Positions 1 to 51,240 of a stretch of DNA of 51,240 nucleotides are shown here, one piece after another. The position numbers were made by a program, and so were the translations under genes. The notes under the pieces are model-generated. The model worked only from the letters and a program-made list of their open reading frames with translations. It was not told the DNA's origin and searched no databases. The stretch is from Entrophospora sp. SA101 (Eukaryota; Glomeromycota; Glomeromycetes; Entrophosporales; Entrophosporaceae), in contig CAUDNR010001247.1 of NCBI GenBank assembly GCA_958430865.1, forward strand, positions 1 to 51,240. Reading direction: 5' to 3'. How positions within the stretch are numbered: the stretch's first letter is position 1; every line of letters begins with the position of its first letter.

Positions 1-498
1 AAATGTGTCACGTTTCTAATGTAAATATTTATGTACCACCCCGATGTTACACATGACTTCGGAGTAATTTGTTACAACTGCTCAAAAATCCGCTATACCG
101 AGATTAGTATTGATAGTAAATCGTTATTATTATAGATCTCGATCCGTTTAATGTGTTTTATTCAGAAATTCGCTAAATCGAGGTCTGTTGAATTGTGTAT
201 ACTTTTTTATTTATAATTGCCCGCGTTCATATTGATCACGTTCTGCAATAATTTCAAAAAACAATTTAAATTTTTACCAAAATTATCCACCCAAGGAGAA
301 TATAATTACCAGCACAAAACCTTGATAATTATTACGTTGAATTATTTCGATAAAAAGAAAAAGTGTTGTTGGTCAACCTTGCATTGGAATTTTAATATAA
401 TGCGTTGGATTTTAATAATGATACTTGCATGCTTCAATCGAATATGTATTTTAACTCCAATTAATCTTTTATTTTATTTTAATGTTTTTGAATCATAG

Positions 499-569
499 AA
501 TTGATAGGATTGGCCGAAGAGGGTAGAGTAGTTATTGCTAAAAGATATGGTGATGATAAAGATGTTTAA
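499..569 (+). CDS. C-terminal exon of an unrecognised gene
   Basis: After a possible acceptor (CATAG ending at 498) there is a short open stretch reading LIGLAEEGRVVIAKRYGDDK and ending in TAA at 567-569. A canonical AATAAA poly(A) signal follows at 588-593. The amino-acid composition is protein-like and differs from the surrounding AT-rich noise, so I read it as the last exon of a gene whose other exons lie upstream of the window. I do not recognise the family. The earlier open frame at 217-498 lacks an ATG start and does not look like protein. Confidence 0.3.
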
Positions 570-971
570 AAGGCCTTATTATTTTAAAATAAAGTTGAGG
601 CTTTGTATATATCAATTATTATATACCATAAATAGATCATTTATGGGACAAGCGTTGAAATGTTACACTAATATTTTATATTGTGCAACGTAGCTTTACA
701 ATACACGGCAAACATTATGGCAATAATAATAAAAGTAAGTGATAAACTGGATTTGAATTGGATCTGAACTTGACCTCCAATTTAGAGAGGTAACAACTAT
801 ATACTGGTGGGTTTTCAGTTCTGTATATCTTTTCGTGTAACAACAACTTCCACTATGCTTGTGGGACATTCATAAAAAAAAAAAATTCTAAATTGAAAAT
901 AATAAATTTTTACATTTCTATAAATCTATTACTATTATTAACATTACTATTATTATTAGCTGGTTGGTTAG

Positions 972-3900
972 TTGTCGGTCATGAATTCGTTATTTAGTGG
1001 ATCTGATGCCAATAAAATTATTGTTGGTACTAAATCCACAAAATTCTATGCAATTGATCCTACAACCAAAAAGTTGATAAAAACATTTGATAATAATGAA
1101 AGAGATAATGAAAACGAATGTCCTTTTTTACCTAAAGATGCTTTATACATTTGCATGAATGGTAAATATTCATATTATATTATTATTAGATAATTTCTAT
1201 AAAATGTAAAAAAAAAAATTACCATGTATATATATATATATAATGATAATGATAATTAATAAATTTAGCATATAAAATACGAATTTTTGAAAATGGAATA
1301 ACGAAACGAAATGTAACTTATACCGAATACATTCCACATAGCTATGACACAAGTATTGAATTAATACATAAAACGAAACCACATAATAATGATTTATACA
1401 TTGCAGCTCCAAATGGTGATATATTATCAACTAATTCTTATTCTAGTAAGAAAGATCTTCTTTTTGTATTTATATATAACAATGATAATTATTACCGTTT
1501 TTAATATTTCATATCTAATAAATATGATTTAAAATAAAAAGCTCGAAACGAATGGCATCAAGTACTTCGATCTCCTGTTGTTGGACTTTTTGATTCTTTT
1601 TCTTCCTCGCCTGAATACATATCACCAGCACAACCATCATCGTTACCACCACCACCACCACCATCATTATCATTACCAACATCATTATCAAATGAACTTT
1701 TAAAGTTAAAAGTGGATAATAATGATGACGAAACTTGTCAACTTGGTTCACCATTATATCCAAGCTGTCTAATCGGAAATAATAATGATTATGATGATGA
1801 TAATTATTTGATAAACAATGAAGAGCATATTTTTAGATTAGGTATCGAAGGTCCATCACCCCTCTCTTCGCCATCGTCTTCATCACCTTCATTAGAAAAT
1901 AATTATTCCTCTTCTGCTTCTCCTTCGATAGATAAAGCTGATTCCATTATTAGTTTAACACGTATTGGATTCTCGTTATTCAGTATTATTTTATTGATTT
2001 TTATTGGTATTATTTATTGGAACAAGTATAATAATAAAAATGGCAGACATTTTTTTAACAAATTATCGTTGACTCCATTACTTGGAACAATTGCACAAAA
2101 GTATAATGATTTTAATGAAACCTTTTTTAGTGACGATAGTAGTGGCAATGGTATTAACCAAGTAAAATCCAATAAAAAAGAAGTTGGTAATAAAAAGAAA
2201 AAGAAAGGTAACAAAAACCATAATCATAATAATATTAATGCAAATAATAAGAAAGTCGAGCTTAAAAATGATGATTTGAAAATAAATGGCACTACAACTT
2301 CTAATAAAGAAACAACAATAACAAATAACAATAATAGTCAAAATTTAGATGTTAACCTTCCTACTTCAACTATTGAAAACAATGCATCATCTAACATTTC
2401 CACTGCTGTAGTTAATGGCGAGTTTAAATTAAATTCTTTAGTAATTACAGATACCGTTTTAGGTGACTTATATATTTATTTTTGAAAAAATTTATTTTAT
2501 TATTACATGATCATTATTAAACTATATAAATAAATATATATATATACACATATATACATACTAGGTTATGGAAGTCATGGTACCATTGTATATAAAGGAA
2601 GCTTTGAAGGAAAAGAAGTAGCTGTAAAACGGTTACTGCTTGATTTTTATGATATAGCACATCACGAAGTATCATTGCTTCAAGAAAGTGACGATCACCC
2701 AAATGTTATAAGATACTATTGCAAACAACAATGTGACCGTTTCTTATATATTGCACTGGAACTTTGTCCTGCTTCTTTACATGATTTTATAGAAAGAGGT
2801 TCGATGTTTGAACATGCGCATCTGATAGAGTCATTACACCCATCAAAAATCCTTTATCAAATTATTTCTGGTCTACATCATCTCCACTCTATCAAACTGG
2901 TACATCGAGACATCAAACCACAAAATATTCTAATAGCTGCTTCAAAACACAAGAAAACAATCAAAAAGAAAGGTGTGATTGTTTATGAAAAATCGAAAAT
3001 CAGAGTGCTGATTTCTGATTTTGGATTATGCAAAAAGTTAGAAGGGGATTCAAGTAGTTTTCACAATACTGCAAACAACATCGGAGGTACGATTGGCTGG
3101 AGAGCGCCAGAGTTGTTATCACACACATCATTATCATCATCACCAGACAACAATACTACAGCAGCAGATGCATGGACATCCGTGGACCAATCAAATTGTT
3201 CTTTTACATCGTCAGGATCATTGAATAGTGAAGAAGATTGTCCACGCAGAATCACAAAAGCAATAGATATTTTCTCCGCAGGTTGCTTATTTTATTATGT
3301 GTTGTCCAGAGGATGTCATCCATTTGGAGACCGGTATTCCAGAGAAATAAATATATTGAAAGGAGTATACGATTTAAATAAATTGGATGATATAGAAAAG
3401 GAAGGCATCGAGGCTAGAGATTTGATTGAAAGGATGATCGAGCGTGATCCTGAAAAAAGGTAACTTTTTTATTTGTTATTATTAATTATTATTATGGATT
3501 ATTAAAAAATCAATAATATGTGTATAGGCCAAATGCGGAAACAGTGATGACGCATCCATATTTTTGGTCGTCGTCTAAACGACTTGGATTTTTACAAGAT
3601 GCGTCTGATAGATTTGAGATAGAGGAAAGAGATCCACCATCACCGTTACTTAATCGTCTTGAGCAAGATTCCAGTAAAATAATAGGTACTGATTGGTACA
3701 AACGTATAGATAAAATTTTAGTGGAGAATCTTGGTAAATATAGAAAATATGATGGAGCCAAAATAAGGGACTTATTACGAGCTTTAAGAAACAAGGTTTG
3801 TATATTCATTTATATATTTATTTTAATTAAATAAATAAAATAAATAAATGAAATAAATAATCTCAATTCTAATTTCTTTAGAAAAATCATTATCAAGATC

Positions 3901-4073
3901 TTCCAGATCATGTAAAAAGATCGCTTGGAGAGATCCCAAATGGATTCCTTTTTTATTTTGTTTCAAGATTCCCAGAACTTATGCTACATGTTTATTACGT
4001 GATAGCAGAGTCGGAATCTTTAAAGAATGAAAATATATTCAGTCATTATTTTGAAATACCGGGAGAAATATAA
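972..4073 (+). CDS. IRE1: IRE1-type unfolded-protein-response kinase/endoribonuclease, 5' part not visible
   Basis: Six exons can be joined in frame: 972-1161, 1269-1445, 1542-2462, 2565-3459, 3528-3795 and 3882-4073. Together they make 2643 nt, 880 codons plus TAA. The order matches the ER stress sensor Ire1: luminal sensor (IIVGTKSTKFYAIDP, then RSPVVGLFDSF and CQLGSPLYPSCLIGN), one transmembrane helix near residues 262-283, an Asn/Lys-rich linker, then a kinase domain from about residue 430. The kinase has the glycine loop GYGSHGTIVYKG, Lys in AVKR, HRDIKPQN, DFGL and GWRAPELL. The C-terminal RNase (KEN) domain keeps the catalytic Arg, Asn and His in RALRNKKNHY, and an intron splits this motif. 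The known role of the family is cleavage of HAC1/XBP1-type mRNA at the ER. The first supported exon starts after TTAG at 971, mid-luminal domain; no signal peptide or first 100 or so luminal residues are visible upstream. The luminal domain also seems short after RSPVVGLF. Family confidence is high; completeness is doubtful. Confidence 0.88.
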
Positions 4074-4432
4074 AAGAACAATTTTTCTAAAAAATTCTAA
4101 TTTAAAAAAAGAAATTTATAGACTTGTTATATATCATATTGCTGTTTAAGGCTTCTTGATTTAGTTAGTTTTAAATCAATATTATATTTATTTATTGTTA
4201 TTATTATTTGTTATTTATTGTTTGTAAATATTAATTTTCGTTGTTAAATTAATTAATTCTTTTTTTTTTTTTTGTAAATAGAAATTTTTTTTTAATAAAA
4301 ATTTATTTCATATTAATTAAAATATACAACAATTATTATTATTATTAGTATTAATAGAAGAAAAAAAAATTTAAATATTAAGGTTTAAAGAAAATAATTG
4401 TCTGTCGTATTTGTTTGCCTTTCACTTACAAT

Positions 4433-5299
4433 TTAAATAGAATTCCTTCTGACATTATTTGATCTGCTATTAACATTATTATTGTTACTATTCTTTCTTT
4501 TACTTAATTTGTTTTTTAATCCACCAAACAAATTTCTTTTTGTCTTTTGATTAACATTACCATTTGTATTATTAATGTTCCTTTCGTTTAATTGTTGATT
4601 TTGATTTAATTGATACAATCGTTGTTTTTCATATGTCATGATATAATCTGTTAATGAGGAGATTGTGTTATAAGTTCCCAATGGAAAATCATAAAAATTT
4701 GAAATTAGGGAGGTTTTTATTGGAACTTTATGATATCTATGTTTTACGCTTGCAGGTTTTGTTATAACAATATCATTATTAGTTGTATTATTACTATTTG
4801 TATTCTTGTTGTTCTTGTTGTTATTATTGTCATTATTATCAGTTGGCATTAGAACTGTTGAAGTAGTAGTTGTTATTGGATTAGTAGTTATTGATTGCCT
4901 TCGTGATTTAAATGAGTATTCATTATAAATATTATTATTATTATTATTAACATTATTATTGATACTATTGATACTAATACTATTACTATTATTATTATTA
5001 CTATTATTATTGCTTTCTTCTATATTTTTATCTTTTATACTGGGAAAATAATTAGATTGTTGTATTTCTTCTTCTATTGATAAAATAGAAAGAGGTGAAG
5101 AAGATAAACGAAATAATGGTGAAGACATTGTAGTCATATTTGTTGTAGCCTGTTGCGATAAATCTATTGAAATAAAAGATTTATTATTACTATAATTGTT
5201 GTTGTAGTAGTTGTTAGCATCGACATCATTATAATCATCAACATCATTGTTAATGTTTTCATTACTATTATTATTATAATATAGATTGTTATTCTTCAT
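4433..5299 (-). CDS. Asparagine-rich protein of unknown function
   Basis: An uninterrupted 288-residue frame starts with ATG at 5299. The N-terminal 170 residues are dominated by Asn, Asp and Ser runs. A more complex segment follows, with PASVKHRYHKVPIKTSLISN and a helix containing TDYIMTYEKQRLYQLNQNQQ. The end is basic (KRNLFGGLKNKLSKRKNS). No enzyme motif, signal peptide or membrane helix is seen. It is convergent with IRE1, with stop codons 360 bases apart. The non-repetitive C-terminal half and the length favour a real gene over a chance frame in trinucleotide repeats. Function unknown; a regulatory or intrinsically disordered protein is possible. Confidence 0.55.
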   Translation of the reverse strand: MKNNNLYYNNNSNENINNDVDDYNDVDANNYYNNNYSNNKSFISIDLSQQATTNMTTMSSPLFRLSSSPLSILSIEEEIQQSNYFPSIKDKNIEESNNNSNNNNSNSISINSINNNVNNNNNNIYNEYSFKSRRQSITTNPITTTTSTVLMPTDNNDNNNNKNNKNTNSNNTTNNDIVITKPASVKHRYHKVPIKTSLISNFYDFPLGTYNTISSLTDYIMTYEKQRLYQLNQNQQLNERNINNTNGNVNQKTKRNLFGGLKNKLSKRKNSNNNNVNSRSNNVRRNSI

Positions 5300-6757
5300 G
5301 ATTTATCCAATTTTATTTAAAAAAATTTTTTTATAAAGATTTATTATTTATTATTCACTTCTTTTTATATTTTTTTGGAAATTTGCATTTTGTTAATTTA
5401 ATTTATTTACTTTTTTACTACATACTAATATAATTATGTAATGTGTAATAATAAACAGTTCATCTCCGTTTATTTATAGTATAAGTGTTATACGTTTATA
5501 GGTAATGGTAGTAATTGTACATTTGAAGTATATAAAAAAAATACAGGTTTGTAAAAAATTATTAAATAAATATTTTTAGAACCCGATGATCATAATCATA
5601 ATTGTATTAATTCAAAACACTAATATATACCAACAATGATTTTTTTTGCGATTTTTGGTAAAGCACCCTTATTATGCTATCTAAAAAGAAAAATATGTAA
5701 ATATAATATTCCCAATCTCGTCATTGTAGTGCAAATGGGAATATTCCTTGTGTTTCTTTTAGTCAAGTTCCGTGCTAAAGATTTTCTAAAGATGAGATAA
5801 AATTGAAGATAAAATTGAACATTTATCTATCTCGTAAGCATTTTTTAATACGATTTTACATTTCGCGTTTTGCATGAGTTAACTATAAATCATTGATTTA
5901 AGAGTACATATACATATACGTATACAATATAAATATGTGTTAATTAATTAATTAATCAATTAATCAATTGCTTTCATTCAAATTTTAATTTTATGGATCA
6001 CAAATCTCACATCTTCATATAAATGCCCATGTTCTATTGTAGACGTGATTTTTTAATTCATGTTCCAACGAGTAAAGGAAAAGGACAAAATTCTCAATTA
6101 ATACTTTCAGATAATTTTCTTTATTCATACCATTAAACTAGGTACAAATTAATATAAATTTCAATGGCCTAACAAATGAAAAAAATTTTATTGAATTTTC
6201 TTTTCGACAAATATATTTGTTTTTCTGATGATGTTAACATAATATGGGCATACTGTAACAAGATATTTTGTCACTAAATGTTACAATCACACTTGGTAAT
6301 AGTAATAGTATAGTGATTTGTGATCTTAATATTAAATTAGATGATTTTAATTTTCAGTGACTATATTAGAAAAACAATCAAAGAAAAATCAAACTTGAAA
6401 ACCGGTATTTTTTTTCCACTAAGAATTATATAATGGAAAATATTGTAGTCTTTCAGAAAATTTTGGCTTTAGAGATGTTGATATTCTCAATCTCATTTTT
6501 AGATTTAGTCACGAACCAAAAAAAAACCAAAAATGCAAGCTTTTATGTCTCACTATTGCAATATTGATTTTTAATTCTTTTAATGTAGTAATTATAAAAC
6601 CTAAAAAAAGTTATATCTGCTATTCATAATCATATTTATCATCATAATTTCCTTTATTATTTGAAATATTGTTTTTATATTCATCAACAGCTTTGTCAAA
6701 TCTTCATTTTTAAGTCAGAGACAGTAGTTTTAACATGATTACATTTGTAATCAGGAA
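5300..6757. other. AT-rich intergenic stretch
   Basis: No coding sequence is visible. It contains the presumed promoter of the Asn-rich gene and a small hairpin with 10-bp arms (AATATTCCCA at 5705-5714 and its complement at 5736-5745). From base 6002 on, this stretch begins to differ from the second copy at 34154, whereas the preceding 6001 bases look identical. Confidence 0.5.
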
Positions 6758-6913
6758 TAAGGTTGTGGGCAAAACTCCACCAGAAATCAATCAACAGAGT
6801 TTTGACAGGTTACACATTAATTGTTTTGTCAATCGCCAGAGTTTTGACACGGTTTATACTAATTGTTCATTGGAGTTTTGACAGTCATTAAGTGGTTTTG
6901 GCAAGCAACCTTA
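6758..6913. mobile_element. hAT-like MITE, family 1 (156 bp)
   Basis: The ends are inverted (TAAGGTTGTGGGCAAAAC at the left; TAAGGTTGCTTGCCAAAAC reading inward from the right). The element is flanked by an imperfect 8-bp duplication, ATCAGGAA at 6750-6757 and ATCAAGAA at 6914-6921. The TAAGG start and the 8-bp target site fit hAT elements. The inside repeats AGTTTTGACA several times and has no coding capacity. Related copies lie at 35064-35219 (same site in block B), 36907-37098 and 51087-51240. Confidence 0.8.
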
Positions 6914-6921
6914 ATCAAGAA

Positions 6922-9111
6922 GAATGTAAATTTTATTTTTATCAGTAATACTGTAGCTGCTTTTTTTTTATTATTGTTGGATTATCACCAATAAGATATT
7001 GAAAGCCAGGATATTTTCTTTAACTTCATCTAAAGGACAGTCAGAATGAATTTCATTTATATAGAGGAAAATACGTATGGCTTTTTTTATTTTTACCTAT
7101 GATTTTCCTATGATCTACCTTTTAAAAAGACTATTTTTTACCCATTTTTTTCCATATGACCTCAATTATGATTACTTGTGGTGCTGTTATAGCAATAAAA
7201 TTATCAATTTAGGTAATAAACAGCTTAGTCAGCTTAGGATTTTTAAATGGCTAACATCACTAGTCAAAGACATAATTCTATGTTTACACAAAAGACATAA
7301 TTTTATGATTCTATGTCATTGACATTACTAATTAATTGAATTGTATATAAGAAGCTTGAATTTGATGTTAATAATAAGTTAATAAATTAGTTTCAACTAA
7401 ATAAACAAACATTTTGTTAAATCAATAAACCAAAATTATCTATTCATCGATAAAAACTAATTCATTAATATTCTGAGACACAAATGTCCGACTTATTAAG
7501 AGATCTGACTTATCAAAATATGCAATTTTACAAAAAAAAAATCACTATTCATTATCTAAATAAAAAATTACTAAATTAAATTATTTTTTATTTAAATCAA
7601 TAATTGAGTTCAATGTCAATATTTTGATGTGGATGACAAAACATGAGTCTTGTTGTTTGGTATGGCTCTCATAAAGAAGAAGTGTTAATAACTAACCAAT
7701 GGTACTTTTTTTTACTTGTATAGATATGTATTTTTTTAGTATTATAAATATTTTAATTAGAATCAAAATGCGGAATAGAACTTGGTAATTTATAAGTTTC
7801 TTATAAGATTCTCATCAAGATTTGCTTTTGCTTTTCGTAATTTTTATTAATATTAATATTATTATAATTAATTACAAGTTGTCAAGGCAGCATACTGTTG
7901 AAAAAGGAACATTTTGATATTGGATGTTTGATTATTGGAAATTAGCAGATGTTGAAGCATACACACTACCTTGAACACTTTACAGTCATTCTCACACATT
8001 TCTTGTGTACATAAGGCTAATCTGACTACTGTGTCCTGATGATACAATGATGTGGCTCTGAGATTTACCAAGACTGCATCAATTGTCAATGACACTTTCA
8101 CTAATATTTTCTCACAGCACCCAGACTGGAGAAAGCTGCTGGCATGCTGGCTGAAAAGTTGCCTGCAATGATCCTACCTCTAGGGTAAGGATTGGTGTAA
8201 AATAGTGTTTGTTTAGTATAATTATTTTCCTAAATTCTCTGTTTCTTTAATACTAACCAATTTATAATTTTGGGTAGGGGATTGAATGGGTTATTTCCCC
8301 TGTCCTATAGATTAAAATTATCGCATGTTTATATATATCTTGTCAGCAACATGACCAACAAGAAAAAGTCATAAAATGGTTTTGATTTTGGTATGTTATG
8401 TTATAAATTAATCATTCCCATAAATTTTGTTTCTTTTGATTTTTATTTGACCAACTGAACTTGTTATTTAAATGGGGTAGAGTTGTTAGTGAGTAGACAT
8501 GCCACTGACAAGACAGCAACCCAGGTCACAACCTTCCAAGTTGGAGAATTTTGAATCAGTTGCAGACACCAACTTTATTCTAGAGGGTGATAACACAAAG
8601 CAAACATCACACAAGCACCAGCTATCAGTTATCAATGCCCATATGGTAAACAACCAAGCCTGGCCTGAGAGAAGATAGGGAAAGTTTTGTCCAAAGCCTT
8701 CCAACATGTTCAGGGTGCTTTCACCCATTGGGGGCACTCCATGGTACTGAAAGGTACTTAATTGTGCAGACCAGCATGTTTGTGATAGGAAAATTTTAAT
8801 TAAATCTGACACCTGCAATCAACACCAGATTTATCACTCATAGGGAACAATCAGGAAAAATAATTTATTTTGTGAATCCCAGAGATCTGGGTAGACACAC
8901 ATTATTAAAAGTTTTATTTTGCATGGCCTTGGTATTATTACTACTTGGGTGATGCAATTGTTTGTTATGTCAATCATAACATCAAATATATTGAATAATA
9001 ATCATTATGAATATTTGATGGATGGAGGCATTCACATACAAGTAAGTGATTAAATAGCTAAGTCATGTTTGTTTTATTAAAGATATATAATTAATTATAT
9101 TTAAAATATAC
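6922..9111. other. Gene-free stretch with an old dispersed repeat
   Basis: No convincing gene. The part 7740-7890 is related, in opposite orientation, to 38170-38345 (shared GCTGCCTTGACA, CTTGTAATTA and ATTACGAAAAGCAAAA), so it belongs to a dispersed repeat. Bases 8100-8820 are less AT-rich than their surroundings and contain minus-strand frames of 77 and 110 codons (8101 to 7868 and 8818 to 8486) without recognisable domains; they may be remnants of a mobile element. The whole stretch recurs inverted in block C. Confidence 0.4.
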
Positions 9112-9443
9112 AATCCCTATAAAAAATTTGGCATGGAAATGTATGGGAAAATGCATGGAATTTGTATGGAAAGATGCGAATTTCAGGTAAAATTCCATGC
9201 ATTGTTGTACAGAAAAGTACAGGAAAATTTCTCTGAAAATGTATGGAAAATGCACGGAAGGTGCAATTTCCTTGCATTTTCCATGCATTTTCCAATTATT
9301 TTTTTGAATAGAAAATACAGAAAATACCTGGAAAATGTCCGGAATCTGCGTCTTCTGTACATTCTCCATACATTTTCAAGGGATTTTCCTGTACTTTTCT
9401 GTAAAATTCCATGCAGTTTTCCTGTAACAAACTTCGAAATAAT

Positions 9444-9722
9444 ATGTCGCACAAATGGCATTTAATTTTATTACCATATTTGGTAAGAGGAATTCATTTT
9501 TTTTTATCGTTTAATTTAAGTTACTTGGCAATCGGGATTTTTGGTGAAGAATTATACATATTATTATTATTATCATCATTATTATTTTTATTAAGAAAAG
9601 TGGATATTATATTGTTATGTTATATTGTGGGGATTATAATCATATTATTATTTTTATTAATATTATTTATAATTAAGAAGTTATCTTTAAATTATGATCA
9701 ATACTTTCCGGGAAGTCTATAA
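9444..9722 (+). CDS. Possible small membrane protein inside the TIR element
   Basis: A 92-codon frame from ATG at 9444 (MSHKWHLILLPYLVRGIHFF) is made of three strongly hydrophobic stretches and ends NYDQYFPGSL. The diverged copy in block C (46605-46883, minus strand) keeps the whole frame with a few substitutions and an in-frame three-base deletion in the leucine run. That mild conservation is suggestive, but hydrophobic frames arise easily in T-rich DNA. Function unknown. Confidence 0.25.
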   Translation: MSHKWHLILLPYLVRGIHFFLSFNLSYLAIGIFGEELYILLLLSSLLFLLRKVDIILLCYIVGIIIILLFLLILFIIKKLSLNYDQYFPGSL

Positions 9723-9923
9723 GCTTCCATACAATATATAGATTATATATTTATTTATTTTCTTACGATTTATATTTTATTTTAAGAATTGTGTTTTTAT
9801 TATTTAAAGATGTAAAATTCAAACAAATAAAGATAACTTTTATATCAGTTTATTAACAGTGTTAAATAATATCTAAACGTTTGTAAATAATTGTGATAAT
9901 TATTTGAACGTTTACATTTCCAC

Positions 9924-10100
9924 TAGTGTTGGTTTCCAAAACTTGAGAGTTTCGCAACTATGTGAAAGTCAAATGGTTTCGCCATAAGTCAAAACTAGTT
10001 TTGATTTTTGACTATTGACTTTTGATTTAGTTTTGACATATAACTTTTAATTTTAGTTTTGACTTTCACCTCTTCAAAATAGTTTTGGCAACCAACACTA
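9924..10100. mobile_element. hAT-like MITE nested in the TIR element (177 bp)
   Basis: The ends are TAGTGTTGGTTTCCAAAACT on the left and TAGTGTTGGTTGCCAAAACT reading inward from the right. The 8-bp flanks are ATTTCCAC (9916-9923) and TTTTCCAC (10101-10108), 7 of 8 matching. The inside repeats the motif AGTTTTGACT. It is non-coding. The diverged copy of the host element in block C breaks off just before the equivalent site. Confidence 0.75.
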
Positions 10101-10493
10101 TTTTCCACACAGTTTTCCGTACATTTTCCCATACATTTCTGTGCCAATTTTTTATAGGGAATAAAAAAATTGCAAGACTGCACTTCACTTAAGTTTTTTC
10201 TAACATACATATTAATATTTTATTTATAGAAGGTATTTTGATTCGTATTTAAATCTTTTACCGAACACAACTTTATTTCTTTTCATTCCCCATTTATATT
10301 GACATGTAAAACTTGCTTTTTCAATTATAATAAACACTTATTGTGTATGAATTTGATTTATTTATTTTTGCTTCCTACATTGTAAAATAAACATTATCAT
10401 TTGCATGAGAACTTTATGCAATGTAAAAATTATAATAGCCAATAAAAGATAAAGTAAAAAGAAGTGTACAATTTATAATATTACAAACAAAAA

Positions 10494-12264
10494 TTAAAGA
10501 AGAGCAAATACAGCCTTATTTACTATTTAAAATAAAACAAAATTAATCAACAATTAATATGTTTTCAAAAACAATGATATTGACTATAATGATAGTGTAA
10601 TGATGAAAATACTTACAGACTTATTCATTATTTAAATAAAATAAAAATTAATAGTTAGTGTGTTTTTAAAAACAATGATATTGGCTTTAATAATAGTAAT
10701 GATGAAAATGCTTACTTTCTATTTACTATTTAAAATCAATCAACAGTTAATAATATGTTTCAAAAACAATGATATGACTGTAATGGTAGTAATGATGAAA
10801 ATATTTGTAGGCTATTTATTATTTAAAATAAAATGAGAACCAATCAGCAGTTAATATGTTTTTAAAAACAATGATATTCACTTTAATAATGGTAAATGAT
10901 GAGAATACTTACTTGCTATTCATTATTTAAAATAAAACAGGAATCAATCAACAGTTAATATGTTTTCAAAAACAATGATATTGAGTATAATGATAGTAAT
11001 GATGAAAAAACTTACAACCTATTTATTATTTAAAATCAATCAACAGTTAATATGTTTTCAAAAACAATTGGCTGTAATAATAGTAAATGATGAGAATACT
11101 TACTTGCTATTTATTATTTAAAATAAAACAGGAATCAATCAACAGTTAATATGTTTTCAAAAACAATGATATTGTGTATAATGATAGTAATGATGAAAAT
11201 ACTTACAACCTATTTATTATTTGAAATCAATCAACAGTTAATATGTTTTCAAAAACAATGATATTGAGTATAATAATAGTAAATGATGAGAATACTTACT
11301 CCCTATTTATTATTTAAAATAAATCAACAGTTAATATGTTTTCAAAAACAATGATTGATATTGACTGTAATAATGGTAAATGATGAGAATACTTACATTC
11401 TATTCATTATTTAAAATAAAATAAAAATTAGCAGTTAATATGTTTTCAAAACAATGATATTGAATGTAATGATAGTAATGATGAAAATACTTACAGACTA
11501 TTCATTATTTAAAATAAAGTAAAAATTAGCAGTTAATATGTTTCAAAAACAATGATATTGACTGTAATGATAGTAATGATGAAAATATTTACAGACTATT
11601 CATTATTTAAAATAAAGTAAAAATTAGCAATTAATATGTTTTCAAAAACAATGATATTGAGTGTAATGATGAAAATACTTACTCCCTATTCATTATTTAA
11701 AATAAAGTAAAAATTAGCAGTTAATATGTTTTCAAAAACAATGATATTGACTGCAATAATAATAAAATGATGAAAATACTTACTCCCTATTCATTATTTA
11801 AAATAAATCAACAGTTAATATGTTTTCAAAAACAATGATATTGACTGTAATGATAGTAATGATGAAAATACTTACAGGCTATTCATTATTTAAAATAAAA
11901 CGAGAATCAATCAACAGTTAATATGTTTTCAAAAACAATGATATTGACTGTAATAATAGTAACTTACCACTCTATTTATTATTTAAAATAAAATGAAAAC
12001 AAATAATTAATATGTTTTCAAAAACAATTATATTGACTGCAATAATAATACAAAAATACTTACGGAACTATTCATTATTTAAAATCAAATGAAACCCAAT
12101 AGTTAGCATTTTTTCAAAATCAATGATATTTGACTATAATGATGTTTATTGCAATAGTTAAATGAAATACCTCGCTCCTCTAAATTATTGTTAATACCCA
12201 TTGGACTTGCTAAAACAACGACAGCAAAGATAACCAAAAAGAGAAGAGAAATATTGAATTTCAT
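10494..12264 (-). CDS. Predicted secreted peptide gene assembled from single-codon exons
   Basis: Exon 1 (12264-12171, 94 nt) starts ATG and encodes a textbook signal peptide, MKFNISLLFLVIFAVVVLA, then SPMGINNNLEER and one extra G before a GTATTT donor. Downstream, tandem introns of 85-103 nt beginning GTAAGT and ending AATAG or AATAAG are separated by tiny exons: TTCC (12067-12064), AGTG (11971-11968), then 3-nt exons ending at 11876 Pro, 11784 Gly, 11683 Gly, 11593 Ser, 11495 Ser, 11397 Asn, 11300 Gly, 11207 Val, 11104 Gln, 11016 Val, 10913 Gln, 10716 Lys and 10617 Ser. One further unit (CCT, 10811-10809) has lost its donor (GTAAGT is ACAAAT). The last exon begins at 10514 and reads AVFALL then TAA (10496-10494). 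The two 4-nt exons together restore the frame left by exon 1, and all later exons keep it. The total is 162 nt, 53 codons plus stop. Known: micro-exon genes occur in other eukaryotes. Inference: splicing really joins these exons; no transcript was seen. Function unknown. Confidence 0.6.
10515..12170 (-). repeat. Tandem array of about 16 intron-like units
   Basis: The units are 88-107 bp and share, on the minus strand, GTAAGTATTTTCATCATT, then AATATCATTGTTTTTGAAAA, CATATTAACTG with possible branch sites (CTAAT or TTGAT), and TTTTAAATAATGAATAG. They vary by small deletions in the middle and before the acceptor, but the donor and acceptor ends are well kept. The only place that changes in a codon-sized way is the triplet between the acceptor of one unit and the donor of the next. 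Confidence 0.85.
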
Positions 12265-12330
12265 TTTTGATTTGTTCAGTTAATTCTTAGCAAATTTTGG
12301 TTTTTTTTCAAATTGTACGCAGTTGAGAAA

Positions 12331-12337
12331 TTTATAA
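12331..12337 (-). promoter_or_regulatory. Candidate TATA box of the micro-exon gene
   Basis: TTTATAAA reads on the minus strand about 70 bases upstream of the ATG at 12264. In such AT-rich DNA this could be chance, but the distance is suitable for a promoter with a short leader. Confidence 0.3.
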
Positions 12338-12339
12338 AA

Positions 12340-13282
12340 AATTTATCGTAAATCAGTTATTTAGAATTTTGGTTATTCTTCGATTAAACAAGAAATTGAT
12401 TGTTGATCGTGAATGGGCTGTGTGCCGTGTATCATACATAAAGTGAATAATGTAACGACAACGACAATAAACAACAAAGAAAGAAAAAAATACAAATGGT
12501 TATTTACTTTTAGGCGTGTATCGAAGATAAACGGAAATGACCAACTTCATTATAAATAACCATAAGAAAATTAATTAATACTCGATCGTTTTTTAATTCT
12601 ATAATGGCAAAATGCCCATTTTAATTATAAATCTTGTTATATTAATATGCGGAAACAAAAATTTTATTTAATTACCATAATAGTCACAGGACATGTCACA
12701 TCAATTGATTTCTATATTATTATGTGAAAATTAGTTTTTTTAAAATATCTCATTATTTTTATAATAAACTCGAACATCGTTGTTAGAGTAAAATGAAAGT
12801 ATTCCATTAAAGCTTTCTAATCAATACTTTTTTATATCGAAAGCTCTTCCATGCATGAATTCACAGCTATTCAAAAACGGTATTACTTTTTCACTTCAAA
12901 GCTCAGATTATTTCTCAATATTGCTTTAAAAGGTTTGATAGTAAATGAGAAGGTGTAGAATACTTTAAGCTTTCATACGGTCATTACTTTATGGGAAGTA
13001 TTGGTTAATAAGTTTTAGAGAGGCTTACGAAAAAATATTTTATAAAAATTTAATAGTCATGAAGAATTTTTGTAGATGGGATTCAGCAAAAACTAAAAGG
13101 TATTTTATTAGATTGTTTTATATTTCTGACTTTATATTGATTAAAGTTTCATTAATGATTATTATGAATATCTATCAATCAGTAATTGTTATAGCAACAT
13201 TAAACAATAATATTAGTAGCAATAAATAGCAAACGACAATAACGAATCATCGTTTTTTGAGGATGATAATAAAGATTAAGAT
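12340..13282. other. Intergenic stretch, no gene seen
   Basis: AT-rich sequence upstream of the micro-exon gene. I see no open frame of interest, no clear terminal inverted repeats and no tandem array in it. Confidence 0.4.
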
Positions 13283-13737
13283 CCAGTTTGTGTAAGAGTG
13301 ATCGAAGTAAGCATTAAGAACAAGATCTATGAACAAAATATAATAACGAACGTTTTATTAATAATTCAATAGTTTATGTAGGAGTGATCAAAGTAAGCAT
13401 TAAGGACAAGATCTATGAACAAAATATAATAACAAACGTTTTATTAATTATTCAATAGTTTATGTAGGAGTGATCGAAGTAAGCATTAAGGGCAAGATCT
13501 ATGAACAAAATATAATAACAAACGTTTTATTAATTATTCAATAGTTTGTATAAGATCTATGAACAAAATATTCTAACGAACGTTTTATCAATTATTCAAT
13601 AGTTTGTGTAGGAGTAATCGAAGTAAGCTTTAAGGACAAGATCTATGAACAAAATATTCTAACGAACGTTTTATTAATTATTCAATAGTCTGTATAGGAA
13701 TGATCGAAATAAGCGTTAATGGCAAGATCTATGAAGC
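13283..13737. repeat. 86-bp tandem repeat array
   Basis: About five units carry AGTTTATGTAGGAGTGATC, AAGTAAGCATTAAG, CAAGATCTATGAACAAAATA and AACGAACGTTTTATTAAT. One unit near 13545 is internally deleted. A stray piece of the same unit (ATGTTTTATCAATTATTCAA) is at 14300-14323, past an inserted element, so the array was interrupted. No coding frame runs through it. Confidence 0.8.
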
Positions 13738-13761
13738 TTGCGAAGCAAGTTTTACAAAAAT

Positions 13762-14289
13762 TAGTGGTTGTATCCGTTGATTATCCGGGTGTTTGAGCAA
13801 TTAGTCAATCAATAAAACTCAACATCCGGATAATTGGTCAGTCAATAGAATTCAACACCCGGATCATTGATCATTCACTGAATATCCGCCGAATATCCGC
13901 CGAATATCCGTTAAATATTAAATTTATTTAAAAAAAATTTTTTTATTCATCAGGAAAATATAATAAATTTTTATTCATCAAGATCAAGAAAATATTTTCA
14001 ACACACACATTGCATATTTTTTTTAAGAAATACAATTCTTTCAAATAATAATGGGTTCAATTTTGTTCGTTTGGCTGTCATTAAAGAATGTAAGTGATAA
14101 AATATTATTTATTATATTAATTACGTGGATATTTTTATTTTTTTATATTCTGTACCACCGATTATTCACCAATTATTTGGTGAAAATTTTCAACACCCGA
14201 TTAATTAATCAATGAAAAATTCTCAATACCCGATTAACCGGATAATTAGTGAATAATTGGTGAATATCATTCGGCGGTTACAACCACTA
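13762..14289. mobile_element. hAT-like non-autonomous element (528 bp) inserted in the 86-bp array
   Basis: It has inverted ends TAGTGGTTGTATCCG and TAGTGGTTGTAACCGCCGAA and a perfect 8-bp duplication, ACAAAAAT at 13754-13761 and 14290-14297. Subterminal parts repeat ATATCCGCCGA, CAACACCCGGAT and GATTAATTAATC motifs in both orientations. There is no transposase frame. The position inside the tandem array and the exact duplication support a real insertion. Confidence 0.85.
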
Positions 14290-14323
14290 ACAAAAATGAA
14301 TGTTTTATCAATTATTCAATAGT

Positions 14324-15596
14324 TATTTATTTATGTATATAAATTTCTTTTATTTTAACTTATATTTAATAACATCACTATGACAAATAATTAAATGAAT
14401 AAAGTCAGAGATAAAAACCTTTTAATTCAATCATTATTGTTGCTTGTTTACTATTATAATTATTATTTATGTATATACTGTAGGTAAAGAAAAACTTTAA
14501 TGCCTATTTATTTATTATATTACTTTTAAAATAAATGATTTTGCTATAAAAGACACACCTAAGTGATCAAAATCTACAAGTATTCATAATAATGTAACAT
14601 TTGGACATTTATTTCTACTTATACTTGCGATTTGACGCGTCAAACAAAATTTTTCATATATGAATATAAAGGCAAAATTTGACTTTGAGGGTCAGATTAT
14701 TTTCGGTTTTATTAACAACCTGCTTTGAAAATAAAGCAGATACACATGATAAAGAAGTTATATCTCAAATTTGGCGGTGGTTGCTACACAGCAAGGTATT
14801 AAATGGGGATTAGAAGTCACTTGATTGTAAAATTTTACTATGATGCAGATCATCAAAAATTTACTATGTTTTACAACTCCCTATTGATCGAAAGATAGGA
14901 CCCGTGACATTGCTTTTTTTATGGTTCGTCACGCACAATTTGTATTAATCGTCACAATTTCATTGATATTTGTCACGAGGCCACCTTTCCAGACTTTACG
15001 GTAGTGTTTGACTTTACCTAGATTACCTAATTCGGGTTAGCACCACTTAAAAGAAAAGATAAACAGTTGCGGCACACGGAAAATCTTTCCGAGGGTTATG
15101 ACATAAAATCACTTTTTAGTCGGAAATTAAACAGTAGGGTAGGGTTTAATTGCATATTGAATGGTATAGAGCTAGAGTTTCTATTCATAATACTGTAATA
15201 GAGATACCTATTTGAAATGTTCGTTTTATTTGAACAAACTTTCAATTGCAATGTAATTTGAATACTAGTAACGAATAAAGCAAATAATTTGAATAGAACC
15301 ATGAGATTTTGCGACTCAGTTTGATTATTTACTTTGGTAGAAAGTAAAGGTTTAATTTTTGGTTTTTGTTAAGTGTAAACGTTTTTGTTTTTGTAAATGA
15401 ATTTAAGTATTTTTATGTTGTTATTACATATCACTTTGTTGTATTGTGTTAAAGTATTTTGCAAAAGTATGGCTAAATTTAACCAGCCAAAGAAAAGTAA
15501 AAATAAATAAACAAGGAACTTCACTAAAGAATTTATTGCTTTATAATAGGGCTATGCTTTATTTTACGATAAAAGTGTGCTTACGGACTTTCTAGG
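14324..15596. other. Intergenic stretch, no gene seen
   Basis: Mixed AT-rich sequence. A minus-strand 68-codon frame at 15302-15096 has no recognisable content and I treat it as chance. Confidence 0.4.
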
Positions 15597-15758
15597 CACA
15601 AGAAAGAGGCAGCAAATTCGGAAAACAAGTTAATTGAATATAAAGTCTTGCAATTAATCAACAAGTATAGCTCAAAAGTTAATTCAAACACGGCCATACA
15701 TATTTTGGAAGATCAAAAGGTGATGCAATTCATCAAAATAATAATATTTCTTATTTGA
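15597..15758 (+). pseudogene. Orphan coding-like segment, perhaps one exon
   Basis: After a possible acceptor (TTTCTAG at 15589-15595) a 53-codon open stretch contains KEAANSENKLIEYKVLQLIN followed by KYSSKVNSNTAIHILEDQKV, then TGA. The charged, helix-forming composition is unlike neighbouring translated noise. No partner exon was found on either side. It may be an exon remnant of a duplicated gene or of a mobile element. Confidence 0.3.
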
Positions 15759-16730
15759 TTAGTAAAACAATTTAAGTAAAATTGAGAGAAATGATTTTTA
15801 TATTAAAAATAAATAAATGTTAAATAAATATTTTTATACAACCAAAAAATTACTTCTTTAGAAACGATTATTTATTTTCGTTCAACATGTCAGAGTTGAG
15901 CAAAGCAAATGTTTAATCATGAACCATATTTCATTTAGGTATGGAACGATGAATATATTTATGTGGTGTTAACCATTATGTTTTCATCTTGCGTTTTAGA
16001 TCACTCTAAATTGACATACTTGTCCCGGATGCCTTTATCTTTTGATTGTAAAATGCCCGTGATGGACAAAGCAAATGTTTAATTGGGAATCAGCAAATTT
16101 TGTTATAGAGAAAATTGAATATAATTATTTATTGAATATAAAACATTGATTTAAAATCACTTGATTGTATTTTTTACATAATGCTATATTATAACATGTA
16201 GATTATAAATGGTGAAAATATTAGACCCTGCTTGCTTAATAAAAAATGGGAATTGTGCCCGAATACTTTATTTAAATCTAAACATTAATAAGTTGATCTA
16301 CATGCCCCATTTTTATTTGTTACAATACGCAATAAAATTAAGTTTTCCATATAACAAATTTTGTCATTTACCTCGAAAGTTGTTTTTGCTAGAGACAGTT
16401 CCATATATTGTCCTAAAATTTGAATCAATTTCAATAGAAAATCAGTCAACAAAAAAAGGCTCTACACTCAACATTATCCAAACACCCTACATTGGTTATA
16501 TGATTTTGAATTGAAGCAATCCCATTTTTAAGCACTTTCAAGAGCATAATAATAATGGACATTTGTTTTATCACAAAATCAAATGCTTTTATGTTGTGAA
16601 TTTAGAATAGGAAAAAAAATTAGTTTGACAAATATATCTTTTTTTTTTACATTGATATATTGCTTTATTTCTTCATTTAGGCAAAACTTGATCATCTAAT
16701 TCATCAGGTATTGAATGGTCATATTAGAAG
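15759..16730. other. Intergenic stretch, no gene seen
   Basis: AT-rich. A 101-codon frame at 16209-16514 lacks protein-like composition beyond chance and has no motif. Confidence 0.4.
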
Positions 16731-17344
16731 CAAGGTTGGGTGATGAAAATATTTTGGAGTGTAAAAAGTATTTTGTCAAATGGGGCACATGTGACAAAAG
16801 TGACAAAAAGTGACAATGGGTAAAGTCAAAAGTCAAATTGTGATAAAAATATAAAATTCAATTTTATTTAGATTTAATTAAATCAAAAATTTAATTTTGA
16901 ACATTTTTTTACATTGTAAATCATGTTTCTTGGTTGGATACTTAATTTTTGTGCACAAAATTTTAGTAGGAATTGCTGCTTCACATCTATTGCTGGGTTT
17001 CATATAACTTTCTTCAAAATCTGTAGAATCATCTGATCATTCTGATTGTTGAAATGATTCTTCATTTACTATTGTAATGGAGTGTAACCATACATCAAAC
17101 ACAGGATGTCCTGTATCTAATTCTTGATTATTGTTAAATGAACTTTCAGGTATATTATCTAATTTTAATGTTTGCAAATTCATATTATTGGGAAGGAATT
17201 GATGAATTGGGAGAATTAGAATTTGACACCATGAATTTTATTTACTCCATAATTTAAAATCCACAAAATAATTGGTTTATTTGTCAAATTACTCAAAGTA
17301 TAAAAGCCCCATTTCATCACACTTATTTTTGTCATCCAACCTTG
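16731..17344. mobile_element. hAT-like non-autonomous element (614 bp)
   Basis: The ends are CAAGGTTGGGTGATGAAAAT and, inward from the right, CAAGGTTGGATGACAAAAAT. A perfect 8-bp duplication ATTAGAAG flanks it (16723-16730 and 17345-17352), and it matches the hAT target preference for T at position 2 and A at position 7. The left part repeats GTGACAAAAGTGACAAAA. No transposase frame is visible. Confidence 0.88.
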
Positions 17345-17352
17345 ATTAGAAG

Positions 17353-20300
17353 TAACATTTTAAAGGTTTTAGAGATCTATACATATCAAAATTGTTTCAT
17401 TTATTTTGTTTTTTTTTAAGTATTGTTCTGAATATTTCTGTAATGTTAAGAATGCCTGAATATTCTTAATAATAATAATAATAGATGGTGGTTAAGAAGT
17501 GTTACATGCAGATAAATTTTATACTTTAAGAAAGAAGTTTATAATATTAAAAAAATTTTTTTTTCATAACATATAATATAAAGAAGGTAATGTAAAAAAA
17601 CATGAAAAAGATTACATATGTATGTTTTCTTGTATATATATATATTATTTAAAGATAACATAACAATCTCACCATGATAATAAAAATGATTTAATGGTGA
17701 AAAAAGACAAAGAGTAGATAATATTTTAGATAAATATGAAATTAAATTATAAAAGAGTAGGTAATAAGACTACTGTGCAACAATTAAAGAAACAAAGAAA
17801 TATGACATTAAGAAAACGAAAATATAAAAAATATATGACCAACCATCTTTATTTATATAGAATGAAGGGTATGCTTCCAAATTCGTGTAATGATCATCAC
17901 AAATATATACGCATACACACTCTAAAAAACGAATTTTAGTACTAATACTAATACGTTTTCCTGTTTTTCCGGGCTAATAATTTGCATATATAATTTCTAA
18001 ATTTGGTAATAGATTTCTGCATTACCTTCTTGTTATAGAAATAAAATTACCAATTTAGGTAAACGTCTAAGGATTTTTAAACTATTGTTTGGCCTCTCTA
18101 AAATTTTGCTTCATCCAATTGTTTGATTCTGATAAAATTAATTTCAAAATCTTTAGCTACTTATCTTGAGTTAAGCCAAGATCATTGTTAGCATGCATAC
18201 ATAACTCTTTTTTTTTGCGAAGCACTTAAAGAGGTTCTTTTTGGAGAGGTTTGACTCATTTTTTAAACTAATATTTTATTAAAATTACAAAATCGATTGA
18301 TCGGAATGATTTGATTGGTTTTCCCATTATGCTTATAACGGGAATAACATAAATTTTGTTTTTATTGTAACCTGTATTGGCCAATTTTTTCAAATAAAAT
18401 ACTAATACTGCTTTAATTTTTTTATGAATTTTAACAACGATTCCAATGACCACAAATATATTTTATTAAAGGTAAGTTTTAATTATTTTTTTTTTTCATA
18501 CAGAAGTAAAAATTTATTAATTTTTTATTAACAAAATTTTAAACAATATAAATTTTTTAGTAGGGAAATAACAATAAGTAATTCTGTTCAGGAAAAGAGA
18601 GCATAAAAATTCAAATCAAAAATCAAAAATCCAGTCATGGTGGAATGTTTGAGATAGTGATAGTTTAAACATAAAAATAGTTGGTCTTCAACAATTACAA
18701 ATCAAATTAAAATTTAAAAATGGTAAGAAAAGAAATGTACAGCTATTGATATAATCAATCAATTTTATAGGCAACTCAAATGTCAAGTATATTTTTAATA
18801 ATTTACAATGCCTATTTTTTGCAAATGATGGAAAACACTATATTTAATGAATTAAACATTAATTCCAACTTTAACACCACCAAAAATGCCATACGGTTAA
18901 AATAAACTAGTTAATTATTATTATCAATAAATATTATTTATATTTAATATATTTTTTATAAAAAATATTTCCATTTTGTGTCAACCCTACAGTATCTTAT
19001 CTGTAAATAATTTTAATATATCAATTTATATATATATATTTCAACAATGAACATCAATAAAATAAAAATAACAATGTTCAATCAACAATATTAATATAAT
19101 AACTAATTAGTTGATATTTTAACAAACCAAAAACCACATCTTGATATTAATTTGAATGATGAAAATATTTGAATACCTATTTTTCTTTAATGATTATTAT
19201 TATTAAATCCAAAAAGTTTTATATTTTATTTAGCATGTTTTTGTTTTTTTATATTGATCAAAAAAAAAAAAAAAAAGGTCCATGCGAATATTTACAATAA
19301 TTGTGTTTTCACTATACCTTAATAGGCGGCAAATACTTCTAAAATCAAATCCTAGCTAGAGAACAGGGACTAAGAGTCAGTCAGTAGTAATAAATTTAAA
19401 ATTAAGGGTAGAGTGTAGTCATGTGATTTTATTTAACGTCGCCTCAAAAAAATTGTTACCCATAAGAACACAAAATATATTATTAAATTTCAAAAAAAAA
19501 TTTTTTACCCGAGTTCACAAGGTGGTATTAGACTTGTTAGACTATAAAATAGCCTTATTGGTATATATATAAAAGTTAAAGCATAAGAAAATTAATTCAT
19601 TGGCATCATATTTTATTTTAGGAGCTCGAAAAAATATTTTCGTCGATAGTCTGTTTTATTCTTGAAATGATATTTGTCTCAACCTTTTGCTAATAAAAAA
19701 TAATGGAAAGAAAAAAAAGATTAATTTTTTATTGTTATTGGTCAAGTAATAAAATATTTCTGACGCATTCGTTCATATTTATTATTATATAAATCGATTT
19801 GATCAACCCGAATATTTTGGCAGGTTAAATAATGGCTTTTTGTTGTGCATGCATACACAGTTTTTTCACATTATTTTTAGGTAAAAAAAAAAATTTTTTT
19901 TTCTTTTTAGGTGTTGATAGATTTTTGTACTAACTAAATCTGGAAATTAAATGCTGATTTTTTGTAAATGGATCCACATTACATTAAACAATAATAAATT
20001 GTCCAATTTGATAAATTTCGAAACCCCGAAAATTCGCGTTTTAATTTGGGTTTATTTTTAAACTCGAAATATGTATGTATCCTTGTTAAAAGAAACTAAT
20101 TTTTATATAAAAAATAAAAATAAATTACATACTGACATATATGTTGGTATTTAATATTTAAATAATTTCTTTGTTTATATTCTTACATTATTGTCTATTG
20201 ATTAATCAATTGCGGATGATGCGATTGAATAAAAAATGGGTTTGGCGTTATTGCCTACCTTCCATTCTTTTTACAGATTCGTTTATTTATCATTTCTAAC

Positions 20301-22135
20301 AGGGATAAAGAAAGTAAATACTGCAGTATTTTTATCACCACCACCACCACCACCATCATCATCATCACCATTATATAGTATTATCATTATGTCGTATTGT
20401 AGTATCGCATATTCTGTACAAATTGATACATATCTGGTTTTCTATTAAAGAGGAACAATCACTTTAGTATTGATAAGATTACAAATATTGCTTTTTTATT
20501 GGGAAATGTTGTTTCCTTTATTTGTGTATATATAGCTTGTAGACCGATTGATTCGATTCGATTGGTTTAGTTCAGATTGATAGATAATTAAGAGTACAAA
20601 TAAAATAGTAGATTTTGCTGTTATTGTGATCCTTATAAGTTAATTAAGACGTATATATACGCACGTACGCGCACATATATATACATATGTGTAATATTAG
20701 ATAGATGGATAGATACCATTTTATGTATAATTTGTAATTAATAATTAATAATATCAGCAACAAAAACACAACAATAACGACGACAACAACAATAATAACA
20801 GCAATATTAATAATAATAACAATAACAACAATAATAGCGTGATCAATTGAAGTTAACAACAATAGCATACATTAATTATTCTATTTGGATCAATAATCTG
20901 CCATTCCGGAATTGTTCAGTGACTGATAACAATGATAAGTGAAAAAAGATGGTGAAGGCAATTATAGTTGGATGATAAGATGAAGACAATTGAGGATAAA
21001 ATTCGATTAAACTAAAATTAATCAAAATAAAGTTTGATCTATTTATTTCGTGCGATTGCTAATATATTATCATTTATCGTTGGTTGTTTTGGCGTATATC
21101 TCTCTTTCATTATTTCCTAGCTTTATTCTATATATGTCTTTATCCGCATTCGTCAACAACAATAATAATAAAAACAAAAAGGTTGATTATTGTGTTTATG
21201 CTGTTAAAACATCCCAAAGCTCCACGTGAATAGAAAAAAAAAAAGAGATTTTTTACCACGATTGTTAATCTCCGTGAACTTTAAATTTAAGATCATTATT
21301 GTGAAGTATTAAATACTAATGAGGATAAATATATATCATATTAAGCATCTCTCTTTATCTTTCTCCATGGATAGATTAATTAATCAATAAATCAATTGAA
21401 CAAATGAATGAATAAAACAACTTTAAACTTTATTTAAAATTACGATTACGAAACGCTAAATAAAAAGAAATGAAACTTTAATAATTTTAATCTAGTTCAA
21501 ATTAATAATAAATTAATAACTCAGTATAACTTATTATCACACAATAGTATCATCTTTTATCACAATATTTTAATGTTAATAACAAAATGCAGGCATTCGG
21601 AAATTATAATTAATCACCAAAATATAAAATATAATTATTTTGAACATAGTTTTTCTAATAATAGCATCCCCGCCATAATCAAAAATTATTTGTAATAAAA
21701 GTGCCCTGTAAAAAATAGTAACTGCTGCTGATTTATTTATTATTATTATTTATTTATCCCATGAGATACCGAAATCTTTAATTGTATGGACATGTGTTTG
21801 TTGTGCACGAATTTATTTATTTTCGTTTAATTGCGAAGAAAAACTGTTTTACAACAACAGCAATAGTACTCAAATTAAATAAATAAATATGCTGATTAAC
21901 TTATAAATATATACTTTATAGATATTATATAGATGCATATATGCCTTTTAATTGAACTATTCTTTAAATATATACCTTTTTTAAAATAAATTTCTTTTTA
22001 GACTCGTCATCGTCAATATTGGTGTTGACATTTAATTTAATCAATTCAATAAAGATAAATTTCTCACATACAAGGGAAAAAAGTTGATGTCAAAAAATGC
22101 CATTTATATTCTTGGATTAAATTATTAATTAATCG
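17353..22135. other. Long gene-poor region with microsatellites
   Basis: No supported gene in nearly 4.8 kb. Contents include poly-A/T runs, a CCA/TCA repeat at 20335-20370 that gives a false proline-rich frame, and AAC/AAT trinucleotide runs at 20755-20865. Bases 18037-18090 resemble 7182-7250 (shared ATAAAATTA.CAATTTAGGTAA and AAGGATTTTTAAA), so an old dispersed repeat is present. Small frames (17736-17939, 18268-18453, 20236-20448) show no domain. Confidence 0.45.
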
Positions 22136-22137
22136 TA

Positions 22138-22241
22138 TCAGGAAACATAGGGTCCAAAATTGGCCAGCATTATGCTGAGATTTTGGTAATTTTGATCAAT
22201 TTTGAACCTTACATAGGTTTACGCAAGATTTATTTTCCTGA
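22138..22241. mobile_element. Short fold-back MITE with TA target site
   Basis: The 104-bp unit starts TCAGGAAACATAGGGTCC and ends TTTATTTTCCTGA. The inner arms GGTCCAAAATTG and CAATTTTGAACC also pair, so most of it can form a hairpin. TA dinucleotides flank it at 22136-22137 and 22242-22243. This fits a Tc1/mariner-derived MITE, although a 2-bp duplication is weak evidence in AT-rich DNA. Confidence 0.55.
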
Positions 22242-23035
22242 TACAGTGCGGATCATCTATACTCAAAAGTTAAAATTTTTGAAATATTATGTGATCCACA
22301 TATTGGATTTTAAAAGACTCGCCACCATTCAATTCAGCTTTAAAAAGGGAGTCTATTAATCTAAAAAAAATTTGTCTCAAATTTTCTTTTTCATAGAAAG
22401 TCATGCTCAGAAGTGCAAACAATAATTTTCGTGTTACAATATTTTGAATCTCACGACCAAATTGGTAATAATTTTATTTTGTAATTTATGAATAAAAAAA
22501 AGGAAATAATTAAGTCAAATAAATCAAATATTTGTTGTAGAAAATATTCTATGAAAAAAAAATTGTTACACGAAATTTACTTAGTCTCAATTTCTTAAGT
22601 GTATAACAAAATTCGGAATTTTCAAAATGTTAAGGCTCAGCCAATTTTCAGTTTAAGAAAAAACTAGCCGATAATTTTTGAAGCTTGAGTCGTGAACAAT
22701 AAAACTTATCGGTTAAATTTTTAAAATGATATAATTTTTTTTGTTTTAGTATTTTGAAATTGACCAATTTGTTATTATGTATTATAAGCAATTAATGATT
22801 ATAGATGATCGGTACCGTGGCCCATTTTTGGTTAATTATTCCTAAACAGAAAAAATCAACCAAACAACTTTCGCGTTGTGCTTAATCTGGTGGCGACGTT
22901 CAACAGAGTTTTCCCAGTCCTAGCATCACTGAATCTCAATAGTGTACCTCAATTTAATGAGTTGAGGTTTAATAATAATCATCAACTAAAACTATAATAA
23001 TAATAAAATTCTTCTCAATATAATGGATTTCTTAA

Positions 23036-23149
23036 TGCAGTCAAGCCTTGTCACGGTGGATGAACGGGACACATAAGAAAAATTTAAAAATCCATTATGA
23101 CAAGAATTTAATTATTATTATAATCCACTGTGACAAGCTTTGACTGTAT
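23036..23149. mobile_element. Tc1/mariner-like MITE (114 bp)
   Basis: The ends are ATGCAGTCAAGCCTTGTCAC and, inward from the right, ATACAGTCAAAGCTTGTCAC, both followed by GGTGGAT or AGTGGAT. TA flanks it on both sides (23034-23035 and 23150-23151). CAGTCAA(G) ends with a TA target are typical of pogo/Tc1-mariner derivatives. It is non-coding. Confidence 0.7.
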
Positions 23150-23255
23150 TAATATAATAATAACGGATTTTAATTTCCAATTGCCCAAATTATCTGCTAA
23201 ACCAAGATTGTGTATATTTTAAATTTAAAATTTTTAATTGATAAAAGATATTATT

Positions 23256-23408
23256 TAGTGATGGTGGCTGAAACTATTTTTGAAAAAAAGCTAGTTTCGC
23301 CCAAATCAATCTACTTTATTTAAAAACTTCAAAATAATTTCAACCATTAAAATTAGTTTCACCAAAGTTTAGGCCAATTCATTTCGGAAATTTCGGCTAC
23401 CATCACTA
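23256..23408. mobile_element. hAT-like MITE (153 bp) with perfect 8-bp duplication
   Basis: The ends are TAGTGATGGTGGCTGAAACT and, inward from the right, TAGTGATGGTAGCCGAAATT. ATATTATT is duplicated exactly at 23248-23255 and 23409-23416. It is non-coding. Confidence 0.85.
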
Positions 23409-23511
23409 ATATTATTCTTGATAATAATAATGATAATGTAATGACGAATAAAAAATAATACAATTTACAGTTGCACAATTCATTAATAAATAAACGATAA
23501 TGATTACTATA

Positions 23512-23594
23512 GATTCGAATCAGTTTGAATCAAATCAAATCAAATCAAAGTACAATTCGAATTCGATTTAATTCGGTTCAAACTGATTTGAATC
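23512..23594. repeat. Inverted repeat with AAATC microsatellite
   Basis: GATTCGAATCAGTTTGAA near the start pairs with TTCAAACTGATTTGAATC at the end. Between them are four AAATC units and the palindrome ATTCGAAT. No target-site duplication was identified. It may be a very short fold-back element. Confidence 0.55.
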
Positions 23595-23812
23595 AATAAT
23601 TAGGTGATTCTAATTGGTTCGAATTTCATTGATTCATTCGAAGCCTTAATTACAACTATGCAAAACTGCACAGTTGTAATTATATTACTTCTAATTCTTC
23701 AGATTTTTCTTTTAATTATATTAATTCCTGATTACTTTCAAGTGTTTGGATTTCTTTTATAATATATTATTTTAGTAAACTTTGTTGTTTTGGATATCTT
23801 TAAATTCATCCT

Positions 23813-24200
23813 TTACAAATGGATGAATATTATTATAAAGTTATTCTTGCTTCTTATAATCCAGAAGAGGAGGCGTGATTTAATTTCTTCAAAAACATCT
23901 GCTATCTTAATTGAATTCAGCAAAAGATCCATCAGTAACATACCGAGTTTTGACAACACAGGATTAGATGCTTTAAATTTTTTAAAATAAATTCTCAAAA
24001 TTAATTTGATATCCAAGTATTGAAAGCCTTTTTCTACCTTCATAGCATTCAATCCTGCTGGATTAGATCTTTTCACCACGTCAACATGATCTACACAATC
24101 TACACTTGTTTTCCTACAGAGTTTTTTAATCAATCCAAAACTACCACCACATTTGAGTTTGGTATGTATGTCCAGGAAGAAATCATGAAATTCAATTCAA
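23813..24200 (-). pseudogene. Possible decayed coding fragment
   Basis: The minus strand reads KCGGSFGLIKKLCRKTSVDC and further VDHVDVVKRSNPAGLNAMKV, then a hydrophobic/charged tail (SKLGMLLMDLLLNSIKIADV), open for about 106 codons from an internal ATG at 24133. A stop lies just upstream. The composition looks more protein-like than average here, but I recognise no family. A transposase or host-gene remnant are both possible. Confidence 0.25.
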
Positions 24201-24675
24201 GACATTGTATTTTGGCAAATTATCATCATCTTATAAAAGTAATTGCTTAAAAAACGGCATTCTTCACCTAATGTTTCCGGCCAATAATTCTCAAATTAGT
24301 TGGCTTAATATTTTTTATAAAAGTGAATATATAACTATTAAAGTTTAGCTAATTTCCGCTATTAAGAGAGGTCGTTTTGACCAGTAACCTTATCCTCCTC
24401 ACACTACTTTAAAAGTTAATCCAACAACTTGTAAATAATAAATATATATCAAGAAAATAGCACCACAACCAAAAAAAAAATCAAAATTATAAATACCTTG
24501 ATCAATAATATTGCTTGCTTTTTTACATGCAAAGTTTTTTTATTAAACTTGCAAGAATCGGTTAGCTTCAGTTAAAAGTTTTCACGCACAAAATGGGGCA
24601 CAAAAGGATTTCTTACTTCGCCACATAACTAGTTTTTTTTAATTTTTGGGGCTAAAAGAAAAAAAAAAGAAAGAT

Positions 24676-26058
24676 ATGGAGACATCTTTATCAGCAATTG
24701 TTTATACCCGATCACCACCAACCTTAAAAATTCTTAATCAACTATTACTTCCACATCGTACGCTTTATGAAAATGTTAAAAGTGTTAAACAAGGATATGA
24801 ACAAATCAAACAAATGAAAGTTCGTGGTGCGCCTGCTATTGCCATAGTGGCAGCATTATCTTTGGCTATAGATTTACAACTTTGTTACATCTGTGTAAAT
24901 AATAATAGAGGTGGTGACAATAACAATAAAGAAGAATTGAAATCAATTTATGAAAAAGCTATAAAAACACTCGAGTCCCCCCAATCACTTTTAAACTATA
25001 TTAAAGAATCACTAGACTACCTTAAAACATCTCGACCAACAGCTGTAAATCTATTTAATACCGCAAATATTTTATTGGATTTAAGTGAAAATCTGGTTGC
25101 CAAAGCTAAAGGTAACAATAATAATGATAATGTTTTGAGTATAATAGAAGGGGTTGTTGACGAAGCTGAAAGTATGTTAAAGAGAGATGTTGAGGATAAT
25201 AAAAACATTGGAAGATTTGGTGCAGAATTTATTTTGAATAATTGTGCTGGCGGTGATGGTGATAGTAAATTGGTGAATGTAATAACACATTGTAATACTG
25301 GGTAAGTCAATAATAATTAATTGATTAAGGTATTGATAACTAAATTTTAATAATTTTAATTCTTTTACACAAACCAATCACACACAAATTATTTGCATAG
25401 TTCACTAGCAACAGCTGGTTACGGAACAGCACTTGGAGTCATACGATCATTACACTCAAAATCTTTATTATCACAAGTATACTTTACAGAAACACGACCA
25501 TATAGCCAAGGTGCTCGTCTAACATCATATGAACTTTTACACGAACAAATTCCAAGCACACTTATTTGTGACTCAATGGTATCGGCACTACTTTCCGACC
25601 ACCATTCTAACTCCAAAAAAAGAAAAATTAATGCAATAATAGTTGGAGCAGATAGAGTTGCTAGGAATGGTGACACGGCCAATAAAATTGGCACATATCA
25701 ATTAGCAATATCAGCTAAATATCATGGAGTAATGTTTATTGTTGCTGCGCCTTCTACTAGTATTGATTTAAGCATTAAAAGTGGAAAAGATATAATTATC
25801 GAAGAGAGAAGTGAGAACGAGGTTTTGTATGTTAGTGGAATTGTTGAAATTGATGGTAATGATAATGATAATGATAATGGTGATAATCTTGAAATTAAAA
25901 AAGTAAGAGTTCCTCCCAAAGGTGTTAAAGTTTGGAATCCTAGTTTTGATGTTACACCCGCAGAATTGATTACAGCTATTGTTACTGAAGTAGGAGTTAT
26001 GGTTAAAAAAGATGGAGTAAAAGAATTTGATCTAGTTGAAGGTTTGAAAAAATCTTGA
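24676..26058 (+). CDS. MRI1: Methylthioribose-1-phosphate isomerase
   Basis: Two exons, 24676-25301 and 25401-26058, give 427 codons plus TGA, close to the usual length of about 410. The start at ATG 24676 gives [20 protein letters not shown], aligned with the family N-terminus; the frame is open a little further upstream but without a better ATG. Family signatures are [24 protein letters not shown], the active-site Cys in [17 protein letters not shown] (the intron falls inside this motif), [15 protein letters not shown], the acidic active-site residue in [20 protein letters not shown], and [12 protein letters not shown] near the end. The enzyme converts 5-methylthioribose-1-phosphate to methylthioribulose-1-phosphate in cytosolic methionine salvage and is homologous to eIF2B regulatory subunits. 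Insertions of Asn/Asp-rich loops ([25 protein letters not shown]) are typical of this genome. The intron is 99 nt. An AATAAA poly(A) signal is at 26109-26114. No defects seen. Confidence 0.93.
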
Positions 26059-26580
26059 AAAATATTTATTTAATGAATTTATTACAATATTTACATACAT
26101 ACATGTAAAATAAAGTTACACATAAAATTATATCTTGCAAATAACAATAATACAAATTGTATAGTCATAATAACAATTACATTCATTTTGTGAAGAGAAC
26201 TTTATTCTAATTTATTACTCGTAATGAATACTTGATCTGAGGAATTAAGTACTTTTATGATCTGGCATAGAATATGTTTCACAAAGTTTTTTGAATTATT
26301 GTTGAAATTTATGAAAAGTATGGCATGGAAATGCACACAGATAAAATATGTTTATTTTATATATATGTAATCAACTGTAATATATATATATAGGTTTAGA
26401 AATAAATAAAACAATTGACAAGGTATTATATTTTAATCTTAATTGGATAATCCATTTAATATTTCTGCCCTACTTTCCTAACCAATAAGCATATAGTGTA
26501 GCAAAGGGGTTACTGTACACTTTCATAAATCCTAGGCACTTATTGGGTGTCCTCAGAAATTAAAATCTGATTAGATTAAG

Positions 26581-26637
26581 ATTTGATTTGATTTGATTTG
26601 ATTTGATTTGATTTGATTTGATTTGATTAGGAAAATG
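26581..26637. repeat. ATTTG pentanucleotide microsatellite
   Basis: About eleven uninterrupted ATTTG units. The same pentamer (as AAATC) occurs inside the inverted repeat at 23512-23594. Downstream, to about 26830, lie loose repeats of TTTCAAATATTTGTAATT type. Confidence 0.85.
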
Positions 26638-26886
26638 ATGGATATTTGAATATAAATTTATTTTATAACTATTTCAAATATTTGTAATTATTTTGGATAT
26701 TCATAATAATTATTTCAGATGTTCATAATTTATTTCAGATACTTTTATTTATTTTGAATATTCATAATCATTTCAAACATTTGTAACAATTACAAATACT
26801 TGAAATTTGTAATTTTAGATTTACAAATATTCAAATAGGAGATAGGATTACAGTTAAAAACTCCCCTATTCTGCAAAAAAACATGT

Positions 26887-27272
26887 TATGGTGCGAATCA
26901 CCTAAAGACATCACGTGCTGTGCCACTTGCCGAAAATTTTTATGCTGATCTTGCTTTATAAAGAATCCAATATATAAAAATAAATCCAAATTTGTAAAAG
27001 ATCTGTGACTTTGTCACATGAATAATTGGTAAATTGCAGTTTAGATATATAGTTGCCGAAATTTCAAATAAAATAGCAAAGTTACCCAACTTTAAACCAT
27101 TTTAACTTTTTTTTTAATTAAATAACTCAAAAAAAACTTTCTATTACATTATTTTTCATGTCTAGAATATTGCAAAAATAGAGAGTTTTTGGTAAAATAG
27201 CCCATATTTAATAAAGTATCAGCACTTAAAGATTGGCAACATTTGATGATGTCTTTAGATGATTGCCACTAT
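26887..27272. mobile_element. Candidate element with imperfect terminal inverted repeats
   Basis: The left end TATGGTGCGAATCACC followed by TAAAGACATCA resembles the inverted right end (TATAGTGGCAATCATC then TAAAGACATCA). The inside is non-coding. No clear target-site duplication beyond TA. Moderate support only. Confidence 0.4.
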
Positions 27273-27529
27273 ATTCTTTTTTTAAATCTTACTCAGAGGG
27301 TAAGATTTATTTTTAATATAGTTGGCTCAGTCTAAAGACCTCCTAAATTTTGTGCAAATTTTAAAAGTATAAAAGTCATTTTCTGTCCTACTTTTTTAAA
27401 AAACAGCTCTATTAGTTGATAGAATAGGTCTTTTAATTTTAAAAATAACTACTATTTTCTTTGATAGTTGGAATGAATTTCAATTTATACAGAATATTCT
27501 TTAAACTACTTTCTCATTTTCAATCAAGA

Positions 27530-28115
27530 TCATCTTTTAGTCTCTTTAACTTCAATTTGAGCAATTTGACCATTCTGTTGATCTTTTAATTTCCTGTTTT
27601 CCTCTTCTAGTTGTTTAATTCTTTATTCTAAACCCTTTACCTTTTCTAATAATTCCTGTTTTTGCTTTTTACTTCACTCTTCAGATTTTTCCTGAAACTT
27701 GGCTATTTCTTCTCTTTCAATTTTTAATTCTTCTTTGGTAATTGATAACTCTTTTTCTAGTTCTCTAGCTTTATTTTCTAGGTGAAAACTGAAAGCTTGT
27801 GAAAGTAGTTCTTTGTCAGAAAGTGGTTTAGTTGATTGATTTTTTAAATGACTACAAAACATCTGTTTCTATTCCTTTTTAACCACCACATTTCTCACAT
27901 CATGGAAGAGTATTATTATCATAATCATTTTTACGTTCACCACAGATAAAAGCAATGTCAGAATAACCATCAGGAGTATTACAAACCACCATTTGATGAG
28001 TAGCAGGAGCAGTATCATAATTAAGAAGAGTTGGGTCATCAAAATCTAGAAAACAGAAGTTACATTCTTGTTCATCTCCCTTTGCTATTTCCAGAACTCT
28101 ATATTCTAATTTCAT
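27530..28115 (-). pseudogene. Degenerate zinc-binding/coiled-coil gene
   Basis: Reading from ATG at 28115 the frame gives MKLEYRVLEIAKGDEQECNF, paired cysteines (CNFC, VVCN, FICGE) and NNTLP, then TGA, CEKCGG and TAA. The remainder lies in another frame: a strongly charged heptad region (NKARELEKELSITKEELKIE) interrupted by TGA and TAA, ending KVKGLE, RIKQLEEENRKLKDQQ and KETKR before a final TGA at 27532-27530. A CxxC zinc-ribbon-like head followed by a coiled coil is a plausible original protein of about 190 residues. At least three premature stops and one frameshift mark it as dead. The end of the block lies 27 bases upstream of the start. Confidence 0.6.
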
Positions 28116-28142
28116 ATTAATCTACTTACTTTTCTGAATAAT

Positions 28143-28152
28143 NNNNNNNNNN
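28143..28152. other. Assembly gap (10 N) between block A and block B
   Basis: Ten N. The sequence right after it is the same as the first base of the window onward, so the order of these blocks is not evidence of real adjacency. Confidence 0.99.
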
Positions 28153-28650
28153 AAATGTGTCACGTTTCTAATGTAAATATTTATGTACCACCCCGATGTT
28201 ACACATGACTTCGGAGTAATTTGTTACAACTGCTCAAAAATCCGCTATACCGAGATTAGTATTGATAGTAAATCGTTATTATTATAGATCTCGATCCGTT
28301 TAATGTGTTTTATTCAGAAATTCGCTAAATCGAGGTCTGTTGAATTGTGTATACTTTTTTATTTATAATTGCCCGCGTTCATATTGATCACGTTCTGCAA
28401 TAATTTCAAAAAACAATTTAAATTTTTACCAAAATTATCCACCCAAGGAGAATATAATTACCAGCACAAAACCTTGATAATTATTACGTTGAATTATTTC
28501 GATAAAAAGAAAAAGTGTTGTTGGTCAACCTTGCATTGGAATTTTAATATAATGCGTTGGATTTTAATAATGATACTTGCATGCTTCAATCGAATATGTA
28601 TTTTAACTCCAATTAATCTTTTATTTTATTTTAATGTTTTTGAATCATAG

Positions 28651-28721
28651 AATTGATAGGATTGGCCGAAGAGGGTAGAGTAGTTATTGCTAAAAGATAT
28701 GGTGATGATAAAGATGTTTAA
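28651..28721 (+). CDS. Second copy of the unknown C-terminal exon
   Basis: Same sequence as 499-569 including the downstream AATAAA. The same caution about identity of the gene applies. Confidence 0.25.
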
Positions 28722-29123
28722 AAGGCCTTATTATTTTAAAATAAAGTTGAGGCTTTGTATATATCAATTATTATATACCATAAATAGATCATTTATGGGA
28801 CAAGCGTTGAAATGTTACACTAATATTTTATATTGTGCAACGTAGCTTTACAATACACGGCAAACATTATGGCAATAATAATAAAAGTAAGTGATAAACT
28901 GGATTTGAATTGGATCTGAACTTGACCTCCAATTTAGAGAGGTAACAACTATATACTGGTGGGTTTTCAGTTCTGTATATCTTTTCGTGTAACAACAACT
29001 TCCACTATGCTTGTGGGACATTCATAAAAAAAAAAAATTCTAAATTGAAAATAATAAATTTTTACATTTCTATAAATCTATTACTATTATTAACATTACT
29101 ATTATTATTAGCTGGTTGGTTAG

Positions 29124-32100
29124 TTGTCGGTCATGAATTCGTTATTTAGTGGATCTGATGCCAATAAAATTATTGTTGGTACTAAATCCACAAAATTCTA
29201 TGCAATTGATCCTACAACCAAAAAGTTGATAAAAACATTTGATAATAATGAAAGAGATAATGAAAACGAATGTCCTTTTTTACCTAAAGATGCTTTATAC
29301 ATTTGCATGAATGGTAAATATTCATATTATATTATTATTAGATAATTTCTATAAAATGTAAAAAAAAAAATTACCATGTATATATATATATATAATGATA
29401 ATGATAATTAATAAATTTAGCATATAAAATACGAATTTTTGAAAATGGAATAACGAAACGAAATGTAACTTATACCGAATACATTCCACATAGCTATGAC
29501 ACAAGTATTGAATTAATACATAAAACGAAACCACATAATAATGATTTATACATTGCAGCTCCAAATGGTGATATATTATCAACTAATTCTTATTCTAGTA
29601 AGAAAGATCTTCTTTTTGTATTTATATATAACAATGATAATTATTACCGTTTTTAATATTTCATATCTAATAAATATGATTTAAAATAAAAAGCTCGAAA
29701 CGAATGGCATCAAGTACTTCGATCTCCTGTTGTTGGACTTTTTGATTCTTTTTCTTCCTCGCCTGAATACATATCACCAGCACAACCATCATCGTTACCA
29801 CCACCACCACCACCATCATTATCATTACCAACATCATTATCAAATGAACTTTTAAAGTTAAAAGTGGATAATAATGATGACGAAACTTGTCAACTTGGTT
29901 CACCATTATATCCAAGCTGTCTAATCGGAAATAATAATGATTATGATGATGATAATTATTTGATAAACAATGAAGAGCATATTTTTAGATTAGGTATCGA
30001 AGGTCCATCACCCCTCTCTTCGCCATCGTCTTCATCACCTTCATTAGAAAATAATTATTCCTCTTCTGCTTCTCCTTCGATAGATAAAGCTGATTCCATT
30101 ATTAGTTTAACACGTATTGGATTCTCGTTATTCAGTATTATTTTATTGATTTTTATTGGTATTATTTATTGGAACAAGTATAATAATAAAAATGGCAGAC
30201 ATTTTTTTAACAAATTATCGTTGACTCCATTACTTGGAACAATTGCACAAAAGTATAATGATTTTAATGAAACCTTTTTTAGTGACGATAGTAGTGGCAA
30301 TGGTATTAACCAAGTAAAATCCAATAAAAAAGAAGTTGGTAATAAAAAGAAAAAGAAAGGTAACAAAAACCATAATCATAATAATATTAATGCAAATAAT
30401 AAGAAAGTCGAGCTTAAAAATGATGATTTGAAAATAAATGGCACTACAACTTCTAATAAAGAAACAACAATAACAAATAACAATAATAGTCAAAATTTAG
30501 ATGTTAACCTTCCTACTTCAACTATTGAAAACAATGCATCATCTAACATTTCCACTGCTGTAGTTAATGGCGAGTTTAAATTAAATTCTTTAGTAATTAC
30601 AGATACCGTTTTAGGTGACTTATATATTTATTTTTGAAAAAATTTATTTTATTATTACATGATCATTATTAAACTATATAAATAAATATATATATATACA
30701 CATATATACATACTAGGTTATGGAAGTCATGGTACCATTGTATATAAAGGAAGCTTTGAAGGAAAAGAAGTAGCTGTAAAACGGTTACTGCTTGATTTTT
30801 ATGATATAGCACATCACGAAGTATCATTGCTTCAAGAAAGTGACGATCACCCAAATGTTATAAGATACTATTGCAAACAACAATGTGACCGTTTCTTATA
30901 TATTGCACTGGAACTTTGTCCTGCTTCTTTACATGATTTTATAGAAAGAGGTTCGATGTTTGAACATGCGCATCTGATAGAGTCATTACACCCATCAAAA
31001 ATCCTTTATCAAATTATTTCTGGTCTACATCATCTCCACTCTATCAAACTGGTACATCGAGACATCAAACCACAAAATATTCTAATAGCTGCTTCAAAAC
31101 ACAAGAAAACAATCAAAAAGAAAGGTGTGATTGTTTATGAAAAATCGAAAATCAGAGTGCTGATTTCTGATTTTGGATTATGCAAAAAGTTAGAAGGGGA
31201 TTCAAGTAGTTTTCACAATACTGCAAACAACATCGGAGGTACGATTGGCTGGAGAGCGCCAGAGTTGTTATCACACACATCATTATCATCATCACCAGAC
31301 AACAATACTACAGCAGCAGATGCATGGACATCCGTGGACCAATCAAATTGTTCTTTTACATCGTCAGGATCATTGAATAGTGAAGAAGATTGTCCACGCA
31401 GAATCACAAAAGCAATAGATATTTTCTCCGCAGGTTGCTTATTTTATTATGTGTTGTCCAGAGGATGTCATCCATTTGGAGACCGGTATTCCAGAGAAAT
31501 AAATATATTGAAAGGAGTATACGATTTAAATAAATTGGATGATATAGAAAAGGAAGGCATCGAGGCTAGAGATTTGATTGAAAGGATGATCGAGCGTGAT
31601 CCTGAAAAAAGGTAACTTTTTTATTTGTTATTATTAATTATTATTATGGATTATTAAAAAATCAATAATATGTGTATAGGCCAAATGCGGAAACAGTGAT
31701 GACGCATCCATATTTTTGGTCGTCGTCTAAACGACTTGGATTTTTACAAGATGCGTCTGATAGATTTGAGATAGAGGAAAGAGATCCACCATCACCGTTA
31801 CTTAATCGTCTTGAGCAAGATTCCAGTAAAATAATAGGTACTGATTGGTACAAACGTATAGATAAAATTTTAGTGGAGAATCTTGGTAAATATAGAAAAT
31901 ATGATGGAGCCAAAATAAGGGACTTATTACGAGCTTTAAGAAACAAGGTTTGTATATTCATTTATATATTTATTTTAATTAAATAAATAAAATAAATAAA
32001 TGAAATAAATAATCTCAATTCTAATTTCTTTAGAAAAATCATTATCAAGATCTTCCAGATCATGTAAAAAGATCGCTTGGAGAGATCCCAAATGGATTCC

Positions 32101-32225
32101 TTTTTTATTTTGTTTCAAGATTCCCAGAACTTATGCTACATGTTTATTACGTGATAGCAGAGTCGGAATCTTTAAAGAATGAAAATATATTCAGTCATTA
32201 TTTTGAAATACCGGGAGAAATATAA
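29124..32225 (+). CDS. IRE1: IRE1-type kinase/endoribonuclease, second identical copy
   Basis: Exons at 29124-29313, 29421-29597, 29694-30614, 30717-31611, 31680-31947 and 32034-32225 reproduce the first copy with all motifs (glycine loop, HRDIKPQN, DFGL, RNase RALRNKKNHY) intact and the same missing 5' part. Identity through introns suggests that the assembler placed one locus, or two unresolved haplotypes, twice rather than that two genes exist. Confidence 0.85.
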
Positions 32226-32584
32226 AAGAACAATTTTTCTAAAAAATTCTAATTTAAAAAAAGAAATTTATAGACTTGTTATATATCATATTGCTGTTTA
32301 AGGCTTCTTGATTTAGTTAGTTTTAAATCAATATTATATTTATTTATTGTTATTATTATTTGTTATTTATTGTTTGTAAATATTAATTTTCGTTGTTAAA
32401 TTAATTAATTCTTTTTTTTTTTTTTGTAAATAGAAATTTTTTTTTAATAAAAATTTATTTCATATTAATTAAAATATACAACAATTATTATTATTATTAG
32501 TATTAATAGAAGAAAAAAAAATTTAAATATTAAGGTTTAAAGAAAATAATTGTCTGTCGTATTTGTTTGCCTTTCACTTACAAT

Positions 32585-33451
32585 TTAAATAGAATTCCTT
32601 CTGACATTATTTGATCTGCTATTAACATTATTATTGTTACTATTCTTTCTTTTACTTAATTTGTTTTTTAATCCACCAAACAAATTTCTTTTTGTCTTTT
32701 GATTAACATTACCATTTGTATTATTAATGTTCCTTTCGTTTAATTGTTGATTTTGATTTAATTGATACAATCGTTGTTTTTCATATGTCATGATATAATC
32801 TGTTAATGAGGAGATTGTGTTATAAGTTCCCAATGGAAAATCATAAAAATTTGAAATTAGGGAGGTTTTTATTGGAACTTTATGATATCTATGTTTTACG
32901 CTTGCAGGTTTTGTTATAACAATATCATTATTAGTTGTATTATTACTATTTGTATTCTTGTTGTTCTTGTTGTTATTATTGTCATTATTATCAGTTGGCA
33001 TTAGAACTGTTGAAGTAGTAGTTGTTATTGGATTAGTAGTTATTGATTGCCTTCGTGATTTAAATGAGTATTCATTATAAATATTATTATTATTATTATT
33101 AACATTATTATTGATACTATTGATACTAATACTATTACTATTATTATTATTACTATTATTATTGCTTTCTTCTATATTTTTATCTTTTATACTGGGAAAA
33201 TAATTAGATTGTTGTATTTCTTCTTCTATTGATAAAATAGAAAGAGGTGAAGAAGATAAACGAAATAATGGTGAAGACATTGTAGTCATATTTGTTGTAG
33301 CCTGTTGCGATAAATCTATTGAAATAAAAGATTTATTATTACTATAATTGTTGTTGTAGTAGTTGTTAGCATCGACATCATTATAATCATCAACATCATT
33401 GTTAATGTTTTCATTACTATTATTATTATAATATAGATTGTTATTCTTCAT
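32585..33451 (-). CDS. Asparagine-rich protein, second identical copy
   Basis: Complete 288-codon copy of the frame at 4433-5299, with the same start, the same Asn/Ser runs and the same basic C-terminus. Copies with unequal Asn-repeat length would be expected between real paralogues because such repeats change quickly; here they are equal. Confidence 0.5.
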   Translation of the reverse strand: MKNNNLYYNNNSNENINNDVDDYNDVDANNYYNNNYSNNKSFISIDLSQQATTNMTTMSSPLFRLSSSPLSILSIEEEIQQSNYFPSIKDKNIEESNNNSNNNNSNSISINSINNNVNNNNNNIYNEYSFKSRRQSITTNPITTTTSTVLMPTDNNDNNNNKNNKNTNSNNTTNNDIVITKPASVKHRYHKVPIKTSLISNFYDFPLGTYNTISSLTDYIMTYEKQRLYQLNQNQQLNERNINNTNGNVNQKTKRNLFGGLKNKLSKRKNSNNNNVNSRSNNVRRNSI

Positions 33452-34477
33452 GATTTATCCAATTTTATTTAAAAAAATTTTTTTATAAAGATTTATTATT
33501 TATTATTCACTTCTTTTTATATTTTTTTGGAAATTTGCATTTTGTTAATTTAATTTATTTACTTTTTTACTACATACTAATATAATTATGTAATGTGTAA
33601 TAATAAACAGTTCATCTCCGTTTATTTATAGTATAAGTGTTATACGTTTATAGGTAATGGTAGTAATTGTACATTTGAAGTATATAAAAAAAATACAGGT
33701 TTGTAAAAAATTATTAAATAAATATTTTTAGAACCCGATGATCATAATCATAATTGTATTAATTCAAAACACTAATATATACCAACAATGATTTTTTTTG
33801 CGATTTTTGGTAAAGCACCCTTATTATGCTATCTAAAAAGAAAAATATGTAAATATAATATTCCCAATCTCGTCATTGTAGTGCAAATGGGAATATTCCT
33901 TGTGTTTCTTTTAGTCAAGTTCCGTGCTAAAGATTTTCTAAAGATGAGATAAAATTGAAGATAAAATTGAACATTTATCTATCTCGTAAGCATTTTTTAA
34001 TACGATTTTACATTTCGCGTTTTGCATGAGTTAACTATAAATCATTGATTTAAGAGTACATATACATATACGTATACAATATAAATATGTGTTAATTAAT
34101 TAATTAATCAATTAATCAATTGCTTTCATTCAAATTTTAATTTTATGGATCACGAATCTCACATCTTCATATAAATGCCCATGTTCTATTGTAGATGTGA
34201 TTTTTTAATTCATGTTCCAACAAGTAAAGGAAAGGACAAAATTCTCAATTAATACTTTCAGATAATTTTCTTTATTCATACCATTAAACTAGGTACAAAA
34301 CAATTGTAAAATTAATATAAATTTCAATGGCCTAACAAACAAAAAAAAATTTAATGAATTTTCTTTTTGACAAATATATTGTTTTTCTGATGATGTTAAC
34401 ATAATATGGGTATACTGCAACAAGATATTTTGTTGCTAAATGTTACAATCATACTTGGTAATAGTAATGGTTATAGT

Positions 34478-34598
34478 CAGTGTATAAAATTCAATGTGCG
34501 GAATGTGCGGGTGTAACATTGTACATTAGCAGTTTTCTGCAGATAGTTTCTAAATTTGTAGAAATCTGCATTAGCTACACACTGAAATTTACACACTG
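34478..34598. mobile_element. hAT-like MITE (121 bp) present only in block B
   Basis: The ends are CAGTGTATAAAATTCAATGTG shortened to CAGTGTATAAAATTCA at the left and CAGTGTGTAAATTTCAGTG inward from the right. GTTATAGT is duplicated exactly at 34470-34477 and 34599-34606. The equivalent place in block A (about 6300-6320) has no insertion. It is non-coding. Confidence 0.88.
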
Positions 34599-35063
34599 GT
34601 TATAGTGGTTTGTGATCTTAATATTAAATTAGATGATTTTAATTTTCAAATGACTATATTAGGAAAACAATGAAAGAAAAATCAAACTTGAAAACTGGTA
34701 TTTTTTTTCCACTAAGAATTATATAATGGAAAATATTGTATAGTCTTTCAGAAAATTTTGGCTTTAGATATGTTGATATTCTCAATCTCATTGTTAGATT
34801 TAGTCACAAACCAAATAAAAATCAAAAATACAAGCTTTTTATTCTCATTATTGCAATATTGATTTATTTTTTTCTTTTAATTCTTTTAATGTAGTAATTA
34901 TAAAACCTAAAAAAGTTATATCTGCTATTCATAATCATATTTATCATCATAATTTCCTTTATTATTTGAAATATTGTTTTTATATTCATCAACAGCTTTG
35001 GCAAAATTTTCCTTTTTTAAGTCAGAGACAGTGGTTTAACATGATTACATTTGTAATCAGGAA

Positions 35064-35219
35064 TAAGGTTGTGGGCAAAACTCTTCCAGAAATCAATCAA
35101 CAGAATTTTGACAGGTTACACATTAATTGTTTTGTCAATTGCCAGTGTTTTGACAAGGTTAATACTAATTGTTCATTAGAGTTTTGACAGTCATTAAGTG
35201 GTTTTGGCAAGCAACCTTA
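35064..35219. mobile_element. hAT-like MITE, family 1, same site as 6758
   Basis: Same insertion as in block A, with flanks ATCAGGAA (35056-35063) and ATCAAGAA (35220-35227). It therefore predates the divergence of the two copies. A few internal substitutions distinguish it. Confidence 0.8.
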
Positions 35220-35917
35220 ATCAAGAAGAATGTAAATTTTATTTTTATCAGTAATACTGTAGCTTGCTTTTTTTTATTATTGTTGGATTATCATCAATAT
35301 GATATTGAAAGCCAGGATATTTTCTTTAACTTCATCTAAAAGACAGTCAGAATGAATTTCATTTATATAGAGGAAAATACATATGGCTTTTTTTATTTTT
35401 ACCTATGTTTTTCCTATGATCTACCTTTTAAAAAGACTATTTTTTACCCATTTTTTCCCATATGACCTCAATTATGATTACTTGTGGTGCTGTTATAGCA
35501 ATAAAATTATCAATTTAGGTAATAAATAGCTTAGTCAGCTAAGGATTTTTAAATGGCTAACATCACTAGTCAAAGACATAATTCTATGTTTACACAAAGG
35601 ACATAATCCTATGTCAAGGACATAATTTTATGATTCTATGTCATTGACATTACTCTAATTAATTGAACTGTATATAAGGAGCTTGAATTTGATGTTAGTA
35701 ATAAGTTAATAAATTAGTTTCAACTAAATAAACAAACATTTATTAAATCAATAATTCATTAGTATAGCCAATTCTTTCTGAGACGCAAATGTCTGACTTA
35801 TTAAGAGATCTGACTTATCAAAATATGCAATTTTACAAAAAAAAAAATTACTATATAAATTAAATTATTTTTATTTAAATCAATAGTTGAGTTCAATGTC
35901 AATATTTTGATGTGGAT

Positions 35918-36906
35918 CACGTTATATTTAAAATTTCCAAGTTCCTATTATAGAGATGAGAATTTTTTAATATTAATATTAACATAAAAATCATAATAAT
36001 AATAAAAATATAATAATATTAACATGTACAAAAAATGTAAAACTCTGTTTAAAAATTATAATAATATTAACCCATATATAAGTGTAAAATTTAGTTTAAA
36101 AAAAAGGTTAAAAATCTTAAAACAAAAGGAAGAAATCAAACTTGATGCTGGAAAATCATTTAATGGTTCTGGAAACCATAAAAATGATACTGATTTGATT
36201 GAGTACTATTTAAAGATGGGAACTGCAATTATCCACAATTCAATTTTCATATGCTGCAACTGCAGCCACAATTCAATTTTTATATGCTGCAATCAGTTGC
36301 AACTAATTGAGGATCCATCTTTAGTACTATTAAATATATGGTCTGGTAGTTGCTAATTATATTGCTAAATTTAATAAATTTATTTAAATAGCCATATTGG
36401 AAATACATAACTGCTGATTTGTGAGGAAGCATTCTGCGAAACTGCACAACAAGTATTAACTCAAAGACAACTAGGATATATGCAATTAATGATAAAATCT
36501 GGTCAATGTTTTAAATATTTTGATTTAATAAGTTTAATATTATTATAACAACAATTATCAACAATATATTCTTTAGCTAAAAAAAATGTCAAAACATAGG
36601 GGTGATCAAAAATTAAAACTGCTCTGTTTGATTGTTTTCCAAACAACTCAATTCAAAGATTGATCTTAATATCATAAGTGAATTCAAGAAGTCAGATAAT
36701 GCAAAATGGTATTTAAATCATTGAATTCCAGGATATCTGCTACAAGTCTAACAAAATACATTGATTCTATTATAGCATCATTCACAAAAGACCAATTGGC
36801 AACAGTTATTTTCAATTGCTGTGTGCTGTTTTATGCTTGAGGAAATAATTATGGATGTAACTACAGTTATTGAATTTACTCTAATTTTTATAAAAAATGC
36901 TTAGGG
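35918..36906. other. Block-specific stretch, no clear gene
   Basis: A 110-codon frame from ATG at 36024 (MYKKCKTLFKNYNNINPYIS) contains an internal duplicated HNSIFICCN; I see no domain and rate it as probably a mobile-element remnant. The rest shows no gene or terminal repeats. Confidence 0.35.
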
Positions 36907-37098
36907 TAAGGTTGTGGGTGAAACTCCTCCAGAAATCAATCAACAGAGCTTCAACAGGTTACACATGAATTGTTTATCAGAGTTTCGCATTTGGGGGTTT
37001 TATCAATCATCAGAGTTTTGACAAGATATATACTAATTGTTCATTAGAGTTTCAACAGAGTTTTGACAGTCACTAAGAGGTTTCAGCAAGCAACTTTA
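36907..37098. mobile_element. hAT-like MITE, family 1, longer copy (192 bp)
   Basis: Ends TAAGGTTGTGGGTGAAAC and TAAAGTTGCTTGCTGAAAC, with a perfect 8-bp duplication GCTTAGGG at 36899-36906 and 37099-37106. It is about 36 bp longer than the copies at 6758 and 35064 because of an additional internal AGAGTTT-type repeat. This copy defines the family's boundaries. Confidence 0.88.
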
Positions 37099-37462
37099 GC
37101 TTAGGGTGGTGATTAGAATAATGATTAATTCTGAGAATTGTTGTGATGTAATGTTAGATTATATATATACTGTATGCTAATGAATAATAATAGCTTAATT
37201 CAATTTATATTTTTATGTATATTCTATAAACACTGCTTACATTTAACAATAAAGTTCCGTGATATTACATGCTAAAATCAATGTAGTATATTTTACATGA
37301 TTTCTCAATAAAAAAATTGTTCAATCCACATGTAATGACTTAGAACCCTGTGGATCCACTCCACATATTTTGGCACAGGGTGTTTGGAAAATTTTGTATT
37401 TCCACAATGGTTCTATGCAGATTTCTCAGTGGATTTTACACAGAAAAAAATTCCTGATGTAG

Positions 37463-37920
37463 GAACTGTAACAAGACACTATCATTTATACAAAAGGTAA
37501 AAAATTAAATTAATAAATAATTATTTTATTTTTTTTCTATCTTTCATCATCTACCTTCAAAAAAAATAAAGGGCGAAGAAACTTCAACAAATCCAATTGC
37601 TTCAATTTTTGCTTGGACAAGAGGGTTGGCTCACAGAGCTAGGCTAGATGGAAATGATAAATTATTAAAATTTTCCACGGATCTTGAACAAGCTTGTAAT
37701 GACACTGTTGATGTTCATGGTAAAATGACTAAAGATTTAGCATTATCAATTCATGGAAAAAAGTAAGTTAATTAATTTAAGAGATTTTTTTTATATTTTC
37801 CAATAACTGATTTTTTATTATTATTATTATTATTTTAGTCTAAAAAGAGAACATTATGTCAACACTGATGAATTTTTGGTTGCTGTTAGTGACACTTTGA
37901 AAAAAATTGTTAATACTTAA
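37463..37920 (+). pseudogene. NADP-dependent isocitrate dehydrogenase, 3' fragment
   Basis: Three exon pieces encode the C-terminus of the family: 37463-37496 (TVTRHYHLYK), 37572-37762 ([37 protein letters not shown]) and 37839-37920 (NLKREHYVNTDEFLVAVSDT ending KKIVNT then TAA). TVTRHY...[16 protein letters not shown] is the highly conserved region near the NADP site of eukaryotic isocitrate dehydrogenases, which make 2-oxoglutarate and NADPH. The two last exons join in frame through a normal GTAAGT...TTTTAG intron. The first two do not: the visible AG at 37570-37571 leaves the reading one base short. No upstream exon, about 340 expected residues, is found in the preceding kilobase and a half, where a MITE and unrelated sequence lie. 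AATAAA is at 37933-37938. Either a truncated pseudogene or a gene cut by misassembly. Confidence 0.8.
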
Positions 37921-37939
37921 TGTACAAGCATCAATAAAA

Positions 37940-38457
37940 TTTATTTATTTATTATTTATCATTTCTCCTTGTATCATGTGTCAACATTTCTTTTTTGCAT
38001 TTAGATTTTTTAAATATACCCAGACCTTGTCATGCATGTTCTGCTACAATTTGTTCAACAGATGATCTTTTGGTGAATAAAGATGTTCTTCCACTTGGTA
38101 ATTTAGCAATGACATGCATCTAAAAATTGGTGCTTTGATACCTATGGTAATTGCAGATTTGATTGTAACAGTTGTGCTGCCTTGACATCTTGTAATTATT
38201 TATTATTATTTAATATTAATATTGATAAATGATTACGAAAAGCAAAATACACAATCATTCGTTTACTATCTTGATGAGGATCTTATAATTACCCAATAAT
38301 GATCTGCCCATGTTTTGATTTCAATAATATATATTTATAATAACCAAAAAAGAGCAGAAGGAACAAATGGCAAATTAAATATTTTATAATTATCAAATTG
38401 CACAATGAATATAATAATAACAAATAATTATTGTGTATGCTTTTTTATCTGTTACTC
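37940..38457. repeat. Dispersed repeat related to 7740-7890
   Basis: Bases 38168-38345 share GCTGCCTTGACA, CTTGTAATTA, AATATTAATATT, ATTACGAAAAGCAAAA and TCTTGATGAG with the reverse complement of block A 7740-7890. It is non-coding in both places. Confidence 0.5.
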
Positions 38458-38467
38458 NNNNNNNNNN
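38458..38467. other. Assembly gap (10 N) between block B and block C
   Basis: Ten N. Equal gap length to the first suggests a fixed placeholder. Confidence 0.99.
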
Positions 38468-38664
38468 ACTTTTTTATTTCTTATTTTTTTTAGAAATTTA
38501 ATTATTTTTTAACTTAGAATTAATTTAATTGTGATTTCTAGAATATTTATAAATATTTACAACTTTTCACTTTTACATTCCTAAAAAAACCAAACTATAA
38601 AAATTAATAAATTAATTGTAGTAATATAATAATGAAAAAATTAAAAGTAACAAATATATATATT

Positions 38665-39998
38665 TTAAACAAATGATTTTCTTGTTAAAGCTGGTGGTTG
38701 TAATATATGTATATGTTCATCCCAAGCACAAGTAGCAATTTGACCCTCCACATACAAATTAAAATCCAATCCTAATACAAATTCAGTGTGTGCATCATAA
38801 ACTTCGATTAAAGGATTAGACAAACTTGTATTCCACAGTTTCATTGTCATATCATATGACACACTTCCAATGATATTACCATCATGTGGTGAACACTTAA
38901 CTCTTCTTACAGCATACTCATGACCCATCAAACACATAACCTCTCTATTGGGAAACCTTAGATCCCATAGCTTGATGATTTTATCAACTGAACCTGTCAC
39001 AAATTGATTTTCTTGATATTTGTTCCAGTCCGATGAAAAGTATTTCATACAAGTGTCCATGAATTGTTTGAACAGATTTTGTTGGAACTTTTGTATCCCA
39101 TATTTTCATTAACTGATCACCAGATACTGGACCAAATATATCAGGATTATATGGTGACCATATTGTACTATATACACAGTTTGTATGTTCATTATATGTT
39201 AATATTGATTGCCTTAATTCAGGCCTCCACTAATCAATAAATCAAATAAATTAGAGGAAAAAGTTTTAAATCTATTTTTTTTTTGAAAAATCTAGATTAA
39301 ATAAATACCAATTTAATAGAACTATCCCATGATCCACTAATAAAACAATCTTTTTTTATTAAATTCCAATTCACTGAAAAAACTTCTCTAGAATGTTCAT
39401 GCCAATTCATTATAGGAAATTCCTTTATTTTTTTTAAAAAACAAAAAGAAATTAAAGCAGTCGAGGAGGAAAGAAATTAAAGAATTAAAGAAAGTGAGAG
39501 AAAAGTAAAGTAATAATAACGATAATGCTATTTTAAAGATTATACCATAAGGGTTATATCCCATAATTTAATTGATCCATCTCCACTAGCTGTTACGATT
39601 TGATGTTCATTTAATTCGCTCCAACAACAATCAAATAATCCATCTTGAGTGTCATAACTAAATCAAATATGCAATTACTAAAATATTCATTCAAATCAAA
39701 ACATTAAAAAATTTTTTTTGTCGATATATGCAGTACATGATCATCTCACAATCTTACAATTTTTCAAGGTCAATTCCATTCGGCCCAACTCCGGTATTAA
39801 TAATAAATAATCTACCATTACCAACCAATCCAAAATTTGCTGCTGTCACGCATGCCATTTTATTCTCAAAAAATGGACTAAATTGTAACTAGAAATTTTA
39901 TATTATTTTTCAAATTAATAATCTTAAAACTAAAGTGAGTTATTTTATTTATAACTAACCGAGTACCCATTAAAGCCTTCGGTTTTAAATTTCAACAT
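38665..39998 (-). CDS. PEX7: Peroxisomal targeting signal 2 receptor, with a one-base frameshift
   Basis: Five exons on the minus strand: 39998-39960, 39888-39758, 39657-39546, 39422-39309 and 39229-38665. The start [20 protein letters not shown] and the WD40 repeats ([130 protein letters not shown]) follow Pex7, which carries PTS2 proteins into peroxisomes with a co-receptor. The exons total 961 nt, one more than a multiple of three. The extra base is in an A run at 39036-39039 (TTTT on the coding strand): upstream reads ...HGHLYEIL, downstream [12 protein letters not shown], and removing one T would make EILSSDWNKY. Without the extra base the protein would be 319 residues, the usual Pex7 size. 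Every splice junction is otherwise canonical, so a homopolymer sequencing error is as likely as a real mutation. Confidence 0.9.
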
Positions 39999-40140
39999 TC
40001 TGTTGCAAGATATATGTATATATATATATATATATTTTTTAGATTTTCACAAAAATTACGTTACACGTTATTTGTCTCACTTGATGTCATGATGAAATAG
40101 CTAAAATAAAATGCGATGGAAATTAATCGTTGTCATGTAG

Positions 40141-41197
40141 ATGGATGTAAAAAAGTTGTCGACATCCAAGCAAATGTTCAATCCATATACCTTAGATGAA
40201 GAAGAAAAATCCAATAATATTCTTAGAAAATCCAACATTCTAAACGCAATAGATATATAATTTGTTCTCCTACGGAAACATAATATCTAATGGTTGTGTA
40301 TCTCCTTTAGAATTGATTCTATAACAATGATCCGAAAGAATGACCTATCTGAAGTTGAACATACGTTCCGCAATATCGTTCCTTTGCTGGATGCAATGAT
40401 AGGAAAAGATTGCTATTTTTGGGCAAAATAGTAAGTAAATTGTACAAATATAAAATATCTTGTTTTTATTATAATCATTATTACCTTTTATTTAGCGGTG
40501 AACAATCACTGGAAGCAACCGCCATACGCCGAAATAAAGAAAGAGACCCAAACGACCGTGCATGAATTGGATTTAAGGTGGACGCAAATTTTGAATATCA
40601 GAATTTAGTTCGACTCCAGTTATTGGCTGTTTAGAAGTTTCTGGTGGTCTTCCACGTTGTTCACTATCTAAAGAGTGAGGAGATACTCTTAACTTGGATT
40701 AGAGCTCCGGGACTTATGGGTGATTGCAGGAGATCATTTGACGGGTGTAGATATAAGTGAATTGGTATTGTGGGGTCTGATAGTGGTTGGTAAGCATTAT
40801 AATTTAAAAATACGAACAATTTTATGATATACTGCAATTTATAAGTAAATATATAAATACTAAATCAAAATGGAAGCTAGGTCGCAAGATTCGGGTGTAT
40901 GCTTTTGCCTCTTCCGGTTTCCTGTTTCATTTGATTTTGATGTATGAGGCTTTACTCCCTTCTTCTCGTGAAGACCTATATAATTTGGAACTTGCATATC
41001 TCTTATTAAAGGAATACAAAAAGAAGTTAGATGAAATGAAAAATATGCTTATTGAACTCAGTAAGAAGAAGGTTAAGCTAGTTACCAGAAAGAGAAATTT
41101 AGAGAAACCAATGGGAGATAAATTAATAAAGAAACCAAAAATTATAAGTACACCTGAGAAAGCACAAAATAAGCAAACAATTTTTCCTTATCATTAA
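40141..41197 (+). pseudogene. Decayed member of a probable AMF-specific gene family
   Basis: Pieces of one protein appear in order: perhaps MDVKKLSTSKQMFNPYTLDE (40141-40260), then from ATG 40327 SEVEHTFRNIVPLLDAMIGK, a GTAAGT...TTTAG intron (40431-40494), GEQSLEATAIRRNKERDPND, IGFKVDANFEYQNL, TPVIGCLEVSGGLPRCSLSK, ELRDLWVIAGDHLTGVDISE, a second intron ending TAG before GRKIRVYAFASSG, and a long open end (LILMYEALLPSSREDLYNLE, then a lysine-rich tail) to TAA at 41197. It is broken by TGA where an arginine or tryptophan codon would be expected (after NDRA and after LSKE), another stop after TLNLD, and at least one frameshift at NLV. I recall similar sequences as a large family in Rhizophagus, but have not checked. 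Function unknown. Confidence 0.6.
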
Positions 41198-41777
41198 TAA
41201 TTGTATTGCAAAATCATGATCATGAAATTTATATTAATGAGTTATATTTTTAGTTACTTTATTGCATGATTTTTTTCTTGGCAAAGTGATTGATATTACA
41301 GATGCTAATAAAAAAAATGTATTATAAGATATAGATTATATATTAAACACTTATTTGCAATAGTTTTATATTATGAATTGATTATTGGTCGAAAATTTTA
41401 AATGCTTGATTATGAAATTCTTGATTTTTTGAATTCTTTCAGGAATAACTATTTCTGGTTTTCCATTATATCATACCCCAAGTAAATACGATTATATATG
41501 TGAAATTGAGATTAATAATAAATTCAGAAAAAAGATGTCTATGCATATAATAAAAATATAGTTAGGGGATATTAGATGTGTTGATGATGAATATATTAAT
41601 GACTTGCAAATTTTTATTTTATTAATGTGAATTAGAATAGAATATTTTTTACATTATTAATTATTATTATGAATGTTGTAATAAACATGCACACATCAGT
41701 GGTGATAAATATGTGTTATTCATTATGCTCAAGGAAAGGATCAAATGACAATATAAACAAAAGGTCTGTACCATAGT
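41198..41777. other. Intergenic stretch, no gene seen
   Basis: AT-rich sequence with no protein-like frame and no clear repeat structure. Confidence 0.4.
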
Positions 41778-42019
41778 TGTTAGCCAAAATTGCTTCTCTT
41801 AGTAAATGATTGTTGCTGAATCCAAAATGCCAAAATAGTTTTTCATAGTTGCCGAAATTAACTTTATTAATTGCCGAAGTTATATTCGAAATTATTTGAA
41901 CACTTTAGCTCAATAACCGAAATTCTGTGTAGTTTTTTTATGTCCATTGTTATGAAAAATATTATAAATCCAAAATTGCCTGCTGAAATTGATTTTTTCA
42001 AAATCTATTTCGGCTAACA
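41778..42019. mobile_element. TIR element, first of an inverted pair
   Basis: Ends TGTTAGCCAAAATTGC and, inward from the right, TGTTAGCCGAAATAGA. The inside has several (C)CGAAATT and GCCAAAAT words. No target-site duplication was found. It is the reverse-complement relative of 42246-42477. Confidence 0.6.
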
Positions 42020-42245
42020 TCTTTATAAATGATACTCAAACACTGGAAACTTATCTAAGAAAAAAAAGGATTACTTAAAAAGAAAGAAAAATCATAACTA
42101 ATAAAAAGAACCTTGACCCAAAACCTAAAAAGAAATGAAAGTTGGAAGAAACATGATTTACTATCTAACTTAGTTTTTTAATCATCCGTATGGGAGAGTA
42201 TATTAATATGTACTGTGAGATCAAAATCCACATCTCACATAAGGA

Positions 42246-42477
42246 TGTTAGCCAAAATTGTTTTTGAAAAAATCAATTTCGGCAAGCAATTTCAGATTCA
42301 CAATATTTTTCATATTAAAGACCATAAAAAGACAACCTAGCATTTCGGCTATTATGTTAATGAGTCCAAATAATTTTGGATATAATTTTGGCAACTAATA
42401 AAGTTAATTTTAGAAACTATTTTGGCATTTCGGATTCGGCAATGATCATTTATTAAGAGAGGCAATTTCAGCTAACA
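42246..42477. mobile_element. TIR element, second of an inverted pair
   Basis: Ends TGTTAGCCAAAATTG and TGTTAGCTGAAATTGCC. Its right half (CTATTTTGGCATTTCGG, GGCAATGATCATTTA) is the reverse complement of the left half of the first copy. The 226 bp between the two copies is unrelated. It is non-coding. Confidence 0.6.
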
Positions 42478-42899
42478 TCTATAGTCTCACACAAATCTCT
42501 TGGATTTGGTTAGAATATTATTTATCCCTTCTTATGGTAGTATCCAATTATGTAATTCTTTGATTACTTTTTCTCACTATAGTGCTCAAGCTATTTAATT
42601 ATTCACAGGGCAAGTTTCCTTACTTCCCTTCCAGTAACATCATTAGGAAATTTTCCCTGCCACAATATTACGTCCGTAAATTTTAATATGTAAAGTTGTA
42701 ATATTTGCATAAAAATTATGTAATATTTACACTTGATGTAATAATTGCATAATTTTTGTATGCTTATTTGCATAATATTACAGGCCCGTCATAAACTTAT
42801 TTAAATAGTGTAATAATTATGTAAATCTGCATCAGAAAAATTTCCAGATGTTCCAGTCAATTATTCTAATTATTGAAGAGGATTTTAGAATTGTATTGT

Positions 42900-45800
42900 G
42901 AGATGTGAGGTTGTTTAGTATTAAATTGCTTTTGGTTATACATAATAGGTTTTTTGGTGATGTGAAGTTGAATGTGAATGTATTGTATAATGTTTCATTA
43001 GGTGTATTTTTTGATAAGTTAATTTTATTTTTAATATACTGATGTAAGAAGATTCCAGCTTCTTCATTTCTCTTTTATTAAATGTTATAATCTGCACTAA
43101 GTATTCTAGAATAGGATTGAGACATTTATTAAATAGGCATGACAACTGGTCTGGTTTTACTTTTTTGAACATTAATAAATTGTTAAAGTGTGAGATTTTA
43201 TCAAAAATTTTTTGTTTGGTTGGTTTTGTTGTAATATATATGCCAAGGTATCAGATGGTGTTGCTTTTTGGCATTTGTTGGATAACTGTGCTATCATCTA
43301 GTATTGATGTATCCTTATTATTGATGATTAGCAGGCCTGATTTGTTCCAATTAACTTTTATATTATTAATTTTATACAAGTGGTTTACAGCAGATGCGAT
43401 TCTTTCTATTCCTTCCTTTGATTTACTAATAAAGATTGTGTCATCCATGAAAGCTAAAGGTGGATTTTTGTGGAGATACTATGGTGATTATTTGGCATAT
43501 TTATTTGTTCAAGTGAAGTTGTTTTAATTGTTAATAGGTCTGTTTCATAATTGTTGGTAATATGTGCTAAAATAGGGTCATAAAATATTTTCCATATAAT
43601 TGGTGAGAGTGGATCACCTTGTTCAATACCTGATTGAATGGTTATTGGCTCTGTTAGTCCTGATGGTGTTATAATTCTAGTTTGTCAGTCAGTCAGTAGG
43701 TATATATACCAGTCTATAAAATTTTGAGGTAAGTTGATACATTTTAATGCTATTTTAAGTCTTTGATGGTCTACATTATCAAAAGCTTTTGACATGTCTT
43801 GAAAAAAATGTATGAAGGTAATTTTATGTTGATTGACATGTTCTATGGTATTGTTAAGAATTTGTATTGGTGTTATTGTTGATGTATATTTTTCAGCTGC
43901 AAAGTTGTGACCTTTCAATAAATTAAAATTTCTTATTTTTTCTTCTAATCTATTTGTGATCAGCTTGGTTAGTATTTTTTTACATGGTTCCATTATAACT
44001 ATAGGTCTAGTTTTGTTTAGGTCATATTCCCAGTCTTCCTTTTTTGGTATTGGGTATAGATAAGACATCTTCCATTTATCTGGAATTTTTTTGGTTGTTG
44101 GGCCTTTAGAAAAGAGTTCAGGATCAATTTGTGTATTTCTCTATCTGCATGTATGAAATGTTCATGTTTAAATTGGATGGACCTGCTGCTTTGTTCTTTG
44201 GTAGCTGTTTTATGACCCTTTCAATATCTTCAAGTGATGGTGGATTTAAAATGTTCATTAAGATAGATGGGTCATTGAATGGTTCATATGTTTCTTCAAA
44301 CTGGTTTGTTTTTTTATTGTAATGAGTGAATATTGTAGTAATTTATGGTCTGATTTAATAGATGTTTCTGTTGGTGGTAATATATTTTGTATCATTCCCA
44401 TGAGTTCCTTACTGATCCATATCATATCAATACAACTGCTTGAATTTGATCTTTTCCATGTATGTGGGGTATCTTGAATATACGTGAAGTCAAAACTATT
44501 TTGACCATTTGCAGATCTGGTCAAAATAGGGTCGAAATAAGGTCGAAACCGATTTTTACTATGTAGTTGCTTCAAGTTGAAACATTCGGCTTTGGGGTTT
44601 TAATTTCGACCTCATGTATAATCTTGAAGTGATTGTAGCTTATATATATCTATGAAATTATTGTTACTGAAGTATTTTAGAAGATTAAATTCTTTTTTCC
44701 ATTTGGAATTCTATCTATTGATGGGTTATATACTGCATTATAGTCTCCCATTATAATTGTGAGAGTTTTATTATCATTATTATGTGTGATCCATTCAATT
44801 ATGGTATCTATAGTTTTTTTCCTTTCCTCCTTTTTTTTCTTTTGTGGGTATGTAGATTTGTATTATATTTAACTTTAATCTTTTAAGCAAAAGAGTAACA
44901 CATATTAAGTGGGGTGAATGTTTTGAGACTTTAACAATATGTTTAGCTGTTTCTGTTTTGATAATAAAACCAACCCCTCCTTTATTGGCATTACCATATG
45001 GATTTTGGCTGTTGCTCCAATAACTTTGATAATTCCTTTGTTGTGTATAAGCTTTATATTTCACTATATCTTGCTTCTTGATTTGAAAGATGCATTTCAG
45101 ATATTCCAAAAATGTCAATGTTTAATTTTATTAGTTCATTATATAAATTGGTTTGTTTGTGTATATCTTTAAGTCCATTTAAGTTTTGTGTTGCTATTTT
45201 AATTTTAGATATTTTTTCAATGTCTTTTATGTTGTGTTCTGTTAATGTTTTAAAAATGTATTTGATATATCATTTGTGTGTGATAATAGTGGTTGATTGT
45301 TGTTTAATTTGTTGTTTTTGTTTTTGTTTGATAGTGATTGTAGATTTTGTTGATTGTATATTAGAAAATAATTGAATCTCAGCCTGGATCTGGGATTGGT
45401 GGAAGATTAATAAATGTGTCTGGGAGGTATTTGAAGATGTAAAGTTTTTTTAAGATTGGGTTGTTTGATAAATTTTTTTGTCATCAGTAATAGGTATTGT
45501 AATTTCTACGTTATAATTGTTAAGTTCTTTTGTTATTGTTAAATCAAGTAACTGTTTTTTTTCTATGTTTGGTATTATAATTTTGGTATCATTTTCTAAA
45601 ACAGATGTATCAATATTGTCATTTGCCTTTTCTATTGATATCCACTCATCAGGTATCCTTTCAAAGAAATATTTTTTACTTAGCTTTATTACCATATTTT
45701 TTATATTAGTTTTGTTTGTAATCGGCAGAATTTTTTCTTCATTTAACATGAATTGAACATCCAGTTCCTTGATGTTTTTAGGAAGAAGAGGTTTATTTTT

Positions 45801-46386
45801 GGAACATTTATCCATTTTTTATTAATAGAGAATGTGATTTCATATTTTCTTCTTGCTTCTTTGATGAATTCATTGACAGTATTTTGTTCAGTGATTGGAA
45901 AGTTATAATTAAAAGTTGTTTTATCTGGTGAGTTGGGTAGCCTTGGTTTAGGAGTAAAATAATTGTTTGGTAATTTTTGGAATAAGTAGTATTCTCTTAA
46001 TTCATTTACTATCTCTCAAAGAGTTTTTTCTGTTCTATTTAAATTGAATTGGAAATATTGTGCCAAGTGATTTGGTAGACCTTTTAGAGAAAATGGTAGA
46101 GGTTCTCTTGGTTTTGTAAGGTTAAAATATGTATCTAGTAATTTTCCTGAGAAAAAATATTATACCCTTGATTTTTCTCTTATTTTCCTTAACTCCTTTA
46201 ACATTGAATATTTTTTGATTGGGAAGATCTTTTTCCATTCCACTGTTAATTCTCCAGGATTTTCTGGTAATACAGGTAATACTTTTGTGTATGAATCAGG
46301 AAGTTTGTTAGTTTTGATGTTGAATAGTTGCTTAAAGCTCTTTTTGTTTGGTTTGCTAAATGGTGGTATATTAGTGGTAGTGTAAA
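42900..46386 (-). mobile_element. LINE-type (non-LTR) retrotransposon, inactivated
   Basis: Minus-strand pieces occur in the order of a LINE. An ORF1-like part runs from about 46386 to 45450 (VYTTTNIPPFSKPNKKS, PENPGELTVEWKKIF, DEWISIEKAND) with several stops. An APE-type endonuclease follows (GGVGFIIKTETAKHI at 45118-44795; SCIDMIWIS and SDHKLL at 44575-44258). The reverse transcriptase has PIPKKEDWEYDLNKTRPIVI and QDMSKAFDNVDH at 44068-43685, GIEQGDPLSP at 43629-43600 and the catalytic AFMDD at 43454-43440, then LGIYIT and a C-terminal part to 42936. Stops, one of them TGA where RT relatives would have arginine after LLTD, and frameshifts make it non-functional. The 3' end and poly(A) tail are not clear. 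The 5' end abuts the truncated TIR element exactly after GTTTAC (minus strand). Confidence 0.85.
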
Positions 46387-47210
46387 CGTTCAAATAATTA
46401 TCACAATTATTTACAAACGTTTAGATATTATTTAATACTGTTAATGAACTGATAATTTTATTGTTGTAAAATTATACTGTATATAAAAATTATCTTTATT
46501 TGTTTGAATTTTACATCTTTAAATAATAAAAATACAGTTCTTAAAATACAAATATAAATCATAAGAAAATAAATAAATATATAATCTATATATTGTATGG
46601 AAGCTTATAAACTTCCCAGAAAGTATTGATCATAATTTAAAGATAACTTTTTAATTATAAATAATATAAATAAAAATAATAATATGATTATATTCCCCAC
46701 AATATAACATAACAATATAATATCCTCTTTTCTTAATAAAAATAATAATGATAATAATAATAATATGTATAATTCTTCACCAAAAATCCCGATTGCCAAG
46801 TAACTTAAATTAAACGATAAAAAAAAATGAATTCCTCTTACCAAATATGGTAATAAAATTAAATGCCATTTGTGCGACATATTATTTCGAAGTTTGTTAC
46901 AGGAAAACTGCATGGAATTTTACAGAAAAGTACAGGAAAATCCCTTGAAAATGTATGGAGAATGTACAGAAGACGCAGATTCCGGACATTTTCCAGGTAT
47001 TTTCTGTATTTTCTATTCAAAAAAATAATTGGAAAATGCATGGAAAATGCAAGGAAATTGCACCTTCCGTGCATTTTCCATACATTTTCAGAGAAATTTT
47101 CCTGTACTTTTCTGTACAACAATGCATGGAATTTTACCTGAAATTCGCATCTTTCCATACAAATTCCATGCATTTTCCCATACATTTCCATGCCAAATTT
47201 TTTATAGGGA
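46385..47210 (-). mobile_element. Truncated copy of the 9115-10159 TIR element
   Basis: Inverted relative to block A. The right end (TATAGGG at 47204-47210) with its AAT-equivalent flank and the subterminal repeats match block A exactly to about 46755. From there to 46385 it differs by scattered substitutions and a roughly 30-base insertion near 46450. The left terminal inverted repeat is missing because the LINE begins at 46386. Confidence 0.75.
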
Positions 47211-49407
47211 TTGTATATTTTAAATATAATTAATTATATATCTTTAATAAAACAAACATGACTTAGCTATTTAATCACTTACTTGTATGTGAATGCCTCC
47301 ATCCATCAAATATTCATAATGATTATTATTCAATATATTTGATGTTATGATTGACATAACAAACAATTGCATCACCCAAGTAGTAATAATACCAAGGCCA
47401 TGCAAAATAAAACTTTTAATAATGTGTGTCTACCCAGATCTCTGGGATTCACAAAATAAATTATTTTTCCTGATTGTTCCCTATGAGTGATAAATCTGGT
47501 GTTGATTGCAGGTGTCAGATTTAATTAAAATTTTCCTATCACAAACATGCTGGTCTGCACAATTAAGTACCTTTCAGTACCATGGAGTGCCCCCAATGGG
47601 TGAAAGCACCCTGAACATGTTGGAAGGCTTTGGACAAAACTTTCCCTATCTTCTCTCAGGCCAGGCTTGGTTGTTTACCATATGGGCATTGATAACTGAT
47701 AGCTGGTGCTTGTGTGATGTTTGCTTTGTGTTATCACCCTCTAGAATAAAGTTGGTGTCTGCAACTGATTCAAAATTCTCCAACTTGGAAGGTTGTGACC
47801 TGGGTTGCTGTCTTGTCAGTGGCATGTCTACTCACTAACAACTCTACCCCATTTAAATAACAAGTTCAGTTGGTCAAATAAAAATCAAAAGAAACAAAAT
47901 TTATGGGAATGATTAATTTATAACATAACATACCAAAATCAAAACCATTTTATGACTTTTTCTTGTTGGTCATGTTGCTGACAAGATATATATAAACATG
48001 CGATAATTTTAATCTATAGGACAGGGGAAATAACCCATTCAATCCCCTACCCAAAATTATAAATTGGTTAGTATTAAAGAAACAGAGAATTTAGGAAAAT
48101 AATTATACTAAACAAACACTATTTTACACCAATCCTTACCCTAGAGGTAGGATCATTGCAGGCAACTTTTCAGCCAGCATGCCAGCAGCTTTCTCCAGTC
48201 TGGGTGCTGTGAGAAAATATTAGTGAAAGTGTCATTGACAATTGATGCAGTCTTGGTAAATCTCAGAGCCACATCATTGTATCATCAGGACACAGTAGTC
48301 AGATTAGCCTTATGTACACAAGAAATGTGTGAGAATGACTGTAAAGTGTTCAAGGTAGTGTGTATGCTTCAACATCTGCTAATTTCCAATAATCAAACAT
48401 CCAATATCAAAATGTTCCTTTTTCAACAGTATGCTGCCTTGACAACTTGTAATTAATTATAATAATATTAATATTAATAAAAATTACGAAAAGCAAAAGC
48501 AAATCTTGATGAGAATCTTATAAGAAACTTATAAATTACCAAGTTCTATTCCGCATTTTGATTCTAATTAAAATATTTATAATACTAAAAAAATACATAT
48601 CTATACAAGTAAAAAAAAGTACCATTGGTTAGTTATTAACACTTCTTCTTTATGAGAGCCATACCAAACAACAAGACTCATGTTTTGTCATCCACATCAA
48701 AATATTGACATTGAACTCAATTATTGATTTAAATAAAAAATAATTTAATTTAGTAATTTTTTATTTAGATAATGAATAGTGATTTTTTTTTTGTAAAATT
48801 GCATATTTTGATAAGTCAGATCTCTTAATAAGTCGGACATTTGTGTCTCAGAATATTAATGAATTAGTTTTTATCGATGAATAGATAATTTTGGTTTATT
48901 GATTTAACAAAATGTTTGTTTATTTAGTTGAAACTAATTTATTAACTTATTATTAACATCAAATTCAAGCTTCTTATATACAATTCAATTAATTAGTAAT
49001 GTCAATGACATAGAATCATAAAATTATGTCTTTTGTGTAAACATAGAATTATGTCTTTGACTAGTGATGTTAGCCATTTAAAAATCCTAAGCTGACTAAG
49101 CTGTTTATTACCTAAATTGATAATTTTATTGCTATAACAGCACCACAAGTAATCATAATTGAGGTCATATGGAAAAAAATGGGTAAAAAATAGTCTTTTT
49201 AAAAGGTAGATCATAGGAAAATCATAGGTAAAAATAAAAAAAGCCATACGTATTTTCCTCTATATAAATGAAATTCATTCTGACTGTCCTTTAGATGAAG
49301 TTAAAGAAAATATCCTGGCTTTCAATATCTTATTGGTGATAATCCAACAATAATAAAAAAAAAAGCAGCTACAGTATTACTGATAAAAATAAAATTTACA
49401 TTCTTCT
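46755..49407 (-). repeat. Inverted copy of bases 6918 to about 9575
   Basis: Reverse complement of block A, including the gene-free stretch and the flank of the TIR element; the translated frames in it are unchanged from block A. It ends in the 7-base word TTCTTCT at 49401-49407, where the sequence turns into a direct copy of block A from 5069. Confidence 0.88.
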
Positions 49408-49631
49408 ATTGATAAAATAGAAAGAGGTGAAGAAGATAAACGAAATAATGGTGAAGACATTGTAGTCATATTTGTTGTAGCCTGTTGCGATAAATCTATT
49501 GAAATAAAAGATTTATTATTACTATAATTGTTGTTGTAGTAGTTGTTAGCATCGACATCATTATAATCATCAACATCATTGTTAATGTTTTCATTACTAT
49601 TATTATTATAATATAGATTGTTATTCTTCAT
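49408..49631 (-). pseudogene. 5' fragment of the Asn-rich gene
   Basis: The first 76 or so codons of the Asn-rich frame (MKNNNLYYNNNSNENINN onward to SSPLSILSIEE) are identical to block A and then run across the fold-back junction into the unrelated CKFYFYQ and a stop. It is cut by the junction, not by mutation. Confidence 0.8.
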
Positions 49632-51086
49632 GATTTATCCAATTTTATTTAAAAAAATTTTTTTATAAAGATTTATTATTTATTATTCACTTCTTTTTAT
49701 ATTTTTTTGGAAATTTGCATTTTGTTAATTTAATTTATTTACTTTTTTACTACATACTAATATAATTATGTAATGTGTAATAATAAACAGTTCATCTCCG
49801 TTTATTTATAGTATAAGTGTTATACGTTTATAGGTAATGGTAGTAATTGTACATTTGAAGTATATAAAAAAAATACAGGTTTGTAAAAAATTATTAAATA
49901 AATATTTTTAGAACCCGATGATCATAATCATAATTGTATTAATTCAAAACACTAATATATACCAACAATGATTTTTTTTGCGATTTTTGGTAAAGCACCC
50001 TTATTATGCTATCTAAAAAGAAAAATATGTAAATATAATATTCCCAATCTCGTCATTGTAGTGCAAATGGGAATATTCCTTGTGTTTCTTTTAGTCAAGT
50101 TCCGTGCTAAAGATTTTCTAAAGATGAGATAAAATTGAAGATAAAATTGAACATTTATCTATCTCGTAAGCATTTTTTAATACGATTTTACATTTCGCGT
50201 TTTGCATGAGTTAACTATAAATCATTGATTTAAGAGTACATATACATATACGTATACAATATAAATATGTGTTAATTAATTAATTAATCAATTAATCAAT
50301 TGCTTTCATTCAAATTTTAATTTTATGGATCACAAATCTCACATCTTCATATAAATGCCCATGTTCTATTGTAGACGTGATTTTTTAATTCATGTTCCAA
50401 CGAGTAAAGGAAAAGGACAAAATTCTCAATTAATACTTTCAGATAATTTTCTTTATTCATACCATTAAACTAGGTACAAATTAATATAAATTTCAATGGC
50501 CTAACAAATGAAAAAAATTTTATTGAATTTTCTTTTCGACAAATATATTTGTTTTTCTGATGATGTTAACATAATATGGGCATACTGTAACAAGATATTT
50601 TGTCACTAAATGTTACAATCACACTTGGTAATAGTAATAGTATAGTGATTTGTGATCTTAATATTAAATTAGATGATTTTAATTTTCAGTGACTATATTA
50701 GAAAAACAATCAAAGAAAAATCAAACTTGAAAACCGGTATTTTTTTTCCACTAAGAATTATATAATGGAAAATATTGTAGTCTTTCAGAAAATTTTGGCT
50801 TTAGAGATGTTGATATTCTCAATCTCATTTTTAGATTTAGTCACGAACCAAAAAACCAAAAATGCAAGCTTTTATGTCTCACTATTGCAATATTGATTTT
50901 TAATTCTTTTAATGTAGTAATTATAAAACCTAAAAAAAGTTATATCTGCTATTCATAATCATATTTATCATCATAATTTCCTTTATTATTTGAAATATTG
51001 TTTTTATATTCATCAACAGCTTTGTCAAATCTTCATTTTTAAGTCAGAGACAGTAGTTTTAACATGATTACATTTGTAATCAGGAA

Positions 51087-51240
51087 TAAGGTTGTGGGCA
51101 AAACTCCTCCAGAAATCAATCAACAGAGTTTTGACAGGTTACACATTAATTGTTTTGTCAATCGCCAGAGTTTTGACACGGTTTATACTAATTGTTCATT
51201 GGAGTTTTGACAGTCATTAAGTGGTTTTGGCAAGCAACCT
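51087..51240. mobile_element. hAT-like MITE, family 1, cut by the window end
   Basis: Same insertion as 6758-6913, with ATCAGGAA before it. The window ends two bases before the element does (at CAACCT). Confidence 0.75.

Follow-up and report, generated by a model that had tools for sequence, protein, structure and literature searches.

The window, by which we mean the whole 51,240-nt stretch of DNA that was analysed, carries on its minus strand a member of what appears to be a hypervariable family of secreted peptides, and we estimate a probability of about 85% that the mature part of these peptides is assembled from single-codon exons by ordered splicing, as the sequence predicts. When the predicted exons of the window gene (L037) are joined from 12264 down to 10494, they give one open frame, MKFNISLLFLVIFAVVVLASPMGINNNLEER-VPVPGGSSNGVQVQKS-AVFALL*, whose thirteen triplets read, in order, CCT GGA GGA TCT TCT AAT GGA GTT CAA GTT CAA AAA TCT (Table 1). 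Re-deriving the structure in the window reproduced the layout proposed by the sequence-only reading, namely a signal-peptide exon, two 4-nt and thirteen 3-nt predicted exons and a last exon, all in a single frame to the stop. Its description of the repeat unit needed some correction: the length of 85 to 103 nt fits all introns save one of 194 nt, which holds a dead unit whose skipping leaves the frame unchanged; the GTAAGT-type starts are general except for the first donor (GTATTT), one GTAAAT and one GTAAGC; and the AATAG ends are general except for the last two acceptors, which are AATAAG. The array scores 1508 in Tandem Repeats Finder. Just upstream of the gene lies an 86-bp tandem repeat (window 13285-13735).

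Table 1. Features of the window gene, listed in the direction of its reading
Feature	Positions	Strand	Length
Exon 1: start codon, signal peptide, pro-segment MKFNISLLFLVIFAVVVLASPMGINNNLEER; phase 1 at its end	12171..12264	-	94 nt
Predicted intron 1, GTATTT...AATAG, a positional class of its own	12068..12170	-	103 nt
Predicted 4-nt exon TTCC	12064..12067	-	
Predicted 4-nt exon AGTG; brings the frame to phase 0	11968..11971	-	
Predicted single-codon exon CCT (P)	11876..11878	-	
Predicted single-codon exon GGA (G)	11784..11786	-	
Predicted single-codon exon GGA (G)	11683..11685	-	
Predicted single-codon exon TCT (S), donor GTAAAT	11593..11595	-	
Predicted single-codon exon TCT (S)	11495..11497	-	
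Predicted single-codon exon AAT (N)	11397..11399	-	
Predicted single-codon exon GGA (G)	11300..11302	-	
Predicted single-codon exon GTT (V)	11207..11209	-	
Predicted single-codon exon CAA (Q)	11104..11106	-	
Predicted single-codon exon GTT (V)	11016..11018	-	
Predicted single-codon exon CAA (Q)	10913..10915	-	
Dead unit: CCT, then ACAAAT in place of a donor, within the 194-nt intron	10809..10811	-	
Predicted single-codon exon AAA (K), donor GTAAGC	10716..10718	-	
Predicted single-codon exon TCT (S), acceptor AATAAG	10617..10619	-	
Predicted terminal exon GCTGTATTTGCTCTTCTTTAA = AVFALL + stop TAA	10494..10514	-	
Entire tandem intron/micro-exon array	10515..12170	-	

The window gene belongs to a family within its genome, which was searched as a single assembly of 101 Mb in 2123 contigs. 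Exon 1 gave 63 listed matches at the protein level (E up to 1; weakest 0.02) and 40 scored matches among 61 candidates at the DNA level. From the 63 exon-1 matches listed, 36 loci were parsed, and every one of the 36 has micro-exon units downstream of exon 1, with 2 to 38 units per clean run; clean runs stop at the first irregular exon, so the tails are under-described. These loci contain a non-redundant set of 22 genes, whose clean runs comprise 341 predicted exons: 299 of 3 nt, 32 of 4 nt, 8 of 1 nt and 2 of 6 nt. Lead exons of 4+4, 4+1 or 1+1 nt take the frame from phase 1 at the end of exon 1 to phase 0 in 18 of the 22 genes, and the other four enter the array in a phase other than 0. Across the genome the pattern AATAGNNNGTAAGT occurs 521 times, compared with 314 occurrences of its reversal; most of the first 100 listed occurrences cluster at a spacing of about 100 nt.

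The exon-1 frame ends with KR or RR in 30 of 36 loci. The pair is absent from L036, the window member (which has ER), L043, L059, L061 and the frame-shifted L010. The signal peptide of the family was judged by eye. Predicted tails range from 13 residues (L038) to about 40 and, again by eye, are rich in P, G and K or in C, D and W, depending on the subfamily. The predicted tails of L010 and L058 are Cys-rich and have the block CLANDCAEFC in common, while L065 and L066, whose heads differ, share the triplet run DLIEAHALNSSSCP, and L065 also carries a repeated three-unit block, VTNVTN. A further array with many GCG, GCT and GCA triplets, hence Ala-rich, lies at L014 (G000:C139:41500-48500), where the upstream part reads N and hides exon 1. 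As for the organism, the first exon of a methylthioribose-1-phosphate isomerase gene in the window has its top named matches in Funneliformis caledonium (52%) and Rhizophagus irregularis (51%), and the second part is 72% identical to R. irregularis; the genome looks like that of a Glomeromycotina-like fungus with no close relative among the matches listed.

In paralogues whose arrays differ, the frame set by exon 1 is retained along the array. Joined micro-exons of the 22 non-redundant genes contain no stop in the exon-1 frame (0/353 codons) versus 14/336 and 59/334 in the other two frames. Over all 36 loci the counts are 2/530 versus 19/504 and 85/500, and both exon-1-frame stops belong to L045, in which the first two micro-exons lack proper sites. 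Four more stops appear in L009 and L058 when their tails are read past the clean runs. Loci L063 to L067, which were fetched last and stood outside the splice-site training, with the exon-1 donor pattern widened by hand for two of them, show no frame-0 stop. For the 219 unique 3-nt exons of phase-0 arrays, 9.4 stops would be expected from the position-wise base composition of the 3-nt exons themselves, and none was found (P 7e-5); after thinning of near-copies the figure is 0/115 versus 5.2 expected (P 0.005).

Codon usage and composition agree with this frame. With a score trained on five window ORFs only (1007 codons, one ORF being Asn-rich) and expressed in bits per codon over intron triplets, frame 0 reached 1.44 and the other frames 0.17 and 0.07. 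Frame 0 scored best in all 17 genes scored, narrowly in L012 (1.32 versus 1.30) and by a small margin in L038 and L061. The triplets have 57% G+C at position 1 and 54% at position 2, while position 3 is 89% A/T, and the introns next to them have 19% G+C. Two genes, C65 and L061, enter their arrays in another phase and therefore act as a control for the frame test. Here TGA does occur among the triplets (2 of 17 unique ones), split across codons in the genes' own frame, and the T-rich base is the first, not the third (53% versus 12%, n=17). The weak point of the control is C65, which has two possible exon-1 donors: the frame from GTATTT meets a TGA and the frame from GTGAGT stays open. The choice fell on GTGAGT, which is closer to the consensus and corresponds in position to the GTAAGT of L061 and L063.

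The way in which the arrays diverge also sets the triplets apart from the introns. Among 288 unique units, the exons measure 3 nt in 248, 4 nt in 28, 1 nt in 6 and other lengths in 6; the 214 array introns come in 30 different lengths with about 8 indel columns each. For pairs of units, which are not independent of each other, triplets differ at 48% of their bases where the introns are 2-5% diverged and at 61% where they are 5-8% diverged; in pairs at or below 8%, differences occur in 33% of comparisons at the fastest intron column and in 51-63% at the three triplet columns. At low divergence, triplets change about ten times as fast as introns. This fast change points to diversifying selection on single codons, a local mutational cause being a possible alternative. 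A non-coding repeat was also considered as the nature of the array and was set aside in view of the absence of frame-0 stops and of triplet composition, triplet divergence and codon usage.

One locus suggests an exchange between arrays. Introns 1 and 2 form clear positional classes and intron 3 a weak one, distinct from the array introns (11 genes). L036 (C1042:67131-67232) is a second copy, identical to the window gene over the 102-nt exon-1 query and located on the same contig, 55 kb away and beyond the window. The two are identical for the first 1000 aligned bases, which include about 600 upstream bases, exon 1, both lead exons and the first triplet, and fall to 79-91% in the next bins. Compared with L055 on another contig, L036 is below 100% before base 1000 and at 100% in each 100-base bin from base 1000 to the end of the alignment at 2900, through the array and the last exon. 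A crossover or conversion within an array intron would explain this mosaic; an assembly chimaera is possible. The joining of head and array leaves the frame of L036 intact because the units share one phase.

Intron starts are GTAAGT in 236 of 280 cases, intron ends are ATAG in 244 of 280, and TTAAC or CTAAC stands upstream of the end in 199 of 280, with a median distance of 37 nt for TTAAC. By eye, an ordinary intron in the window's isomerase gene likewise seems to begin with GTAAGT and to finish with CATAG. Pairing with U1 favours a G before the donor; the base at this place is T in 149 of 248 cases, for which the perfect GTAAGT may compensate.

We propose that splicing proceeds mostly 5' to 3' along the array, following transcription, and that each removal would add one codon to the upstream exon. 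The next GTAAGT would then be used with an exon of normal length already in front of it, the strong donor acting without exon-side pairing, and under such sequential splicing no 3-nt exon needs to be recognised from both sides. The two lead exons of 1 or 4 nt would set the phase. Since the array sites stand in one phase, units could be gained, lost and exchanged without frameshift. The zero-length exons of L045, L056 and L067 would be silent steps in the same stepwise splicing. The product would be secreted, and in most members a Kex2-type protease would cleave it behind the dibasic site. The hypervariable tail would then be the target of selection, probably as a signal to the plant or to a fungal partner.

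Splicing may also be looser than this, with any donor joined to any later acceptor and an in-frame peptide library as the output of each gene. Such an extension of the ordered scheme is a minority possibility in our estimate. The array sites share their phase and nearly their sequence, so triplets could be skipped without frameshift, and the proteins of Schistosoma micro-exon genes (MEGs) are described as varied by exon skipping (PMC4015677); the Cys block shared by L010 and L058 instead suggests that order and completeness matter. In its widest and quite tentative form, the picture is that of a mycorrhizal-type fungus whose secreted-peptide repertoire gives almost every variable codon an exon to itself; recombination based on introns would move codon cassettes from gene to gene, single codons would be rewritten by diversifying selection, and splicing could pick subsets of them to make the in-frame libraries.

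Of the 36 loci, 15 could be parsed as far as the shared last-exon motif at the 3' end, the remaining loci being cut, gapped or interrupted. At 8 of 36 (L036, L037, L038, L039, L043, L046, L047 and L055) A[VI]FAL or AVFALL followed by a stop ends the frame. Exon 1 itself carries a stop in L043 and L046, which leaves six loci, representing five distinct members (L036, L037, L038 = L039, L047 and L055), with a frame that stays open all the way from ATG to this A[VI]FAL stop. The frame of L044 continues beyond AVFAL, and L056 has a long hydrophobic read-on after AVFALW (by eye), which may be UTR. In L042, L052 and L053 the last exon is out of the array frame; exon 1 is frame-shifted in L010; and lead-exon splice sites are lost in L045 and L042, the latter lacking a lead-exon donor. 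A second subfamily has untidy 3' ends with zero-length exons and pieces of 7-18 nt. L057 and L058 carry a related end motif, ACTATATTCGCTCTTTGA, read by eye as TIFAL plus stop, after irregular exons. The zero-length exons, TAAAAG|GTAAGT and AATAG|GCAAGT, lie near the 3' ends of the arrays.

These ends bear on another explanation, which we regard as very unlikely: that the entire array is removed as one long intron, so that the triplets are leftover spacers and the product consists of the signal peptide and the last exon. The exon-1 donor and the last acceptor are usable for this, the skipped product of L036 would still close after a few codons (by eye), and the three last exons that are out of the array frame would fit as well. 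However, skipping would frame-shift the A[VI]FAL end of the eight loci that close with it, and unconstrained spacers should neither be free of stops solely in the exon-1 frame, nor match the codon usage of ORFs, nor be G+C-rich beside introns of 19% G+C. That introns duplicating in tandem spread into defunct copies of a gene for a secreted protein, leaving a decaying and unexpressed family, is hardly credible, for although lesions are present in L043, L046, L010, L045 and L042, the frame-0 signal extends across 22 genes, five distinct members (six loci) are fully open, and the triplets diversify rather than decay.

Relatives outside this genome are few and come from environmental sequence. A protein search with one spliced peptide gave no match, and a profile built from 13 of the predicted peptides picked up two environmental proteins, P0121 and P0122; beyond the genome's own family, the single-peptide and profile searches gave no other homologue. 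P0121 (56 aa; JGI contig of 1024 nt) has the family signal peptide followed by RLPTVWCWDEQWAQWYDCRDPYVSE, and its tail is 44 bits closer to the micro-exon peptides than to intron translations. P0122 (ENA contig of 654 nt) has a tail 50 bits closer to intron translations; its exon 1 runs straight into intron 1, so it looks genomic, and by eye it matches the conceptual read-through of L048. P0121 looks as the cDNA of a sister gene would be expected to look, though its contig may be RNA or DNA and its end lacks AVFAL. The last 11 residues of P0121 lie outside all 57 of its matches in the genome, of which a few weak ones (57-61% identity) extend to residue 45, and a search of the genome for the W-C-W array with GTRAGT donors that P0121 would need found none. 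The earlier proposal of a secreted peptide spelled by single-codon exons thus gains support from the frame of the paralogues, the absence of stops, codon usage and an environmental homologue, the splicing itself being predicted. Rfam gave no match to window 10300-12500, and Pfam gave no real match, the best being MF_alpha_N in 3 of 13 members (E 0.049).

Several known systems share single features with these genes. The exons of Schistosoma MEGs are larger and of mixed sizes (6-36 nt), and those of the aphid bicycle genes are longer and stand in no tandem intron array. Schistosoma MEGs form a gene family with a signal-peptide exon and many very small exons that encodes secreted variable proteins (PMC4015677). 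The fungal family is like them in having a signal peptide followed by many frame-neutral predicted micro-exons, and differs from these animal genes, as far as a comparison by description goes, in that 299 of 341 exons measure 3 nt and lie between tandem near-identical introns. Bicycle genes encode putative secreted effectors and have numerous small internal exons that share a phase (PMC9168663). Those exons of an animal family are almost all phase 2, whereas 18 of the 22 fungal genes run the array in phase 0.

Tiny exons as such are established in plants, where microexons of 1-15 nt include a 1-nt exon in APC11 and two adjacent microexons in a rice gene (PMC8831610). The proven 1-nt cases make single tiny exons possible; the plant microexons are conserved and, as described there, appear without arrays or hypervariability, whereas the predicted fungal ones are hypervariable and arrayed. 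Zero-nucleotide recursive splicing is a stepwise process that leaves behind, every time, a donor for the following step (PMC13149111). Zero-length junctions are likewise present in the sequence of some fungal arrays; recursive splicing in its known cases, however, subdivides long introns and adds nothing to the mRNA at zero-length sites, whereas the fungal steps would mostly add a codon.

Among fungal systems, introner-like elements provide many near-identical spliceosomal introns per genome (PMC4457414) and sit in unrelated genes; the array copies analysed here are tandem and near-identical within one gene family. The SP7-like effectors of Glomeromycotina are a secreted family in which a conserved intron precedes the first repeat (PMC11333574); compared by description, they have hydrophilic protein repeats, and single-codon exons are not mentioned in that description. 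The putative signal peptide and the dibasic site before the predicted mature peptide, in 30 of 36 loci, recall fungal Kex2-processed peptide precursors, and mating-factor alpha precursors are distinguished by the lack of a significant MF_alpha_N match in the 13 members. The sequence-only reading had known of no described fungal system of this kind; our literature search in open-licence PMC papers, itself weak evidence, likewise showed none among the papers listed, where we saw neither a described gene family with such arrays nor an experimentally tested case of an equally long array of 3-nt exons. In the predicted design a gene would grow by an intron together with a single codon, a unit that none of the compared systems has.

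If the genes are spliced as predicted, from one to several dozen successive micro-exons, mostly of one codon, would be handled in a way that goes beyond the usual expectations of the spliceosome. Intron arrays would then be codon cassettes that recombine without loss of frame, a new route to a hypervariable peptide, with a bearing on how tiny exons are recognised and on how AM fungi diversify their secreted signals. Ordinary gene finders are unlikely to detect such peptides, and secreted signals of symbiotic fungi may therefore be absent from annotations.

The window also holds large duplications of about 99.5% identity, which pair 1-6314 with 28153-34477, 6918-9852 with 46473-49407 (inverted) and 5064-6911 with 49394-51240. 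An ORF at 43685-44068 on the minus strand resembles, by eye, the reverse transcriptase of a mobile element.
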